Assembly (NCBI RefSeq): GCF_015711645.1
Contig: NZ_JABTEX010000002.1
Coordinates: 682,001-746,000 of the forward strand
From: Planomonospora sp. ID82291
GTDB taxonomy: Bacteria; Actinomycetota; Actinomycetes; Streptosporangiales; Streptosporangiaceae
Direction of reading: 5' to 3'
Length of the DNA: 64,000 nt
The notes below the pieces were generated by a model. The model searched no databases and had not been told where the DNA came from. It saw only the letters and a program-made list of their open reading frames with translations. Shown here in pieces: positions 1-64,000 of the stretch. Both the position numbers and the translations under genes were made by a program. Position 1 is the stretch's first letter, and the number at the start of each line of letters is the position of its first letter.

Positions 1-622
1 CGGCCTCGGCTCCAACATGGGGCACTGCCTGTGGACCGGCATCGTGAACGAGGAGCGGGCCGCCTCCGTCGCCGAGCACCTGCTCTCACCGGAGATGTTC
101 ACCGGGTTCGGCGTCCGGACCCTGGCCTCCAGCATGGGCGCCTACAACCCGATGAGCTACCACAACGGCTCGGTCTGGCCGCACGACAGCGCCCTGGTCG
201 CCGCGGGCCTGATGCGCTACGGCTTCGAGGAGGAGGCCCGGCAGGTCGCGTTCGGCCTGCTGGACGCGGCCAAGGCCTTCAACTGGCGGCTGCCGGAGCT
301 GTACTGCGGGTTCGACCGGACCGAGTTCCCCGAGCCGGTGCCGTTCCCCACCTCCTGCTCCCCGCAGGCCTGGGCCTCGGCCGCCCCCATCCAGCTGATG
401 CGCAGCCTGCTCCGCCTCGACCCGTGCGTGCCGCAGAACAAGGTGTGGATGTCGCCCGTCGGGCTGACCAGCATGAAGATCACCGGTCTGCAGCTCGCGG
501 ATTCCCGGGTCACGATCGACGTCGACGGCGGCGAGGTCACGGTCACCGGGCTCCCGGAGCAGGTCACCGTGGTCGGCGCGCCGCGACCGCCGCTGACCGC
601 CGTCCTGGAGGAGATCCACTGA
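1..622 (+). CDS. Amylo-alpha-1,6-glucosidase (glycogen-debranching type), C-terminal part
   Basis: This is the 3' end of a gene that enters from the left edge; the reading frame is open from base 2. The product resembles the catalytic C-terminal region of the bacterial amylo-alpha-1,6-glucosidase family (GH133-like, alpha/alpha toroid), which hydrolyses alpha-1,6 branch points in glycogen or maltodextrin. Visible signatures are 'YHNGSVWPHDSAL' near residue 50 of the visible part, and 'LPELYCGFDR' followed by 'PTSCSPQAWASAA', which line the active-site end of this fold. It is probably cytoplasmic. A glycosyltransferase follows 89 bases downstream, which fits a carbohydrate or trehalose/glycogen context. 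The in-frame ATG at 17 is internal, not the true start. The family call is confident; the exact substrate is inferred. Confidence 0.85.
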   Translation, partial: GLGSNMGHCLWTGIVNEERAASVAEHLLSPEMFTGFGVRTLASSMGAYNPMSYHNGSVWPHDSALVAAGLMRYGFEEEARQVAFGLLDAAKAFNWRLPELYCGFDRTEFPEPVPFPTSCSPQAWASAAPIQLMRSLLRLDPCVPQNKVWMSPVGLTSMKITGLQLADSRVTIDVDGGEVTVTGLPEQVTVVGAPRPPLTAVLEEIH

Positions 623-711
623 TCCTCCCGGGCGGACGCCCTCTTCGATCTCTCCCCGATCAATGGTCCGGATGTCCTTGACAAGGCCGGTCGGCCGTAG
701 GCGAGGTTGAG

Positions 712-1827
712 ATGGTTTCCGCAACGGGTCTCCCGGAACGGCGCGGCGCGCTGCGCATCGTGATGGTCGCGCCGCCCTGGTACGAGGTGCCGCCCCGCGG
801 TTACGGGGGGATCGAGTCGGTGCTGGCCGAGCTGATCGCCGGGCTGTCCCGGCGCGGGCACGAGGTCACGCTGGTGGCGGCGGGCAGGCCGGGGACGTCC
901 GCGCGGTTCCTGCGCACCTACGCCTCGCCCCCCTCCGGGCGGATCGGCCAGGCGCTGCCCGAGGTGCTGCACGCGGCCCGGGCGCACGACCTGCTCTCCG
1001 GGATCGACGCCGACGTCGTCCACGACCACTCGCTGGCCGGGCCGCTGACCGCCGCCGCACGCACCGCCCCGACCGTGGTCACCTGCCACCACGAGGTGGA
1101 CGGCGAGTTCGGCGAGTACTACCGGGCGCTCGGCGGTGAGGTCTCCATGGTCGGCATCTCCGCCGCCCAGCGACGGCTCGCCCCCGACCTGAACTGGGCG
1201 GGAGTGGTCCACAACGCCGTCGAGACCGGCTCGTTCCCCTTCCGCGAGCGGAAGGAGGACTGGGTGCTGTGGCTGGGCCGGTTCAACGAGGACAAGGGGG
1301 CGCACCTGGCCGTCGAGGCGGCCCGCGCGGCGGGGCGGCGGATCCTGCTCGCCGGGCGGATCACCGAGCCGGGGGAGCGGGAGTACTTCGACCGGGAGGT
1401 CGGCCCCCGGCTGGGACCCGACGCGGTGTACGTCGGCGAGGCCGACGCCGTCCGCAAGCGCGAGCTGCTGGCGGGCGCCCGCTGCCTGCTCTTCCCGATC
1501 CTCTGGGAGGAGCCGTTCGGGATGGTGATGATCGAGGCCATGGCCTGCGGCACCCCGGTGGTGGCCCTCGCCCGGGGGGCGGTACCGGAGGTGGTGGCCG
1601 ACGGCCTCACCGGATTCGTCCGCGACCGCCCGGAGGAACTCGCCGAGGCGGTGGAGGCGGCCGGCGGGATCGACCCGCGGGCCTGCCGGTCCCGGGTCAG
1701 GCGCCGCTTCGACGTCGCGGTGATGGCCGAGGGCTACGAGAGGGTCTACCGGGCGGCGGCGGCCGGACCCGACGGTCCCCCCGGCGTCGCCGACGGGACG
1801 GGGGAGGCGGCGTTATCCACGCGCTGA
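712..1827 (+). CDS. Glycosyltransferase family 4 (GT-B fold)
   Basis: This 371-residue protein has the two-domain layout of GT4 enzymes, which move a sugar from a nucleotide-sugar donor with retention of configuration. The N-terminal part has 'PPRGYGGIESVLAELIAGL', the glycine-rich acceptor-side loop. The C-terminal part has 'WLGRFNEDKGAHLAVEAA' (donor-site GRxxxxKG motif) and the EX7E signature in 'EEPFGMVMIEAMACGTPV', with a conserved Gly-Thr-Pro-Val after it. No signal peptide or membrane segment is seen, so it is probably cytoplasmic. It follows the debranching enzyme on the same strand, so the two may be co-transcribed. Donor and acceptor cannot be read from sequence alone. The ATG at 712 precedes the GT-B core by about 15 residues and is a reasonable start. 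Confidence 0.85.
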   Translation: MVSATGLPERRGALRIVMVAPPWYEVPPRGYGGIESVLAELIAGLSRRGHEVTLVAAGRPGTSARFLRTYASPPSGRIGQALPEVLHAARAHDLLSGIDADVVHDHSLAGPLTAAARTAPTVVTCHHEVDGEFGEYYRALGGEVSMVGISAAQRRLAPDLNWAGVVHNAVETGSFPFRERKEDWVLWLGRFNEDKGAHLAVEAARAAGRRILLAGRITEPGEREYFDREVGPRLGPDAVYVGEADAVRKRELLAGARCLLFPILWEEPFGMVMIEAMACGTPVVALARGAVPEVVADGLTGFVRDRPEELAEAVEAAGGIDPRACRSRVRRRFDVAVMAEGYERVYRAAAAGPDGPPGVADGTGEAALSTR

Positions 1828-1840
1828 CGCCTCCCGTCCG

Positions 1841-1896
1841 CTCCCGCCGTACGCCGTCCGTTCCCGCCGTACGGCCTCCGCCCGCTCCCGCCGTAC
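1841..1896. repeat. Three short direct repeats of (C/T)TCCCGCCGTAC
   Basis: Copies of the 12-mer lie at 1841-1852, 1861-1872 and 1885-1896 in the gap after the glycosyltransferase. Two of them extend into the palindrome GCCGTACGGC. They are non-coding as far as can be judged. Confidence 0.7.
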
Positions 1897-1919
1897 GGCC
1901 CCGCCGGATCGGGAGCGGG
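1881..1919 (+). terminator. Possible intrinsic terminator hairpin
   Basis: CCCGCTCCCG at 1881-1890 is perfectly complementary to CGGGAGCGGG at 1910-1919, with a 19-base loop. There is no T-tract, as is common in actinomycetes. It sits between the glycosyltransferase and the enoyl-CoA hydratase and would separate the two transcripts. Confidence 0.45.
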
Positions 1920-1983
1920 CGGGCGCGGCTCTATGGTGGGGGGCGACACGGTGGGACGACGGCGTTTCCATGGAGGGACGGCG

Positions 1984-2757
1984 ATGGGTGAGTTCGTACG
2001 GGTCGAGTCCGCCGGCGGGGTCGCGACGATCAGGCTCGATCGGCCGAAGATGAACGCGCTCAACGGGCAGGTCCAGCGGGAGATCGCGGAGTGCGCCCGG
2101 CAGGTGGACGCCGACCCCGGCGTGCACGCGGTGGTCCTCTACGGCGGTGAGCGGGTCTTCGCGGCGGGAGCCGACGTCAAGGAGATGGCGGACATGCCGT
2201 ACGCGGAGATGTCGGCGCACTCGTCGGTGCTCCAGGACTGCTTCACCGCGGTGGCGGAGATCGGCAAGCCCGTCATCGCGGCGATCACCGGGTACGCGCT
2301 CGGCGGCGGCTGCGAGCTCGCGCTGTGCGCGGACATCCGCATCGCCGGCGAGTCCGCCAAGCTGGGCCAGCCGGAGATCCTGCTGGGCATCATCCCGGGC
2401 GCGGGCGGCACCCAGCGCCTGCCCCGGCTGGTCGGCCCGGCCAAGGCCAAGGACCTCATCTTCACCGGCCGCCACGTGACCGCCGCCGAGGCGCTGGAGA
2501 TCGGGCTGGTCGACCGGGTCGTCCCCGACGCCGACGTCCACGCCGAGGCCCTCGCCTACGCCGCCCGGTTCGCCGGCGGCCCGGCCGCGGCCCTGCGCGC
2601 CGCCAAGCGGGCGATCGACCACGGCCTGGAGACCGACCTCGGCACGGGCCTGGAGATCGAGCGGCTGGCGTTCTCCGGGCTGTTCGCCACCGACGACGCG
2701 CGGATCGGCATGCGCGCGTTCGCCGGGAAGACCCGGGCGGAGTTCACCGGACGCTGA
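1984..2757 (+). CDS. Enoyl-CoA hydratase/isomerase (crotonase family)
   Basis: The 257-residue product is a full-length crotonase. These enzymes hydrate 2-trans-enoyl-CoA to 3-hydroxyacyl-CoA in beta-oxidation, or catalyse related CoA chemistry. The oxyanion-hole segments are visible: 'FAAGADVKEM' near residue 60 and 'GYALGGGCELALCADIRIA' near residue 105. Two active-site glutamates of the hydratase subgroup are plausible: 'GQPEILLGIIPGAGGTQRL' supplies the second (around 129) and 'GGGCELAL' the first (around 109). The C-terminal half has the 'AKDLIFTGRHVTAAEALEIGLVD' segment. The ATG at 1984 was chosen over an upstream ATG at 1933 because homologues begin a few residues before the 'VRVESAGGVATIRLDRP' strand, and a GGAGGGACGGCG ribosome site precedes it. 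It appears to be a single-gene transcript. Confidence 0.9.
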   Translation: MGEFVRVESAGGVATIRLDRPKMNALNGQVQREIAECARQVDADPGVHAVVLYGGERVFAAGADVKEMADMPYAEMSAHSSVLQDCFTAVAEIGKPVIAAITGYALGGGCELALCADIRIAGESAKLGQPEILLGIIPGAGGTQRLPRLVGPAKAKDLIFTGRHVTAAEALEIGLVDRVVPDADVHAEALAYAARFAGGPAAALRAAKRAIDHGLETDLGTGLEIERLAFSGLFATDDARIGMRAFAGKTRAEFTGR

Positions 2758-2776
2758 CCGCCGCGGGCTCCCGGGG

Positions 2777-2847
2777 AGCCGGTCCGCGTCCCGAGCCGGT
2801 CCGCGTCCGGGGGACGACGACCCGGGGGACGACGACCCGGGGGACGA
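2777..2847. repeat. Two tandem repeats in the intergenic region
   Basis: GAGCCGGTCCGCGTCC occurs twice (from about 2777 and 2793). It is followed by a 15-bp unit, CCGGGGGACGACGA plus one base, repeated about 2.7 times (from 2807, 2822 and 2837). No reading frame there looks coding. The remainder of the gap (2848-2919) is more AT-rich and may hold the promoter of the next operon. Confidence 0.7.
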
Positions 2848-2919
2848 TCCGGCGGGATGAGACCAAGGTGATATCGGTTCATCCGGTTAGATCATTCTTT
2901 GCAGGTAATCTCCCGGACT

Positions 2920-3315
2920 ATGGCGCGGTTGGTGAAACACGTTCTGATGCCCGCACGCCTGCGGCGGGTGGTCCGCGACTGGTTCGACTCCCGCTACATC
3001 TCGCGGGCCGACCACCGGCGGGACGTCAGGGACGCCCTGTGGGAGGTCCAGACCCTGGGACGGGAGGTCGCCGCGCTCCGGGCGGAGACCGACGGGCTCC
3101 GCAGGGAGGTCGGCCGTCTCCGGGAGCAGCCGGCCGGGACGAGGATCGACCCGGCACGGGCCGACCGGTGGGACGACGCCCACCGGCTGGCGCAGGAGAC
3201 GGCGGCGGCGCTGGAGCGGGTGCTCCAGAACGAGGTCCTGCTCTGGCAGGCGGTGGACCGCGTCTCCGGAGGACGGGAGGCCGGGGAGGGCGCGCCGGCC
3301 GGGAGGACGGTGTGA
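2920..3315 (+). CDS. Small coiled-coil protein of unknown function
   Basis: I do not recognise a family. The 131-residue protein begins with a basic N-terminus ('MARLVKHVLMPARLRRVVRDW') and continues as a charged heptad-like helix from about residue 40 to 70 ('TLGREVAALRAETDGLRREV'), so a coiled-coil dimer is likely. A second helical stretch follows ('AAALERVLQNEVLLWQAVDRV'). A TTG at 2899 would add seven residues; the ATG at 2920 is preferred. Its stop overlaps the GTG of the next gene (GTGA), so translation is coupled with the PP-loop protein. This suggests a partner or scaffold role, which is inference. Confidence 0.6.
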   Translation: MARLVKHVLMPARLRRVVRDWFDSRYISRADHRRDVRDALWEVQTLGREVAALRAETDGLRREVGRLREQPAGTRIDPARADRWDDAHRLAQETAAALERVLQNEVLLWQAVDRVSGGREAGEGAPAGRTV

Positions 3316-4580
3316 GGGTCGCCTGGACGGCCGGGAACGCCGGGAACGCCGGAGACGCCGGGAACGCCGGGAGCACGGGAGGCGCGGTCCGGCACCTGGC
3401 CTTCCGGCTGGACGCCGAGGACGGCATCACCGGCCGGTGCACCGACGGCGAGCCCCTGAAGATGGCCACCAACTCCTGCCGGATCGAGCTGCCGTACGAG
3501 CCGGGGGAGGTCCACCCCGATCTGCTCGCGCTGGCCGCGTGGACGGTCGTCGCGCCGTGGACGCGGCGGCGGGTCGTCTTCGACCGGCCGGTCTCCCCGG
3601 AGTTCGCCGCGGCGATCGAGGAGGGCTGGGGGATCGCGGCCGGGCCGGTGGGCGGTTCCCCCCGGCCCGGCGGGCGCGGGCTGGCGATCTCCTACAGCGG
3701 CGGGGCGGACTCGGCGGCCGTCGCCGCGATGCTGCCCGACGTCCCGTTCGTGCACTTCCAGCGGGTCCCGCACCCCCGGGTGCCCAACCGCTGGACCCAC
3801 TACCGGTCGGACACCCTGGCCCGGCTGGCCGCCGGGACCGGCCGCGAGTCGGTGACGGTCCGCTCCGACCTCGAGTTCGTCCTGGCCGAACCCCGTCCCG
3901 GCTATCCCGAGCACCACGCCGTGACCGCCGGGGCGCTGCTGCTGGCCGACGCGCTCGGCCTGGGCGGGATCGCCCTGGGCTACGAGATGGGCTCGCGCTG
4001 GCTGGGCGGGGGCCGCTATCTGCACCGGTACACCCCCGACAACCCGATGTGGGCCCCGCACGGCGCCTGGGGACGGGCGTTCGCCGCGGCGGGGGTGCGC
4101 CTCGTGCTCCCGGTCGGCGGGGTCAGCGAGGCGGTCACCATGCGGCTCGCCCTGGCCTCGCCCCTGCGCGAGCACGTCCGCTGGTGCCTGCGCGGGACCG
4201 GCGGACCCTGCGGGACGTGCGGCAAGTGCCTGTACAAGGAGCTCATCCAGGCCGCGATCGAGCGCCGCCCGCTGCGCACCTCGATCACCGCGGACCGCGG
4301 GGTCGCCCGCAAGTGGCAGCGGCCCCCGCCGTACGGCGGGCAGGAGATGATCGAGTACGGCTGCGCCCGGGTGCCCGGCATCGAGGACACGCCCTTCGCG
4401 AAGGCCGCGGCGTTCCTGGGCGCCACCGAGGAGTCGACCGCCTGGCTGGACCGCTGCTACCCGCCCGCGGTCGAGGAGGTCCCCGCGCCGTGGCGGGAGC
4501 GGATCCGCGCGTTCATGGCCGCCGAGGTCGGGTTCATGAGCCAGGATGAGGCGCGCCGGGTCGAGACGTGGGGGCTGTGA
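3312..4580 (+). CDS. PP-loop ATPase-like protein (asparagine-synthase/ThiI-type nucleotide-binding fold; resembles DUF6395)
   Basis: The 422-residue product contains 'ISYSGGADSAAVAAML' near residue 126. This is the SGGxDS PP-loop that binds the pyrophosphate of ATP in N-type ATP pyrophosphatases, which adenylate a substrate before amidation or thiolation. Later a 'GPCGTCGKCLYK' cluster (near residue 297) supplies three closely spaced cysteines that could bind zinc. The N-terminus has a low-complexity Asn-Ala-Gly repeat encoded by near-identical 9-bp units. The GTG start overlaps the upstream stop and has a GGGAGGA ribosome site. The resemblance to the DUF6395 family is from memory. The reaction is unknown; it could be a sulfur- or nitrogen-transfer ligase or a nucleotide-sugar-linked enzyme. 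It is followed 10 bases later by an M55 peptidase. Confidence 0.7.
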   Translation: MRVAWTAGNAGNAGDAGNAGSTGGAVRHLAFRLDAEDGITGRCTDGEPLKMATNSCRIELPYEPGEVHPDLLALAAWTVVAPWTRRRVVFDRPVSPEFAAAIEEGWGIAAGPVGGSPRPGGRGLAISYSGGADSAAVAAMLPDVPFVHFQRVPHPRVPNRWTHYRSDTLARLAAGTGRESVTVRSDLEFVLAEPRPGYPEHHAVTAGALLLADALGLGGIALGYEMGSRWLGGGRYLHRYTPDNPMWAPHGAWGRAFAAAGVRLVLPVGGVSEAVTMRLALASPLREHVRWCLRGTGGPCGTCGKCLYKELIQAAIERRPLRTSITADRGVARKWQRPPPYGGQEMIEYGCARVPGIEDTPFAKAAAFLGATEESTAWLDRCYPPAVEEVPAPWRERIRAFMAAEVGFMSQDEARRVETWGL

Positions 4581-4590
4581 GGGGGCCGTG

Positions 4591-5433
4591 GTGAAGGTGT
4601 ACGTGTCGGTGGACATGGAGGGCGTCACCGGGCTGACCGACCCGGAGGAGATGCGGGCGGGGGGACGGGGCTACGAGCGCGGCTGCGAGCTGATGACCGC
4701 CGACGCCAACGCGGTGGTGCAGGGCGCCTTCGACGCCGGGGCGCGGGCCGTACGGGTCAACGACGCCCACGGGTCGACCAAGAACCTCAGGATCGACCTG
4801 CTGGACCCGCGGGCCACGCTCGTGCGGGGACCGGGCAAGCCGCTGCGGATGGGCCAGGGGCTCGACGGGACCTACGCGGCGGCCTGCTTCGCGGGCTACC
4901 ACGCGCGGGCCGGGGTGCGGCACGGCGTGCTCAACCACACCTGGATGGGCAAGGAGATCCAGAACGTCCGCCTCAACGGGGAGGTCTGCGGGGAGACGCG
5001 CCTGGTCGCGGCGTTCGCCGGCTCGCTCGGCGTGCCGGTGGCGCTGGTGACCGGGGACGAGGCCGCCTGCGAGGAGGCGCGCGAGCTGCTCGGCGACGTC
5101 GAGACGGTCGCGGTGAAGACGGGCGTCGACCGGTTCTCCGCCGAGCTCCTGCCGCCGGTCGTCGCCCAGGCCCGGATCCGGGGGGCCGCCGCCCGCGCGC
5201 TCGGCCGTCTGGGCGACTTCCGTCCGTACGCGGTCGAGCCGCCCTACACGCTGGGGGTGGAGTGGAACTCCACCGCGATCGCGGCCGGGTGCGCGCTCAT
5301 CCCCGGGGTGCGGGCCACGGGACCCCGGGAGACCGAGTTCACCACCGGCGACTTCGGGCAGATCATGTCCCTGTTCGGCGTCTTCGCCATGGTCGGCGGC
5401 CAGATCGCCTGCGGCAGCGGGATCTATGGCTGA
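4591..5433 (+). CDS. M55 family zinc D-aminopeptidase (DppA-like)
   Basis: The 280-residue protein matches the DppA fold, a self-compartmentalising decamer that releases N-terminal D-residues from small peptides such as D-Ala-D-Ala. Zinc ligands line up well with the Bacillus enzyme: Asp8 and Glu10 in 'SVDMEG', His60 in 'NDAHGS', His104 in 'GYHARAG', and a glutamate near 131-135 in 'NGEVCGE'. Further histidines lie in 'HGVLNHTW'. The start was placed at GTG 4591 so the protein begins V(M)KVYVSVDMEG as in homologues; GTG 4588 is an alternative. Its 3' end overlaps the amine oxidase start by 8 bases. A role in peptidoglycan D-amino-acid recycling is likely but not proven. Confidence 0.88.
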   Translation: MKVYVSVDMEGVTGLTDPEEMRAGGRGYERGCELMTADANAVVQGAFDAGARAVRVNDAHGSTKNLRIDLLDPRATLVRGPGKPLRMGQGLDGTYAAACFAGYHARAGVRHGVLNHTWMGKEIQNVRLNGEVCGETRLVAAFAGSLGVPVALVTGDEAACEEARELLGDVETVAVKTGVDRFSAELLPPVVAQARIRGAAARALGRLGDFRPYAVEPPYTLGVEWNSTAIAAGCALIPGVRATGPRETEFTTGDFGQIMSLFGVFAMVGGQIACGSGIYG

Positions 5434-7186
5434 GCCGGACGGGCCCGCCGGGAGCGGGCCGCAGGGAGAGCCGTCCGGGGCGGGGCGCGCGGCGGCGTCC
5501 GGGCCGGTGCCCGAAGCGGCGTCCGGGTCGGGGTCCGGGGCGGGGCGCGCGGCGGCGTCCGGGCCGGGACCCGGGCCGGGGGTTCCCACGCCGGACGGCC
5601 GGTCCGGGGCGGGAGCGCCGGGCGCGCTGACGCGGCGGGCGCTGCTCGTCGGCGTCGGCGCGGCGGGCGGCGCGGGGGCGATGTTCGCCGCGATGGGCGC
5701 GCTCGGGCTGGCCCCCGACTCCCAGGACCGGGCGTTCGCCCCGCCGCAGCGCTCCGACTTCTCCCTCACCGGCAGGGGCGCGGCGAAGGTCGTGGTGCTC
5801 GGTGCCGGGGTGGCGGGGCTGACCTGCGCCTACGAGCTGGGCAAGGCCGGGTACGACTGCACGGTCCTGGAGGCCGCCGACCGGGTGGGCGGCAGGAACC
5901 TCACGGTCCGGGGCGGGGACCGGCTGACGGAGCTGGGCGGGGAGACGCAGACGGCGGAGTTCGGGCCGGACGTCTACTTCAACGCCGGTCCCGGCCGGAT
6001 CGCGCAGTGGATGGTCACCATGGACTACTGCCGCGAACTGGGCGTGCCCCTGGAGGTCTTCGTCAACGGCAACGCCTCGGGCTACGTCCGCACCCACGCG
6101 ATGGACGCCCCGGTCCGCGTCCGCACGGCCCGCGCGGACATGTACGGCTACATCGCCGAGCTGCTGGCCAAGGCCGCCGGCGCGGGCGCGCTGGACCGGA
6201 GGCTGACGAAGGAGGACCGCGAGCGGCTGACGGAGTTCCTGCGCCGCTTCGGCGACCTCGGCCCGGACCTGACCTACCGGGGCTCCGCGCGCCGGGGGTT
6301 CACCGTCCATCCGGGGACCGGGAGCGGCGAGCCCCTGCCCGGGCCGCCGTCGCTGAGCGAGGTGCTCGCCGCGGGGACCGGGCGGGCCCTCACCGCGGAC
6401 TTCGGCTTCGAGCAGGCCATGCCGATGTTCCAGCCGGTCGGCGGGATGGACGCGATCGTGCGGGCCCTGGCGCGGGAGGTCGGCGAGGCGCGGATCCTGA
6501 CCGGGGCCCCGGTCACCGGCGTGCGGAACCTGCCCGACGGCGTCGAGGTGACGTACTCCGGGGGTCCCGGCGGCTCCGGCGGCGCGGTCCGCGCCGACTA
6601 CTGCGTGGCCACCCTCCCGCCCCACGTGCTCGCGCGCGTCCCGCACAACCTGGGCGCCGCGATCACCGCCGCGCTGCGGACCCCCACGCCGGTCGCCGCG
6701 GGCAAACTGGGGCTGGAGTACGGCAGGCGCTGGTGGGAGACCGACGACCGGATCTACGGCGGCATCACCGAGACCGACCTGGACATCACCCACATCTGGT
6801 ACCCCTCGCACGGCTACCACGGCAGGACCGGCCTGCTCGTCGGCTACTACAACACCGGGGCGGAGGCCCAGCTGTACGGGAGCCTGACGCACCCCGAGAG
6901 GCAGGCCCGCGCGCTCACCCAGGGCAAGAAGATCCACGGCGAGAAGTACCGCGCCGAGCTGCGCTCCAGCGTCTCGGTCGCCTGGCACCGCCGTCCGCAC
7001 GTCGAGGGCGGGTGGGCCGTGTGGCCGTCCTACGGCGGGGAGTTCACCGTCCTGCAGCAGCCCGCCGGCCGGGTCCACTTCGCCGGAGACTGGCTCACCC
7101 ACCTGGTCGCCTGGCAGGCCGGCGCCATGGAGTCGGCGCGCAAGGCCGTGACCGCCCTGCACCAGCGGGTCCTGGCGACCTCCTAA
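5426..7186 (+). CDS. Flavin monoamine oxidase family protein with Tat-type signal
   Basis: The 586-residue protein starts with about 68 residues of Gly/Ala/Pro-rich low complexity that contains a repeated 'GRAAASGP' unit. A twin-arginine signal follows ('LTRRALLVGVGAAGGAG', Arg70-Arg71), implying export of a folded flavoprotein. The FAD Rossmann motif is 'VVLGAGVAGLTCAYEL' at about 124-139, with the second FAD signature 'EAADRVGGR'. The C-terminal 'VHFAGDWLTHLVAWQAGAMES' is the GD motif typical of the amine oxidase/L-amino acid oxidase family. These enzymes oxidise an amine to imine and make H2O2. The long region before the Arg pair is unusual for a Tat signal, so the start may lie further in. 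It ends the operon with the D-aminopeptidase and converges on vapC with a 4-base overlap. Confidence 0.85.
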   Translation: MAEPDGPAGSGPQGEPSGAGRAAASGPVPEAASGSGSGAGRAAASGPGPGPGVPTPDGRSGAGAPGALTRRALLVGVGAAGGAGAMFAAMGALGLAPDSQDRAFAPPQRSDFSLTGRGAAKVVVLGAGVAGLTCAYELGKAGYDCTVLEAADRVGGRNLTVRGGDRLTELGGETQTAEFGPDVYFNAGPGRIAQWMVTMDYCRELGVPLEVFVNGNASGYVRTHAMDAPVRVRTARADMYGYIAELLAKAAGAGALDRRLTKEDRERLTEFLRRFGDLGPDLTYRGSARRGFTVHPGTGSGEPLPGPPSLSEVLAAGTGRALTADFGFEQAMPMFQPVGGMDAIVRALAREVGEARILTGAPVTGVRNLPDGVEVTYSGGPGGSGGAVRADYCVATLPPHVLARVPHNLGAAITAALRTPTPVAAGKLGLEYGRRWWETDDRIYGGITETDLDITHIWYPSHGYHGRTGLLVGYYNTGAEAQLYGSLTHPERQARALTQGKKIHGEKYRAELRSSVSVAWHRRPHVEGGWAVWPSYGGEFTVLQQPAGRVHFAGDWLTHLVAWQAGAMESARKAVTALHQRVLATS

Positions 7187-7587
7187 GGGGCGTCGATTCT
7201 GATCATCATGATCTCCGGGCGGACTTTGGCGATGGCGGCGAAGTCCTGGTCAGCGTGGATCAGCGTGAGGCCGTTCGCCTGAGCGGTCAGGGCGATCATG
7301 ATGTCCATCGGAGACGGACCCCGATGGTGGCCGATCTTGATGAGATCCCTCTGGACGGCGAGGACCTGCCGCCAGGGGGCGTCCACCGCCGGGCACCACC
7401 CGAAGACCCGGCTGAGCATGGCGAAGAAGGGTTCGTGGTCCCGGTCGGCGCGGACGCCCACCATGAGTTCCGCTTCGACCGGCGGGCACAGCGCCACCAG
7501 GCCTCGCGCGATGTTGTGCGGCCAGGGCTCGCCGATCTGCCTGCGCAGAATCCGCCAGACGGCCGACGTGTCGGCGAGGTACGTCAC
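7183..7587 (-). CDS. vapC: PIN-domain ribonuclease toxin (VapC family)
   Basis: This 134-residue protein is a PIN-domain endoribonuclease, the toxin of type II VapBC modules, which usually cleaves tRNA or rRNA when freed from antitoxin. The four acidic metal-binding positions are visible: Asp6 in 'LADTSA', Glu38 or Glu40 in 'PPVEAEL', Asp95 in 'SPMDIMIAL', and Asp113/Asp115 in 'HADQDF'. The GTG at 7587 was chosen because its first bases overlap the antitoxin stop (GTGA) and place the core strand at the N-terminus; a longer frame exists upstream but would run through vapB. Its stop overlaps the convergent amine oxidase stop. All catalytic residues look intact, so the toxin is probably functional. 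Confidence 0.85.
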   Translation of the reverse strand: MTYLADTSAVWRILRRQIGEPWPHNIARGLVALCPPVEAELMVGVRADRDHEPFFAMLSRVFGWCPAVDAPWRQVLAVQRDLIKIGHHRGPSPMDIMIALTAQANGLTLIHADQDFAAIAKVRPEIMMIRIDAP

Positions 7588-7802
7588 CGGTGCGGCCGCT
7601 CCTGCTCCGCGAGTGCGTCGAAGTCGATGAAGCACTCCGCGTTGTCCTGGAGCCAGGCCAGGCCGCGGCTGCGGTCGTCCGCACTGGTACCGGCCGCGAC
7701 GGCGAGGGCGCGATTGATCGTCTCGCGCTTCGTCTTGGTCCCCAACTGCTGCTGGGCGAGGGTGAGCATTCCCTCATCCAGGTCGATCACGGTTCTCGCC
7801 AT
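7584..7802 (-). CDS. vapB: VapB-type antitoxin (ribbon-helix-helix)
   Basis: The 72-residue product begins 'MARTVIDLDEGMLTLAQQQL', followed by 'KTKRETINRALAVA'. This is the beta-strand plus helix pattern of VapB-like ribbon-helix-helix antitoxins. The C-terminal half ('WLQDNAECFIDFDAL') would wrap the PIN toxin. The ATG at 7802 has a GGAGGG ribosome site six bases upstream; a longer frame to 7847 would read through the operator and is rejected. It is translationally coupled with vapC. As in most such modules the pair probably represses its own promoter through the palindrome at 7831-7846. Confidence 0.8.
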   Translation of the reverse strand: MARTVIDLDEGMLTLAQQQLGTKTKRETINRALAVAAGTSADDRSRGLAWLQDNAECFIDFDALAEQERPHR

Positions 7803-7830
7803 GAGCCCTCCTCGTCTTCTATGCATGCTT

Positions 7831-7846
7831 TGATATAAGGATATCA
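7831..7846. promoter_or_regulatory. Palindromic operator of the vapBC module
   Basis: TGATATAAGGATATCA is a perfect 6-bp inverted repeat with a 4-base spacer, 28 bases upstream of vapB. It sits in an AT-rich patch, with neighbouring palindromes GCATGC (7823-7828) and GTATATAC (7851-7858). It is well placed for autorepression by a ribbon-helix-helix antitoxin. The rest of the 7803-8090 gap is GC-rich with no convincing gene. Confidence 0.6.
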
Positions 7847-8090
7847 CTATGTATATACGCGGAGGATCGTCGGAGGCGGTGCCGCCTGCCGCCTCGCCGC
7901 TGATCCCGCCGGGTCGGCCGGGCCTGCGCGCAGGGAGGGGTCCGCACCTGGCAAACTGACGCCGAAATGAGATTGCGCGTTACCTCCGCTTGGGAAACCG
8001 TTGAGGCGTGCCAGACGTTGTTCGAACGGGGAATGTGGCCTGATGGTTCATCTCGTAGGCGGGGTTTAAGCCGGTATGGTGCTTCATGCC

Positions 8091-10508
8091 ATGAATCAGG
8101 ACGATCGACTGGGCCCGTACCGGCTGCTGCGGCGGCTCGGCGAAGGCGGCATGGGCGTGGTGCACCTCGCCGTCGACCCCCAGGGGCGGCAGGTCGCGGT
8201 GAAGGTCCTGCGCTCGGAGGTGGCGGGCGACGACGTCGCGCGCCGCCGCCTCTCCCGCGAGGTGGAGACCATGCGGCGGGTGCGCAGCGAGTACATCGCG
8301 GAGGTGCTCGACGCCGACGTGACCGGCCGTCGCCCCTACATCGTCACCCGGTACGTCGCCGGCGACCCGCTGGACGAGGTCGTCAAGCAGGAGGGCCCGC
8401 TCGACCTGCCCGCGCTGCTCCAGGTCGGCCACGGCGTCGCCTCCGCGCTGGCCTCCGTGCACTCCGTCGGGGTGATCCACCGCGACCTCAAGCCCGGCAA
8501 CGTGCTCATCCTGAACGGCCGGCCGGTCCTCATCGACTTCGGCATCGCCCAGGCCGTGGACGCCACCCGGCTCACCCAGACGGGCATGTTCATCGGCACG
8601 CCCGGCTACCTGGCCCCCGAGATCATCGAGGGGCACGAGGCGGGGCCGGAGGTGGACGTGCACGCCTGGGCGGGCACGCTCGTCTTCGCCGCCACCGGCC
8701 AGCCGCCCTTCGGCAAGGGCACGCTGGAAATGATCTTCTACAACATCACCGCGGGCCGGGCGAACGTGGACGGCGCGCCGCCGGAGCTGCAGCCCGTGCT
8801 GCGCGCCGCGCTCCAGCGCGACCCGGCCAAGCGGCCCCCGGCGGCGGAGCTGGCCGCCGAGACGGCGCGCCTGCTGGCCAGGACGGGCCGGGGTCGCCCC
8901 CGCGTCCCCGACGAGGTCACCACCGTCCCGAGCTTCGACGACCCGGTCCCGGGCGGGCGCGGAGGCGCCGGCGGGCACGCGGGCCCGGACGGAGGCGCCG
9001 GCGGGCGGGGCACCGGCGGCCCGGGGGCGCCGACCGGGGCCGCGGCCTTCGCCACGGGCTCGCTCCTGCCCGCCGATCCGGGGGACGTGCCGACGCCGGT
9101 GTCCTCCCGGCCGACGGGTTCCGCCCCGTCCACGCCCTGGCCCCCGGCTCCGGCGGCCGGGTCGGGCGAGTACTCCTCGCTGCTCGACGCCGACCGGCCC
9201 GACCCGTGGCCGACCCGCAGGGTCACGTCCGAGGAACTGCGCCAGGCGGTGCCCCCGGCGCCCCCGGGGGCACCGCCGTCTGGGTCGTCTGCGCCGTCTG
9301 CGCGGCCGCCGGCCCCGCGGCCCTCGCACGACCTGCCCACCGGGCTGCTCGGCCAGGAGGACGTCCCCACCAGCAGGGTCCCGGGCCGCGACCGGACGGG
9401 GCCTGCGGCCCAGCCGGGGCAGGACGGACCGGGACGGCCCGGCCCGGCGGGGCGGGGCGGGCCGGAGCACGGCGGACCGGGCCGGACGGGACCGCACGGG
9501 TCCGGCGCGGCCGGACTGCTCGGCCCCACGGCACCGGTGCCCGACGGGGACATCCCGACCCAGCGGGTCCGCCCCCAGGACCTGCCGGAGCACCTGCGCG
9601 GCCCCGGCTCGCCCCCGCAGTCGTACCGGCAGCCGCAGCAGCCGTCCTCGCGGTCCTACCAGCAGCCGCAGCCGTATCCGCCGCACGCCTCGTTCGAGCA
9701 GCCGCCCTCCTCGTTCGAGCGGACGCCGCACGTCCGCCCGTCCGCGTCGCCCCCGTACCCGTACCCCCCGGCGGACCGGCACCACGAGGCCGCCTCCGGC
9801 CCGTTCCACCCGGACGGACGGCGGTCCCGGAACCCGGAGCACCAGGGGCACCAGGGACACCAGGGACACCAGGGACACCAGGGACAGCAGGGGCAGGGCC
9901 GCGCGCCGCAGCACTCGGGGGCGCACGGCGTGGCGAGCGTGCTGCTGCTGGTCGTCATGACGGTCGCGGCGGCCATGCTGCCGGCCCTCGTCACGCTCGC
10001 CGCACTCCCGGTCGTCGTCCTGCTGCGCGCCGCCGACATCGCCCAGCCGCGGCTCAACGCGCGCCGTCCGGCCGGTGCGGCGGCGGCCGACGTGCTGCGG
10101 GTGCTCGCCCTGCCGGGCGCGCTGCTGAGGTCGGCCGGCGTCACGGTCGCGCTCGTGCCGTACGGACTCATCCTCGGCCTGCCGGTGACGCTGCTGCTCG
10201 CCGTGCTGGTCCCGGGGATGCCCGCGGCCAACGCGCTCGGCTGGGGGGCGGCGGTCGCCCTGGCGACGATCTGCGCCGGTCCCGGAGTCGAAGGCCCCGG
10301 CCGCCAGATGCGACGTACGCTGGCATCACTGGTGCCGTCGCGGAACGGGGCCGTGGCCGTGGCCGCCGCCCTGGGCGTGGTGGCCGCGTTCCTGGTCTAC
10401 CTCGTGGGCGACACCGTGGGGACCGGTGCGAGGAAGGCGGAGTGGAGGCCCGCGGACGTCGGGGCGGTGGTGAAGGAACTGAACGGGCTACGAAAGAAGG
10501 CGCGATGA
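8091..10508 (+). CDS. Membrane-anchored Ser/Thr protein kinase (PknB-like), kinase 1
   Basis: The 805-residue protein has a complete Hanks-type kinase domain in the first 260 residues. The glycine loop is 'GEGGMGVV' at 17-24, the ATP lysine is Lys38 in 'VAVKVL', the catalytic loop is 'HRDLKPGNV' near 131, and the metal-binding DFG is near 149 ('IDFGIA'). An activation segment 'TQTGMFIGTPGYLAPE' follows. A long Pro/Gly/Ser linker (about 265-610) contains His-Gln-Gly repeats, then hydrophobic segments ('VASVLLLVVMTVAAAML', 'VPYGLILGLPVTLLLAVLV', 'VAAALGVVAAFLVYLVG'), so the kinase faces the cytoplasm from a multi-pass anchor. There are no PASTA domains. An ATG at 8076 is an alternative start. 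Its stop overlaps the start of kinase 2 (ATGA). Confidence 0.9.
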   Translation: MNQDDRLGPYRLLRRLGEGGMGVVHLAVDPQGRQVAVKVLRSEVAGDDVARRRLSREVETMRRVRSEYIAEVLDADVTGRRPYIVTRYVAGDPLDEVVKQEGPLDLPALLQVGHGVASALASVHSVGVIHRDLKPGNVLILNGRPVLIDFGIAQAVDATRLTQTGMFIGTPGYLAPEIIEGHEAGPEVDVHAWAGTLVFAATGQPPFGKGTLEMIFYNITAGRANVDGAPPELQPVLRAALQRDPAKRPPAAELAAETARLLARTGRGRPRVPDEVTTVPSFDDPVPGGRGGAGGHAGPDGGAGGRGTGGPGAPTGAAAFATGSLLPADPGDVPTPVSSRPTGSAPSTPWPPAPAAGSGEYSSLLDADRPDPWPTRRVTSEELRQAVPPAPPGAPPSGSSAPSARPPAPRPSHDLPTGLLGQEDVPTSRVPGRDRTGPAAQPGQDGPGRPGPAGRGGPEHGGPGRTGPHGSGAAGLLGPTAPVPDGDIPTQRVRPQDLPEHLRGPGSPPQSYRQPQQPSSRSYQQPQPYPPHASFEQPPSSFERTPHVRPSASPPYPYPPADRHHEAASGPFHPDGRRSRNPEHQGHQGHQGHQGHQGQQGQGRAPQHSGAHGVASVLLLVVMTVAAAMLPALVTLAALPVVVLLRAADIAQPRLNARRPAGAAAADVLRVLALPGALLRSAGVTVALVPYGLILGLPVTLLLAVLVPGMPAANALGWGAAVALATICAGPGVEGPGRQMRRTLASLVPSRNGAVAVAAALGVVAAFLVYLVGDTVGTGARKAEWRPADVGAVVKELNGLRKKAR
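9840..9893 (+). repeat. 9-bp tandem repeat in kinase 1
   Basis: Five copies of CACCAGGG(A/G) and one CAGCAGGGG variant encode a run of His-Gln-Gly triplets just before the first membrane segment. The near-identity of the copies suggests recent slippage or unequal crossing-over, and copy number probably varies between strains. Confidence 0.85.
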
Positions 10509-12616
10509 CGGGGGACACGCAGGCGCCCGAACGGCTGGGGCCGTACCGGCTGCTGAGGAAGATCGGCGAGGGCGGCATGGGGGCCGTCCACCTGGGGCTC
10601 GACGAGGACGGGCGCGAGGTGGCCGTCAAGGTCCTGCACCCGCACGTGGCGGCCGACCTCAAGGCGCGCGACCGGCTGACCCGCGAGGTGGAGACCATGC
10701 GGCGGGTGCGCAGCCCGCACGTGGCGGAGGTGCTGGACGCCCGGCTGACCGGCGCGCAGCCGTACATCGTGACCCGTTTCGCGCCCGGCCGGACGCTGGA
10801 GGAGACGGTCCTGGCGGACGGCCCGCTCCCCGACGACCAGGTGATCCGGCTGGCGCGGGGCCTGTGCGCCGCGCTGGTGGCCATCCACGCCGCCGACGTG
10901 GTCCACCGCGACCTCAAGCCGGCCAACGTGATGCTCATCGACGGCGATCCGCTGGTCATCGACTTCGGCATCGCGCACCTGGTCAACGCGACCCGGCTGA
11001 CCCAGACGGGCATGTTCGTCGGCACGCCCGGATACCTCGCTCCGGAGATCATCCGGGACTCCGAGATCACCCAGGCGGCCGACGTGCACGCGCTGGCCTC
11101 CACGGTCTTCTTCGCCGCGACCGGCAGGCCGCCGTTCGGCACGGGCAGCTTCGAGGTCGTCTGCTTCAACATCATGGAGGGCCGGGCCAGCCTCGACCTG
11201 GCCCCCGCCTGGCTGCGCGGCTGGCTCCGGCGGGCGCTGGACGTCGACGCCGCGGCCCGGCCGGGCGCCCAGGAGCTCTACCGGACGGCGCGCTCCCTCG
11301 ACCCCGCGGTGGCGGCGTTCCACTCCGAGCCGCACACCGGCTCCCCCGCGGGGTCCCGCACCGCCGTGCTCGGCGGCACGCGGGTGCCGGCCGGAGAGTC
11401 CCCGCCGGACGGCACGAAGATCATTCCGCAGGCCCCGCCGGACGGGACCGAGGTGATCGACCGGGTCCCGCCGGACGGGACGAAGATCATCGATCCGGTC
11501 CCGCCGGACGGGACGAAGATCATCGATCCGGTGCCGGCCGCGCCCGCGAACGGCACCCGGGCCCTGGCGCAGGACGAGACGTTCTCCGACCTGCTCCCCC
11601 CGGTGGAGTACGCCAAGCCCGACCGGCGCGACCGCAGGGGCCGTGACGCCGGCGATCCCCGCGAGCCCCGCGACGGCCGGGGCCGTTCCGCCGCGGCGCC
11701 GCCGCCCTACGTCCCGGCCGGTCCGCCGCCGCCGTACGTCCCCGCGCCGCCCGCCGCGCGGCGGGGCGGGCTCGCCCCGCCGCCCTACCCCGACCAGCGG
11801 GTCGCCGGCTATCCGGCGCCACCGCCGACGGGGCCGGCGCAGCCGTACCCGGCCCCGGACACCCGGCCCCGGGGCCACACCCCGCCCGCGCCGCCGCGCC
11901 ACACCCCGCCGGCTCCGGAGCGGCAGGCCCGCCCGCCGTACCGCACCGGTCAGCCGCTGGCCGCGCTGCTGCTGCTGGTGATCGCGGTGGCGCTGGCCTG
12001 CGTGCTGCCCGTCGCGGTGAGCGTGATCGCGCTGGTGGCGGTGCTCTGCCTGCGGGTCGGCGAGAACCTCTTCGGCGGCCTGGCCGAGCGTCGCTCGGTG
12101 CGGGGCAGCAGCGCCTCCGACCCGCTGATCGTGCTGGTCGGCACGCCGTGGGCGCTGCTGAAGGCCGCGACGGCGACGCTGCTCACCGGCCCGCTGGCCG
12201 CGATGTTCGGCATGTGCGTCTGGGGGGCGCTGGTCTACATCGGCCAGATGGGCACCGACCGGGCCGCCTCCTACGCGGCGGGCGCCTTCGTGGCCGGGCT
12301 GTTCGTGCTGCCCGGCGGGGGCAAGCCCCGCAAGGCGGTCTCCCGTGCGCTGACCGGGGTGATCCGCAGTCCGGGCGCCGCCATGGTGACCACGCTCGTC
12401 CTGGGCACGCTGGCCTTCTTCGCGGTGATGGCGGCGCTGGGGATGAGCCCGTCGTTCGAGCCGTGGCGGCCGCCGTCCGTGGTGGTCCGTGAGCTGACCG
12501 AGAGCTGGAAGGCCCAGGCGAACGAGACCGCGATGGGCACGCTGGACCTCATCGGGGGCCTGGTGGACGACCTGCTCAAGAGCGTCGGCCTCGGCTTCCT
12601 GTCCTTCTGGAACTGA
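10505..12616 (+). CDS. Membrane-anchored Ser/Thr protein kinase, kinase 2
   Basis: This 703-residue kinase is a close paralogue of kinase 1. The N-terminal domain has the glycine loop 'GEGGMGAV' at 21-28, Lys42 in 'VAVKVL', catalytic loop 'HRDLKPANV' near residue 135, DFG in 'VIDFGIAHL', and activation segment 'TQTGMFVGTPGYLAPE'. The linker contains four 11-residue repeats (PPDGTKIIDPV type) and then a Pro-rich segment. The C-terminal third is hydrophobic with several membrane helices ('ALLLLVIAVALACVLPVAV', 'GPLAAMFGMCVWGALVYIG', 'VTTLVLGTLAFFAVMAAL'), then an amphipathic tail. It is translationally coupled to kinase 1 (ATGA overlap) and followed by two strong hairpins. It is probably an active signalling kinase; its ligand and targets are unknown. 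Confidence 0.9.
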   Translation: MTGDTQAPERLGPYRLLRKIGEGGMGAVHLGLDEDGREVAVKVLHPHVAADLKARDRLTREVETMRRVRSPHVAEVLDARLTGAQPYIVTRFAPGRTLEETVLADGPLPDDQVIRLARGLCAALVAIHAADVVHRDLKPANVMLIDGDPLVIDFGIAHLVNATRLTQTGMFVGTPGYLAPEIIRDSEITQAADVHALASTVFFAATGRPPFGTGSFEVVCFNIMEGRASLDLAPAWLRGWLRRALDVDAAARPGAQELYRTARSLDPAVAAFHSEPHTGSPAGSRTAVLGGTRVPAGESPPDGTKIIPQAPPDGTEVIDRVPPDGTKIIDPVPPDGTKIIDPVPAAPANGTRALAQDETFSDLLPPVEYAKPDRRDRRGRDAGDPREPRDGRGRSAAAPPPYVPAGPPPPYVPAPPAARRGGLAPPPYPDQRVAGYPAPPPTGPAQPYPAPDTRPRGHTPPAPPRHTPPAPERQARPPYRTGQPLAALLLLVIAVALACVLPVAVSVIALVAVLCLRVGENLFGGLAERRSVRGSSASDPLIVLVGTPWALLKAATATLLTGPLAAMFGMCVWGALVYIGQMGTDRAASYAAGAFVAGLFVLPGGGKPRKAVSRALTGVIRSPGAAMVTTLVLGTLAFFAVMAALGMSPSFEPWRPPSVVVRELTESWKAQANETAMGTLDLIGGLVDDLLKSVGLGFLSFWN
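11402..11533 (+). repeat. 33-bp tandem repeat (four units) in kinase 2
   Basis: Units begin at 11402, 11435, 11468 and 11501 and encode PPDGTKIIPQA, PPDGTEVIDRV and two PPDGTKIIDPV. The last two units are almost identical at DNA level. Each carries a Thr next to Lys/Glu that could serve as an autophosphorylation site (inference). Confidence 0.85.
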
Positions 12617-12619
12617 CCG

Positions 12620-12639
12620 CCCCTCCCCGGCGGGAGGGG
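12620..12639 (+). terminator. Terminator hairpin after kinase 2
   Basis: CCCCTCCC and GGGAGGGG form a perfect 8-bp stem around a CGGC loop, five bases after the kinase 2 stop codon region. No T-tract follows. Confidence 0.65.
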
Positions 12640-12656
12640 GTCGTCGGCGCAGGCCG

Positions 12657-12681
12657 CCTCCGGGAGCGGCACTCCCGGAGG
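12657..12681 (+). terminator. Second terminator hairpin after kinase 2
   Basis: CCTCCGGGAG pairs perfectly with CTCCCGGAGG around a 5-base loop. Together with the hairpin 18 bases upstream it forms a tandem terminator that separates kinases 1 and 2 from kinase 3. Confidence 0.65.
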
Positions 12682-12847
12682 TCTCCGCGCCCGGCGGGCC
12701 CGATGACCGTCCCTTGTGCCGGGTGCGGCGGGCGGGTGCCGTTCGGCCCGGGTTCCATGTCCGGAGATGGGGGGTTTCTTGCCCGGGCCCCGTGCGATCC
12801 CGCGATCCCTGGGGGACGATGAGGGGGAAGCCGCCGGAGGGAGTCGC

Positions 12848-14191
12848 ATGGGAGCGCCGGACGACGGGCACTGCGGGCCGTACCGACTGCTCTCGCCGCT
12901 GGGGGCGGGAGGCTTCGGAGCGGTCCACCTCGCGCTGGACCCCGAAGGGCGCACGGTGGCGGTCAAGGTCCTGCACCCGCACGTGGCGGCCGACGGCACG
13001 GCCCTGGCCCGGCTGGCCCGCGAGGTGGAGGCCATGCGCCGGGTGCGCAGCCCGCACGTCGCCGAACTCCTCGACGCCTCGCTGGACGGCGACCGCCCCT
13101 ACCTGGCCACCCGCTACGTTCAGGGCCGCCCGCTCGGCGCGGTGGTCGCCGCCGACGGCCCGGTCGCCGGGGACGACCTCGTCCGGCTGGCGCGCGGCCT
13201 GGCCGAGGCGCTGGCCGCGATCCACGCCGCGGGGGTGGTCCACCGCGACCTGAAGCCCGCCAACGTCATCTGCGAGGGCGGCGAGCCGGTCGTGATCGAC
13301 TTCGGCATCGCGTGCCTGCTCGACTCCGCGGCGGTCACCGCCTCCGGCGCGGTCCTCGGCACGCCGGGCTACCTCGCGCCGGAGGTCCTGGAGGGCGGCG
13401 GGGCGGGGCCGGAGGCCGACGTCTTCGCCTTCGCGGCCACGCTGGCCCACGCGGCGACCGGCCGCCACCCGTACGGCACCGGCCCGGCCTCGGCGGTCGG
13501 CTACCGGGTCGTGCACCACGATCCCGACCTCGACGACGTGCCGTCCTGGCTGGAGCCGCTGCTGCGGGAGTGCCTGGCCCGCGATCCGGCCGACCGGCCG
13601 ACCGCGGCTCTGCTGCCGCTGCGGCTCGGCGCCCCGGAGCCGGGGGTCCGTGCGGTCCGTGCGGGTGGCGGTGTTCCGGAGGCGGAGGTCCGTGCGGTCC
13701 GTGCGGGTGGCGGTGTTCCGGAGCCGGGGGTCCGTGCGGTCCGTGCGGGCGGCGGCGCCCCCGAAGCGGCGGTCCATGAGGCCTCGGCCGCCGGTGTGCA
13801 GGGGCTGAGCACCCGGGAGTGGCGTCCGGGCCGCCGCGTCCGGCCCGCGACCTTCCCGTCGGAGGCCCGCGAGCGCCGCCGGGCCGTGCTCCACCGGCGC
13901 TGGGTCGTCGGGACCGGCCTGTTCACGGCGCTGGCGGCCGCGACGGCCAAGCATCCGCTGCCCGAGGTCTCGCTGCTGCTGCTGACCCTCTACGGCTCGG
14001 CGATGCTCGTCGACGGGGGCGTGGCCCTGTTCGCGCGGCGGAACCGCGGTCGCGCGATCCTCGACCTGTCCTGCGCCGCCGGCGTCGTCGCGCTCTGGGT
14101 CGCGCTGGCGGCGTTCTTCAGCCCGCTCACCCTGGGCCTGGCGCTGGGCACCGTCGTCCTCGTGCTGGTGGTCATCCTGCTGAGCAGTTGA
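12848..14191 (+). CDS. Membrane-anchored Ser/Thr protein kinase, kinase 3
   Basis: The 447-residue protein is shorter than its two neighbours. The kinase domain has the loop 'GAGGFGAV', Lys40 in 'VAVKVL', catalytic 'HRDLKPANV' near residue 134, 'VIDFGIACLL', and 'GTPGYLAPEVL'. The activation segment lacks the TQTGMF stretch seen in kinases 1 and 2. A short linker holds three 14-residue repeats. The C-terminus has hydrophobic helices ('GLFTALAAATAKHPL', 'LLLLTLYGSAMLVDGGVAL', 'LGLALGTVVLVLVVILLSS'). The ATG at 12848 follows a GGAGGGA ribosome site; a longer frame upstream begins in a region with terminator hairpins and is rejected. It is probably a separate transcription unit, since terminators lie upstream. 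Confidence 0.88.
   Translation: MGAPDDGHCGPYRLLSPLGAGGFGAVHLALDPEGRTVAVKVLHPHVAADGTALARLAREVEAMRRVRSPHVAELLDASLDGDRPYLATRYVQGRPLGAVVAADGPVAGDDLVRLARGLAEALAAIHAAGVVHRDLKPANVICEGGEPVVIDFGIACLLDSAAVTASGAVLGTPGYLAPEVLEGGGAGPEADVFAFAATLAHAATGRHPYGTGPASAVGYRVVHHDPDLDDVPSWLEPLLRECLARDPADRPTAALLPLRLGAPEPGVRAVRAGGGVPEAEVRAVRAGGGVPEPGVRAVRAGGGAPEAAVHEASAAGVQGLSTREWRPGRRVRPATFPSEARERRRAVLHRRWVVGTGLFTALAAATAKHPLPEVSLLLLTLYGSAMLVDGGVALFARRNRGRAILDLSCAAGVVALWVALAAFFSPLTLGLALGTVVLVLVVILLSS
13646..13771 (+). repeat. 42-bp tandem repeat (three units) in kinase 3
   Basis: Units start at 13646, 13688 and 13730 and encode VRAVRAGGGVPEAE-type peptides, placed between the kinase domain and the membrane helices. 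The copies differ at only a few bases. Confidence 0.85.
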
Positions 14192-14500
14192 GCCCCGCCC
14201 GCCCACCGGTTCCGGAATATAGTTCGGTATGGTGGAGGGGGTGATTCGCCGGGTAGGAGCCCACCGGGCGGTGGAAGCCGTGCGGGGCGGCGGTTTGCGC
14301 CTAAGCTACCGATGGGTAACATGAGGGCGGGGGACCAGGCTCGGGCGTGTCCCGGCCGGGCCACCCGCTGTCACAACGCCCTCGGGCACCTGGCAGTCTT
14401 GGCATCCGCGTGCACGTGCCCCGCGTGCGCGTACCGAGCATCCGGCGTCAGCCGCGGCGACGCGGCGGCGCACGCGAACACGGGAGGTCGGCCACCGGCC
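14192..14500 (+). promoter_or_regulatory. Upstream region of etfBA with a small TACC-GGTA inverted repeat
   Basis: This 309-base gap holds no convincing gene. It contains an AT-richer patch at 14213-14231. At 14307-14318 there is TACC-GATG-GGTA, a short inverted repeat of the size expected for a TetR-type repressor of fatty-acid catabolism; this resemblance is from memory and weak. The long leader (about 180 bases) between that motif and the etfB start is GC-rich and may form secondary structure. Confidence 0.3.
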
Positions 14501-15280
14501 ATGAACATCGTCGTCTGCGTGAAGCAGGTCCCCGACACGGCGACCGAGCGCAAGCTGAGGTCCGATGACAAGACGCTCGACCGCGATGCCGCCGACGGCG
14601 TCATCAACGAGCTGTGTGAGTACGCGGTCGAGGAGGCGCTGCTGCTGAAGGAGGCCCACGGCGGTGAGGTGACCGTCCTCACCATGGGTCCCGACAAGGC
14701 CAGCGACACCATCCGCAAGGCGCTGGCCATGGGCGCCGACAAGGCCGTCCACCTGGTCGACGACGCACTGCACGGCTCGGACGCGCTGGGCACCTCCCAC
14801 GCCATGGCCCAGGCGCTGAAGAAGATCGGTTTCGACCTGGTCATCCTCGGCTCCGAGTCCACCGACGCCCGCACCGGCGTGCTCGCCGCCATGCTGGCCG
14901 AGCGCCTGGGCGTGCCGCAGCTCACCTTCGCCAAGAAGGTCGAGGTGGGCAAGGGGACGATCACCGTCCAGCGCGTCACCGACTACGGCTACGACAAGGT
15001 CGAGGCCTCGCTGCCGGCCGTCGTCTCCGTGGTCGAGAAGATCAACGAGCCGCGCTACCCGTCCTTCAAGGGCATCATGGCGGCCAAGAAGAAGCCGGTC
15101 GAGAAGCTCGGCGTCGCCGACGCCGGGATCGACGCCTCCCAGGTCGGCCTGGCCAACTCCTGGAGCGAGGTCGTCGACTTCGCCGCGGCCCCGCCGCGCG
15201 CGGCCGGCACGATCGTCAAGGACGAGGGCGACGGCGGCGCGAAGGCCGCCGAGTTCCTCGCGTCGAAGAAGTTCGTCTGA
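14501..15280 (+). CDS. etfB: Electron transfer flavoprotein beta subunit
   Basis: The 259-residue protein begins 'MNIVVCVKQVPDTATERKL', the standard EtfB N-terminus. It carries 'VTVLTMGPDKASDTIRKALAMGADKAVHL' and 'LVILGSESTDARTGVLAAMLAERLGVPQLTF', which form the AMP-binding and subunit-interface regions. EtfB pairs with EtfA to pass electrons from acyl-CoA dehydrogenases to the respiratory chain through ETF-quinone oxidoreductase. The start is at ATG 14501 with GGGAGG upstream; a longer in-frame extension to 14312 is not supported by family length. etfA follows 19 bases later, so the two form an operon. Confidence 0.95.
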   Translation: MNIVVCVKQVPDTATERKLRSDDKTLDRDAADGVINELCEYAVEEALLLKEAHGGEVTVLTMGPDKASDTIRKALAMGADKAVHLVDDALHGSDALGTSHAMAQALKKIGFDLVILGSESTDARTGVLAAMLAERLGVPQLTFAKKVEVGKGTITVQRVTDYGYDKVEASLPAVVSVVEKINEPRYPSFKGIMAAKKKPVEKLGVADAGIDASQVGLANSWSEVVDFAAAPPRAAGTIVKDEGDGGAKAAEFLASKKFV

Positions 15281-15299
15281 GGACGGGGGAATAGCTGAC

Positions 15300-16253
15300 A
15301 TGTCCGAAGTTCTCGTTCTCGTCGAGCACGTCGAAGGCCAGATCAAGAAGGTCACGCTGGAACTGCTGACGCTCGCCCGCAGGCTGGGCGCCCCGTCGGC
15401 CGTCTGGACCGGACCGGGCTACTCCGCCGAGGCCAGGGCCAAGCTGGCCGAGCACGGCGCCGAGAAGATCTACGTCGCCGACTCCGCCGACATCACCGAC
15501 TACGTGGTCGCGCCCAAGGTGGACCTGCTGGCCCAGCTCGTCTCCTCGGCCTCCCCGGCCGCGGTGCTCGTCGCCGCCACGGCGGAGGCGAAGGAGATCG
15601 CCGGCCGGCTCGCCGTACGGACCGACTCCGGGGTGCTGACCGACGTCGTCGGGATCGAGGAGGGCCTGGTCGCCGACCAGTCCATCTTCGGCGGCGGCGT
15701 CAACGTCCGCGCGCGCGTCACCAAGGGCCTGCCGATCATCGCGGTCCGCCCGAACGCGAGCCCGGTCGAGGCCGCCGCGGGCGCGGGCGCCGAGGAGCAG
15801 GTCAGCGTGGCCGTCTCCGACGCGTCCAAGACCGCCAGGGTCGTGGAGCGGGTCAAGGAGGAGAAGGGCGCCCGTCCGGAGCTCACCGAGGCCGCCATCG
15901 TGGTCTCCGGCGGGCGGGGCGTGGGCTCGGCCGAGAACTTCTCGATCATCGAGAAGCTGGCCGACTCGCTCGGCGCGGCCGTCGGCGCCTCCCGCGCCGC
16001 CACCGACGCCGGCTGGTACCCGCACCAGTTCCAGGTCGGCCAGACCGGCAAGACCGTCTCGCCGCAGCTCTACATCGCGGCGGGCATCTCCGGGGCCATC
16101 CAGCACCGGGCCGGCATGCAGACCGCCAAGACGATCGTCGCCATCAACAAGGACCCCGAGGCGCCGATCTTCGAGCTCGCCGACTTCGGCGTCGTGGGCG
16201 ACCTCAACCAGGTCGTCCCGCAGCTGACCGAGGAGATCGCCAAGCGCACGTAG
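15300..16253 (+). CDS. etfA: Electron transfer flavoprotein alpha subunit
   Basis: The 317-residue product has the two EtfA domains. The N-terminal part, '[23 protein letters not shown]', contacts EtfB. The C-terminal FAD-binding domain has '[20 protein letters not shown]', '[22 protein letters not shown]', '[19 protein letters not shown]' and '[24 protein letters not shown]', the classical FAD signature. Arg in 'GASRAA' and Ser/Gln/Thr in 'QVGQTGK' are the flavin contacts. It works with the upstream etfB product in beta-oxidation and amino-acid catabolism. A strong hairpin 18 bases after the stop ends the operon. Confidence 0.95.
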
Positions 16254-16270
16254 GCCCACGCGGGCGGCGC

Positions 16271-16306
16271 GGAGGGGGCGGAGAGCACCTGCTCTCCGCC
16301 CCCTCC
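16271..16306 (+). terminator. Strong intrinsic terminator after etfA
   Basis: A perfect 16-bp GC-rich stem (left arm 16271-16286, right arm 16291-16306) closes around the loop ACCT. It lies between the converging etfA and MFS genes and could work on both strands. Confidence 0.85.
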
Positions 16307-16394
16307 TCCGTTCCGCGCCGGCCCTCCGGGGCGGACCCGGAGAACCGCCGGCCTTCCCGCGTCCGGCCCTCCGCGGGGACGGGCCGGTGGGCCG

Positions 16395-17588
16395 TCAGCC
16401 GGCCAGGGTGAGCTCGGAGGACCGGGCCGGGGCGGCGGAGGCCGTACCCGCGCCGCTCCGGGGCAGCAGACGGGCGGTCACGGCGATCAGGACGCCGAGC
16501 GCGACGGCGCTGCCGAGCGCGGTCCGCAGCGACGACAGGTCCGACAGGAAGCCGATGACCACCGGGCCGAGCAGCAGGCCGGCGTAGCCCATCGCACCCG
16601 TCTGGGCGATGGCCGGGCCGGGGTTGCGGGTCGCCTCGCCGGCCATGGACAGGGCCACCGGGGAGACCGTCGCCACGGCCAGGCCCACGAGGAACATGGC
16701 CGCCAGGGCGACCGCCGCCGAGGGGACGGTGATGACCACGGCGAAGGTGGCGGCGGTGGCCAGTCCGGAGAAGGCGACCATGGTCCGGGGGCCGAACCTG
16801 GCCCGGACGCGGTCGCCGGCGAGGCGGGCCAGCAGCATGCCGACCTCGAAGACCGGGTAGCCGAGGGCGGCGACGGCCTCCGGGGCGCCCAGGGTGTCGC
16901 GCAGGTACAGGCCGTTCCAGTCGGCGATCGTGCCCTCGACCATGAACGCGCAGAACGCGATCACGCCGAGCAGGTAGACCACCGGGGGCATGCGGCGGCG
17001 CGTTCCGGTCCGGCCGGCCGGCTCCGGGGCGGGGTCGGGAAGGTAGGAGCGGCTGACGGCGACCAGCACGGGCAGGGCGGCCAGCGCGACGAGGACCAGG
17101 TGGACCGTGACGGACAGGCCCGCCGCGATGGCCGCGGTGCCGACCACGCCGGCGGTGATCGCGCCGACGCACCAGCCGGCGTGCATGCCGTTCATCAGCG
17201 GGCGGCCGTGGGCGCGCTCGACGGTCGAGCCCTGCGCGTTCATCGCGACGTCCACCGCGCCGAACGCCAGGCCGAACAGCGCGGCGGCGGCCAGCAGCAG
17301 CGGGAAGGTCGGCGCGAACGCCAGCAGGACCAGAGCCGCGGCGCACAGGGGGGCGCCGACCCGCAGGACGCTCCGGCTGCCGACGCGCGTCATCACGCCG
17401 CGCATCGACTGCATGGTCACCAGCGCGCCCAGGCCCCACACGAGCAGGGTGACGCCGATCGACGACTCGGACAGGCCGAGCTTGTCGGACAGCGCGGGCA
17501 GGCGCACGGTCATCGATCCACACAGCAGGCCGCCGAGGACGAAAGTGAGGATTGCCCCGTTACGGGCCCTCCTCAGGTCGCGGGTCAT
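16395..17588 (-). CDS. Major facilitator superfamily transporter
   Basis: The 397-residue protein has about 12 hydrophobic segments, with the central loop near residue 190-210 ('[19 protein letters not shown]') splitting two six-helix halves. The first helix begins '[19 protein letters not shown]'. The loop after helix 2 carries '[20 protein letters not shown]', a loose form of the MFS A motif. It resembles the YbjJ/FucP-like branch of small-molecule exporters rather than the 14-helix drug exporters. It is encoded near a TetR regulator on the same strand, a common arrangement for regulated efflux. The substrate is not predictable. It is 397 residues, a normal size, with no sign of truncation. 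Confidence 0.85.
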
Positions 17589-17783
17589 GAATCGATCCCT
17601 TCATCAGAGGTTTGCAGGTGATGGCTATCGGGCAGACACAAGCCGGTCGCTTCCGCCGCGCGCGGGAGCGACCACCAACGCGTCGCGTGCGGGCGGAGCC
17701 GTCCACGGCCGGAGCGGGCGGGCGCGATCCCGCCCGCCGGGCGGGGGCCGCGGACCGGTGAGGGCGGGTCGGCGGCGGGGCGG

Positions 17784-18290
17784 TCAGCCGCCGAGCAGGT
17801 CCAGCAGCCGCCGTTTCAGCTCGGCGTAGTGCCGCTCGTCGTAGAGCCCGGGGTCGTGGGTGGCCACGTCCCACACGCCCTCGCAGGCCAGCCGCACGAT
17901 CTGCGCGGCCACCGGGTCGGGCTCGCTCTCCAGCCCCTCGCGGTGCCAGCGGGCCATCGCCTCGCGCAGCGGGGTGAGGAGATGGAGGGTGCCGGAGGCC
18001 CCGCTGACCACCGCCCAGCGGCGCAGCCTGCCGCTCTGGACGGCGGCGAACGTGGCGGCCAGGTAGTTCTCGGTGTAGGTGCCGTGGCCCTGGGCGGCGA
18101 CGAGTTCGTCGAACTCCTCGATCAGCCGCTCGACCATGCCCTTGATCAGGGCCTCCTTGGTGGCGAAGTGATAGAGCAGGCCGCCCTTGCTGCAGCCGGC
18201 CCGCTCGGCGACGGCCGCCAGGGTGAGCGCCGAGGAGCCCTGGTCGGACAGCAGGCCCTCGGCCGCGTCCAGCAGCTCGTCGCGTCTCAT
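17784..18290 (-). CDS. TetR-family transcriptional repressor
   Basis: The 168-residue protein starts 'MRRDELLDAAEGLLSDQG' and has the TetR helix-turn-helix 'LTLAAVAERAGCSKGGLLYHFATKEALI' at about residues 23-50. The C-terminal all-helical ligand/dimer domain follows. The ATG at 18290 is preferred; a TTG at 18326 would place coding sequence across a perfect palindrome that looks like the operator. It lies upstream of the MFS gene on the same strand with a 195-base gap, and divergent from the cysteine desulfurase. Autoregulation through the 18300-18319 palindrome is likely. Control of the MFS or the desulfurase gene is inference. Confidence 0.88.
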   Translation of the reverse strand: MRRDELLDAAEGLLSDQGSSALTLAAVAERAGCSKGGLLYHFATKEALIKGMVERLIEEFDELVAAQGHGTYTENYLAATFAAVQSGRLRRWAVVSGASGTLHLLTPLREAMARWHREGLESEPDPVAAQIVRLACEGVWDVATHDPGLYDERHYAELKRRLLDLLGG

Positions 18291-18299
18291 GGCGAGCAC

Positions 18300-18319
18300 T
18301 GTACCGTCCGGACGGTACA
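18300..18319. promoter_or_regulatory. 20-bp perfect palindrome, TetR operator candidate
   Basis: TGTACCGTCCGGACGGTACA is a perfect 20-bp palindrome that begins 10 bases from the tetR start codon and about 80 bases from the divergent desulfurase start. Size, symmetry and place fit a TetR dimer site; binding would block tetR and could affect the divergent gene. Confidence 0.75.
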
Positions 18320-18399
18320 GCAGCAAGCGGGGGCGGCGCCCGTCACGGACGCGGATACGCTTGGAGGGCTGAGAAGAATCGCGGAGGGGGAGTGCGGCT

Positions 18400-19563
18400 G
18401 TGGAGTCCGCCTATCTCGACCATGCGGCGACCACGCCGATGCTTCCCGAGGCGATCGAGGCGATGACCGCCCACCTCGGCAGGGTGGGGAACGCCTCCTC
18501 CCTGCACACGGCGGGCCGCCGCGTCCGCCGGGTGGTGGAGGAGTCGCGCGAGTCCATCGCGGACGCGCTCGGCGCCCGGCCCAGCGAGGTCGTCTTCACC
18601 GCGGGGGGCACCGAGGCCGACAACCTGGCGATCAAGGGCCTCTACTGGTCGCGGCGGGCCGCCGGGGCGACCCGCATCCTGGTCAGCGCGGTCGAGCACC
18701 ACGCCGCGCTCGACCCCGCGCACTGGCTGGCCGACCACCAGGGCGCCACCGTCGAGCCGCTCGACGTCGACGAGTTCGGCCGGGTGCACCCGCAGACGCT
18801 CCGCGAGGCCGTCGAGCGCGACCCGGACGGCGTCGCCCTGGTGAGCGTGATGTGGGCCAACAACGAGGTCGGCACCGTCCAGCCCGTCCGGGTGCTCGCC
18901 GCCATCGCCCGCGACCACGGCATCCCGTTCCACACCGACGCGGTCCAGGCCGTCGGCCAGCTCCCGGTGGTCTTCGCCGACTCCGGGGTGGACGCGCTGA
19001 CGCTCTCGGGGCACAAGGTCGGCGGCCCGATGGGCGTCGGCGCGCTGCTGCTGGCCCGCGGCGTCGAGCCGGTGCCGGTGCTGCACGGCGGCGGCCAGGA
19101 GCGCGACGTGCGTTCGGGCACCCTCGACGCCCCGGCGATCGCCGGGCTCGCCGCGGCCGTCCGGACCGCGGTCGCCCGGCAGGCCGAGACCGCCGCCCGG
19201 CTGGCGGAGCTCCGCGACGACCTCGTCCGCCGCGTACGGCGGGCCGTCCCCGACGTGGTCCTCAACGGGGATCCGGTGAACCGCCTGCCCGGCAACGCGC
19301 ACTTCTCCTTCCCCGGGTGCGAGGGCGACGCCCTGCTCATGCTGCTGGACGCCAAGGGCGTGGAGTGCTCCACCGGCTCGGCCTGCTCGGCCGGGGTCGC
19401 CCAGCCCTCCCACGTGCTGCTCGCCATGGGCGCGGACGGGGTCAGGGCCCGGGGCTCGCTGCGCTTCTCCCTCGGCCACACCTCCACCGGGGCCGACGTC
19501 GACCGCGTCGCCGACGTCATCGGCGCGGTCGTGGAGCGCGCCCGCCGCGCCGGCCTGACCTGA
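18400..19563 (+). CDS. Cysteine desulfurase (NifS/IscS class V aminotransferase)
   Basis: The 387-residue PLP enzyme removes sulfur from cysteine to form a protein persulfide for Fe-S clusters and tRNA thiolation. Motifs seen are '[10 protein letters not shown]' at the N-terminus, '[17 protein letters not shown]', the histidine in '[10 protein letters not shown]', '[12 protein letters not shown]' (PLP aspartate), and the Schiff-base lysine in '[19 protein letters not shown]' near residue 206. The catalytic cysteine lies in '[21 protein letters not shown]' near residue 328. Its start is GTG 18400 after GGAGGGG. mnmA, the thiouridylase that accepts this sulfur, lies 2.5 kb downstream, so the pair probably supports tRNA 2-thiouridine formation. 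In many actinomycetes the two genes are near neighbours. Confidence 0.92.
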
Positions 19564-19585
19564 CCGGTCCGGGAGCCGCCCGGTC

Positions 19586-19602
19586 CCGCCCGCCGCGGGC
19601 GG
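19586..19602. terminator. Short GC hairpin between converging genes
   Basis: CCGCCCG and CGGGCGG pair around CCG in the 66-base gap between the desulfurase and the methyltransferase. It could serve as a bidirectional terminator. Confidence 0.4.
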
Positions 19603-19629
19603 CCGGTGACCGCACCGGGCCGGGCCGGT

Positions 19630-20751
19630 TCACCCGTCGAGCCGGTACAGGCGCAGGAAGTCGTTGTCGACCGGCAGCACGGTGCAGCGCCGGAAACCGG
19701 CCTCGGCCGCGTACCCGCGCAGGACGCCGGAGCGCAGCACCGTGCCGGTGGCCGCCGACGGCCGCTCGACCAGCTGGGTGGGCAGGCAGTGCGTGACGCT
19801 CCAGCCGTACATCATCCGCTCGACCCGGTCGCCGGGCGCGGTGAACCGGTCGGCCACCCGCTCGTCGGCGACCAGCACCGCGCCGCCGGGGGCGAGGGCG
19901 GCGCGGACGGCCCGCAGCGCCTCCACCGGCCGGGCGAAGTCGTGCAGCGCCTCCAGGACGAGCACCAGGTCGTAGGGTCCGGAACCGGCCATCGAGGCCG
20001 CGTCGCCGCAGGTCAGACGGGTACGGTCGCCGAGGCCGGCCCGTTCCGCCTGGTCGCGCGCGTCGGCGATCGAGGCCTCGTCCAGGTCGACGCCCTCCAC
20101 CAGGGCGTGCGGGAAGGCCCGGGCCAGTGCCAGGACCGCCCAGCCCTGCCCGCACCCCACGTCGGCGACGCGCGGTCGCCGGCCCGTCCCCGGGGCCGCC
20201 TCCAGGCGGGCGACCACGTCGGGCAGGGCGGCCAGCCAGGCGGTGGGCAGCTCGCGGGTGAAGGCCGGCCGGTTGATGCGCCCCTGGCCGTGCCGGAACG
20301 CCGCGCCGTACGCCTCGTAGGGCACGCCCTCGCCGGTGCGGTAGGCCGCGGCCACCTGCGGCAGGACGCCGCCGATCCCGGCGAGCAGGTGGGCGAACGG
20401 CGCGACGTGCGCGGGGTCGTCGGCGTGCAGCAGCACCCGGGCGTGCGCGGGGTCCAGCCGGTAGCGGCGCTCGTCGGCGGACTCCTCGCCGCCCGCCTCC
20501 AGCAGCCCGGCGACGGCCTGCTGCTCCAGCCACTCGCGGGCGTAGCGCGGCGCGATCCCGGCCCGCCCGGCCAGCCCGGCCGGGGTCAGCGGGCCGTGCC
20601 GTTCGAGGGCCCGGTAGAGGCCGAGCTCGGTGCCGAGGTAGACCGAGAAGAGCTCCAGGGCGCCGACGGCGCCGTCGGACAGCCGCTGGGCGAGCAGTTC
20701 CCCGCGGTCGGTCCCCGGCTGCGGGGAGAGGTCGGTGTCCGGCGCGGTCAC
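19630..20751 (-). CDS. SAM-dependent methyltransferase with N-terminal winged helix (O-methyltransferase-like)
   Basis: The 373-residue protein has an N-terminal winged-helix-like dimer domain ('LGLYRALERHGPLTPAGLAGRAGI...YAREWLEQQAVAGLL') and a C-terminal Rossmann methyltransferase domain. The SAM motif I is 'RVADVGCGQGWAVLALARAFP' near residue 172, and the acidic residue of motif II is in 'VEGVDLDEASI'. Motif 'DLVLVLEALHDFARPVEAL' corresponds to the post-II region. This layout is shared with class I methyltransferases that act on small molecules; the substrate cannot be told. The GTG at 20751 follows AGGAAGGA; the longer frame upstream lacks a ribosome site. It converges on the desulfurase gene. 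Confidence 0.82.
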   Translation of the reverse strand: MTAPDTDLSPQPGTDRGELLAQRLSDGAVGALELFSVYLGTELGLYRALERHGPLTPAGLAGRAGIAPRYAREWLEQQAVAGLLEAGGEESADERRYRLDPAHARVLLHADDPAHVAPFAHLLAGIGGVLPQVAAAYRTGEGVPYEAYGAAFRHGQGRINRPAFTRELPTAWLAALPDVVARLEAAPGTGRRPRVADVGCGQGWAVLALARAFPHALVEGVDLDEASIADARDQAERAGLGDRTRLTCGDAASMAGSGPYDLVLVLEALHDFARPVEALRAVRAALAPGGAVLVADERVADRFTAPGDRVERMMYGWSVTHCLPTQLVERPSAATGTVLRSGVLRGYAAEAGFRRCTVLPVDNDFLRLYRLDG

Positions 20752-20988
20752 GGCCGATCCTTCCTGGTGGACGACGGTGTCCCCCCAGGATTTCCGGGAC
20801 GGGCGCGCGGCGGTATGCCGGAATGCGCACAACGCGGTACGGATGCGGCATGGATACGGCATGGATTCGGTCAGGCGGCGGACGCCCGGCACCGGAGCGG
20901 GGGCCACGCGGATCCGGTCCGGTCTGTCAGCGGTCCGTCCGCCGTCGGCCCGGCATGGTCCGCGTCGGCCTGATCCGCGCCGGCGTGT

Positions 20989-22035
20989 TCAGCTCAGGAA
21001 GGGGGAGACCGCGATCCAGCCGGGGTCGGTGACGACGTCCACCCGGGGCAGGCCCTCCTCCCAGCTCACCACGAGCTCCTTGGCGTGGATCGCCGCGTCC
21101 CCCGCCGGGTCGGCGTAGACGTGCAGCACCCGCTGGCCCTCGGCGCTGGTGTGCGCGGCGAGCACGGCGGCGCCGTGCAACCGGCTGATCCGCCCGGCCA
21201 GGCGCTCCTCGAAGTCGCGCAGCGCGTCCAGGGAGGGCCCGGCGGGCAGGCCGTCGGCGTCGCGGTGCAGGTAGGGCAGGGTGATCGCGATGTGCTGGTC
21301 GAGCAGCGGGTGGTCGACCGGGCGGAGCGGGTAGCGGGCGGTGGCGATCAGGCGGGCGCCGCCGGCGGTCTCGCCCTCCAGCAGCGCCCACTGCTCCTCC
21401 CGGAAGCCGGAGGCCAGGTCGGCCACCACCGCGGGCAGGTGCACGGCGGGCACGGCGTCGATCGGCGGGAACCGGGAGGCGGAGACGTCGCCGACCCAGC
21501 GGGCCACGTCGTCCTCGCCGAGCAGCCAGTCGAGGGCGAGCAGCGTCGCCTCGGTCCGGGTCTCCTCGTCGACGAGGTCGAAGATCGGGTGGTGGGCGAC
21601 CACGTCGACGCGGGGGGCGCCGAGCGGGGCGCGCAGCCCCAGGACGAGCCCGTCCAGCCCGAATCCGTGGCCCGCCACGTCGAGGGTGAGGGTCATGGCC
21701 TCCGGGTTGGCCTGCCGGGACGGGTGGAACTCCCACCGGGCGTCGGCGGGCGGTGCGGCGGCGGCCCAGCGGTGCGCGACGGGACGCAGCTCGGGATCCC
21801 CGGCGGCGGTGACCACCAGGGCCTGGTCGGCGGCCAGGCCGGGGGCGATCTCCCACACCAGGGAGGGGTGGACCGCCTGCACGGCGGGCGCGATCCACTC
21901 GGCCAGCCGGTCGGCCTCCCCGGCGGCGACCATCGCGTCCAGCTCCGGTCGCGCGCCCGCCCACCACGACCAGAATCCGGCGATGCCGTCGGCGGGTTCT
22001 CCGGAGGGCTCGCTCTTGCGCCCGAACAGTCGCAT
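20989..22035 (-). CDS. DUF695-like protein of unknown function
   Basis: The 348-residue protein begins 'MRLFGRKSE', a cytosolic-looking basic start, and continues with 'GFWSWWAGARPELDAMVAAGEADRLAEWI'. It has a repeated two-part architecture; the C-terminal half resembles the DUF695 family ('RDFEERLAGRISRLHGAAVLAAHTSAEGQRVLHVYAD'). No catalytic motif is evident and no membrane segment is seen. The family link is from memory. It is divergent from mnmA with a 59-base gap that must hold both promoters. Confidence 0.6.
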   Translation of the reverse strand: MRLFGRKSEPSGEPADGIAGFWSWWAGARPELDAMVAAGEADRLAEWIAPAVQAVHPSLVWEIAPGLAADQALVVTAAGDPELRPVAHRWAAAAPPADARWEFHPSRQANPEAMTLTLDVAGHGFGLDGLVLGLRAPLGAPRVDVVAHHPIFDLVDEETRTEATLLALDWLLGEDDVARWVGDVSASRFPPIDAVPAVHLPAVVADLASGFREEQWALLEGETAGGARLIATARYPLRPVDHPLLDQHIAITLPYLHRDADGLPAGPSLDALRDFEERLAGRISRLHGAAVLAAHTSAEGQRVLHVYADPAGDAAIHAKELVVSWEEGLPRVDVVTDPGWIAVSPFLS

Positions 22036-22094
22036 GGTCCCGGATTCTCCCAGCACGGCGGGGCACCTGCCAACGCGGGTAGGCTCAGGGGGTT

Positions 22095-23171
22095 ATGGCT
22101 CTCCGTGTGCTTGCCGCCATGTCGGGCGGCGTCGACTCAGCCGTGGCCGCCGCTCGCATCGCCGAGGCGGGCCACGACGTCACGGGCGTGCACCTGGCGC
22201 TCTCGGCCAACCCGCGGTCCTACCGGACCGGCGCCCGGGGATGCTGCACGATCGAGGACTCGCGCGACGCCCGCCGGGCCGCCGACGTGATCGGCATCCC
22301 CTTCTACATCTGGGACATGGCCGAGCGGTTCCACCGGGACGTGGTCGAGGACTTCGTCAGCGAGTACGCCGCCGGGCGCACGCCCAACCCGTGCCTGCGC
22401 TGCAACGAGAAGATCAAGTTCGAGGCGGTGCTCGACCGGGCCCTGGCCCTCGGCTTCGACGCCGTCGCCACCGGGCACCACGCCCGGATCGTCGACGGCG
22501 TGCTGCGCCGCAGCCCCGACGAGGGCAAGGACCAGTCTTACGTGCTCGGCGTGCTCACCCGCGAGCAGCTCGGCCGCGCGGTCTTCCCGCTCGGCGACTC
22601 GACCAAGGCCGAGGTCCGCGCGGAGGCCGCGCGCCGCGGGCTCATGGTGGCCGACAAGCCCGACAGCCACGACATCTGCTTCATCGCCGACGGCGACACC
22701 CGGGGCTTCCTGGCCGACCGCCTCGGCGCGGCCGAGGGCCCGATCGTGGACGAGGCGGGCGAGGTCGTGGGCAGCCACGGGGGCGCCTACGGGTTCACCG
22801 TGGGCCAGCGCAAGGGCCTGCGCATCGACCGCCCGGCCGCCGACGGCAGGCCGCGCTACGTGCTGTCCATCGAGCCGGTCTCCAACACGGTCACGGTCGG
22901 CCCGCGCTCGTCCCTGGAGGTCAGGGCCATCGAGGCCGTCCGCCCGGTCTGGAACGGCCCGGTGGACGCGCCCCGCGAGCCGCTGGACTGCGTCGTCCAG
23001 CTCCGCGCGCACGGCGAGGTGTACGGCTGCCGCGCCCGGGTCTCCGGCGACGGGGAGCGGGTCCACCTGGAGCTGGACTCCCCGGCGACGGGGGTGGCGG
23101 CGGGCCAGGCGGCGGTGTTCTACCTCGGGGACGCCGTGATCGGCTCGGCCACCATCGCGTCGGCGGCCTGA
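22095..23171 (+). CDS. mnmA: tRNA-specific 2-thiouridylase MnmA
   Basis: The 358-residue enzyme places sulfur on C2 of U34 in tRNA Lys, Glu and Gln. The PP-loop is '[20 protein letters not shown]' near residue 8. The nucleophile and catalytic persulfide cysteines are in '[14 protein letters not shown]' (near 102) and '[11 protein letters not shown]' (near 197). The central '[11 protein letters not shown]' and the C-terminal beta-barrel with '[12 protein letters not shown]' and '[16 protein letters not shown]' are as in the family. Length matches actinobacterial MnmA. It receives sulfur from a cysteine desulfurase such as the one at 18400, directly or through a relay. Confidence 0.95.
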
Positions 23172-23212
23172 CCGGCGGTCAGGTCACCACCGCGTCGGCG
23201 GCCTGACCGGCG
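23156..23212. repeat. Direct repeat of the mnmA 3' end, with a small hairpin
   Basis: The 22-mer at 23156-23177, which spans the last mnmA codons and the stop, recurs at 23191-23212 (35-bp period). Inside lies CCTGACC-GGC-GGTCAGG (23167-23183), a 7-bp stem that could terminate mnmA transcription. It looks like a small tandem duplication at the gene end. Confidence 0.7.
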
Positions 23213-23267
23213 CGGCTCCCGGCGGCGGTCCAGCCGCCCCGCCGTGCGGTGCGGAGGCCGGCGCCGC

Positions 23268-23909
23268 CTACGGCAGGGTGACCGACTCGCCGGGCTTGAG
23301 ACGGCGCATGTCGGCCCGCTGCTTCTCCGACTCCAGCTCCAGCCACCGGTCGACGATGCCCAGGCCGATCTCGTTGAGCAGCCCGTCATGGGTGGAGAAG
23401 GCCCGCGCGGGGCGCACCTCGCGCAGGTAGGCGATCAGCTCCGCGCCCTTCAGCCACGGCGCGTTGGTCGGCGCCAGCAGCGTGGGCACCTCGACGCCCG
23501 GCAGGGTGAGCGCGTCGCCGGGGTAGAAGACCTCCTCGTCGATCAGGAAGCCGACGTTCTGCACGATCGGCTGGTCGGGGTGGTTCGGCGCGTGCCACTC
23601 GCCGACGGCCTTCACCTGGAACCCGGCCGTGCCGAACGCGTCGCCGTCCCGCACCACGTGGATCTCGGCCGGGACGCCGGCCAGCGCGGCGGCCACGCCC
23701 TCGCAGGTCCAGATCTCCAAAGACGGGTCGGCCTCGGCGGCCCGGCGCAGCCGCTCGGGCTCGACGTGGTCGACGTGCTCGTGGGTGATGAGCACGGCCC
23801 GGGCGCCGTCGAGCGCGGACTCCTCGCTGAAGGACCCCGGGTCGATCACCAGTGCCGAATCGCCTTTCTCCAGGCGCACGCACGCATGTCCGAACTTCGT
23901 GAGCTTCAT
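23268..23909 (-). CDS. Metallo-beta-lactamase-fold hydrolase
   Basis: The 213-residue protein is a small MBL-fold enzyme. It begins 'MKLTKFGHACVRLEKG' and has 'VLITHEHVDHVEPERL' (near residue 40), a HxHxDH zinc motif. Further metal ligands are the His in 'VGEWHAPNHPD', the Asp in 'VFYPGDALT', and the final His in 'ARAFSTHDGLLNEIG'. It is like the UPF0173/UlaG group of small metal-dependent hydrolases, which act on phosphoester, lactone or thioester bonds. No signal peptide is seen. The substrate is unknown. It is adjacent to, but convergent with, mnmA. Confidence 0.82.
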   Translation of the reverse strand: MKLTKFGHACVRLEKGDSALVIDPGSFSEESALDGARAVLITHEHVDHVEPERLRRAAEADPSLEIWTCEGVAAALAGVPAEIHVVRDGDAFGTAGFQVKAVGEWHAPNHPDQPIVQNVGFLIDEEVFYPGDALTLPGVEVPTLLAPTNAPWLKGAELIAYLREVRPARAFSTHDGLLNEIGLGIVDRWLELESEKQRADMRRLKPGESVTLP

Positions 23910-24084
23910 GGTCGCACCCTACAGAGACGCGGCCCGGGGCCCGGGGAGCCCTCCCGGCGGGGTGGGAGCCGGAGCACGGCCGTCGCGGCGGGACCGGAGC
24001 GCTCCCGGCGGGACGGAGGACCGGGTCCCGGCCCGGCGGACGCCGGCGGATCCGGGGCGGGGATCACCGGGATCGTCCGGACGG

Positions 24085-25191
24085 TCAGTAGCCGACGTAG
24101 CCGGTGCCGTTCTTCGTGCCGACCACTCCGGGCACCGCCGAGACGGATCCGTAGCGTTCGATGGCGTACCGGACCCCGGCGATGATGTTGTCCACCGGCG
24201 CGTAGATGTCCTTGTGGCCGGGGAGCGACCAGCGGTCGAAGGTCGGGTCGATGGTCTGCATCAGCCCCTTGGACGGGATGCCCGCCGCCGCGTTGGAGTC
24301 CCAGTTGTTGATCGCGTGCGGGTTCCCGCCGGACTCGTGCTGGATGATCATCCAGATGTCGCTGGGGTTCATCTTCTCGGCGGGGTACCCCTGGGCCTTG
24401 AGGATCTCGATCGCCTGCTCGATCCACTGCTTGACCTGACCGGTCGGCGCGGGCCCGCCGCCGGGCGGGGGCGGCCCGCTCGACCCGTAGCCGCCGAAGC
24501 CGCCGCCGCCGTTCCCGCCGGTGCCGTCGCCGCCGGTGCCGTCGCCGCCGTTCCCGGATCCGCCCTGCGGCCGGTAGCCCGCGGTCCGCTCCCAGTCGAC
24601 GGTACGGCCCGGCGCGGGCACGAACCGCTCGTCGCCCGGCGCCGCGATGCCCTCGAAGGTCGCGGGCCGCCCGGCCAGGTGCCCGGTGACCGCGTCCTTG
24701 GCCGCGGTCACGGCCTTGCCCGCGGTCTCGACGTGCGGACGGGCGTCCGAGACGGCCCGGCCGACCAGCGACCTGATGCCCGGCTCCAGGTCCTTGTCGG
24801 ATTTCCCGGGGTTCCTGCCGCGGTGGGCGGCCACCTGGTCCAGGAGCGTGCCCATGAGGGAACCGATTCTGGCCTCGGCGCTCTCCAGGGCCCCGGCCGC
24901 CGTGTCGAGGGCGGTCGCGCAGTCGGTCAGCGCGTCGTGCAGGGCGTCGCCGGCGCGGCCGTACCGGCGCATGTAGACGGCGAAGGCGTCGGCGGAGCCG
25001 CCCTGCCAGGCCGCGTCCACGTCGGAGACCGCGCCGCCGAGGCCGCCGGTGTACTCGCTCACCCGGCCCGCCGCGCTCCGCCAGCGGGCGGCGACGGCGC
25101 GGACGGCGGCCGGGTCGCCGTCGACCTTGCCCGCGAGTTCGGACAGCTCGGCGCCGCCCGGCAGCCGGGCCACCTCGTCCCTGAGGCTCAC
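24085..25191 (-). CDS. WXG-like / lytic transglycosylase fusion, probable type VII secretion cargo
   Basis: The 368-residue protein joins two parts. Residues 1-150 form helices with a WXG-like turn ('DAAWQGGSADAF', Trp62-Gln-Gly), as in ESX substrates. A Gly/Asp/Pro-rich linker (about 210-250) follows. The C-terminal domain is a lytic transglycosylase of the SLT type: the catalytic glutamate is in 'IIQHESGGNPHAINNWDS' near residue 285, followed by 'SKGLMQTIDPTFDRW' and 'NIIAGVRYAIERYGS'. Such enzymes cleave the glycan strand of peptidoglycan. No Sec signal is present. Its ATG overlaps the stop of the upstream WXG-like gene (ATGA), and both lie next to eccC. It probably leaves through the ESX channel and opens the wall. 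Confidence 0.82.
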   Translation of the reverse strand: MSLRDEVARLPGGAELSELAGKVDGDPAAVRAVAARWRSAAGRVSEYTGGLGGAVSDVDAAWQGGSADAFAVYMRRYGRAGDALHDALTDCATALDTAAGALESAEARIGSLMGTLLDQVAAHRGRNPGKSDKDLEPGIRSLVGRAVSDARPHVETAGKAVTAAKDAVTGHLAGRPATFEGIAAPGDERFVPAPGRTVDWERTAGYRPQGGSGNGGDGTGGDGTGGNGGGGFGGYGSSGPPPPGGGPAPTGQVKQWIEQAIEILKAQGYPAEKMNPSDIWMIIQHESGGNPHAINNWDSNAAAGIPSKGLMQTIDPTFDRWSLPGHKDIYAPVDNIIAGVRYAIERYGSVSAVPGVVGTKNGTGYVGY

Positions 25192-25487
25192 GCCGCCCCC
25201 GCCCCGCCGGCCCGGTTCGCGCCGCGGACGTTGTCCTGCACGAGGTCCAGCGCGCGCTCGACGCCCTTCAGCCTGCTCGCGGCGTGTCCGAGCTCGCCGT
25301 CGACCGCGGTCTCGACCCGGTCGACGGCGGTGGCCAGCGCCGCGGAGTCGGCGAGTCTCCCGAAGACGGACGAGTCGGTGCCCTGGGCGGGGTATCCGGC
25401 GCCGAGGTCGGCGAACTTCCCCGCCAGGGTCCTGGCCGCGGTGCGGCAGCGTTCGAGTGCCTCGTAGTGGAGGTCGACACCCGCCAT
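25188..25487 (-). CDS. WXG100-like small helical protein
   Basis: The 99-residue protein is all-helical: 'YEALERCRTAARTLAGKFADLG' and 'ALATAVDRVETAVDGELGHAASRLKGVERALDLV' form the two arms of a helical hairpin. There is no clear Trp-X-Gly turn; the loop region 'GYPAQGTDSSVFGRL' replaces it. Size and the gene coupling with the WXG/transglycosylase protein suggest a chaperone-like dimer partner for secretion. Cys14 is unusual for the family. The ATG follows GGAAGGAG and the gene starts the short leftward operon. Confidence 0.65.
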   Translation of the reverse strand: MAGVDLHYEALERCRTAARTLAGKFADLGAGYPAQGTDSSVFGRLADSAALATAVDRVETAVDGELGHAASRLKGVERALDLVQDNVRGANRAGGAGAA

Positions 25488-25615
25488 CCGGCTGTCTCCT
25501 TCCGGCCGCTACGGAGTCGGACCCGGTCGAGCATAGTAGATCCGGATCTTCCGGGAAGAGGCCGTCCTCCCCGCGCCGCCGGACGTCTCACCCGGCGGCG
25601 GGGAGCACGCCGACG

Positions 25616-28600
25616 CTACCCGGTCCCGGTCTCGGTGGCGGTCCCGGTCTCGGTGGCGGTTCCGGTCCCGGTCTCGGTGGCGGTTCCGGGCGGCGGCGGG
25701 GGGGCGAGGAAGGCCGTCTGCACCAGGCGCGCGCCGTGCCGGCGGTCGGTGTGGTAGCCCCGGCCGGGCGGGAGCGGGTGCGGGCGCACGTTGCCGAACA
25801 GGGTGCCCTCGTCCTTGTTGCCGGACAGGATGACGGCCGGGGAGGCCATGTCCTTGATCCGCTGGATGACCGGGTCGAACATCGCCCGGCCGACGCCGCC
25901 CATCGCCCGCGACACGACCAGGTGCAGTCCGATGTCGCGGGCCTGCGGGATCAGGTCGACCAGGGGCAGCAGCGGGTTGGACGAGGTCGCCACCAGGTCG
26001 TAGTCCTCGACCACGATGTACAGGTCCGATCCCTGCCACCAGCTCCTGGAGCGCAGCTCCTCGGCGGTGAGGTTCGCCGGGGGCAGCCGCTTGAGCAGGG
26101 CGGCGCGCGCGTCGTTGACCAGTTCGAGCGCGGCCGCTCCGGAGGCGGCGTAGCCGATGCGGTGCTCGGTGGCGGCCGAGTCCAGCAGCGACCGCCGGTA
26201 GTCGATCACGATCATCATGGCCTCCTGCGGCGTGCGCCGGGCGACCAGTCCCTCGGTGACGAGCCGGAGCAGGTTGGACTTGCCGCTCTCGGTGTCGCCC
26301 ACCACGATGAAGTGCGGGTCGGCGTCGAAGTCCACCAGGACGGGGGAGAGGGACGCCTCGTCGATGCCGATGGGGATCCGGCTCCCGGTCTGCTCGGTTC
26401 CCGGCAGCGTCTCGGCGGGCAGCACCGCCGGCAGCAGCCGCACCCGCGGGGCCGCGGGGCCCTGCCAGGCGTCCCTGACCGCCTGGACGAGCGCGCGCAC
26501 CCCGGCCGGCAGGTCCTCGGCGCTGCGGACGCCGTCGATCCGGGGGACCGCCGACAGGAAGTGCAGCCCCTCCTTGGTGAGGCCGCGGCCCGGCACGCCC
26601 TCGGGCACGGCGAGCGAGGCCTTGCGGTTGACCTCCGACTCGTAGGCGTCGCCGAGCTTGAGCTCGATCCGGGTGCCGAACAGGTCGCGGATGCCGGGGC
26701 GGAACTCCGACCACTTGTTGGTGGCGGCCACCACATGGATGCCGTACCCGAGGCCGCGCGCGGCCAGGTCGGTGATGACGGGTTCGAGCGTCTCGAACTC
26801 CTGCCGGACGGTCAGCCAGCCGTCGACCACCAGGAAGACGTCGCCCCAGCCGTCGCCCTGAATCGCGCCGTCGGCGAGCTGCCGCCGGTAGGCGGCGATC
26901 GACTCGATGCCCTGCGCGGCGAAGTCCCGCTCGCGCCGCTGCAGGAGGGCGGCGATCTCGGCCACCGTACGGCGCACGCGGTCGGCGTCCAGACGGGTGG
27001 CGATCCCGCCCACGTGCGGCAGGGCCTCCAGCGAGGCGAGCGAGCCGCCGCCGAAGTCCAGGCAGTAGAACTGGACCTCGCGCGGCGTGTGGGTGAGCGC
27101 CATGCCGGTGATGAGCGTGCGCAGCACCGTGCTCTTGCCGCTCTGCGTCCCGCCGGCGACGCCGACGTGGCCGGCCGCGCCCGACAGGTCGAGCCAGAAC
27201 GGATCGCTGCGCTGCTCGAACGGCCGGTCGACGACGCCGGCGACGGCGTGCAGCCGGCCACGGCCGGCCCAGCCGGCCGTGGTGAGGCCGAGCTGCGGCG
27301 TGACGGACAGCGGCGGGAGCAGGTCGGCGAGGGTGGGGGGATCGCCCAGCGGGGGCAGCCAGATGCGGTGGGCGGGAGGGCCCTGGCCGCGCAGCCGGCC
27401 GACCACGACGTCGAGCAGGCTGGCGGCGTCCCTGCCGCCGTCCCCGCCGGTCCCGCCGTCCCCGCCGCCGGCCCGGTCCGGCGGCCCGTCCTGCGCCTCC
27501 GGCCGGCCGGCGGGCTCCTCGACGACGGGGAACGGGACGAACGCCGGGCCGTACGGCACGACCTGGCGGACGGGCCCGTGCGCGCCCGCCGCCCCCTGGT
27601 GCGGGTCCGCCTGGTAGGGGCCGGAGACGTAGGCGGCCTTGAACCGGGTCATCCCGGTGGTGTCGAACTTGAGGTAGCCGTTGCCGGGAGCGGGCGGCAG
27701 CTCGTAGGCGTCGGCGACGCCCAGCACGACCCGGCTCTCCATCGCCGAGAAGGTGCGCAGGCCGACCCGGTAGGACAGGTGGGTGTCCAGGCCGCGCAGC
27801 CGGCCCTCCTCCAGCCGCTGGGAGGCCAGCAGCAGGTGGACGCCGAGCGACCGGCCCAGCCGGCCGATCATCACGAACAGCTCGATGAACTCGGGCTTGG
27901 CCGCGAGCAGCTCGCTGAACTCGTCGATGACGACGAACAGGGTGGGCAGCGGCTGCAGCGGGACGCCCTGCTCGCGGGCGCGCTCGTAGTCGCGCAGCGA
28001 GGCGTAGTTGCCCGCGGCGCGCAGCAGCTCCTGGCGGCGGACCATCTCGCCGTGCAGCGCGTCGTGCATGCGGTCGACGAGGGGGAGCTCGTCCTCCAGG
28101 TTGGTGATGACCGCGGAGACGTGGGAGAGGGAGTCCAGGCCGAGGAAGGTGGCGCCGCCCTTGAAGTCGACCAGGACGAAGTTCAGGATCTCCGACGAGT
28201 GGGTCATGGCCAGGCCGAGGACCAGGGTCCGCAGCAGCTCGCTCTTGCCCGAGCCGGTGGCGCCGATGACCAGGCCGTGCGGGCCCATGCCGCCCTGCGC
28301 CGACTCCTTGATGTCGAGTTCGACCACCCGGCCGTCCCCGCCGAGGCCGATCGGCACCCGCAGCCGGTTGCGCCCGGCCCGGGGCCGCCAGACCACCGCC
28401 GGGTCGAGGAGGGCCGGGTCGCCCACCCCGAGCAGGTCGGTCAGCGAGGTGTTCGCCGTGAGCACGTCCTGCTCCTCGCCGCCCCGGGCGGTCGAGGCGC
28501 GCAGCGGGGCGAGCTGCCGGGCCAGGCCCTCGGCCCGCAGGAAGTCCAGCCGGTCGGGGTCGCCCAGCCGGGTCGAGCTCTCCTTGCCCGCGTGGTCGAC

Positions 28601-29710
28601 CTTGATCATGAAGAAGCCGTCCGGCCGGACGTCCAGCCGGAGCGTGCTCTTCTCCTCCACGGCGCCGGCGGTCCCGGACAGGTCGATGACGGTCACGCCC
28701 TGGATGGCGTCGGCGCCGAGCTGGGAGTCGTGCGGGATGTGCCCGCCGTCGACGATCAGCACGTGGTACGGCAGGGCGTCGGCGGAGGCGCCGGGCCGGA
28801 AGCGGGCGCGCTCCTTCAGGTCCTCGCCGACCAGCCGGTCGAGGTCGGCCAGGGTGCCGGACATGAGCCGGGCCTGGCCCGCGGCGTCGGCCTCCTCGGG
28901 GTGCAGCGCGTGCGGCAGCCACTTGACCCAGTCCCACTGCGCCATCCACTCGTCGCCCGCGCAGATCATGATCCGCAGGTCGTCGGGGGAGTGGAACACG
29001 GCCATCTGGGCGACCATCGCCCGGACCAGCGCGCGGACGGCCACCGGGTCGCCGGTCAGCCGGATCCGGGCGAAGGAGTGCAGGGCCACGGCGACCGGGA
29101 GGTGCGGGACGGTCGAGTGCGTCCGGACGAACCTGCGCAGCGCGCCGGCCGAGAGGGCGTCGAGGTCCTCGACCGGCTTGGAGTCCGGGGGGATCAGCTG
29201 CACGGCGAGCTTCTGCACGCCGGTGCCGAGCCGTACGGTGCCGAAGTCGTCGTCGCGGGGCCGCCGCTCCCACAGGCGCGGTCCCATGGCGATCCACCAC
29301 AGGGAGTCGGGGGCGGGGCTGCTCCATTCGAGCGCTTCCCGCTGCTGCACGGCGGCGCGCCGTACCCGCTTGCGGACCTGGGACAGGTAGCGGAAGTAGT
29401 CGCGGCGCAGGCCGTTGAGGCGGGACTTGCGCTCCCCGGACTGGCGGCCGAGCTGGCCGACGGTCATGCCGACCATGGACAGCGCGAACAGGCCGCTGGC
29501 GACGTACATGACCGGGTTGGCGTTGCCCCCGGCGGTGAACATCAGGCCCATGGCGGCGCCGCCCGCCAGCATGGGCAGGTAGGTCATCACCCCGGCGAAG
29601 CCCTGCGACTGGACCTCGGGGATCTCCGGAGGGGATTCGAGGAGGATCTCGCCCCGCGGCGGCTTGGGCGGGGGACGGCGCTCGGGACGCCGCACGACGA
29701 CGATGCTCAC
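25616..29710 (-). CDS. eccC: Type VII secretion ATPase EccC (FtsK/SpoIIIE)
   Basis: The 1364-residue protein is the motor of the ESX system. It starts 'VSIVVVRRPERRPPPKPPRGEILLESPPEIPE', has two N-terminal membrane helices ('YLPMLAGGAAMGLMF', 'VMYVASGLFALSMVGMTVG'), and then three FtsK-like ATPase domains. Walker A motifs are 'VIGATGSGKSELLR' near residue 485, 'GVAGGTQSGKSTVLR' near 853 and 'VVGDTESGKSNLLR' near 1140. Walker B of the first is 'FVVIDEFSELLA'. The GTG at 29710 follows AGGAGGG; the frame extends 35 codons further upstream but this start fits the family. The C-terminus ends in a Thr-Ala-Thr-Glu-Thr-Gly repeat tail not usual for EccC. It is a single-chain EccCab. The divergent gene is eccD. 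Confidence 0.95.
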   Translation of the reverse strand: MSIVVVRRPERRPPPKPPRGEILLESPPEIPEVQSQGFAGVMTYLPMLAGGAAMGLMFTAGGNANPVMYVASGLFALSMVGMTVGQLGRQSGERKSRLNGLRRDYFRYLSQVRKRVRRAAVQQREALEWSSPAPDSLWWIAMGPRLWERRPRDDDFGTVRLGTGVQKLAVQLIPPDSKPVEDLDALSAGALRRFVRTHSTVPHLPVAVALHSFARIRLTGDPVAVRALVRAMVAQMAVFHSPDDLRIMICAGDEWMAQWDWVKWLPHALHPEEADAAGQARLMSGTLADLDRLVGEDLKERARFRPGASADALPYHVLIVDGGHIPHDSQLGADAIQGVTVIDLSGTAGAVEEKSTLRLDVRPDGFFMIKVDHAGKESSTRLGDPDRLDFLRAEGLARQLAPLRASTARGGEEQDVLTANTSLTDLLGVGDPALLDPAVVWRPRAGRNRLRVPIGLGGDGRVVELDIKESAQGGMGPHGLVIGATGSGKSELLRTLVLGLAMTHSSEILNFVLVDFKGGATFLGLDSLSHVSAVITNLEDELPLVDRMHDALHGEMVRRQELLRAAGNYASLRDYERAREQGVPLQPLPTLFVVIDEFSELLAAKPEFIELFVMIGRLGRSLGVHLLLASQRLEEGRLRGLDTHLSYRVGLRTFSAMESRVVLGVADAYELPPAPGNGYLKFDTTGMTRFKAAYVSGPYQADPHQGAAGAHGPVRQVVPYGPAFVPFPVVEEPAGRPEAQDGPPDRAGGGDGGTGGDGGRDAASLLDVVVGRLRGQGPPAHRIWLPPLGDPPTLADLLPPLSVTPQLGLTTAGWAGRGRLHAVAGVVDRPFEQRSDPFWLDLSGAAGHVGVAGGTQSGKSTVLRTLITGMALTHTPREVQFYCLDFGGGSLASLEALPHVGGIATRLDADRVRRTVAEIAALLQRRERDFAAQGIESIAAYRRQLADGAIQGDGWGDVFLVVDGWLTVRQEFETLEPVITDLAARGLGYGIHVVAATNKWSEFRPGIRDLFGTRIELKLGDAYESEVNRKASLAVPEGVPGRGLTKEGLHFLSAVPRIDGVRSAEDLPAGVRALVQAVRDAWQGPAAPRVRLLPAVLPAETLPGTEQTGSRIPIGIDEASLSPVLVDFDADPHFIVVGDTESGKSNLLRLVTEGLVARRTPQEAMMIVIDYRRSLLDSAATEHRIGYAASGAAALELVNDARAALLKRLPPANLTAEELRSRSWWQGSDLYIVVEDYDLVATSSNPLLPLVDLIPQARDIGLHLVVSRAMGGVGRAMFDPVIQRIKDMASPAVILSGNKDEGTLFGNVRPHPLPPGRGYHTDRRHGARLVQTAFLAPPPPPGTATETGTGTATETGTATETGTG
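25619..25690 (-). repeat. 18-bp tandem repeat at the eccC 3' end
   Basis: Near-identical repeats of a CGGTCTCGGTGG-containing unit (top strand) encode a Thr-Ala-Thr-Glu-Thr-Gly tail ending the protein. The tail lies just after the third ATPase domain, where substrates are thought to bind. Confidence 0.8.
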
Positions 29711-29899
29711 CCTGGAAATGCCCTCCTGTGCCCGGACGTCTTTCCCGCCGCCGGCGGACGCGTCCACCGGCGCGGCCCGGCGGCGCCTGACGGCCGACCG
29801 CCGCGCGTGATCCACATTGTGCCGCTACCGTATCGGCCATATCCGAGATATCCCCTATGTCGGTGATATTCGTGATGCCCACGGGAGAGGGAAACGGCT
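29711..29899. promoter_or_regulatory. Divergent eccC/eccD promoter region
   Basis: This 189-base gap is more AT-rich than the genes. It holds a direct repeat ATATCC-gag-ATATCC at 29839-29853 and a further GATAT at 29865-29869. Both the leftward eccC and rightward eccD operons must start here. The repeat could be a shared regulator site. No -10/-35 pair stands out clearly. Confidence 0.45.
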
Positions 29900-31348
29900 G
29901 TGCTACCGCTGAGTCAACCACCCGTCCAGGGACCGGGACCGCAGGGGGTGGCGGTCCGGTCCGCCGCGCCGCTGCCGCCGCTGTGCCACGTCACGATCGT
30001 GGCCCCCCGCGTGAAGGCCGACCTGGCGCTGCCCGCGGACATCCCGCTGCCGCACATCCTGCCGGGCCTGCTGCAGGCGGTGGGCGAGACGGGCGGCGGC
30101 GCCGCCGCGGTCCCCGTCTGGGTGCTCCAGCGGATCGGGGGCGCCCCCCTCGACCTCGGACAGAGCCTGGGCGCCCTGGGGGTGCTCGACGGCGAGGTGC
30201 TCTACCTGCGCCCCCGCGACGCGGTGCTGCCCCCGGCGGTCTTCGACGACGTGGCCGACGTGGTCGCCACCAGCGTCAAGGAGGGGCCGAGCAACTGGGA
30301 GAAGCGGCACACCCGGCTGACCGGGCTGGGGGCCGCGATGGCGCTCCTGCTGACCGGGACGGTGGCGCTGGTGGCCGCCGGGCCTCCCTGGACGGTCCCC
30401 GCGGTGCTCGCCGGGGTGCTGGCGCTCCTGCTGGTCGGCGCCGGCGGCGCGGTCTCGCGGGCGCTGGGCGACTCCGCGGCGGGCGCGCTGATCGGCTACG
30501 CGGCCCTGCCGTACGGCTTCCTCGCCGGACTGCTGGCCCCGGCCGGCCTGGCGGACTCCCCGGGCGGGTTCGGCGCGCCGCACCTGCTGTCGGCGTTCGC
30601 CGTCACCGTCTTCACGGCCACCGCCGGCGGGATCGCGATCGCCGACGGCGTGCCGGGCTTCATGGGGACCGGCGTGGCCGCGGCGGCCGGGGCGGCGGCG
30701 GCCGGGATCGTGATGCTCTCGGACGCCTCCCCCGCCGGGGTGGCGGCGGTGACGGCCTCGATCCTGCTGGCGCTCGGCTCCGCGGTCCCGATGCTGGCGT
30801 TCCGGATCGCCCGGCTGCCGATGCCGGCGATGCCGACCAACGCCGAGGAACTGCGCGCCGACAACCAGCGGGTCGACGGCGAGGCCATCCGGGAGCGCAC
30901 CGGCCGGGCGCAGCGCTACGCGACCGGGATGGTGGCCGGGATCGCGCTGGCGGCGCTGGTCACCCAGGCGTACCTGCTGCTGGACGGCCGCTGGATCGCG
31001 ATCGCCACGGCGCTGGTGCTGGCGGCGGCGCTCGTCATGCGGGCCCGCGTCTTCCAGGGACTCGGCCAGCGGCTCTGGCTGACGCTCGCCGCGGTCGCCG
31101 GGCTCGCGGCGTTCGCGGTCGGGCAGGCGGTCACCGGCGGCGGCGGTGCGGCGATCGCCGTGGTGGTGGCGCTGCTGTGGGCCGCCGCGGTCCCCGCGGG
31201 CCTGGGGTTGTGGCTCCCGTCGGGCCGGCCGTCGCCGTTCTGGGGGCGGGCCGGCGACATCATCGAGGTCCTGCTCGTGGTCGCGCTGTTCCCGCTCGCC
31301 CTCGGCGTGCTGGACGTCTACGCCTGGGTGCGCGGCCTGGCGGGGTGA
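29900..31348 (+). CDS. eccD: Type VII secretion integral membrane protein EccD
   Basis: The 482-residue product has a ubiquitin-like (YukD) N-terminal domain of about 90 residues ('CHVTIVAPRVKADLALPADIPLPHILPGLLQA' and 'LDLGQSLGALGVLDGEVLYLRPRD') and then about 11 membrane helices from residue 145 onward. In the ESX core complex EccD dimers line the membrane pore beside EccB and EccC. The start is GTG 29900 after GGGAGAGGGAAAC. The gene is divergent from eccC and upstream of the YbaB-like and WXG100 genes. The fold and context make the identification firm. Confidence 0.92.
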   Translation: MLPLSQPPVQGPGPQGVAVRSAAPLPPLCHVTIVAPRVKADLALPADIPLPHILPGLLQAVGETGGGAAAVPVWVLQRIGGAPLDLGQSLGALGVLDGEVLYLRPRDAVLPPAVFDDVADVVATSVKEGPSNWEKRHTRLTGLGAAMALLLTGTVALVAAGPPWTVPAVLAGVLALLLVGAGGAVSRALGDSAAGALIGYAALPYGFLAGLLAPAGLADSPGGFGAPHLLSAFAVTVFTATAGGIAIADGVPGFMGTGVAAAAGAAAAGIVMLSDASPAGVAAVTASILLALGSAVPMLAFRIARLPMPAMPTNAEELRADNQRVDGEAIRERTGRAQRYATGMVAGIALAALVTQAYLLLDGRWIAIATALVLAAALVMRARVFQGLGQRLWLTLAAVAGLAAFAVGQAVTGGGGAAIAVVVALLWAAAVPAGLGLWLPSGRPSPFWGRAGDIIEVLLVVALFPLALGVLDVYAWVRGLAG

Positions 31349-31460
31349 GGACGGCCCGCGCCCGCGGACGTGCCGCGGCGCGGGGAGGAGAATCCGGCGT
31401 GCCGCCGGACCGGGGCCCCGGCCCGCGGGACGCGGCGGCGTCCACGAGGAGGGATGAGCG

Positions 31461-31898
31461 ATGACGGCCGAGTTCGGGGATTTCGCGAACATCGATGTCG
31501 ACAAACTGCTGAACATGCGGTTCGACCAGGTGCAGGGCGTGCAGAAGGCCGTGGCCGAGCTGGTCGGGCGGGCCGAGGACGAGAGCGGCCTGGTCGCGGT
31601 GGAGTACGGCAGCCAGGGACTGAGCGAGCTGGAGCTCCACCCCAAGGCGATGCGGCTGAGCGCGGGCGAGCTGGCGGAGATGATCAAGGCGACGGTCCGC
31701 GCCGCCGCCGGGGACTTCAACACGCGGTTCGAGGACCTGATGGACGAGGCCTTCGGCGGGCCGGGCGGCCTGTCACGGGAGGCCCGCGACCCGGAGGCGC
31801 TGCAGGACCGGGTCAAGGAGATGGAGGCGGCCTACGACCGCACCATCAACGATGTTATGGGCGAACTTGACCGTATTCGTCACCGTTTGGGGCTGTAA
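31461..31898 (+). CDS. YbaB/EbfC-like protein 1 of the ESX locus
   Basis: The 145-residue protein has a two-helix plus beta-sheet pattern of the YbaB/EbfC family (small DNA-binding dimers). The core strand 'ESGLVAVEYGSQGLSELELHPKAM' and the following helix 'SAGELAEMIKATVRAAAGDFNTRFEDLMDE' match the family; the N-terminal helix differs. A good GAGGAGGG ribosome site precedes ATG 31461. YbaB-like proteins often occur in actinobacterial ESX loci, where their role is not known. In this window at least three others are present. It could bind the AT-rich DNA just downstream (inference). Confidence 0.7.
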   Translation: MTAEFGDFANIDVDKLLNMRFDQVQGVQKAVAELVGRAEDESGLVAVEYGSQGLSELELHPKAMRLSAGELAEMIKATVRAAAGDFNTRFEDLMDEAFGGPGGLSREARDPEALQDRVKEMEAAYDRTINDVMGELDRIRHRLGL

Positions 31899-32161
31899 CG
31901 ACAGCTAAGAGGAGAAGCTAACGCTATTGCACTGTTTTTACAGATATATGCCACAAGTGTGACATTTGCCGCAATAGACGGCAAAGTTATCTGTCCGTAA
32001 TATGCATTCTTGTTATCCAGGGCCGGAGAGATCACTAGCATGCCTGGTGATGATGTTCGCGGAAGCAGTCCGTCGTGTCGGTGATGCGGCATCGGGTCAC
32101 CCGACCGGCACGGAGGCTGGGCCGCGACCGGCAAGCAGGTCCTATGTCACGGAGGTGACCG
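31899..32161 (+). promoter_or_regulatory. AT-rich region before the WXG100 pair, with nested inverted repeats
   Basis: This 263-base gap is much lower in GC than any neighbouring gene. It contains CTATTGC (31924-31930) and its complement GCAATAG (31971-31977), and TTTGCCG (31965-31971) with CGGCAAA (31979-31985). Possible -10 elements include TAATAT at 31998-32003. A GGAGGTGACC ribosome site lies at the end, just before the GTG of the first WXG100 gene. A strong promoter for the two small secreted proteins probably sits here; exact elements are uncertain. Confidence 0.5.
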
Positions 32162-32488
32162 GTGGCGGATTTCTTCGGTGCCAGTCCGGCACAGATCAAG
32201 CAGGCGTCGGAGCTCGTCGTCGACACCGCGCAGTACATCGAGGGTCTCCGCAAGGGCGTGCAGACCACTGCGCAGGAGCTGACCGCCACGGGGTGGCTGG
32301 GCACCGCGTCGGCCAGGTTCCTGCAGGCCATGACCAAGTGGGACGAGCAGATGATGATCGTCCGGCGTGACCTGGAGTCCATCGCGCAGAAGATGGGCGA
32401 CAACTCCATCACCTACAGCGCGGCCGACCAGGACGTGCAGAGCGGCATGAACAGGGTGGACGCCCTCATCAACACCGGCGCCCGGTGA
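32162..32488 (+). CDS. WXG100-family type VII secretion substrate 1
   Basis: The 108-residue protein is a typical ESX helical hairpin. Helix 1 is 'SPAQIKQASELVVDTAQYIEGL', the turn is 'GWLGTASARFL' (Trp-Leu-Gly), and helix 2 runs to 'NSITYSAADQDV'. The tail 'YSAAD' matches the YxxxD/E C-terminal export signal. It should form a 1:1 dimer with the next gene product, bind EccC, and be exported without a Sec signal. Its GTG start has a near-perfect GGAGGT ribosome site, so it is probably one of the most strongly expressed genes of the locus. Confidence 0.92.
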   Translation: MADFFGASPAQIKQASELVVDTAQYIEGLRKGVQTTAQELTATGWLGTASARFLQAMTKWDEQMMIVRRDLESIAQKMGDNSITYSAADQDVQSGMNRVDALINTGAR

Positions 32489-32551
32489 CCTGAGGCCCGC
32501 TCACCCCCGCATTCCCCTCACGATCCCTCCACGGCAAGGACGGAGAGCACA

Positions 32552-32851
32552 GTGTCCGACTATACGAAGGTCAACTTCGTGCAGATGGAGCAGGCCCAGG
32601 TGGGACTCCTCCAGGTCGTCACCAACATGGACAAGGCCACCGACGACCTCATCACCAAGCTCAAGACGGTTCTGGGCGACAGCTGGGCCGGCGACGCCGC
32701 GGACTTCTTCGAGGAGCACCGCAAGATCTGGGACGCCGCCGAGCAGGAGATGGGGCGCCAGCTCAACGAGGCCGCCGTCGCCCTCGGCACCGCCAACGAG
32801 AACTACAAGGCGGCCGAGGCGCGCAACCGGGCGATCTGGTCCGACAGCTGA
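32552..32851 (+). CDS. WXG100-family type VII secretion substrate 2
   Basis: The 99-residue protein is the second member of the pair. It has 'DSWAGDAADFFEEHRKIWD' with Trp-Ala-Gly in the turn, and 'NENYKAAEARNRAIWSDS' near the C-terminus, which holds a YxxxE motif. Family knowledge suggests an antiparallel heterodimer with the first WXG100 protein, held by the hydrophobic faces of the hairpins. The start is GTG 32552 after GGACGGAG. A large nested hairpin begins 10 bases after the stop codon and may limit read-through. Confidence 0.92.
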   Translation: MSDYTKVNFVQMEQAQVGLLQVVTNMDKATDDLITKLKTVLGDSWAGDAADFFEEHRKIWDAAEQEMGRQLNEAAVALGTANENYKAAEARNRAIWSDS

Positions 32852-32860
32852 CCCGGGCGG

Positions 32861-32920
32861 CGCACCGGCCGGGCTCCGCACGGCCGCCGCGGGACGCGGC
32901 GGTCGCGCCCGGCCGGTGCG
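32861..32920 (+). terminator. Nested hairpin after the WXG100 pair
   Basis: A 13-bp perfect outer stem (CGCACCGGCCGGG at 32861-32873 with its complement at 32908-32920) encloses an 8-bp inner stem (CCGCCGCG/CGCGGCGG, 32884-32902) with a GGA loop. It would act as a terminator or attenuator so the WXG100 pair is made in excess of downstream genes. Confidence 0.7.
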
Positions 32921-32992
32921 TTCCGCGGGCCGCCACGGCGGGGGTCGGCCGAGGAGTCTTCGGAGTCTTCACGGAAGTCTTCAAGGAGAACG

Positions 32993-33388
32993 ATGGGTAA
33001 CGAGCTCTCCCCGGATCCGAACTGGCCCGGCGTGCACAACTACGTGACGGGGACCGAGTTCGACGTCGCGCGGATGCGGAAGGTCGCCGAGGACCTGGAG
33101 CGCTGCGCCGGCGAGATGAAGAGCGGGGCCGGGTCGGCGACCGGCCTCTGGCAGGACTCCGCCCTGACCGAGGTCCAGGTGGGGACCTGGCCGGCGGCCA
33201 GCGCGTTCGCCCGGAGCGTCGGCCGCAACCACTCCCCCGAGGGCGTCGCGGGCATGTACGTCGGACCGGTGTCGAACACGCTGGCCTACGTCTACGGGAT
33301 GTTCGCCGTCCGGCTGGAGGACGCCGCCAAGGCGATCCGGGCCAACGCCGACGAGTACGACAGGGTCCGCCGCGCCAACGGTGGCTGA
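32993..33388 (+). CDS. ESX-linked small helical protein A1
   Basis: The 131-residue protein starts 'MGNELSPDPNWPGVHNYVTG' and then has long helices 'MRKVAEDLERCAGEMKSGAGS' and 'SNTLAYVYGMFAVRLEDAAKAIRANADEYDRVRRANGG'. The central 'LTEVQVGTWPAASAFARSV' corresponds to 'LSETQLGQWQTAQQFSMGI' in the protein at 34934, so the two are paralogues. No classical WXG turn is present. It precedes a large Pro/Gly-rich protein, as does its paralogue, so each small/large pair probably forms a secreted complex. A GGAGAACG ribosome site precedes ATG 32993. Confidence 0.7.
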   Translation: MGNELSPDPNWPGVHNYVTGTEFDVARMRKVAEDLERCAGEMKSGAGSATGLWQDSALTEVQVGTWPAASAFARSVGRNHSPEGVAGMYVGPVSNTLAYVYGMFAVRLEDAAKAIRANADEYDRVRRANGG

Positions 33389-33420
33389 CGGCGGGCGGAA
33401 GCGATCACAGGAGGGTCGTC

Positions 33421-34905
33421 GTGGGCAGTGAGAGCGGGAGCCTGGACGTCCGGTCCGCCAGCGCGGTCCCCAGCGCGGGCCAGGTGTCCGCGTCGAAGGA
33501 GGAGATCGAGCGGTGGCTGCGCGCCACGGCGCCGGAGAAGGTGACGGCCGCCGCGGCCTCCTACCAGGCCGGCGTGGCCGTCCTCGGCTCCGTCCGCGAG
33601 GCCCTGGCCCGCAACGCCAAGGAGCTCGCCGGGGCGTGGAGCGGGCCCGCGTCCGTCGAGGTCCAGCGGGCGCTGCAGATGCTGCACGCCACCGGCGCGG
33701 AGCTGGGCGAGAAGATGGGGCAGATGGCCTCCGTCCTGCAGACGTACGGCGGGACCGCCCTGCCCCAGGCGCTGGACGAACTGGAGCGGCTGAAGGTCGA
33801 TCCCAACCCGCAGCCGCACCCCTCACCAGGGCCGGCGCCGTCGCCGTCGGCCACCGCCTCGCCGTCGCCGTCCGCCTCGGCCTCCCCCTCCACCGCGCCG
33901 TCCACGATCGGGCCGCTGAACGAACCCGCTCCGGGCCTGACGCCTTCGGCGCAGGCCGCCATGAACGGCGACCACGCGGCCCGGGAGGTGCTCCGCAAGC
34001 TGGACACGAGGATCGTCCAGCTCTACCAGAGCGTTCCGGCGAACGTGACGTACAACCTGCCGACCGTGACCATCCCGGAGGGGTCCGGCGGCTACACGCC
34101 CGTGGAGTACCCGCCGGGCGGCAGCCCCTACGAGGGCGGCTCGCCCCCCGGGGGGAACGGCGGATCGGTCCCGGCCTACTCCGGTGACCCCGGCGGCACC
34201 GGCGGCTCGGGCCGGCCGGGCGCGGGGGGCGGTCCCGGCTCCGGCGGCGGTCCCGGTTCGGGCGGCGGTCCCGGCGGGGCCGACCCCGTACCGGGCGGCC
34301 CGGGCTCCGGCCCCGGCGGCCCCGGCTCCGGAGGCGGGACCGATCCCGGTGGAACCGATCCCGGCGGGAACGGGCCAGGCAACGGGAACGGGCCCGGCGG
34401 CGGGAACGGCGGGAACGGCGGGAACGGCGCGTCCACGGGCGCGGGCGTCACGGATGACGGTACGGTCCCCCCCGTGCTCGGGCAGGAGGGGAACCCGGCC
34501 GGGAACCCCCGGACCACCGAGGTCGCGGCCTTCACCCCGAACGACCCGGCCACGTCCCTGGCGCCCGTGCAGAATCCGACGGCCACCGCCACGCAGCCCG
34601 GTGCGGGATTCGGCCCGGGGCCCGGTGCGGGGTCCGGTGCGGTGTTCCGGCCGAACCCGCTCGGGATCGGCGGGCCGACGACCAGTGTGCCCCCGGTCCT
34701 GGGCGGTCCCGGCGCCGGTGGCGGGACGTCCCTGCCCGCGCTGCGCGGCGCCGCGGCGGGCGGCATGCCGATGATGCCGTTCATGCCGATGTCCGGCGCA
34801 GCCGGCGGCGAGGACTCCCAGGGCCAGGAGCGGACGAGCTGGCTGACCGAGGAGCACGACGTCTGGAACACCGGCCACGAGGTGATCCCTCCGATCATCA
34901 CCTGA
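33421..34905 (+). CDS. WXG-like protein with long Pro/Gly linker and shared ESX tail, B1
   Basis: The 494-residue protein begins with a helical domain whose turn is 'AWSGPASVEVQRALQMLHA' (Trp-Ser-Gly near residue 79). Residues about 125-430 are Pro/Ser then Gly/Pro-rich low complexity. The C-terminus holds 'PMMPFMPMSG' and then 'RTSWLTEEHDVWNTGHE', ending 'VIPPIIT'. The same tail occurs in two other proteins of the locus. It resembles PPE-type ESX substrates in having a helical head and disordered body, though no PPE motif is seen. GTG 33421 follows AGGAGGGTC. It is likely exported to the wall or beyond; its job is unknown. Confidence 0.72.
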   Translation: MGSESGSLDVRSASAVPSAGQVSASKEEIERWLRATAPEKVTAAAASYQAGVAVLGSVREALARNAKELAGAWSGPASVEVQRALQMLHATGAELGEKMGQMASVLQTYGGTALPQALDELERLKVDPNPQPHPSPGPAPSPSATASPSPSASASPSTAPSTIGPLNEPAPGLTPSAQAAMNGDHAAREVLRKLDTRIVQLYQSVPANVTYNLPTVTIPEGSGGYTPVEYPPGGSPYEGGSPPGGNGGSVPAYSGDPGGTGGSGRPGAGGGPGSGGGPGSGGGPGGADPVPGGPGSGPGGPGSGGGTDPGGTDPGGNGPGNGNGPGGGNGGNGGNGASTGAGVTDDGTVPPVLGQEGNPAGNPRTTEVAAFTPNDPATSLAPVQNPTATATQPGAGFGPGPGAGSGAVFRPNPLGIGGPTTSVPPVLGGPGAGGGTSLPALRGAAAGGMPMMPFMPMSGAAGGEDSQGQERTSWLTEEHDVWNTGHEVIPPIIT

Positions 34906-34933
34906 CCCCCGCCCGGCTCCTGGAAGGCACGGC

Positions 34934-35401
34934 ATGGCGTTTCAACTGGATGCAGACTGGCCCGGCCTGACGGAGGCCGACCGCAAGCACGGCGCCGAGG
35001 TGGACCGCACGCAGGTGAAGCGGATCGCGGGCCTGCTGGAGGAGGAGCTGAAGACGCTGACCACGGGCGGCGCGGAGCCCGCGGCGGCGGGCGAGCACAA
35101 GCCCGGTGACGCGTTCTCGGCGCCTCCGCCCCCTCCGCCGGGCGCGGGGGCGCTGCCCGACCTGCAGCGCCACTGCGCGCTGAGCGAGACCCAGCTCGGC
35201 CAGTGGCAGACCGCGCAGCAGTTCTCCATGGGGATCGTCTCGGCCTACGCCGTCCTCGTCGGGGATCCGGGCAGTCCGGGCGGCGGCCTGTACGCCGCGC
35301 TGGTCCGGCAGTACGGGGAGTCCGTCAACGCGCTGCTGGAGTCGGCCAGGTCCTACGACGGCGCGGAACAGGCCTACGGTCAGCCGGGCGACCGGCGCTG
35401 A
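34934..35401 (+). CDS. ESX-linked small helical protein A2
   Basis: The 155-residue protein starts 'MAFQLDADWPGLTEADRKHG' and is a paralogue of the gene product at 32993: both have a DxxWPG start, a W-containing middle segment ('LGQWQTAQQFS') and a C-terminal helix ('LYAALVRQYGESVNALLESARSYDGAEQAYG'). It differs in a Pro-rich insert ('SAPPPPPPGAGALPD') near residue 65. The Tyr in 'SYDGAE' gives a YxxxE motif as in ESX export signals. It is followed 17 bases later by a large Pro/Gly-rich gene, mirroring the 32993-33421 pair. Confidence 0.7.
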   Translation: MAFQLDADWPGLTEADRKHGAEVDRTQVKRIAGLLEEELKTLTTGGAEPAAAGEHKPGDAFSAPPPPPPGAGALPDLQRHCALSETQLGQWQTAQQFSMGIVSAYAVLVGDPGSPGGGLYAALVRQYGESVNALLESARSYDGAEQAYGQPGDRR

Positions 35402-35418
35402 GTGCGGAGCGGACGGTC

Positions 35419-36687
35419 ATGGCGGACGTGCAGAAGATCAGGGTCAAGCCCACGGACGGGCCGCTGGCCACCGAGGAGACGGAGATCTTCTACTTCGACT
35501 ACCTGGAGAAGCGGATCCAGGAGTGGATCGACGGCGCCGACCCGGTCGCGGTGCGGCGGGCGGGCGACTACTACGCCGCCGGTCACGGGGCGCTGGAGGC
35601 CGGCGCGGCGGCGCTCAAGGCGCGGGCCGCGGAGCTGGCCGGGTTCCTGAAGGGTCCGGCGGGCGTCGAGGTGCAGAAGCAGCTGCAGTTCCTGCACGCG
35701 ACCATGCGCGAGCTCGCCGAGAAGCTGAACGCCACCGGCACGGTGCTGCGGAAGTACGCCGACACGATCGCCTGGGCGCAGCGCGAGGTGGTCGTCCAGC
35801 AGGGCCGCGACTCGCGGACGGACCGGGACATCGACTGGGCCGACCTCACCCCGTTCTACGGGGTCTACCGGGTCCAGCGCCGGGCCAGGGACCACTTCTA
35901 CGCGGTGAACGAGAAGATCCGCGAGCTCTACGCGGAGCTGCCCTCCGAGGTCCAGCAGGCGCTGCCCACCCCCACGGAGGTGGACCTGCCCGAGTTCACG
36001 CCGACCGACCTCCCCGGCGGACCGTCCCCGAAGCTCCCCTCCGGCCTCCTGGGCGGAGGGCCGTCCGGGGCCGGCGCCTCCGTGCCCGGTCTGGACGGTG
36101 ATCCGTACGGGCTCGGAGGGCTCCCCGGAGACGGGGGGGCGGTGCCGGGCGGTCTGGACCCGTCGGGGCTGGTCCACCCGCTCCCGGAGGGGACGGCGGG
36201 GCCGCCGGGTCCTGCGGGGACGGGTGCGGGCGGGGCGGTGAACACGGGCGACGCCGCCGCGCGCCTCCCCGGGGCGCCGGACGCCGGCGTCCCGGCGCCG
36301 GGATCGTCCGCGACGACGCTCGCCGGCCTGCGTGACCCCTCGATGCCCGGATCGCCTTCCCTGCCGGGGACGGCCCAGTTCCCCGGCGGCCCCTCCGGAG
36401 CGGCCGGGCCCGGGGCCGGACCGGGAGGCGGGGCCTTCCCCGGCGGGGCCTTCGGCGCCGCGGGCGGACCCGGGGGAGCCGCAAGCGCCGGAAGCGCCGG
36501 GGGAGCCGGGAACAGGGTGAAGGCGGGCGGCGGCGCGCCGATGACGCCGTTCATGCCGATGGGCGCCGCCGCGAAGGGCGGCGCGGGGGGCGGCGAGGAG
36601 CGGGACCCGGAGAACGGCACCTGGCTGCTGGAGGACGACGACGTCTGGGGCGGCGGCGGCGACACGATCCCGCCGGTGATCGGCTGA
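35419..36687 (+). CDS. WXG-like protein with Pro/Gly linker and shared ESX tail, B2
   Basis: The 422-residue protein has an N-terminal helical domain. 'KGPAGVEVQKQLQFLHATM' aligns with the WXG region of the 33421 product, but the tryptophan is lost. A middle domain with 'DLTPFYGVYRVQRRARDHFYAV' is special to this copy. Low complexity runs from about 205 to 365. The tail is 'PMTPFMPMG', then 'NGTWLLEDDDVWGGGGD' and 'IPPVIG', the same as in the other two large proteins. ATG 35419 was chosen by the start of the conserved helix; a longer frame upstream lies over the previous gene. A strong hairpin follows the stop. Confidence 0.72.
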   Translation: MADVQKIRVKPTDGPLATEETEIFYFDYLEKRIQEWIDGADPVAVRRAGDYYAAGHGALEAGAAALKARAAELAGFLKGPAGVEVQKQLQFLHATMRELAEKLNATGTVLRKYADTIAWAQREVVVQQGRDSRTDRDIDWADLTPFYGVYRVQRRARDHFYAVNEKIRELYAELPSEVQQALPTPTEVDLPEFTPTDLPGGPSPKLPSGLLGGGPSGAGASVPGLDGDPYGLGGLPGDGGAVPGGLDPSGLVHPLPEGTAGPPGPAGTGAGGAVNTGDAAARLPGAPDAGVPAPGSSATTLAGLRDPSMPGSPSLPGTAQFPGGPSGAAGPGAGPGGGAFPGGAFGAAGGPGGAASAGSAGGAGNRVKAGGGAPMTPFMPMGAAAKGGAGGGEERDPENGTWLLEDDDVWGGGGDTIPPVIG

Positions 36688-36741
36688 CGGCCGGGGGAGC
36701 GGCCGTCGGCCGGTCCTTCCTGCCGGTCCGCCCGGTCCGCC

Positions 36742-36774
36742 CGGCCGTCCGCCGGGGACGCCGGCGGACGGCCG
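36742..36774. terminator. Bidirectional terminator hairpin
   Basis: CGGCCGTCCGCCGG (36742-36755) pairs perfectly with CCGGCGGACGGCCG (36761-36774) around GGACG. It sits between the rightward 35419 gene and the leftward 36797 gene and fits a two-way terminator. Confidence 0.8.
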
Positions 36775-36796
36775 CACCGGGGGCCGGTGCCGCGGG

Positions 36797-37519
36797 TCAC
36801 TTCTTGGGCGGGTCCGCCTGGTACGGCTCCGGCAGCTCGCGCTTGGGGGCCACCCGCAGCGAGGGCGGCTCGGTGGAGATGACCGCCCGCTTGAAGTCGA
36901 TCGCGACGCCGTCGGTCGGCTTGATGTTGAACATCTGGCCCAGGGACTGGGTGGCGGTGCCGAAGGTGGTCCCCGCCACGCCGAGGAAGGCGACGAGGAT
37001 CTTCGTGTTCTGGGCGACGAGCCAGTTGGTGAGGGCGACCAGTTTCTGGAGCCACACCTCGGAGGCGAATCTCAGGTGCGGGAGGGCCTTCATGGCCTGG
37101 GCGGCCGTCACGTAGCCGAGGACGGTGGCCGCGAGGGCCGCCGCCTCCAGCCAGTAGTAGTTGAAGGCGTCACGGACCTGGTCGACCTGGCCCTCCAGGT
37201 TGTAGCAGAGACCGCTCAACTTCTGCAGGTCGCCGCCGAACACCGCCACCGCGTTCAGGAACGCCTCGCGGTCGTCGGCGATCCAGTCGGCCCGGGACAG
37301 GAAGACGGCGTTGCCGATCAGGTTCGGGTACTCCACCTCCAGGACCTTGGCCAGGGCGTTCCAGTTGGCCTTGGCGTCGCCCATGCCGGGGACGTTGGCG
37401 ACGGCGGTGAGCAGGATGCCCACGGCCACCGCCAGGCCCGGAGCCCGGGGGACCGCTTTCTTGAACGCGTCCATGGCCTGGGTGGAGGCCGCTGCGGCGT
37501 TGCCGGCTGTCACACGCAT
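36797..37519 (-). CDS. WXG-like membrane protein C1 of the ESX locus
   Basis: The 240-residue protein begins with a hydrophobic segment ('GLAVAVGILLTAVANVPGMG'), has a helical domain with 'SRADWIADDREAFLNAVAVFG' (a WxA version of the WXG turn), then two more membrane segments ('WLEAAALAATVLGYVTAAQ', 'TKILVAFLGVAGTTFGTAT'). The tail is polar. Order and motif placement match the proteins at 39746 and 42664, so the three are a family. The role may be to carry a WXG-like domain at the membrane. It lies 22 bases downstream of the 37542 gene and is in the same leftward operon. Confidence 0.65.
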   Translation of the reverse strand: MRVTAGNAAAASTQAMDAFKKAVPRAPGLAVAVGILLTAVANVPGMGDAKANWNALAKVLEVEYPNLIGNAVFLSRADWIADDREAFLNAVAVFGGDLQKLSGLCYNLEGQVDQVRDAFNYYWLEAAALAATVLGYVTAAQAMKALPHLRFASEVWLQKLVALTNWLVAQNTKILVAFLGVAGTTFGTATQSLGQMFNIKPTDGVAIDFKRAVISTEPPSLRVAPKRELPEPYQADPPKK

Positions 37520-37541
37520 GTTCCGGTGCTCCTCGGGGTTG

Positions 37542-37841
37542 TCACCTGTAGACGACGGTGCTGTTCTCCTCGGCCGCGCGCCAGTTCCGCTTGATGGTCT
37601 CCAGCGCGGCGACCCACGCCTCGACGGTGCTGACGGCCTCGTCGGTCATCTTCCGGACGTCCTCCTGCACGCCGTCGTACTTGCCGCCGAACACCATGCC
37701 GAGGAGACCGAACCCGGGGAGACCGACGCCGGTGCTGTCGATGTCCTTCCTGAGGTCGCGGAGCGCGGGCAGGACCTTGTCATCGAGATTCCGTTGAATG
37801 TTGGAGATGCAGGTGGAAGTGACGTATTTGTCCTGACTCAT
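37542..37841 (-). CDS. Small ESX-linked helical protein, paralogue of the 38633 N-terminus
   Basis: The 99-residue protein has 'GVGLPGFGLLGMVFGGKYDGVQEDVRKM' and 'VSTVEAWVAALETIKRNWRAAEENST'. The same pattern ('GVPFPGFGVVGFGL', 'VLASWRTALESASSTYKAAEDYST') opens the large protein at 38633, so they share a domain. The Trp-X-X-A turn and helices suggest a WXG-like fold. The ATG at 37841 lies close to an AT-rich control region. It probably pairs with the 38633 protein or with its neighbour at 36797; this is inference. Confidence 0.65.
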   Translation of the reverse strand: MSQDKYVTSTCISNIQRNLDDKVLPALRDLRKDIDSTGVGLPGFGLLGMVFGGKYDGVQEDVRKMTDEAVSTVEAWVAALETIKRNWRAAEENSTVVYR

Positions 37842-37993
37842 ACGAAAATCTCCCTACGCTACAAATGTCCGCCTTTGACTGATGGCTTCTCAGTCTTAGG
37901 GAAGAATTCATCTGGCGGGATAGTATCTTGCGATACGTCCGATATGAGAGAGATCTGGGCGGTCAATGATCGCTCGGTGCCGGGAGGGTACGC
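37842..37993. promoter_or_regulatory. Divergent AT-rich promoter region with inverted repeats
   Basis: The 152-base gap between the leftward 37542 and rightward 37994 genes is AT-rich. It holds GACTGA-TGGCTTC-TCAGTC (37877-37895) and GTATC-TTGC-GATAC (37923-37936), both perfect inverted repeats. They are candidate operators for the two divergent operons. Confidence 0.5.
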
Positions 37994-38452
37994 GTGTCCG
38001 AACCCCGTTTCGATCCCTCCGGTTTCGATCCGGAGAACTTCGACCCCGATGACCTGGACCGCGTCATCCGGGATGCTGAGCAGGCGATGAGCCGTCTGGC
38101 GGACGTGCAGGAGGAGCTCGCCGGGATCCGGGGGCGGGGCACCGGGGCCGGGGACCTGATCGACGTGGTCACCGACGCGACCGGGCGGGTGGAGCGGATC
38201 GACCTCAACCCGCGGGTGATGCGGATGGACAGCCGTACCCTCGCCGAGGAGCTGATGAGCACGATCCGCTCGGCCCAGGAGGACGGCGAGCGCCGGGCGC
38301 GCGAGCTGCTCGCCGGAGCGGGCCTGTCGGTTCCCGGTTCCGGCTCCGACTTCGGCGAGGTGGAGAAGCGGATGACGCGGAACCACGAGTCGTTCGCCCG
38401 CGAGATGAACCGGCGCATGGCGGGAGGGCCGGGGCGGCCCGCCGACGGCTGA
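37994..38452 (+). CDS. YbaB/EbfC-like protein 2 of the ESX locus
   Basis: The 152-residue protein is the clearest YbaB/EbfC member here: 'GTGAGDLIDVVTDATGRVERIDLNPRVM' gives the beta-sheet and 'DSRTLAEELMSTIRSAQEDGERRARELLAG' the long helix. The N-terminus has a repeated Phe-Asp-Pro unit ('RFDPSGFDPENFDPDDLD'). YbaB proteins bind DNA as tweezers-shaped dimers. In ESX loci they are common but unexplained. GTG 37994 follows GGGAGGG. The next gene is 180 bases downstream. Confidence 0.8.
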   Translation: MSEPRFDPSGFDPENFDPDDLDRVIRDAEQAMSRLADVQEELAGIRGRGTGAGDLIDVVTDATGRVERIDLNPRVMRMDSRTLAEELMSTIRSAQEDGERRARELLAGAGLSVPGSGSDFGEVEKRMTRNHESFAREMNRRMAGGPGRPADG

Positions 38453-38632
38453 GAACCGGCCGGGACGGCCGCTCCGGGGGCGGGGGCCGGACGCCCTTCC
38501 CGGACGGGGCCGGCCGCCGTCCGTTCCACGGTGATCTGTACGGCGGTGCGCCGCGACAGTAGCCTGAACGGGTGACATGATCACGGACCTCGCGGGCCGG
38601 GACGGCCCGCGGAGGCTGCGGAGGGGGGGACG

Positions 38633-39709
38633 ATGGGCGGATCATCCGGCGGCGGACAGACGCTCGGAGACTACGGGCTGAACGGGCCGGGGGTCTCCTT
38701 CAGCGACGAGAAGCTGAAGGCGCTCGGGAAGGACTACGACACCCACGCCGGAACGATCGAGAACGTCTCCGACCGGACGAAGACGATCGGCGTCCCGTTC
38801 CCCGGGTTCGGCGTGGTCGGTTTCGGGCTGCACACGGCGCACGACCAGGTCCGGGAGAACGCCGCCTCCTCCCTCGACGCGGCCAAGGAGGTGCTGGCGT
38901 CGTGGCGGACGGCTCTCGAATCGGCCAGCAGCACCTACAAGGCCGCCGAGGACTACAGCACGCTGCCGAAGCCGGACCTCCCCGGCGGTCTACCGGGCGG
39001 TCTGCCGGGCGGTCTGCCGGGCGGGGGCCTGCCGGGTGGCGGTCTGCCCGGTTCGGATCTACCGGGCGGTCTGCCGGGCGGGGGCCTGCCGGGCGGCGGT
39101 CTGCCGGGAGGCGGCGCGCCGGGTTCGGATCTGCCGGGTGGCGGTCTGCCCGGTTCGGATCTGCCGGGTGGCGGTCTGCCGGGCGGCGGCGCGCCGGGTT
39201 CGGATCTGCCGGGAGGGGGCCTGCCGGGTGGCGGTCTGCCGGGAACCGGCGGCCTCCCCGGAGGCGGAGGGCTCGACGGCCAGGTCCCCGGGCTGCCCGG
39301 CCAGACGGCGACCGGGCTGCCCGGGCAGGATCTCGGCGCGATCGACCCGCGCCGGACGGACCTGTCCGCTTATACGCCCGCCGGGCCGTCCGTGCCGCGG
39401 TTCACGGTTCCGGAGACCGTGACCTGGACGGGCGACCAGAGCGGGCCGGGCACGGCGGGCCGGGGAAGCGGGGCGTTCCCCGCGGGGACGGGAAGCGGCC
39501 TCCCGGGCGGGCCGGGCGGCCTGCAGGCGGGCGTGCGCGGGGCCGGTGCGAACGGCGGCATGCCGATGATGCCGATGATGCCGATGGGCGGCGCCGGGGC
39601 GGGCGAGCAGGAGCGCGACCGCGACCAGACCACCTGGCTCTCGGAGGACGAGGGGGTCTGGGGCGGAGACCAGGACGTCGCCCCCTCGGTGATCGGGCAG
39701 GAGCCGTGA
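38633..39709 (+). CDS. WXG-like protein with LPGG repeat linker and shared ESX tail, B3
   Basis: The 358-residue protein begins with a domain shared with the 37542 product ('GVPFPGFGVVGFGL' and 'VLASWRTALESASSTYKAAEDYST'). Then comes a repeat tract of Leu-Pro-Gly-Gly and Pro-Gly-Ser-Asp units (about 116-210). The tail has 'PMMPMMPMGGAG', 'QTTWLSEDEGVWGGDQD' and a final 'APSVIGQEP', matching the other two large proteins. ATG 38633 follows GGAGGGGGGACG. It probably is a secreted or surface protein of the ESX locus with a flexible stalk. Confidence 0.72.
   Translation: MGGSSGGGQTLGDYGLNGPGVSFSDEKLKALGKDYDTHAGTIENVSDRTKTIGVPFPGFGVVGFGLHTAHDQVRENAASSLDAAKEVLASWRTALESASSTYKAAEDYSTLPKPDLPGGLPGGLPGGLPGGGLPGGGLPGSDLPGGLPGGGLPGGGLPGGGAPGSDLPGGGLPGSDLPGGGLPGGGAPGSDLPGGGLPGGGLPGTGGLPGGGGLDGQVPGLPGQTATGLPGQDLGAIDPRRTDLSAYTPAGPSVPRFTVPETVTWTGDQSGPGTAGRGSGAFPAGTGSGLPGGPGGLQAGVRGAGANGGMPMMPMMPMGGAGAGEQERDRDQTTWLSEDEGVWGGDQDVAPSVIGQEP
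38980..39245 (+). repeat. LPGG-coding tandem repeat in the 38633 gene
   Basis: Twelve- to fifteen-base units of the type CTGCCGGGCGGT or CTGCCGGGTGGCGGT repeat about 20 times, interrupted by GGTTCGGATCTGCCG blocks. They encode Leu-Pro-Gly-Gly(-Gly) and Pro-Gly-Ser-Asp. Copies are near-identical, so length variation between strains is expected. Confidence 0.9.
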
Positions 39710-39745
39710 TCCGGGCGGGACACGGCGGGACGGGAGGCTGACGGC

Positions 39746-40489
39746 ATGGCGTACGAGAACGACAAGCAGATGTACTACGCGGCGGTGGCGCTGGCGGTCA
39801 TCGCGGCCGGAGTCCTCAGGCGCCCCTTGGCGTACTCCGTCGTCGCGACGCTCGGTCTGCTGGTCTCCGACCCGGGCGCCATGAGCACGGCGGCCAAGGA
39901 GTGGGACCAGGCCGATCTCGACGGGCTCAAGCGGGAGATCACCGCGCTGAAGGAGCGGCTGAAGAAGGACGGCAAGTGGGAGGGCGAGGCCTTCAAGGCG
40001 TTCGACGAGGCCGTCATGAAGTTCAACGAGGAACTGGGCAACGCGCAGAACCTCCGCAGGGGCATGAGCGACGCCCTGGAGCAGACCGCCCTCGTCTACC
40101 ACGTGGGCGCGATCATCGCGATGTCCGTCGCGGTCATCCTGCAGTCGTTGGCGGCGCTCTCCATCGTCTTCCTCGCCAACCCCGGCGGGAAGGTGGCCTT
40201 CGAGATCGCGCTCAACGGCGTGCTCAACACGATCGACAAGGCGCTCAAGTCGATGGTCGGCAAGAAGCGGCTGACCGTCGGCAAGGTCGCGGCGATCCTC
40301 TACGGCGTGGCCGTCCTCCACGCCAACATGGGCAAGCTGTTCGTCGGGATGAAGGCCATGCCCGAGGGGACGCCGGACTTCAGCCAGGCCGGCCTGACCT
40401 ACGACCCGGCCGCCGGGCTGAAGAAGTCCGAGCTGCCCAACATGAACCCGAATCCGGGAGGGCTCGTCTTCCCCGGCATGCCCTCCTGA
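39746..40489 (+). CDS. WXG-like membrane protein C2 of the ESX locus
   Basis: The 247-residue protein has two hydrophobic N-terminal segments ('YYAAVALAVIAAGVL', 'AYSVVATLGLLVSD'), then a helical domain with 'DGKWEGEAFKAFDEAVMKF' (Trp-Glu-Gly turn), then a hydrophobic pair ('VGAIIAMSVAVILQSLAAL', 'SIVFLANPGG'). The pattern matches the products at 36797 and 42664. A polar tail ends in 'GGLVFPGMPS'. It lies 36 bases after the LPGG protein, probably in one operon with it and the YbaB-like gene. It converges on eccB. Confidence 0.65.
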   Translation: MAYENDKQMYYAAVALAVIAAGVLRRPLAYSVVATLGLLVSDPGAMSTAAKEWDQADLDGLKREITALKERLKKDGKWEGEAFKAFDEAVMKFNEELGNAQNLRRGMSDALEQTALVYHVGAIIAMSVAVILQSLAALSIVFLANPGGKVAFEIALNGVLNTIDKALKSMVGKKRLTVGKVAAILYGVAVLHANMGKLFVGMKAMPEGTPDFSQAGLTYDPAAGLKKSELPNMNPNPGGLVFPGMPS

Positions 40490-40508
40490 CCACCCGGGAC
40501 CGCGGCGG

Positions 40509-40531
40509 CCGGGGCCCCGCCCGGGCCCCGG
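40509..40531. terminator. Hairpin between the converging 39746 and eccB genes
   Basis: CCGGGGCCC and GGGCCCCGG pair around CGCCC. A direct repeat GCTCCGGCTACGGCC (40541-40555 and 40558-40572) follows and overlaps the last eccB codons. Confidence 0.6.
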
Positions 40532-40564
40532 TCCCGGCCCGCTCCGGCTACGGCCCCGCTCCGG

Positions 40565-42010
40565 CTACGGCCGGGCCGGGGCCGCCGCCGGCTGCTCGAC
40601 CCGCACCGGCACCCGAGCGGCGGCCGGGTCGAGCGCCGGTCCCTCCGGGATCAGGTGCACCAGGTGGGCCGGGAGCGGGGCGACGTCCCCGTCGGCGTAG
40701 CCGAGGCTCTGCAGCGCCTCCGGTGAGGGGATCGCGTGCCGCCGCCCCTGGTCGCCGATCAGGTAGAGCGAGCGCACCGCGTCCAGCCGGCCGTCCCCCG
40801 GCAGCAGTCCCACGAGCGCGCCGGAGCCGGGCGGGAGCACCACCTGGTCGACCGTGGCCTGGTCGAAGCGCTCGTTCGGGGGCGCGGGGATCCGTACCGT
40901 GCTCTCGACGGTCAGCGTCGCCTGCGCCGATCCGCGCGCCGTGCCGGAGTAGACGGCGCAGAGCGGGTCCGCCGGGTCCGGCTCGATGACCTTCGGCATG
41001 GTCTCGGGGAGCCCGGTGGCGTCCAGGCGGGTCTTGGAGACCCGCGTCGCGTTCGCGGTCGCGGCGTCCAGCGTGATCGCCCGGACCGGCGCGCGGCCGT
41101 ACGCCTTCTTGGTGGCGGGGTTCTGCAGGAGCAGGTCCGCCTGGACGGGGGTGAGGCTCGCCAGCCCGTCGGGGAGCAGCACGTACCACTTGGCGGGGCC
41201 GCCGACGGCCGGCGGCACGGTGTACACCCGGCCCGCCGCGGCCGTGCGGCCGTCCGGCCCGCGCATCGCGCGGCCCAGCCCCGGGATCCACGGGCTGCGC
41301 AGGTCGGGCCCGGCGGGCAGCGCGTTGAGCCAGGCGGCCGGGACCTGCCGGCGCCCTCCCTCCGGCATCGCCCGCACGCTGTCGGACGCCACCCGCATCC
41401 GCCGGTTCGACCAGAGCATCCAGGTCTGTCCGCCCTCCTCGACCACCATGGCGGAGTCCTGCCCGATCGGGCGCCCCCCGACCTCGAAGCCGCCGATCAG
41501 GGACGTGTACGGCCTGCGCGCGCCGGCGGCGTCGGTGCCCTCCACCACGCAGGCCGACCACGGGGAGCGGACCAGGCGGCCGGGCGCGGGCAGCGACTCC
41601 GGCGCGCCCGGGATGCCCACCAGCGTGCCCCGGGTGAAGCGGGCGAGCGAGGCCGAGGTCACCGTCCGGACCTTCGCGTCCTGCGTGCCCAGGAGCAGCC
41701 GGGCGGAGGCCACGTTGGCGACGGGGATCATCCGCCGCTGCGGGGCGCTGTAGACGAACGTCGCGCCCGACTCCTCCTCGACGAGGACCGTGCCGGGTTC
41801 GGTGAGCGCGGTCGCGCCGCCCGGGCGCAGCAGTCCCAGCACGCCGAAGACGACCGCCACCAGGACGGCGGCCAGGACGGCGCAGAACATCGCCACGTTG
41901 TACCGGCGCATCGGCGACTCGGGTAGATCCGGCTCGCCCTGCAGCAGAGCCGTGCCCAGCCGCTGGGTCATCAGCCGGTAGGCCTGGTAGAGATCGCGAC
42001 GGGTCTGCAT
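40565..42010 (-). CDS. eccB: Type VII secretion protein EccB
   Basis: The 481-residue protein is a core ESX component. It begins 'MQTRRDLYQAYRLMTQRLGTALLQGEPDLPESPMRR', has one membrane helix ('VAMFCAVLAAVLVAVVFGVLGLL') near residue 40-65, and a large extracytoplasmic domain built of repeated blocks. Conserved residues such as 'YVLLPDGLASLTPVQADLLL' near residue 285 and 'GQTWMLWSNRRMRV' are typical. EccB assembles on the outer face of the membrane pore with EccD and EccC. The ATG at 42010 is well placed. It stands alone on the minus strand between two rightward operons, so it has its own promoter in the 42011-42328 gap. Confidence 0.93.
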   Translation of the reverse strand: MQTRRDLYQAYRLMTQRLGTALLQGEPDLPESPMRRYNVAMFCAVLAAVLVAVVFGVLGLLRPGGATALTEPGTVLVEEESGATFVYSAPQRRMIPVANVASARLLLGTQDAKVRTVTSASLARFTRGTLVGIPGAPESLPAPGRLVRSPWSACVVEGTDAAGARRPYTSLIGGFEVGGRPIGQDSAMVVEEGGQTWMLWSNRRMRVASDSVRAMPEGGRRQVPAAWLNALPAGPDLRSPWIPGLGRAMRGPDGRTAAAGRVYTVPPAVGGPAKWYVLLPDGLASLTPVQADLLLQNPATKKAYGRAPVRAITLDAATANATRVSKTRLDATGLPETMPKVIEPDPADPLCAVYSGTARGSAQATLTVESTVRIPAPPNERFDQATVDQVVLPPGSGALVGLLPGDGRLDAVRSLYLIGDQGRRHAIPSPEALQSLGYADGDVAPLPAHLVHLIPEGPALDPAAARVPVRVEQPAAAPARP

Positions 42011-42328
42011 TCCACCTCCGTCTCGCCGGACACGCGATAGCCGACAGCATAGAAGCGCGATCAAGGAGTTGCCCCGTCCGAGACGGAAAAGGGATCTTCT
42101 TCCCTTCCCGGGCCGGCGCCGGACCGGCGGAAGGGGGCCGCCGGGCCGCGGGGACGGGAGCGGTCGCAGGGCTCGGGGAAGCGGCCGGAAAGCCCGCGGA
42201 CATCCGCAGGTCGCCGGGCGTTCACACGGGCCTCGTAGTCTCGGGGCCGTTGCCGGGCCGTTGCCGGGCCGTACGCGCCGCGATGCGCGGCCCGGCCGGT
42301 CCGGGGACGGCCAGACGGTGCGGAGACG
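42011..42328. promoter_or_regulatory. Divergent region between eccB and the 42329 gene
   Basis: This 318-base stretch has no plausible gene. It contains AAGGGA-TCTTCT-TCCCTT (42089-42106), a perfect 6-bp inverted repeat, and a GCCGTTGCCGGGCC direct repeat near 42247-42270. The eccB side (42045-42065) is AT-richer and should hold that promoter. Confidence 0.4.
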
Positions 42329-42667
42329 ATGTCGGAGGCGGGTCGATTGGCTCCTCAGCAGCCCGGATACGAGGTGGCCGCCGGGCACCTGGAGAAGTTC
42401 GCGGGAATCACGGGGGCGGCGGCCACCGAGGTGCAGGGCACGGTGGACGGCACCCCGCGCTTCGAGGGGTGGAACCTCGTCCCGCTCGCGGGCGTCCCCC
42501 TCGTCGGCCTGCTCTTCGTCAACCGGCTCAACGCCGTCGCCGACACCTGGGCGGACGGCGCGAAGATCCTGCGGGAGACCCTCGGCTCGGACGCCGAGCG
42601 GCTGATGCGGGTGGCCGCCACGTACGTGCAGGTGGAGCGGGCGAACGAGGCGAGAGGGAATCGGTGA
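42329..42667 (+). CDS. Small ESX-like helical protein
   Basis: The 112-residue protein has an N-terminal helix ('GYEVAAGHLEKFAGITGAAATEVQGTV'), a short hydrophobic centre ('VPLAGVPLVGLLFVNRL'), and a C-terminal helix with 'TYVQVERANEARGNR', a YxxxE motif as in ESX export signals. Trp49 in 'FEGWNLVP' might mark the turn, but it is not a WXG motif. Its stop overlaps the next gene's GTG, so it is translated with the 42664 protein. It probably serves as its partner. Confidence 0.62.
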   Translation: MSEAGRLAPQQPGYEVAAGHLEKFAGITGAAATEVQGTVDGTPRFEGWNLVPLAGVPLVGLLFVNRLNAVADTWADGAKILRETLGSDAERLMRVAATYVQVERANEARGNR

Positions 42668-43509
42668 GCGAGAGTCCGTTGCTCCCGGACAGGCCGAAGT
42701 CCGGAGGCACGCTGTACGTCACGAACAGCAGCGGCGCGGTCCAGCGGACCGTGCAGGTGGCGCCGGCCGCGCCGGTCGGGCAGGCCCGGACAGACCCGGG
42801 CTTCTTCCGCAAGCTGGTGGGATCGCTGAACGTGCTGCGGCAGCCGACCCGGACCGCCATGGTGATGTCGGGCGTGGGCGCCGCCGCCCTGGCCCTGGAC
42901 GTCGCCGCGACCGCGAACATCGGCAACCCCTTCCTCTTCGCGAACCGCAGGGACACCTGGAAGGAGATCTCCCAGCGGCTGGAGGGCGGCCGGGCGGACC
43001 TGTGGCGGGGGTACTTCGACGAGGTCTCCCCGAACTGGCAGGGCGAGGCCAAGCAGGCGCTCCAGACGCACCTGCGCTTCAACACCAACGGCCTGTTCAG
43101 TGTGCTGAACAAGGTCTCCGGCGACATGAGCACCACCATGCAGGGCCAGTACAAGGAGGTCCTGGAGTACGACCTCTCGGTCTTCGCGATCTACGCGGCC
43201 TCCGCGCCGATCTTCAAGACGCTCACGGCGCTCAGCGGGACCAACCCGGTCGCCAGGGGAGCCCTCATGGCCTACGTGGCGACCTTCGCCGGCGGCCTGG
43301 GCAACCTGGTCAAGCAGTTCGCCGACGTCTACAACGGCTACGAGACCGAGCTCAACAAGCTCGAACTCAAGCTGAACGAGCTGCGGGCCGCCTTCTGGAC
43401 CGGCGGGGACCCGGACAGGGGAGCGCGGGAGCTGGGGATCCCCTCCGGCGTGACCGACCCCGGCAACATCAACGACGACTACTGGAAGCGCGCCCCGCAG
43501 CACAGATGA
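42664..43509 (+). CDS. WXG-like membrane protein C3 of the ESX locus
   Basis: The 281-residue protein has a polar N-terminus with a beta-rich 'GGTLYVTNSSGAVQRTVQV', a hydrophobic segment ('MVMSGVGAAALALDVAATA'), a helical domain with 'VSPNWQGEAKQALQTHL' (Trp-Gln-Gly turn), and two further hydrophobic segments ('FAIYAASAPIFKTLTAL', 'LMAYVATFAGGLGNLVKQF'). The last part is a charged helix. It is the third member of the C family (36797, 39746). GTG 42664 overlaps the upstream stop. Its stop overlaps the next start (ATGA), giving a four-gene coupled operon. Confidence 0.68.
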   Translation: MSESPLLPDRPKSGGTLYVTNSSGAVQRTVQVAPAAPVGQARTDPGFFRKLVGSLNVLRQPTRTAMVMSGVGAAALALDVAATANIGNPFLFANRRDTWKEISQRLEGGRADLWRGYFDEVSPNWQGEAKQALQTHLRFNTNGLFSVLNKVSGDMSTTMQGQYKEVLEYDLSVFAIYAASAPIFKTLTALSGTNPVARGALMAYVATFAGGLGNLVKQFADVYNGYETELNKLELKLNELRAAFWTGGDPDRGARELGIPSGVTDPGNINDDYWKRAPQHR

Positions 43510-43964
43510 GGGGCGCGTCCCGGACGAGCGGGGACGGGCGGGAGATGGAACGGACAGGGCAGATCGCTGCATTCGCCGCCGGTCGCGGGGATGACGTCGC
43601 GGGCCTCCTGCGGGAGGTCGGCGAGCAGGTCGACCGGCTGACCGGCGCGCTCCGCGAGCTGAGCGGGCGGGAGGTGGAGGCGGAGGCGGCCGGCGGCGGG
43701 ATCCGGGTGAGGGTGTCGGGGGCGGGCCGGCTGCTCGCCGTCACCGTCGGAGCCCGGGCGATGCGCGACCTCGACCACGAGGAGCTGGGACGGGCCGTCG
43801 TGGAGGCGATCGGGCGGGCGCGCGAGGCCGCCGGGGCGGAACTGGCCGAGGCGCTCGCCGAGACGACCGGCACGCGGCCACCGGACCCGGCGGACCCGGA
43901 CGGCGTGCGCGTCCCGGCGGACCCGCTGGCGCCGGCCCTCGACGCGCTGCTGAGGGGGGCGTGA
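43506..43964 (+). CDS. YbaB/EbfC-like protein 3 of the ESX locus
   Basis: The 152-residue protein has a YbaB-like core: 'EVEAEAAGGGIRVRVSGAGRLLAVTVGARAM' is the sheet and 'DHEELGRAVVEAIGRAREAAGAELAEAL' the helix. A Pro-rich tail follows. The ATG at 43506 overlaps the upstream stop and is taken as start; ATG 43545 is an alternative that would drop 13 residues. It is coupled to the gene at 43961. Its exact role is unknown; it may bind DNA or chaperone a partner. Confidence 0.7.
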   Translation: MRGASRTSGDGREMERTGQIAAFAAGRGDDVAGLLREVGEQVDRLTGALRELSGREVEAEAAGGGIRVRVSGAGRLLAVTVGARAMRDLDHEELGRAVVEAIGRAREAAGAELAEALAETTGTRPPDPADPDGVRVPADPLAPALDALLRGA

Positions 43965-44335
43965 CCGTGGACGAGCGTGAACTGCTCGATCTCGTCGAGC
44001 GGCTCCCCGAGGCGCTCGCGGGCATGGAGGCGGCGGTGGAGGGGTGGAGCGCCGGGCGCTTCCGGGGGACCGCGGACGAAGGACGCGTCGTCGCCACGGT
44101 CGACGCGGTCGGCTCGCTCCTCGACCTGGAGATCCACGTGCTCAGCAAGCGCCGGCTCGACGGCGCCTCCCTCGGCGAGGCCGTCGTCGCGGCGGTCGCG
44201 GCCGCGGAGGAGGCCGCGGCGCGGGCGAAGGACGAGATGATGGACGGGCTGCGCCTGGGCGGCCTGCCCAGCCTGGGAGAGCTGCTCGGCGGCGCGCGCC
44301 GGGACTTCGAGAGGCGCAGCGGCTTTTCCGCCTAG
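43961..44335 (+). CDS. YbaB/EbfC-like protein 4 of the ESX locus
   Basis: The 124-residue protein carries the same pattern as its upstream neighbour in shorter form: 'GTADEGRVVATVDAVGSLLDLEIHVLS' for the sheet and 'LGEAVVAAVAAAEEAAARAKDEMMDGL' for the helix. It probably forms a heterodimer with the 43506 product, since the genes overlap by four bases (GTGA). The C-terminus is an Arg/Glu-rich helix ('GARRDFERRSGFSA'). It ends the rightward operon and converges on mycP. Confidence 0.62.
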   Translation: MTVDERELLDLVERLPEALAGMEAAVEGWSAGRFRGTADEGRVVATVDAVGSLLDLEIHVLSKRRLDGASLGEAVVAAVAAAEEAAARAKDEMMDGLRLGGLPSLGELLGGARRDFERRSGFSA

Positions 44336-44399
44336 CCGTACGCGGTGACGGGGTGGGGCGCTCTGTTCGGAGGGGCGTGCCGAGGGCGGAGGGCTCCGG

Positions 44400-45593
44400 T
44401 CAGAGGAGGGCGCGCCGCGGTCCGCCGGACGGAGCGGCGGGGCGCCGGCCGCCCGGCCGCCATCCGCGCCGCCGGCCCAGCGGGACGACCACCCCGGCCA
44501 GGACGGCCAGGACGGCCGCGGAGAGGGAGAACAGGGCCACCCGGCCCGCGATCGCCATCCCCTGGACGTCCTCGGCGGGCGCCGGCCGCACCGCGCCGGG
44601 CGGCAGCGGGGCGGGGTCCTGCGGCGCGATCGCGACCGTCTCCGGCAGGATGGCGGACACGGCCAGCAGCGGGTTGACCATCCCCGCGCCGGTGCCGGAA
44701 CCGGAGGCGCCGTCGGCGGTCAGCTCGATGCGCCGCCGTACCCGCACCTGGTCCAGCCCGGGATGGCGGGCGCGCACCAGCGCGGCCACCCCCGCGACGT
44801 ACGGCGCGGCGAAACTGGTCCCCTCCAGGTCCTCCCGGTAGGCGCGGCCCGGCCAGGGGGCGGTGACGGCGGTGCCGGGGGCGAGGACGGAGACGGGGGT
44901 CGACGCGTTGGACGAGCCCGCCCTGCCGCCCTCGGGGCCCGCCGAACCGACGGAGAGCACGCCCGGGTAGGCGGCCGGGTAGGCGGGCGCCGCCGAGCCG
45001 TCGGCCCGCTGGACGTTGCCCGCCGCGGCGACCACCACCACGTCCTGGGCCAGGGCGTAGTCGACCGCGGCCTTCAGGTCCGGTTGGTCGGCCGCCTGGA
45101 TGGAGACGTTGATCACGTCCGCGCCGAGCTCGACGGCGCGCACGATCCCCTGGGCCAGCTTGCCCACGTCGCCGTTGCTCTCGTTGGTCTGCTTGATCGA
45201 GATCAGCTTGGCGCGGGGGGCGACGCCCGTGAACGGCACCCCCCGGATCTCGGTTCCCGCGATGATGCCCGCCACGGCCGTGCCGTGCCCGACGCAGTCG
45301 TAGTCGTGCGTGCCGGTGAGGTCGACCGACGAGGCCACCTTCAGCTGCGGGTGCCGGGTGTCCACGCCGCTGTCCACGATCGCCACCGTCACCCCCACGC
45401 CCTTGGTGAGCCGCCAGACCTCCGGCAGGTTCAGGCGCCGCTGCGCCCACGACTCGCCGATGCTCGTCGTCCCGCGCTGCGGAGTGCAGTCGGAGCGCGC
45501 GGCCCCGCCCGTCGCCCCGCCCGCCGTGCTCCCCGCGGCGGACGGGGCGACGACCGCGAGCGCCAGCGCACCCGCGGCGAGCCTTGTGATCAC
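44400..45593 (-). CDS. mycP: Mycosin, subtilisin-like serine protease MycP
   Basis: The 397-residue protein begins with a Sec signal peptide ('MITRLAAGALALAVVAPSAAG'), followed by an S8 protease domain. The triad is Asp in 'VAIVDSGVDTRHP', His in 'DCVGHGTAVAGIIAGTE', and Ser in 'DLEGTSFAAPYVAGVAAL'. The oxyanion Asn is in 'VVAAAGNVQRADG'. A Pro-rich linker and one C-terminal membrane helix ('VALFSLSAAVLAVLAGVVVPLG') anchor it outside the cell. Mycosins cap the ESX pore and process substrates. GTG 45593 is used. The gene lies 180 bases downstream of the pseudokinase gene on the same strand, behind a terminator hairpin. Confidence 0.93.
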   Translation of the reverse strand: MITRLAAGALALAVVAPSAAGSTAGGATGGAARSDCTPQRGTTSIGESWAQRRLNLPEVWRLTKGVGVTVAIVDSGVDTRHPQLKVASSVDLTGTHDYDCVGHGTAVAGIIAGTEIRGVPFTGVAPRAKLISIKQTNESNGDVGKLAQGIVRAVELGADVINVSIQAADQPDLKAAVDYALAQDVVVVAAAGNVQRADGSAAPAYPAAYPGVLSVGSAGPEGGRAGSSNASTPVSVLAPGTAVTAPWPGRAYREDLEGTSFAAPYVAGVAALVRARHPGLDQVRVRRRIELTADGASGSGTGAGMVNPLLAVSAILPETVAIAPQDPAPLPPGAVRPAPAEDVQGMAIAGRVALFSLSAAVLAVLAGVVVPLGRRRGWRPGGRRPAAPSGGPRRALL

Positions 45594-45700
45594 GGAATCC
45601 TCACCTCCGTGCGGACGGCCGCGGTACGGCCGCCCGCCGAACTCGATCGGGCGCCGTCCCCGCGGGTTCCGGAAGAGGGACCGCGGAAACGGCCGGAAGG

Positions 45701-45733
45701 CCCCTCCCGGAGGCGGGGGCCGTCCGGGAGGGG
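45701..45733 (-). terminator. Terminator hairpin after the pseudokinase gene
   Basis: CCCCTCCCGG (45701-45710) pairs perfectly with CCGGGAGGGG (45724-45733) around a 13-base loop. On the minus strand it follows the 45774 stop and precedes mycP, so mycP needs its own promoter or read-through. Confidence 0.65.
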
Positions 45734-45773
45734 CGTCGCGGTCTCAGGCCCGGAGCGGGCCCTCAGGACGGGA

Positions 45774-48170
45774 TCAGCCGCAGTTCCCCCAGTCCGAGGA
45801 GGTCTGGCCGCCGGGGCCGCCGCCGGAGAAGCGCACGCACTTGCCCCTGGCGGGCAGGACGACCGGTCCGGCGTGGCCCTCGGAGCCCCTGCCGCTCAGG
45901 GAACCGCCTCCCTGCACGTCGAGCGTGGCCCAGAGCGGGCCCGCCTTGCCCGCGTCGGCGCCCTTGACGGTGACGACGCAGGTGTTCCCGGTGGACGCGT
46001 TGTGCAGCTGGTGGACCGTCCCGCCGGTGAACGACAGGGAGCGCTGCGGGACGTACCCCGCTCCGCAGATCTCCTGCGGGCTACGGAACGTTATGAGCTG
46101 CGACGGGTCGAACCCCGTGGCGGTGGGCTTGGCCGTGCTGGGCGGGTTCCACGTGGGAATCGAGCCGTCCGCGGTGGGCTTGGCCGTGGGGACCGGGGCG
46201 GTCGGCTTGGCCGGCACCGTGGGCTTGGCCGTCGGCTTGGCCGTGGGGGCCAGGGCGGTCGGCTTGACCGTGGCCGTCGGCTTGGCCGTGGCCGTGGGCT
46301 TGGCCGTCGGCTTGGCCGTGACCGTCGGCTTGGCCGTGACCGTCGGCTTGGCCGGGGCGGTCGGCTTGGCCGTGGGCGTCACCGACGGGGTCACCGTGAG
46401 ACCTGCCGAGGGCGCCACCGTGGGGAGCGCCGAGGGCGACACCGTGGGGAGCGCCGAGGGCGCCACCGAGGGCGACACCGTGGGGAGCGCCGACGGTGAC
46501 ACCGAGGGCGACACCGTGGGGCTCGCCGTGGGGCTCACCGAGGGCGACGGCACGGGCGAGTCCGTGGGCTGCGGGGACTCCGGAGCCGGTTGCGGCGTCA
46601 CCGTGAGGGTCACCGTGGGCTGCGGCGTCGGCGGCTGCTGCGTCGTGGTGGCCGAGGCGGCCGGCGCGGCGGTGGGGGTCTGCTGCGTGCCGGACCGGTC
46701 CGTCGGCTGCGGCGCCGCGGTCGACGGGACGGGGACCGGCGGGGGGGTGAGCGAGCTCAGCGTCGGAACGGGTGCGCCGGTGGGGACGGCGGGGACGTCG
46801 GTGGGCAGCTGCAGCGGCCCGACGTCGCCCTCCCGCGGCTCCGGCGTCGTCCCCCAGGGCACCGTGACCCGGTTCACCGGGGCGTCCCCGGTGCCCTGCC
46901 CCGTACCCGATCCCTGGCCACCGTCCGTGCCCTGGTCCTCTCCCCGTCCGGCCAGTTCCAGCGGGATCCGGGGATCGGCCCCGTCGGCGGCCGTCCGCCC
47001 GGCGTTCTCCAGGGAGGTGTAATTGCCCGCGGCCCAGACGCCGAGCCCTGACAGCAGGGCGACCACGCCCACGCAGACCGCCAGCAGGAGGGAGAGCCCT
47101 CCGGTCTTCGGCCGCTCCTTGACGGGTGCGGTGAGCACCGTCACGTTCGCCGGCGGCGCCTGATCCCCCGGCAGGGGCGGCGCGCCCCAGATCTGGGGCG
47201 GGGCGGGCGGGGGCGCGCCGACACCGGGCTGCCCGGCGGCACCCGGCACGACCTCTCCCCGCAGGTCGTCGCCGGGGAGGACCGGACGGTGCTCCGGGGG
47301 GACGGGTACGGCGGACAGGACGCGGTCCTCGGGGCGTTCGCCGAGCAGCCGCAGCATGGCCGCTCCCGCGTCCGGCCGGGCCTCCGGGCGCTTGTCCAGG
47401 CAGGCCGCGATGAGCGGGCGGAGCGTCGCCGGGATGCCGTCCAGATGGGCGGGCCCCTCCAGCACCAGCTCGGGCCGGCCTCCGTAGGGCGGCCGCCCCG
47501 TGGCCGCGTAGGCGACCGTGGCGGCCCAGGCGAACAGGTCGGCGGGCTTCGCGGCCGCCACGGGGGCGGGAGCCGTGCCCGGAGCCGGGGCCGGGGACGC
47601 GCCGACGGCGCCGGGGACGCCTCCGGGCGGGAAGCCCGCCCGGAGGCGTTCGGGCGCGACGTAGTCCGGCTCGGAGCCCGCCGCGCCGAGGCCGATGTCG
47701 CAGACCCGGGGGCCGTCGGGACCCAGGAGCACCGTGTCGGGGGTGAGCCCGCCGTGGACGATTCCGGACATGTGGACGGCGGTGAGGGCGTTGAGCGTGC
47801 CCACGGCGAGCCGTTCCAGCGCGTCCCCGGTGAGCGGTCCGTCCTCGGCCACCGTCTCGCGGAGCGAACGCCCGTCGACGTGCTCGCGGACCACGTACGG
47901 CACGTCGTCGAACCAGCCCGCCTCGATCAGCCGGGCGGTGTGGGCTCCCGAGACCCGCCTGGCCGCGTTCAGACCGTTGGTGATCCGCTCCCGGGCCTGC
48001 GGATCGGCATCCGGGCAGGGGGCCAGCATGCGGATCACACGGGGTGTGTCGTCGTCCAGCAGATGACCCAGGTAGACGGCCTGCCCAGGATCGGGGGAGA
48101 ACCGCCCCACCAGAACGTATATACCGATACGTTCCGGATCACTAGGCAGCAATGGGTGTAAATCGCCCAT
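45774..48170 (-). CDS. Probable pseudokinase with membrane helix, Pro/Thr/Lys stalk and extracellular Cys domain
   Basis: The 798-residue protein has a kinase-like domain in residues 15-290, but key residues are lost. There is no glycine loop ('YVLVGRFSPDPGQAVYLG'), the ATP lysine position is Arg47 ('RVIRML'), the catalytic loop reads 'VHGGLTPDTVLL' instead of HRDLKPxN, so the catalytic Asp is Gly141, and DFG is 'DIG' (158-160). A membrane helix lies near 357-380 ('LLLAVCVGVVALLSGLGVW'). Residues about 535-685 are a Thr/Pro/Lys/Ser repeat stalk, and the end holds a domain with Cys in 'EICGAGY', 'NTCVVTV', 'GKCVRF' and 'GNCG'. ATG 48170 follows GGAAGGAA. It may sense the cell wall and signal to the ESX machine by binding rather than phosphorylation. 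Confidence 0.75.
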   Translation of the reverse strand: MGDLHPLLPSDPERIGIYVLVGRFSPDPGQAVYLGHLLDDDTPRVIRMLAPCPDADPQARERITNGLNAARRVSGAHTARLIEAGWFDDVPYVVREHVDGRSLRETVAEDGPLTGDALERLAVGTLNALTAVHMSGIVHGGLTPDTVLLGPDGPRVCDIGLGAAGSEPDYVAPERLRAGFPPGGVPGAVGASPAPAPGTAPAPVAAAKPADLFAWAATVAYAATGRPPYGGRPELVLEGPAHLDGIPATLRPLIAACLDKRPEARPDAGAAMLRLLGERPEDRVLSAVPVPPEHRPVLPGDDLRGEVVPGAAGQPGVGAPPPAPPQIWGAPPLPGDQAPPANVTVLTAPVKERPKTGGLSLLLAVCVGVVALLSGLGVWAAGNYTSLENAGRTAADGADPRIPLELAGRGEDQGTDGGQGSGTGQGTGDAPVNRVTVPWGTTPEPREGDVGPLQLPTDVPAVPTGAPVPTLSSLTPPPVPVPSTAAPQPTDRSGTQQTPTAAPAASATTTQQPPTPQPTVTLTVTPQPAPESPQPTDSPVPSPSVSPTASPTVSPSVSPSALPTVSPSVAPSALPTVSPSALPTVAPSAGLTVTPSVTPTAKPTAPAKPTVTAKPTVTAKPTAKPTATAKPTATVKPTALAPTAKPTAKPTVPAKPTAPVPTAKPTADGSIPTWNPPSTAKPTATGFDPSQLITFRSPQEICGAGYVPQRSLSFTGGTVHQLHNASTGNTCVVTVKGADAGKAGPLWATLDVQGGGSLSGRGSEGHAGPVVLPARGKCVRFSGGGPGGQTSSDWGNCG
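46130..46560 (-). repeat. Repeat tract coding a Pro/Thr/Ser/Lys stalk
   Basis: Units such as ACCGTGGGGAGCGCCGAGGG and GTCGGCTTGGCCGTG (top strand) are repeated many times. They encode two blocks: Ser-Pro-Ser-(Ala/Val)-Leu-Pro-Thr-Val and then Lys-Pro-Thr-(Ala/Val). The tract forms an extended extracellular spacer. Confidence 0.85.
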
Positions 48171-48277
48171 GAAATTCCTTCCAGCCCCGCTATCGATATA
48201 AGCGTCTATGGGTTGATCTAGTACCATCAAAGCAAATCTGTCTCGTCCCCATCACCCGCTTCGTCGGTATTTCATGT

Positions 48278-48293
48278 TTCGTTTCCTAACGAA
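48278..48293. promoter_or_regulatory. Inverted repeat between the pseudokinase and methionine-synthase-like genes
   Basis: TTCGTT-TCCT-AACGAA is a perfect 6-bp inverted repeat in the divergent, AT-rich gap 48171-48394. It is a candidate operator; the neighbouring sequence (48175-48240) is the likely promoter zone of the pseudokinase gene. Confidence 0.4.
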
Positions 48294-48394
48294 TCGGGAA
48301 GCCGGACGTTCCGGGTCGTGCCGGAGCATCGAGGGCCCCGGTCGCCGGGCGGGGTGATCGTCCCAGGTCGTCCGCCGGGCCTAAGCTGACCGTC

Positions 48395-49399
48395 GTGAAC
48401 GTGTTTCCGTGGGACGAGGCGGCCGCGACCGGCGTCGGGTCGCATCCGGGTGAGGACCACGCCGAGGCGGTCAGGGTCGTCTTCGGCGAGCTGCCCGCTC
48501 TGCCGTACCTGCCGGAGCTCCCGGCGCGCGGCGTCGGCGCGGACATGGTCGGCAGGGCCGCGTCCCTGCTGGTGGAGCTGCCCGTGGAGGTGCGGCCCTC
48601 GGGCTGGCGCTTCACCGACAGGCCCGGCCGGGACGCCAAGCGGGCCCGTGACCACCTGTTGCGCGACCTCGACGGCCTGGAGGAGGCGTCCCAGGGGTAC
48701 GCGGGCCCCTTCAAGATCCAGGTGTGCGGGCCGTGGACCCTGGCCGGAGCCGTCGAGCTGCGCCACGGCGACCGGACGCTCGCCGACCCCGGAGCCGTGC
48801 GCGACCTCGTGGCGTCCTACGCCGAAGGGCTCGCCCTGCACCTCGCCGAGGTCCGCAAGCGGGTGCCGGGCGCGACGGAGGTCGTCGTCCAGCTCGACGA
48901 GCCGGGCCTGCCCGGCGTGCTCGCCGGCACGGTGCCGACGGCGTCGGGTTTCGGCCGGCTGCGCGCCGTCGAGGCGCCGGTGGTCGCCGAGCGGCTCCGG
49001 TCGGTGCTCCCGGAGGGCGCCTTCCCGGTCGTGCACTGCTGCGCCCCCGGCGTGCCCTTCCGGGTCCTGCGCGAGGCGGGGGCGCGGGGCGTCTCGCTGG
49101 ACGCCGCCCTGCTGCGGCGGCGCGACGAGGACGCGATCGGCGAGTCCGTCGAGGCCGGGGCGGCGTTCCTCCTCGGGGTCGTGCCCGGCGCCGACGCCCC
49201 GCTCCCCGACGTCGGGGAGGTCGCCCGGCCCGCGGTGGAGCTCTGGCGCCGCCTGGGCTTCCCCTCCGCGACGCTGGCCTCCCAGGTCGTGCTCACCCCC
49301 GCCTGCGGCCTGGCCGGCGCCTCGCCCGCCTACGCCAGGGCCGCGCTGGCGACGTGCCGGAAGGCGGCCCGGGTGCTCCGCGAGGACCCGGGCGAATAG
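48395..49399 (+). CDS. Cobalamin-independent methionine synthase-like protein (MetE C-terminal family)
   Basis: The 334-residue protein is a stand-alone relative of the MetE catalytic domain. It starts 'FPWDEAAATGVGSHPGEDH' and shows 'PFKIQVCGPWTLAGAVEL' (near residue 110) and 'VVVQLDEPGLPGVL' (near 170). The zinc site is formed by His/Cys in 'FPVVHCCAPGVPF' (near 215) and Cys in 'VLTPACGLAGASP' (near 303). Full MetE is about 750 residues, so this is a half-length form; whether it makes methionine from a methyl donor is uncertain. In many actinomycetes this gene lies directly upstream of ligA, as here. GTG 48395 is the start. Confidence 0.8.
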   Translation: MNVFPWDEAAATGVGSHPGEDHAEAVRVVFGELPALPYLPELPARGVGADMVGRAASLLVELPVEVRPSGWRFTDRPGRDAKRARDHLLRDLDGLEEASQGYAGPFKIQVCGPWTLAGAVELRHGDRTLADPGAVRDLVASYAEGLALHLAEVRKRVPGATEVVVQLDEPGLPGVLAGTVPTASGFGRLRAVEAPVVAERLRSVLPEGAFPVVHCCAPGVPFRVLREAGARGVSLDAALLRRRDEDAIGESVEAGAAFLLGVVPGADAPLPDVGEVARPAVELWRRLGFPSATLASQVVLTPACGLAGASPAYARAALATCRKAARVLREDPGE

Positions 49400-51661
<2,262 letters not shown>

Positions 51662-51816
51662 CGCGGGGAGCGGCCCGCAGGGGTGACGGAGTGTGACGGC
51701 GGGCGCCTCCGTGTGCACGTTCTCGGTATCCCGTCACAGAACGTGCCCAATCGGTTTCGCGAAGTGGCCCGAAGGCCGTACTCTCCCATAGTGAACTAAT
51801 GGGGGTTTTATTACTC

Positions 51817-53898
51817 ATGGCCGACCCAACAGATACACGCGACACCGGACCACGCGCGGGTTCACCCCTGTGGGCCTACCTCACGGCGGTCACCGTCACC
51901 GGGATCGCGGTCCTGGTCGTGGCGCTGTGGCGGATCAGCCCCGGCGCCCCGGCGGAGCTCGCGCGCTCCCCGCTGTTCTGGACGCTCATGGTCCTGACCG
52001 CGCTGGGAGACCTGCGACCGGTGCTGCTCTCGTCGTCGACGGCGGCGGGGGGCACCTACCCGTCGACGATGTTCACCTTCGCCGCGCTGCTCCACTACGG
52101 GCTGCCGGTCGCCGTGCTGATGCAGGCGGCGGGCATCCTGTTCAACGGGGCGGTCACCCGAAAGGCCTGGCACCGGGTCCTGTTCAACGTCGCCCAGGTG
52201 ACGCTGGCCTGCACGGCGGCCGGGGTGGTGCTCGTGCTGTCCGGCCACCGGCCGGAGGCCGCCTGGGTCCCGGCCGGCACCGACCTGCTCGCCATCGGAC
52301 TGGCCGGACTGGCCTACTTCGTGACGAGAGGGCTGCTGGTGTGCGGGGCGGTCGCGCTGCACGAGCGGCGCTCGGTCCACCGGGTGATCCGGACCACGAT
52401 CGGCCACCAGAGCCTGGTCTACGCCGCGCTGCTCGGCCTGGCCCCGCTCGTCGTGGTGGTCATGAACCACTCCCCGGCGCTGGTGCCGCTGTTCGTCGCG
52501 CCGATGGCCGCCGTCTACTTCACCGCCACGATCTCGGTCCGCCGCGACCACCAGGCGATGCACGACGGGCTGACCGGGCTGCCGAACCGCAAGCTGCTCG
52601 TGCTGCGCACCGAGGAGGCGCTCGCCGAGGCGCGGGCGCGCCAGGGGGAGCGGGTCGGCCTGCTCCTGCTGGACCTCGACCGCTTCAAGGAGGTCAACGA
52701 CACGCTCGGGCACCCGGTGGGCGACCGGCTGCTGCAGACGGTGGCGCACCGGCTGATCCACAGCGTGCGGCCGGGGGACGTGGTCGCCCGGCTCGGCGGT
52801 GACGAGTTCGCGGTGCTGCTCCCGTCGGTCAGGGACGCCGCCGCGGCGCGCGAGGTGGCCGCGCGGCTCCGGGTGGCGCTCACCGAGCCGGTCCGGCTGG
52901 AGGGCATGACCTTCGACATGGACGCCTCGATCGGCATCGCGCTCCACCCCGACCACGCGCCGGACTTCGAGCTGCTGCTGCAGCGCGCCGACGTGGCGAT
53001 GTACCTCGCCAAGGAGGGCCGGACCGGCGTCGAGCTCTACGTCGCCGACAAGGACCGCAACAGCCCCGAACGGCTCGGCCTCCTGGGCGACCTGCGCCGG
53101 GCCATCGACCGCGCCGAACTGGTGCTGCACTACCAGCCGAAGATGGACCTGGCCGTGGGGCAGGTGCGGGGGGTGGAGGCGCTGCTGCGCTGGCGCCACC
53201 CGGTGCGGGGGACGGTCTACCCGGACGACTTCATCCCGCTCGCCGAGCAGTCCTATCTGATGCGCCAGCTCACCGAGTACGTCATCGACGCGGCGCTGGA
53301 GCAGGCCGCCGCCTGGTGGCGCGCCGGGGTGCACGAGCAGATCTCCGTCAACGTCTCGGCCCGCGACCTGCTGGACGCCGCCCTCGCCGAACGGCTGGAG
53401 GCCGGCCTGGCGGAACACCGGCTGCCGCCCAAGGCGATCCAGCTGGAGGTCACCGAGCGCATCCTGATGACGGACCAGGCCTACACCGCCGACGCCGTCC
53501 GGGCGCTGAACTCCCTGGGCGTGCCGCTGGCCCTGGACGACTTCGGCACCGGCTACTCGTCGCTGGTCCGCCTGCAGCGGCTCCCGGTCGCCGAGGTCAA
53601 GATCGACGCCTCGTTCGTGCGGCGGATCTGCGAGTCCCGGGACGACGAGCGGATCGTCCGCTCCATCGTCGACCTGGTCCGCTCCCTGGGGTTGCGCTCG
53701 GTCGCCGAGGGCGTCGAGTCGGCCGAGGTGGCCGCGCGCCTGGAGGAGATGGGCTGCGACCTGGCCCAGGGCCGGTGGTTCGCCGCGCCGATGTCCGCCG
53801 CCGACGCCACGGCCTGGCTGCGCGAGCACCGCGCCCCGGTCCGGCCCGCCTTCCGGGTGCCCGACCCCGCCGGGCTCCTCGACCCCCAGACGGCCTGA
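51817..53898 (+). CDS. GGDEF-EAL cyclic-di-GMP enzyme with membrane sensor
   Basis: The 693-residue protein has about eight N-terminal membrane helices (residues 15-235), a GGDEF domain and an EAL domain. The GGDEF motif is intact near residue 327 ('VARLGGDEFAVLL'). An I-site, Arg-Pro-Gly-Asp, lies exactly five residues before it, so product inhibition is expected. The EAL motif is 'VEALLRWRHPV' near 453, and the other catalytic residues are present: 'ISVNVSARDL', 'EVTERILM', 'LALDDFGTGYSSL', 'VKIDASFV' and 'SVAEGVES'. Both synthesis (GGDEF) and hydrolysis (EAL) of c-di-GMP look possible. ATG 51817 has GGGGG upstream; ATG 51799 would add six residues. In streptomycetes c-di-GMP controls development. 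Confidence 0.92.
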   Translation: MADPTDTRDTGPRAGSPLWAYLTAVTVTGIAVLVVALWRISPGAPAELARSPLFWTLMVLTALGDLRPVLLSSSTAAGGTYPSTMFTFAALLHYGLPVAVLMQAAGILFNGAVTRKAWHRVLFNVAQVTLACTAAGVVLVLSGHRPEAAWVPAGTDLLAIGLAGLAYFVTRGLLVCGAVALHERRSVHRVIRTTIGHQSLVYAALLGLAPLVVVVMNHSPALVPLFVAPMAAVYFTATISVRRDHQAMHDGLTGLPNRKLLVLRTEEALAEARARQGERVGLLLLDLDRFKEVNDTLGHPVGDRLLQTVAHRLIHSVRPGDVVARLGGDEFAVLLPSVRDAAAAREVAARLRVALTEPVRLEGMTFDMDASIGIALHPDHAPDFELLLQRADVAMYLAKEGRTGVELYVADKDRNSPERLGLLGDLRRAIDRAELVLHYQPKMDLAVGQVRGVEALLRWRHPVRGTVYPDDFIPLAEQSYLMRQLTEYVIDAALEQAAAWWRAGVHEQISVNVSARDLLDAALAERLEAGLAEHRLPPKAIQLEVTERILMTDQAYTADAVRALNSLGVPLALDDFGTGYSSLVRLQRLPVAEVKIDASFVRRICESRDDERIVRSIVDLVRSLGLRSVAEGVESAEVAARLEEMGCDLAQGRWFAAPMSAADATAWLREHRAPVRPAFRVPDPAGLLDPQTA

Positions 53899-53901
53899 AT
53901 G

Positions 53902-53936
53902 CATAGGAGTACGCTTCGTCGAAGTACAGTCCTATG
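53902..53936. promoter_or_regulatory. Imperfect inverted repeat overlapping the start of the 53934 gene
   Basis: CATAGGA (53902-53908) and TCCTATG (53930-53936) flank a core GTAC...CTTCG-T-CGAAG...GTAC. The right arm includes the ATG of the ATPase gene, so a protein bound here, or an RNA hairpin, would control its expression. The leftward half also has the look of a repressor half-site. Confidence 0.5.
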
Positions 53937-55388
53937 TTTTCGGGGGTCAAGGTGCTTCCCAAGCCCGACAGGATCTTCGCCCGTGACTTCGAGTGGCGGC
54001 ATTTAGCGGCCTTCGTGGAGAGAGGCGCCGATTCGGTGCAGTTCGGAGTGGTGAGCGGTCGGCGCCGTCAAGGCAAGACCTTTCTGCTCGAAGCCCTGAC
54101 CAGGGAGGCCAACGGGTTCTACTTCGGGGCGACCCAGGCCACCGAGGCCGAATCCCTGAACCTCTTCGCGGCCGCGCTGAGCGGTTACTCCGGCACCGCC
54201 GCACCGATGAGGTTCGCGGACTGGGACGAGGCCGTCAGGCAGTTGTTCGCGGTCGCCGACGCCACCGGCAGGCCGATCGTGATCGACGAGTTCCCCTATC
54301 TCAGCAAGGCCTCTCCCGCGCTTCCCTCGATCGTGCAGCGGGAGGTGGACCGGGCGATCTCCGAAGGGGGGCGGCTGGCGCTTCTGCTCTGCGGTTCGGC
54401 GATGTCCGTCATGGGAGGCCTGCTGTCGGGGAGTGCCCCCCTGCGTGGCCGGGCGACCCTCGAACTGGTCGTCAAGCCCTTCGACTACCCGCTCGCCGCG
54501 AGGTACTGGAAGGTCAGTGATCCAACGCTGGCCGCGCGGCTGCACGCGGTGGTCGGAGGCACCCCGGCCTATCTGCGATTCCTCAACGGGGACGTGCCCG
54601 GGGCGCTGGACGACTTCGACGACTGGGTGCTGCGCACGGTGCTCGACCCCGGCACACCGCTGTTCCGGGAGGCCCGGTACCTCCTGGAGGAGGAGACGGA
54701 CGTCCGCGATGCCGCGCTGTACCATTCGGTGCTGGCCGCGGTGGCGGCAGGCAACAACACCCGGGGCGGGATCGCCAGTTATATAGGCCGAAAGGCAGCT
54801 GATATCGGACATCATCTCAATGTGCTGGAGGACAGCCGTCTGCTCCGGCGGGAACCGGACGTCTTCCGCCCGGGACGGTCGGTCTACCGGGTGGCCGAGC
54901 CGCTGATCACCTTCTATCAGGTGATCATGCGTCCGCAGTGGGGGTTGTTGGAGAGCGGGCGGGCCGAGGCGGTCTGGGCGGACGCCGCGTCCCGATTCCG
55001 ATCCCAGATCATGGGGCCGCACTTCGAGGAACTGTGCCGGCAGTTCGCTTCGGTCGAACCGGTCTTCGGCGGATTGCCGGGAGAGGTGGGGGCCGGAGCT
55101 CTCACCGACCATGCCCGGCGCACACAGATCCAGGTGGATGTCGCCGTGTTCGCCCCAGCGGTTCCGGGGCAGCCGAGGAAGGTGCTCTCGCTGGGGGAGG
55201 CGAAGTGGGGCGACGTCATGGGCGGACGGCATATCGAGCGGCTGCGCCGTGCGCGCGACCTGCTCGCCGAAAAGGGCTACGACACCCGGGAGACGGTGCT
55301 CGCCTGCTACAGCGGTGCGGGGTTCGAGCCCGCCCTGCGCTCGGAAGGCGACGTCCGCACGATCGGCCTGGCGGAGCTGTACGCCTGA
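53934..55388 (+). CDS. Archaeal-type ATPase with C-terminal DUF234-like (PD-(D/E)XK nuclease-like) domain, ATPase 1
   Basis: The 484-residue protein has an AAA-like NTPase domain: Walker A 'GRRRQGKT' (42-49), Walker B 'PIVIDEFPYL' (Asp118-Glu119), and 'ALLLCGSAMSVMGGLLSG' (sensor region). A winged-helix segment is in 'NNTRGGIASYIGRKAADIGHHLNVL'. The C-terminal domain has 'QIQVDVAVFAPA' (Asp402) and 'LSLGEAKWGDVMGG' (Glu422-Ala-Lys424), the D...ExK pattern of PD-(D/E)XK nucleases. Such STAND-related ATPases are widespread in archaea and actinomycetes, but roles are little known. It starts within an inverted repeat, and the genes that follow are a DUF4132 protein and a second ATPase. Codon use is slightly less GC-rich than in its neighbours. 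Confidence 0.8.
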   Translation: MFSGVKVLPKPDRIFARDFEWRHLAAFVERGADSVQFGVVSGRRRQGKTFLLEALTREANGFYFGATQATEAESLNLFAAALSGYSGTAAPMRFADWDEAVRQLFAVADATGRPIVIDEFPYLSKASPALPSIVQREVDRAISEGGRLALLLCGSAMSVMGGLLSGSAPLRGRATLELVVKPFDYPLAARYWKVSDPTLAARLHAVVGGTPAYLRFLNGDVPGALDDFDDWVLRTVLDPGTPLFREARYLLEEETDVRDAALYHSVLAAVAAGNNTRGGIASYIGRKAADIGHHLNVLEDSRLLRREPDVFRPGRSVYRVAEPLITFYQVIMRPQWGLLESGRAEAVWADAASRFRSQIMGPHFEELCRQFASVEPVFGGLPGEVGAGALTDHARRTQIQVDVAVFAPAVPGQPRKVLSLGEAKWGDVMGGRHIERLRRARDLLAEKGYDTRETVLACYSGAGFEPALRSEGDVRTIGLAELYA

Positions 55389-55544
55389 CCGCCCCTGTCG
55401 TGAGGTGACGGAGTGAACACTTTCGCCGCCGGTACCGTCGCAGCCATGAATGGAAACATGTCCGAATCATGGCAGGGGGAATCTGTCGGTTCCGGCTGAT
55501 ATCCATGATCACTCAGAGTTTCCGATCATCAGTGGAGCCGTGTC

Positions 55545-57887
55545 ATGACGTCAGCGGGCAGTTGGGACCACACGGACCCGGCCACGAGGGCTGTCTACCA
55601 GCGGTTCGACGAACTCACCGAGCAGGGACTCGACCCCGGCCCCGGCGTCGACTGGCGGGTTTACGGCGCCTACGCGCAGATGAAGCTCTGGCTGGGGCCG
55701 GAAGGCGGCCACGACTACGACGAGCGGGTGCTGCGCGTGGTCCGGTCGGTGGCCGAGCGCGACATCGACTTCACCTACCGGGAAGCGCACCACCTCATGG
55801 GCCGGGCGGAGTACTGGGTGCGGCAGGGGCACACCCGCTACGAGGAGCTGTTCCGGATCCCGCTTGCGGCGGCCCGCCGGTTCGACTACCAGCTGCGCCG
55901 GGACCTGCTGCACTGGCTGGCGTCGGGACCATGGTTGAAGGACGCGCGGGCGCTCCTGGCCGAGCAGGTGACCGAGCTGCTCACCGAACCCGCCGAGCAC
56001 GGCCCGGCCGGGGTGGTCCGGACCGAGATCGGAGACACCGACCACTTCGCCCGCATGCTGGCCGAGGAGTACGGCCTGCGCCTGGTCGAGGTGCTGCCGC
56101 TGTTCCGCCACTGGAACACCGCCCGCTCGACCAAGCCCAGCGCCCGGTGGCTCAGGAACGCCGCGCGGATGCTCACTCCCGGCGCGGTCGCCCTGGTCCG
56201 TGAGCTGCTCACGCGGCTGGTGGCCTACCGGGGCGGAGACTGGGTCGTCCGCTATGACGACGAGGAGTGGTGGGACAAGGTCTTCCTCAAGGAGCAGACC
56301 ATCGTCGTGGTGCGCGGCATCCTGTGGACCTGCCAGGTCATCGACGAGCGCTGGGTGACCTCGCTCGTCACCGACGTCGCGATGACCTGCGGCACCGGCA
56401 GCAACGGGATGGGCTCCACGTGCCGCTGCGAACCCGTCACCAACGCCGCCGTCGGCGTCCTGGCCCGCAGGGGCGGCCTCGACGTGATCGTCCCGCTGTC
56501 CAGGATCCAGGCGAAGGTGCGCGCGAGGTCCGTACAGAGGAATCTGAGTTTCGCCCTCGACGCGGTGGCCGGTGAGAACGGGCTGACCCGCGAGCAGCTG
56601 CTCGACCGGACGGTCCCCACCTTCGGCCTGGACGCCGACGGCGTCCGCGAGGAGAAGATCGGCGACTACCGGGTCAGGCTCTGCGCTGACGTGCCCGCCC
56701 TGCGCTACGTGAACGCCGCCGGCAAGACCGTCAAGTCGCTGCCGAAGGATCTGCGCGCGGAGTTGTCCGATCTGCGAGCCATCCTGAAGGAGCTCAAACT
56801 GGCGCAGGCGGCCGAGCGGTCCCGCTTGGAACAGGCGCTCGTCCATGAACGGACGTGGCAGTGGCGCGAGGTGACCGAATACTTCCTCGACCATCCCGTC
56901 ACCGGCCCCTACGCCCGCGCCCTGGTCTGGCAGATCGCCGGCGGTCCGGCGGCCCTGCCGGTCAAGACCGCCGACGGCTGGGAACTGGCCGGCCACCGTC
57001 CTGCACCCGACGCCGTGGCAGGCCTGTGGCACCCGATCCATGCGACCGCCGACGAGGTGGCGGCATGGCGCGACCGTCTTCTCGAGGGTGGTGTACGCCA
57101 GCCGTTCAAGCAGGTCTTCCGCGAGCTCTACCTGCTGACCCCCGCCGAGGAGCGGACCGGCACCTTCTCCCGCCGTTTCGCCGGCCACGTTCTGCGCTAC
57201 GGCCAAGCCCGGACCCTGCTGGGCCAGCGAGGCTGGACCGGCCGGTCGATCGGCAACTGGGACTACGAGAACGGCGGCGACCAGGGCGAGGTGGTGCGCG
57301 ACCTGGCGGGCTGGCAGGCCCGCTGGGCCATGCACATCGTCTCCGGCCCCGGGGCCGAGACCACCATGCTGTGCGCCACCGAGCGCATCACCTTCCACCG
57401 CGACGGGCAACCGGCGTCGATGGCCGATCTGCCACCGCTGGTGCTGTCGGAAATCCTCCGCGAGGCCGACCTCGCCGTGGGCGTGGCATCGGTCGCCCGC
57501 GACGACCAGGCGCTGATCGGCCATGAACGCTATTGGCGCTCCCACGGCTTCGGCGAGCTGACGGAGACGGCCAAGACCCGGCGCGAGGTGCTGGCGCGGC
57601 TGCTGCCGAAACTGAAGATCGCCCCCCGGGTGGAGCTGACCGACAGGTTCCTTCTGGTACGAGGTGATCTGAAGACGTACAAGATCCATCTGGGGTCGAC
57701 GAACGTTCTGATGGAGCCCAACGACGCGTATCTGTGCATCGTCCCGGCGAGCGGGCGCGCGGCCGGATCGGTGTTCCTGCCGTTCGAGGACGACGGGGGG
57801 ACGCTGTCGGTGATCCTTTCGAAGGCGTTCCTCCTGGCCGACGACACGGCTATCACGGACCCGACGATCACCCGGCAGCTCGGCTGA
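55545..57887 (+). CDS. DUF4132 domain protein (MolR/WGR-like)
   Basis: The 780-residue protein is soluble. The C-terminal 200 residues have features of the DUF4132 family: 'RTLLGQRGWTGRSIGNWDYENGG', 'WAMHIVSGPGAETTMLCATERITFH', 'PPLVLSEILREADLAVGVASVARD' and 'GSTNVLMEPNDAYLCIVPA'. The N-terminal part is helical and unclassified, with Trp-rich patches. A Cys pair in 'GSTCRCEPVTNAAVGVLARRG' might bind metal. DUF4132 proteins are often associated with MoxR-type ATPases and with conflict systems in other genomes (established in part, from memory). Here it lies between two DUF234-like ATPases. It starts at ATG 55545 after 'GGAGCC', 156 bases after ATPase 1, so it may have its own promoter. Confidence 0.75.
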   Translation: MTSAGSWDHTDPATRAVYQRFDELTEQGLDPGPGVDWRVYGAYAQMKLWLGPEGGHDYDERVLRVVRSVAERDIDFTYREAHHLMGRAEYWVRQGHTRYEELFRIPLAAARRFDYQLRRDLLHWLASGPWLKDARALLAEQVTELLTEPAEHGPAGVVRTEIGDTDHFARMLAEEYGLRLVEVLPLFRHWNTARSTKPSARWLRNAARMLTPGAVALVRELLTRLVAYRGGDWVVRYDDEEWWDKVFLKEQTIVVVRGILWTCQVIDERWVTSLVTDVAMTCGTGSNGMGSTCRCEPVTNAAVGVLARRGGLDVIVPLSRIQAKVRARSVQRNLSFALDAVAGENGLTREQLLDRTVPTFGLDADGVREEKIGDYRVRLCADVPALRYVNAAGKTVKSLPKDLRAELSDLRAILKELKLAQAAERSRLEQALVHERTWQWREVTEYFLDHPVTGPYARALVWQIAGGPAALPVKTADGWELAGHRPAPDAVAGLWHPIHATADEVAAWRDRLLEGGVRQPFKQVFRELYLLTPAEERTGTFSRRFAGHVLRYGQARTLLGQRGWTGRSIGNWDYENGGDQGEVVRDLAGWQARWAMHIVSGPGAETTMLCATERITFHRDGQPASMADLPPLVLSEILREADLAVGVASVARDDQALIGHERYWRSHGFGELTETAKTRREVLARLLPKLKIAPRVELTDRFLLVRGDLKTYKIHLGSTNVLMEPNDAYLCIVPASGRAAGSVFLPFEDDGGTLSVILSKAFLLADDTAITDPTITRQLG

Positions 57888-57910
57888 ACGACCGCTCGGA
57901 CATCGTCGTA

Positions 57911-59326
57911 TCAGTTCCAGGCGCCCATCAGGTCGTCGGGGCCGTACGAGGCGGCCAGGCCCGAGCAGGAGACCCCGTTGCGGGAGACGGCGACGAGGGG
58001 GACGGGTTCATCGGTGAGGGCGGCGCGGTGCCTGGCCAGCGCGGCCAGGTCGTGGTCGTCGAAGGCGGCGTTCTCCAGCCACTTGATCGATCCGAGGAAG
58101 CGGAGCTCCCGCGCGACCGGTCCGCGGTCGGCTCCGACGATGTCGATCTCCACATCGTTGCTCCGGGTCCAGTAGGAGCCGACCGTCGGAGCCTCCGGGA
58201 GCCTGTCGTCGGGCAGCAGCCTGGCCAGCGACTCGCGCACGAGCGGCTCGATGGCGCGTCCCCGCCAGGTGCTCCACCGTGAGACGATCCGCCGGAGGGT
58301 GAGATCGCCCCGGCGGCGCTCGATCTCGGGCATGTGCGGGTGGAGGAAGGAGAGCCAGAAGCGCAGGTAGGGATCGGTGACCCGGTAGCGGCGCTCCTTC
58401 GATGGGCGCAGGGACACGGGAAGCTCACCGGCGACCGTCCCCTTGGTGATCAGCAGCTCGGCCGCGCGGGACAACGTGCTGTGGGAGATGCCGCCCGCCT
58501 CCCGGGCGATGTTGGTGAACGTGCGTTCGCCACTGCCGATCGCCTGCAGCACCTGCCGTGCCTGTGCCCCTACCGGGAACTCGGCCGCGAGCGAGCGTTC
58601 GGCGGACACCAGGAGCGCGGAGACCGGATTCGTCAGGGCGTCGTGCAGGTACTCCCAGAGCGGCGCTCCGCGCGGCCACTCGCCGCAGATGAGGGGGAGA
58701 CCGCCCGTGACGACGGTGGCGTCGAACGCGTCGGCAGAGGAGAGCTGGAGCATGCGCTGGATCTCGCGGGGGTTGAGCGGTCCGACCACCATCTCGGTTC
58801 CCCGCTGGTGGAACGGGCGCTCATGGCTGTTCAGGGCCTCCATCGTCGACAGGTCGGAGCCGATGAGGACGAGCAGGACGGGTTTCCGGCTGAGGAACCG
58901 GTCCCAGGCGCGCTGCAGAAGACCTTCGAAGGCGTCGACGCGTTCCATGAGGTAGGGAACCTCGTCGAAGACGATGATGGAGGGGCCGTCTTCGGGCAGT
59001 GCGTCCGCCAGGAGTTGCAGTGCGCCGTTCCACGTGCTCGGAGCCGTCTCGGTGAAGACGTCCTTTCCCGGCAGCCCGGAAGCGGAGACGTCGTCCATGA
59101 GCTGTCGCAGCTCGGTACGGGCATCGGCGCGCGCCGCCGTGTAGAACAGCGACGGCAGCCCGCTCCGGTTGACGAACTCCTCAGCCAGCGCCGACTTCCC
59201 GATCCGCCGCCGTCCGCGCATCAGCACGCATCTGCCGGGACGCGCCGTGGAGATCTCCGCCCGTACCTGGTCGAGCAGGGAGTCGAGCGATGCCAGTTCG
59301 TGCTCCCGGCCGACGAATCCGCCCAT
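57911..59326 (-). CDS. Archaeal-type ATPase with wHTH and DUF234-like C-terminus, ATPase 2
   Basis: The 471-residue protein is related to the one at 53934. Walker A is 'GRRRIGKS' (38-45), Walker B 'SIIVFDEVPYLMERVDAF', sensor 'VLLVLIGSDLSTMEAL'. A clear winged-helix domain is 'GERTFTNIAREAGGISHSTLSRAAELLI' near residue 275. The C-terminus has 'DVEIDIVGADRG' and 'FLGSIKWLENAAF'; here the catalytic acidic residue of an ExK motif is replaced by Ser, so nuclease activity is doubtful. ATG 59326 follows AGGGGCGG. Upstream there is a strong three-half-site operator. The wHTH may autoregulate through it. It is divergent from gatC and convergent with the DUF4132 gene. Confidence 0.8.
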   Translation of the reverse strand: MGGFVGREHELASLDSLLDQVRAEISTARPGRCVLMRGRRRIGKSALAEEFVNRSGLPSLFYTAARADARTELRQLMDDVSASGLPGKDVFTETAPSTWNGALQLLADALPEDGPSIIVFDEVPYLMERVDAFEGLLQRAWDRFLSRKPVLLVLIGSDLSTMEALNSHERPFHQRGTEMVVGPLNPREIQRMLQLSSADAFDATVVTGGLPLICGEWPRGAPLWEYLHDALTNPVSALLVSAERSLAAEFPVGAQARQVLQAIGSGERTFTNIAREAGGISHSTLSRAAELLITKGTVAGELPVSLRPSKERRYRVTDPYLRFWLSFLHPHMPEIERRRGDLTLRRIVSRWSTWRGRAIEPLVRESLARLLPDDRLPEAPTVGSYWTRSNDVEIDIVGADRGPVARELRFLGSIKWLENAAFDDHDLAALARHRAALTDEPVPLVAVSRNGVSCSGLAASYGPDDLMGAWN

Positions 59327-59350
59327 GCCGCCCCTAGGACTTCTTCTGTG

Positions 59351-59390
59351 AATACTATCGGAGCAGATACTATCTCTGTCGATAGTATCT
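59351..59390. promoter_or_regulatory. Three TACTATC half-sites upstream of ATPase 2
   Basis: AGATACTATC (59365-59374) and GATAGTATCT (59381-59390) form a perfect 10-bp inverted repeat around TCTGTC. A third copy, AATACTATCG, lies at 59351-59360. Spacing and symmetry suggest a cooperative repressor site for the ATPase 2 promoter. The rest of the 59327-59644 gap (318 bases) holds this site and the gatC promoter; no gene is seen. Confidence 0.7.
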
Positions 59391-59595
59391 TCAGGAGAAG
59401 CAGGACTGCATTTCGACGAAGTGTGCTCCTCCACTTCCATCACCCCGATGATCAGGGGCAGAAGCGGTGACAGGAGGGAAGGCAGGGGCCGGAACGTCAC
59501 GATCGGGTCATCCGGCGGTGCCCGGAGGGCTCCGCTCCCCGGCCGGTGGGGCCCGCCCGGGAGCATAGAAGTCGGGCACGCCGAGTGACGCACTC

Positions 59596-59601
59596 TAGGA
59601 T
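59596..59601 (+). promoter_or_regulatory. Candidate -10 element for gatC
   Basis: TAGGAT at 59596-59601 is a typical actinomycete -10 hexamer, 44 bases before the gatC ATG. It lies within CACTCT-AGGATG-AGAGTG, a 6-bp inverted repeat (59591-59608). The -35 is not clear. Confidence 0.4.
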
Positions 59602-59644
59602 GAGAGTGTCCGATTGCCATTCCACGAAACGGGTTCAACGACTC

Positions 59645-59944
59645 ATGTCCGCCATAACCCGCGACGAGGTCGCTCACCTCGCCCGGCTGTCCAGGCTGGC
59701 GCTGTCCGACGAGGAGCTCGACCACTTCGCCGCCCAGCTCGATGTGATCATCGGTGCGGTCGCCCGCGTCGCCGAGGTGGCGGCCGACGACATCCCGCCG
59801 TCCTCGCACGCGCTCCCGCTCACCAACGTCTACCGTCCCGACGAGGTCCGGCCCGGCCTGACGCCCGAGGCGGCGCTGTCCGGCGCCCCGGCCGTCGAGG
59901 AGAACCGCTTCCGCGTCCCGCGCATCCTCGGGGAGGAGGCATGA
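59645..59944 (+). CDS. gatC: Glutamyl/aspartyl-tRNA amidotransferase subunit C
   Basis: The 99-residue protein is the small stabilising subunit of GatCAB, which converts Glu-tRNA(Gln) to Gln-tRNA(Gln) (and Asp-tRNA(Asn) to Asn-tRNA(Asn)). It begins '[26 protein letters not shown]' and has the typical '[12 protein letters not shown]' region and '[15 protein letters not shown]' end. The ATG at 59645 gives family length; a longer frame is rejected. Its stop overlaps the gatA start (ATGA). Confidence 0.95.
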
Positions 59945-61431
59945 GCCTGATCCACAAGACCGCCGCCGAGCTCGGCGCGCTGATCGCGAGCGGCGAGACC
60001 TCGGCCGTCGAGGTCGCCCAGGCGCATCTCGACCGGATCGCCGCCGTCGAACCGCAGGTCAACGCGTTCCTGCACGTCGACGCCGAGACGACCCTGGCGC
60101 AGGCCCGGAGGGTCGACGAGCGCCGGGCCGCGGGCGAGGAGCTCGGCCCGCTGGCCGGCGTGCCGATCGCGCACAAGGACGTCTTCACCACCACGGACAT
60201 GCCCACCACGGCGGGGTCGAAGATCCTCGAAGGCTGGCGCCCGCCGTACGACGCGACCGTGACGCGGCGGCTGCGCGAGGCCGGGCTGGTGATCCTCGGC
60301 AAGACCAACCTGGACGAGTTCGCGATGGGCTCCTCCACCGAGAACTCCGCCTACGGCGTCACCCGCAACCCGTGGGACCTGTCCCGCATCCCGGGCGGCT
60401 CCTCCGGCGGCTCGTCCGCGGCGGTCGCCGCCTACGAGGCCCCGCTGTCCACCGGCACCGACACCGGCGGCTCCATCCGGCAGCCCGCCGCCGTCACCGG
60501 CATCGTCGGCATGAAGCCGACCTACGGCGGCTCCTCCCGCTACGGCCTGATCGCCTTCGCCAGCTCCCTGGACACCCCGGGCCCGTTCGCCCGCACCGTG
60601 CTGGACGCGGCGCTGCTGCACGAGGCGTTCTCCGGGCACGACGCGCTGGACTCCACCTCCATCGACGCCGCCGTGCCGCGGGTCGCCGAGGCGGCCCGCG
60701 AGGGCGACGTGGCAGGCCTGCGGATCGGCGTGGTCAAGGAGTTCGGCGGGGACGGCTACCAGCCGGGCGTGCTGGCCCGCTTCCGGGAGACCGTGGAGCT
60801 GCTGGAGTCCCTCGGCGCCAAGGTCGTCGAGGTCTCCTGCCCGTCGTTCACCACCGCGCTGCCCGCCTACTACCTCATCGCCCCCTCCGAGTGCTCGTCC
60901 AACCTGGCCCGCTTCGACGCGATGCGCTACGGCCTGCGCGTCGGCGACGACGGCACCCGCTCGGCCGAGGAGGTCATGGCGCTGACCCGGGCGCAGGGCT
61001 TCGGCCCCGAGGTCAAGCGGCGCATCATCCTGGGCACCTACGCGCTGTCCAGCGGCTACTACGACGCCTACTACGGCCAGGCGCAGAAGGTCCGCACGCT
61101 GATCGCGCGCGACTTCGAGGCGGCCTTCCACCAGGTGGACGTGCTCATCTCGCCGACCACGCCGACCACCGCGTTCCCGATCGGCGAGCGCGCCGACGAC
61201 CCCATGGCGATGTACCTCGCCGACCTGTGCACGATCCCCACCAACCTGGCCGGCAACGCGGCCATCTCGGTGCCGTGCGGTCTGGCGGACGAGGACGGCC
61301 TCCCGGTCGGCCTGCAGATCATGGCGCCCGTGCTCGGCGACGACCGCTGCTACCGGGTCGGCGCCGCCGTGGAGCGGGCCCTGACGGACCGCTGGGGCGG
61401 CGGCCTGCTGGCCAAGGCGCCCGCGCTCTAG
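59941..61431 (+). CDS. gatA: Glutamyl/aspartyl-tRNA amidotransferase subunit A
   Basis: The 496-residue amidase subunit releases ammonia from glutamine. The Ser-cisSer-Lys triad is Lys in '[21 protein letters not shown]' (near residue 79) and Ser in '[22 protein letters not shown]' (two Ser, near 154 and 178 by family position). The signature '[18 protein letters not shown]' is intact. It works with GatC and GatB. The normal neighbour, gatB, does not follow directly: two unrelated genes intervene (61465-63116). Confidence 0.95.
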
Positions 61432-61464
61432 GCGCGGACAGGGCACCGGGGAGGAAACGGGGGC

Positions 61465-62553
61465 GTGATCACTCGCATCGAGATCGACGGGTTCAAGTCG
61501 TTCCTGGACTTCGCGATCGACGTGCCGCCGTTCCTCGCGCTGGTCGGTCCGAACGCCGGGGGCAAGTCCAACCTGTTCGACGCGCTGGAGTTCGTCGCCG
61601 ACGAGGTCGGCGGTCCCGGCGGTCTCCTCGGCGCGCGCCGGGGCGCGCCGAACGAGCAGTTCCACCGGGTCGCCCAGGGCGCTCCGGTGGCGGCGTTCAC
61701 CGTCGCGGTGGAGGCCCTGGTCTCCCCGGAGCCCGGGGCGCTGCTCCCGGTCCGCCTCGACACGGGCGCGGAGATGGTGCTGCGCATCCCGAGGTCCACC
61801 GGGACGGCCGTCAGCCACGTGGCCCGGCGGCTCCCGCCGGAGCTGCTGGAGCTCATGGTCGTGGACCCGGACCCGGCGGCCACGCCCCGCCGCACGGTCG
61901 CCGCGTGGCGCCGCCACGCCCCGGTCCCGCGCGCCATGCGCGGGCGGGGCGCGCCGGCCGACCGCGGGCCGCTGGCCGCCGACGGGGCGAACCTCGCCGC
62001 GGTGCTCGGCCGGATGGCGGGTACGGCGGCCCTCGCCGACCTGGTGGCCGACCTCGCCGCGCTGGTCCCCGGCGCGGCCGGGCTGGCGCCCCGGCTGGAG
62101 CGCGGGGAGTGGCTCTTCGACCTCGTCATGGAGGGCCAGGGCGCGGTCCCGGCGGCGCTGCTGTCGGACGGGGTCCTGCGGATCACCGGCCTGCTGGCGG
62201 CCTTGCACGACCCGGACCACCCGGCCACCCTCCTGGTGGAGGAGATCGAGGGCGGCGTGCACCCCGAGCGGCTGGGGGAGCTGCTCCGGCGGGTCCGGCG
62301 GCGGGTCCGCGAGCCCGGCGGCGCGGAGCCGTACCGGCAGGTGATCGTGACCAGCCACTCGCCGGTGGTGGTCGCCGAGCTCAGCCGGACGGCGCCGGAG
62401 TCGCTGGTCTTCCTGGACGCGGTGGTGCGCGTCGACCCGGAGGCCGAGCGGACCTCCCGGGTGAGCGTGGCCAAACCGGTCCTGCCGGACGGCGAGCCGG
62501 GCACGTTCGTCTCGCCCCGGCAGCTCCGCCGCTACCTCGGCGCGGCGGCATGA
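61465..62553 (+). CDS. AAA ATPase of ABC/SMC-like type (OLD/AbiL-like), first gene of a two-gene system
   Basis: The 362-residue protein begins 'ITRIEIDGFKSFLDFAIDV' and has a Walker A 'LVGPNAGGKSNLFDALEFV' near residue 31, typical of SMC/RecF/OLD-type ATPases. The ABC-type signature region ('LLSDGVLRITGLLAAL') is near 230. Walker B with the catalytic glutamate is in 'ATLLVEEIEGGVHPERLGEL' near 260, and the switch His is in 'VIVTSHSPVVVAEL' near 297. The C-terminus is short and lacks its own TOPRIM domain. GTG 61465 follows GGGGAGGAAA. Its stop overlaps the next gene's ATG. Similar ATPases act with a nuclease partner in antiphage defence; that role is inferred. Confidence 0.82.
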   Translation: MITRIEIDGFKSFLDFAIDVPPFLALVGPNAGGKSNLFDALEFVADEVGGPGGLLGARRGAPNEQFHRVAQGAPVAAFTVAVEALVSPEPGALLPVRLDTGAEMVLRIPRSTGTAVSHVARRLPPELLELMVVDPDPAATPRRTVAAWRRHAPVPRAMRGRGAPADRGPLAADGANLAAVLGRMAGTAALADLVADLAALVPGAAGLAPRLERGEWLFDLVMEGQGAVPAALLSDGVLRITGLLAALHDPDHPATLLVEEIEGGVHPERLGELLRRVRRRVREPGGAEPYRQVIVTSHSPVVVAELSRTAPESLVFLDAVVRVDPEAERTSRVSVAKPVLPDGEPGTFVSPRQLRRYLGAAA

Positions 62554-63116
62554 GCCGCCCCCTGGTCGCCGGCCTGGTCGCCGAGGGGGACGCGGACGGA
62601 GGCTTCCTGAGCGTGGTGATCCCCCGGCAGCTCCGCGAGCTCGTGCGGGACGCGCCGTACGCGGTGGACGTCGAGGCCACCCGGGTCGCCGTGTGCGACC
62701 GCGAGCACCTGGTGGCGGCGCTGGAGGAGCTGGCGGGCGACTGCCATCTGATCTTCGCCCGGTCCGGCGACCGCGAGCGCGGCCGGTCGGACGGGATCCG
62801 CTACCACTCGCACTACCTGGTGCCGGTGGTCGGCCTGGGCGACACCGAGGCCTGGCCGCTGGCCGATCCCGCCGTGTGGGCCGGGCTGCCGGGCAGCGAC
62901 CCGTCCCGGCTGCCCGCCGGTCCCGCCGACGTCGAGCGGATCGCCTACCCGCGGGAGGTGCTGGCCGCGACCGCGCCCCGGCGGGGCAAGCCGGTCGGCG
63001 ACTACTTCGAGTACATCGGACGCAACATCGACCTCGCCGTCCTGGCCCGGGTCCCCGGGTACGCCGGCTGGGTCGCCGAGACGCGCAACGCCCTGAAGGG
63101 ACTCGGATACCTTTGA
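62550..63116 (+). CDS. DUF4276-like / TOPRIM-like effector, second gene of a two-gene system
   Basis: The 188-residue protein starts 'RPLVAGLVAEGDADGGFLSVV', where Glu11 and Asp13/Asp15 are placed as in TOPRIM-type or DUF4276 proteins. It also has 'LVPVVGLGDTEAWPLADPAVW', matching the DUF4276 pattern of an acidic residue before Trp and Asp (TEAW.LADP). These residues would bind metal ions. The gene overlaps the ATPase by four bases (ATGA), so the two are made as a pair. Family links are from memory. It could be a nuclease or tRNA-targeting toxin activated by the ATPase; it could alternatively be a repair factor. Confidence 0.7.
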   Translation: MSRPLVAGLVAEGDADGGFLSVVIPRQLRELVRDAPYAVDVEATRVAVCDREHLVAALEELAGDCHLIFARSGDRERGRSDGIRYHSHYLVPVVGLGDTEAWPLADPAVWAGLPGSDPSRLPAGPADVERIAYPREVLAATAPRRGKPVGDYFEYIGRNIDLAVLARVPGYAGWVAETRNALKGLGYL

Positions 63117-63248
63117 CGTCCTCCACGGCCCGCGCCGGCGGCCCACGGCGGCGGCGTGCGACCACGGCGCGGCCACGGCACGGTCATCGCAGAACACTCC
63201 GGACACTCCGGCTCTCCCGGATCGGACTGAGGAAATGGTGAACAAATC

Positions 63249-64000
63249 ATGAGTACAGGCACGCTCATGCCGTACGACGAGGCGCTGGAGCGCTTCGAGC
63301 CGGTGCTGGGCCTGGAGACGCACGTCGAGCTCGGCACGGCCTCGAAGATGTTCTGCGCCTGCCCGACGACGTTCGGCGCGCCGCCGAACACCCACGTCTG
63401 CCCGGTCTGCCTGGCGCTGCCGGGCGCACTGCCCACGGCCAACGCCACGGCGATCGAGTCGACGATCCGGATCGGCCTGGCGCTGAACTGCTCCATCGCC
63501 GAGTGGTGCCGCTTCGCCCGGAAGAACTACTTCTATCCGGACATGCCGAAGAACTACCAGATCAGCCAGTACGACGAGCCGCTCTGCTTCGACGGCTACC
63601 TCGACGTCGAGGTGGACGGCCGGACGGTGCGCATCGAGATCGAGCGCGTGCACCTGGAGGAGGACACCGGAAAGTCCACCCACATGGGCGGCGCGACCGG
63701 CCGCATCCACGGCGCCGACTACTCGATCGTCGACTACAACCGCGCGGGCATCCCGCTGGTGGAGATCGTCACCAAGCCGATCCCCGGCACCGACCGGCTC
63801 GCGCCGGAGGTCGCCCGCGCCTACGTCACCGAGCTGCGCGAGGTCATGCGCTCCCTCGGCGTCTCCGACGTGCGCATGGAGGAGGGCTCCATGCGGTGCG
63901 ACGTCAACGTCTCCCTCATGCCGCGCGGCGCCTCCGAGTGGGGCACCCGGACCGAGACCAAGAACGTCAACTCGCTGCGCAGCGTCGAGCGGTCGGTCCG
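63249..64000 (+). CDS. gatB: Aspartyl/glutamyl-tRNA amidotransferase subunit B, N-terminal part
   Basis: The gene begins at ATG 63249 and runs off the right edge; 250 codons are seen. The product shows '[35 protein letters not shown]' followed by '[12 protein letters not shown]', giving the zinc cysteine cluster of GatB, and '[19 protein letters not shown]', '[11 protein letters not shown]' and '[17 protein letters not shown]', all GatB signatures. GatB holds the kinase site that activates the misacylated tRNA. It is separated from gatA by 1.8 kb and its own 132-base gap, so it may have a new promoter in the gap. Confidence 0.95.

Follow-up and report, generated by a model that had tools for sequence, protein, structure and literature searches.

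A putative pseudokinase with a stalk-borne outer domain is encoded beside the mycosin gene in ESX-4-like type VII secretion loci of Streptosporangiaceae

The stretch of Planomonospora sp. ID82291 DNA that we analyzed (the window, 64,000 nucleotides) encodes, among the genes of a type VII secretion system (T7SS), a kinase-like membrane protein (Table 1). Its ORF is a real gene, as can be seen from a start codon at which family-wide conservation of sequence begins, a ribosome-site-like GGAAGGAA upstream of that ATG, and a GC3 of 0.91. T7SSa is described as EccB–EccC–EccD–(EccE)–MycP. The window carries EccB, EccC, EccD, MycP, and WXG100 proteins, while no EccE was found in the source genome, which makes the system T7SSa of the ESX-4-like kind. 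According to the excerpted text of PMC4791881, in which the word kinase is absent, Streptosporangium roseum has one ESX-type cluster, and ESX-4 lacks EccE. For the Rv3446c-type ESX-4 protein, we obtained only weak sub-cut-off matches in the source genome and none in the window. The WXG100 protein that carries an SLT transglycosylase domain is a candidate secreted wall hydrolase. Its gene adjoins that of EccC, and such fusions are often found next to the pseudokinase gene in Nonomuraea and Microbispora loci.

Table 1. Features of the pseudokinase gene and of the surrounding window
Feature	Position	Strand	Remarks
Pseudokinase gene	45774..48170	minus	798 aa, ATG at 48170
Predicted cytoplasmic pseudokinase domain, residues 1-290	47301..48170	minus	alignment, AlphaFold2, structure comparison
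Predicted single membrane helix, residues about 359-380	47031..47096	minus	hydropathy
Pro/Thr/Ala/Ser-rich stalk, residues 386-690	46101..47015	minus	composition
Four-Cys outer beta domain (predicted), residues 691-798	45777..46100	minus	alignment and model
15-pair GC hairpin in pseudokinase-mycosin gap	45700..45734	minus	whole-gap folding z -4.3
Mycosin MycP	44400..45593	minus	TIGR03921 269 bits, just below cut-off 279
EccB	40565..42388	minus	
EccC ATPase, no FHA match	25616..29815	minus	profile match
EccD with YukD ubiquitin-like domain	29900..31348	plus	profile match
WXG100 protein	32162..32488	plus	profile match
WXG100 protein	32552..32851	plus	profile match
WXG100 plus SLT transglycosylase	24085..25191	minus	candidate wall-acting substrate
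Intact kinase domain 1	8118..8855	plus	VAVK, HRDLKPxN, DFG
Intact kinase domain 2	10544..11278	plus	VAVK, HRDLKPxN, DFG
Intact kinase domain 3	12881..13609	plus	VAVK, HRDLKPxN, DFG

The pseudokinase gene lies 180 nt from the mycosin gene. The hairpin in this gap is possibly a U-poor terminator; a search of the gap for a U-tailed one found none. Since so strong a hairpin means that co-transcription is not assured, the two genes adjoin but may not share a transcript.

The N-terminal domain has a Hanks-type kinase fold. Residues 57 to 269 match the Pfam Pkinase profile (PF00069) with 32.5 bits (cut-off 31.7); of the 56 kinase matches in the 7.58-Mb genome, only one is weaker. All 48 members of the family that were searched match the profile at E ≤ 0.01. 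With a 48-row alignment as input (the window protein and 47 homologues), AlphaFold2 predicted a kinase fold with a mean pLDDT of 89.3 over residues 1 to 288 and a pTM of 0.87. The closest solved folds among the matches listed are PknB/Stk1-type kinases (9ymt, Z 25.2, rmsd 3.2, 246 residues aligned). The features of an active Ser/Thr kinase (HRD Asp, catalytic-loop Lys, DFG, and a full activation loop) are nevertheless not all there. When the protein is aligned with two of the window's active kinases, the glycine loop is replaced by S/D/Q, the β3 Lys by Arg, the αC Glu by Gly, HRD by HGG, and both the catalytic-loop Lys and Asn by Thr, while the stretch from DFG to APE counts 17 residues versus 29. 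The alignment therefore confirms what the initial annotation had said of the glycine loop, the ATP lysine, the HRD aspartate, and the catalytic-loop Asn, although that account left unmentioned that the DFG Asp (in DIG) and APE are retained. Judged from sequence, the kinase fold is intact and the catalytic machinery is gone.

The remainder of the chain was also described as intact, with a membrane helix and a four-Cys outer domain, and this was borne out by hydropathy, which gives a helix flanked by Lys/Arg on the kinase side, and by cysteines at positions 702, 731, 778, and 797. The "roughly 150-residue" stalk is present, but it is only the most extreme half (residues 545 to 690, 90% S/T/P/K/A/V) of a low-complexity region of about 300 residues (22% Pro, 18% Thr, and 14% Ala over residues 386 to 690). 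The outer domain, corresponding to the last 108 residues, was modeled as a beta domain with a pLDDT of 84.8 (model of 128 residues). All 49 aligned rows share its four cysteines (every row except the window's own was pre-chosen for four Cys), and an unselected count found them in 72 of 74 complete ORFs, the exceptions having two (L136) or one (L140). Comparison with Pfam, NCBIfam, and PDB returned nothing credible (best Z 6.4), and a plasmid search returned two records, neither with an annotated feature under the match; the domain may resemble spore-associated protein A. It is also found in short open frames.

How far do these features extend beyond the window? A scan of 84,980 species genomes, which overlaps in species with a first locus set collected through the outer domain, produced 77 loci. 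We counted 81 family ORFs in 73 of them, leaving out four loci (L142 to L145, seven ORFs) that encode other kinases. Three of these four, L142 to L144 from Planobispora and Nonomuraea, show another pseudokinase-like type (HGDxRP, β3 Arg) in tandem with an intact kinase. The HRD Asp is replaced in every family ORF (Gly in 54, Ser in 16, and Ala in 11) and the catalytic-loop Lys is kept in none, while the DFG-to-APE loop measures 13 to 18 residues in all 81. The DFG Asp, on the other hand, is kept in 81/81, the catalytic-loop Asn in 72/81, and the β3 Lys in 68/81 (Arg in 12, and one ORF is cut); the αC Glu position is mostly Arg (53/81). The view that the protein is likely an inactive kinase, to be doubted if homologues retained the catalytic residues, thus withstands this survey, in which no homologue has the HRD Asp or the catalytic-loop Lys, with the correction that the β3 Lys and Asn mostly persist outside the window's clade.

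Linkage to ESX genes, the other point on which homologues could have contradicted the initial annotation, is steady, with mycP no more than 700 bp away in 66 of 73 loci. MycP is on the pseudokinase strand in 67 of 69 MycP hits, and Ecc homologues occur within the same stretch in 51 of the 73 loci. Among the seven loci with no mycP that close, three end at contig ends (L110, L126, and L133), one is cut at a contig end and has EccB (L130), two have MycP at 2.8 kb (L086) and 2.1 kb (L116), and L136 has no MycP in the stretch examined. Rearranged loci keep the linkage: depending on the genus, MycP comes before or after the pseudokinase gene, and the nearest Ecc gene is EccB or EccC/EccD. The genera include Planomonospora, Streptosporangium, Sphaerisporangium, Nonomuraea, Microbispora, Microtetraspora, and Sinosporangium. 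In the species-genome scan, the closest relative comes from Planomonospora parontospora (89% identity over the kinase domain). The first locus set, made of stretches around 38 outer-domain matches, better ones and some weaker, or their surroundings, gave a similar picture after L054, L056, and L060, which have the outer domain without a kinase, were dropped. It holds 39 kinase-like ORFs: 26 lack the HRD Asp, and their 23 loci all have a mycosin homologue, while 13 are canonical kinases in 12 loci, with a mycosin only in L061 (seven of the stretches are just 11 kb).

We also examined genomes drawn without regard to the pseudokinase gene. In 61 genomes of the order, the pseudokinase profile gave nine matches of 384 to 441 bits in eight genomes, the other kinases listed scoring at most 280 bits, and these eight are exactly the genomes in which a mycosin scores at least 371 bits (a second such mycosin in one of them, G013, contig C470, sits at a contig end). 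Six loci of the bacterial family with more distant mycosins (L155 to L160) have no pseudokinase gene in a 19-kb stretch, so the gene is not needed by all T7SSa. In the class, 17 of 296 genomes match at E ≤ 1e-75, all within the window's family, with at most eight candidates scored per genome, so that a distant case could be missed. We rejected the idea that the pseudokinase replaces EccE: no EccE scores above cut-off in any of 57 genomes of the bacterial family, including mycosin-bearing ones without the pseudokinase, so the absence of EccE is wider and is not explained by the pseudokinase gene.

A tree built from 58 kinase domains puts all 30 sampled pseudokinases (the window protein and 29 of the 81 family ORFs) on one side of a branch with support of 100/100. 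All family members have lost the HRD Asp, the catalytic-loop Lys, and a good part of the activation loop, and the Planomonospora/Streptosporangium branch has further lost the glycine loop, β3 Lys, and Asn, a distribution that points to stepwise loss of the catalytic residues. Since most homologues outside the window's clade keep the ATP-binding Lys and Asn, nucleotide binding may have been lost only locally, in that clade.

Constraint was estimated by a crude method from one pair, with a Planomonospora homologue. The kinase domain is 91% identical at the amino acid level (dN 0.053, dS 0.246), while the outer domain is under weaker constraint (dN 0.124, dS 0.139, dN/dS about 0.9) and, from this single pair, may be evolving fast. 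We rejected a scenario in which a diversifying outer domain is joined to a fixed kinase domain, since the two ends are about equally conserved over 150 random locus pairs (mean identity of 0.57 and 0.60). Tandem copies in two genomes (L031 and L032) have kinase domains that are 100% identical in nucleotides and outer domains that are 97 to 99% identical, with stalks only about 52% identical in amino acids. This indicates that both ends are constrained and the linker is free, and we read the tandem pattern as concerted evolution. In two genomes (G094, L146/L061; G112, L150), a canonical active kinase of related architecture is divergent from mycP in an ESX locus, possibly a picture of the ancestral state.

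Taken together, the catalytic loss across the clade, the topology, the conserved end domains, the free-running stalk, and the steady MycP linkage lead us to propose that the ESX-4-like T7SSa of Streptosporangiaceae has in this protein a dedicated membrane subunit or accessory without catalytic function, a docking pseudokinase with a stalk-borne outer domain; we would put the chances of this as even. The docking or tethering role is suggested by anatomy and precedent. In such a subunit, the cytoplasmic pseudokinase would serve as a protein-docking module turned toward EccC or the ubiquitin-like domain of EccD, and the single helix would anchor the protein in the membrane. The extended stalk would cross the peptidoglycan and present the small beta domain, probably disulfide-bonded, on the side where mycosin acts, with the wall, a substrate, or MycP as its possible ligand. 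Several findings pull the other way: the hairpin in the gap to mycP, the outer-domain dN/dS, the six mycosin loci without the gene, the active related kinases beside MycP in L146 and L150, and an EccC that lacks the FHA domains used by YukB to contact YukC. Because no FHA match was found on EccC (E ≤ 0.01) or elsewhere in the window, the partner would have to be another surface, for which the EccD ubiquitin-like domain is a candidate. A bolder version, which we advance only tentatively and think less likely than not, is that in Streptosporangiaceae T7SSa a resident receptor kinase was the source of a pseudokinase core subunit, acquired independently of the EssB lineage. Pseudokinases would then have entered type VII secretion a second time, here with a sensor or tether that spans the wall toward mycosin.

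The initial annotation had suggested an analogy with mycobacterial MviN, a pseudokinase that controls wall synthesis, by which ESX activity might be linked to the cell wall and the nearby active kinases could phosphorylate the protein. In this reading, as we extend it, a regulatory pseudokinase, phosphorylated by or dimerized with active kinases, would couple wall signals to secretion. The genome has kinases in plenty (the 56 matches), including an active paralogue with the same type of outer domain (L062, G000:C9:1065335, HRD and DFG intact). The three kinases at 8 to 14 kb, 32 to 40 kb from the gene, were rightly taken as active, to go by their motifs, and active relatives that adjoin MycP in two genomes mean that a signaling origin fits as well. 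However, the analogy calls for a phospho-acceptor read by an FHA protein, and the search for such partners was unrewarding: all six FHA domains found in the genome lie outside the window, and the closest one on this contig is ~18 kb beyond the window end. The outer part differs as well, none of the three window kinases belongs to the conserved neighborhood of the gene, and the two placed in the tree are both outside the pseudokinase clade. We therefore consider a MviN-like regulator unlikely, if still a serious contender. Less probable again is a domain re-purposed rather than dead, either nucleotide-binding or an enzyme without phosphotransfer, for which the logic of SelO or SidJ is the model. 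The residues that hold Mg-ATP in kinases are indeed largely there (DFG Asp, β3 Lys, and Asn), but the window clade has Arg and Thr in place of Lys and Asn, the αC Glu is mostly Arg, and no SelO-type family is found among the Pfam matches of 48 members.

We see little prospect for a surface receptor or recognition protein (for phage, a neighbor cell, or a wall ligand) that merely neighbors the ESX locus. The outer-domain type is widespread: many kinds of protein match it, often without ESX linkage, and 95 of 121 order genomes have at least one match. The pseudokinase form, however, is nearly always ESX-linked, and those unlinked forms that were tested proved to be active kinases. A decaying kinase gene hitch-hiking in the locus, which stepwise loss of active-site residues might suggest, is already largely refuted and very improbable, given the four cysteines in nearly all complete ORFs, purifying selection on the kinase domain, linkage kept through rearrangement, and a high-confidence predicted fold.

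Many soil actinomycetes thus encode, next to the mycosin, a dead kinase whose long stalk bears a small outer domain with four Cys, which suggests that one piece of the export machine has its origin in a signaling enzyme. We found no report of a pseudokinase in a T7SSa locus among the titles and abstract starts listed by searches of the open-licence literature, and the excerpted text of PMC11217815 assigns kinases or pseudokinases to T7SSb through e and to T7SSh, with none named for T7SSa. A clade-wide pseudokinase locked to MycP would add a component to the T7SSa machine outside mycobacteria and make convergence with EssB testable. Non-pathogenic strains that bear it would be a place to ask why type VII secretion repeatedly employs dead kinases.

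Among known systems, the active actinobacterial kinases with a four-Cys outer domain (L062, L047, L052, and L150) are homologous at both ends but have canonical HRDxKPxN and DFG, a loop of 25 to 29 residues, and mostly no MycP beside them. According to the excerpted text of PMC11217815, TscD, TsdD, and TseD (T7SSc to e) and TshM (T7SSh) are likewise membrane kinase-like proteins in T7SS loci, but they belong to subtypes other than the EccB/EccD/MycP machine, and TscD keeps its active site. Membership in two actinobacterial pseudokinase classes, as defined in an excerpted source, was rejected. ActPs1 has all three catalytic residues substituted and often a PQQ-type C-terminal domain, while here the DFG Asp is invariant and the window protein has no PQQ match; ActPs2 has Asn for the HRD Asp and a long activation-loop insertion, while here Gly, Ser, or Ala stands in that position and the loop is short. 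ActPs3, the class of the mycobacterial MviN/MurJ pseudokinase, is defined there by full degradation of the catalytic motifs, an activation-loop deletion, and a C-terminal TM. Our family is similarly actinobacterial and membrane-linked, with the loop deletion and the TM, but it is not fused to MviN, its DFG Asp is invariant, its β3 Lys is mostly kept, and the window offers no FHA partner.

With EssB/YukC of the T7SSb of Bacillota, the protein shares a cytoplasmic pseudokinase, one membrane helix, and an extracellular C-terminal part (a topology given here by hydropathy only), a short activation loop with lost catalytic motifs, and a gene that accompanies a type VII secretion system. It differs in its long stalk and outer beta domain, in a machine that is T7SSa with an ATPase lacking an FHA match, and in having PknB-type kinases as the nearest solved folds listed. 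At E ≤ 0.01, the window protein matched no EssB/YukC family in Pfam or NCBIfam, and 48 members matched none in Pfam; neither EssB nor MviN is among the best 50 structure matches listed, which excludes neither. In the excerpted text of PMC9600267, YukC is an interaction hub that contacts the ATPase via FHA domains and lacks ATP binding, and the YukC–YukD interaction signal is weak; that route to the ATPase would be missing in our system. Our best reading is that the pseudokinase works like EssB/YukC, though outside that family by profile, with a contact to the machine that we infer. Because topology and kind of machine are the same, EssB/YukC is, by this comparison, a closer functional analogue than MviN.
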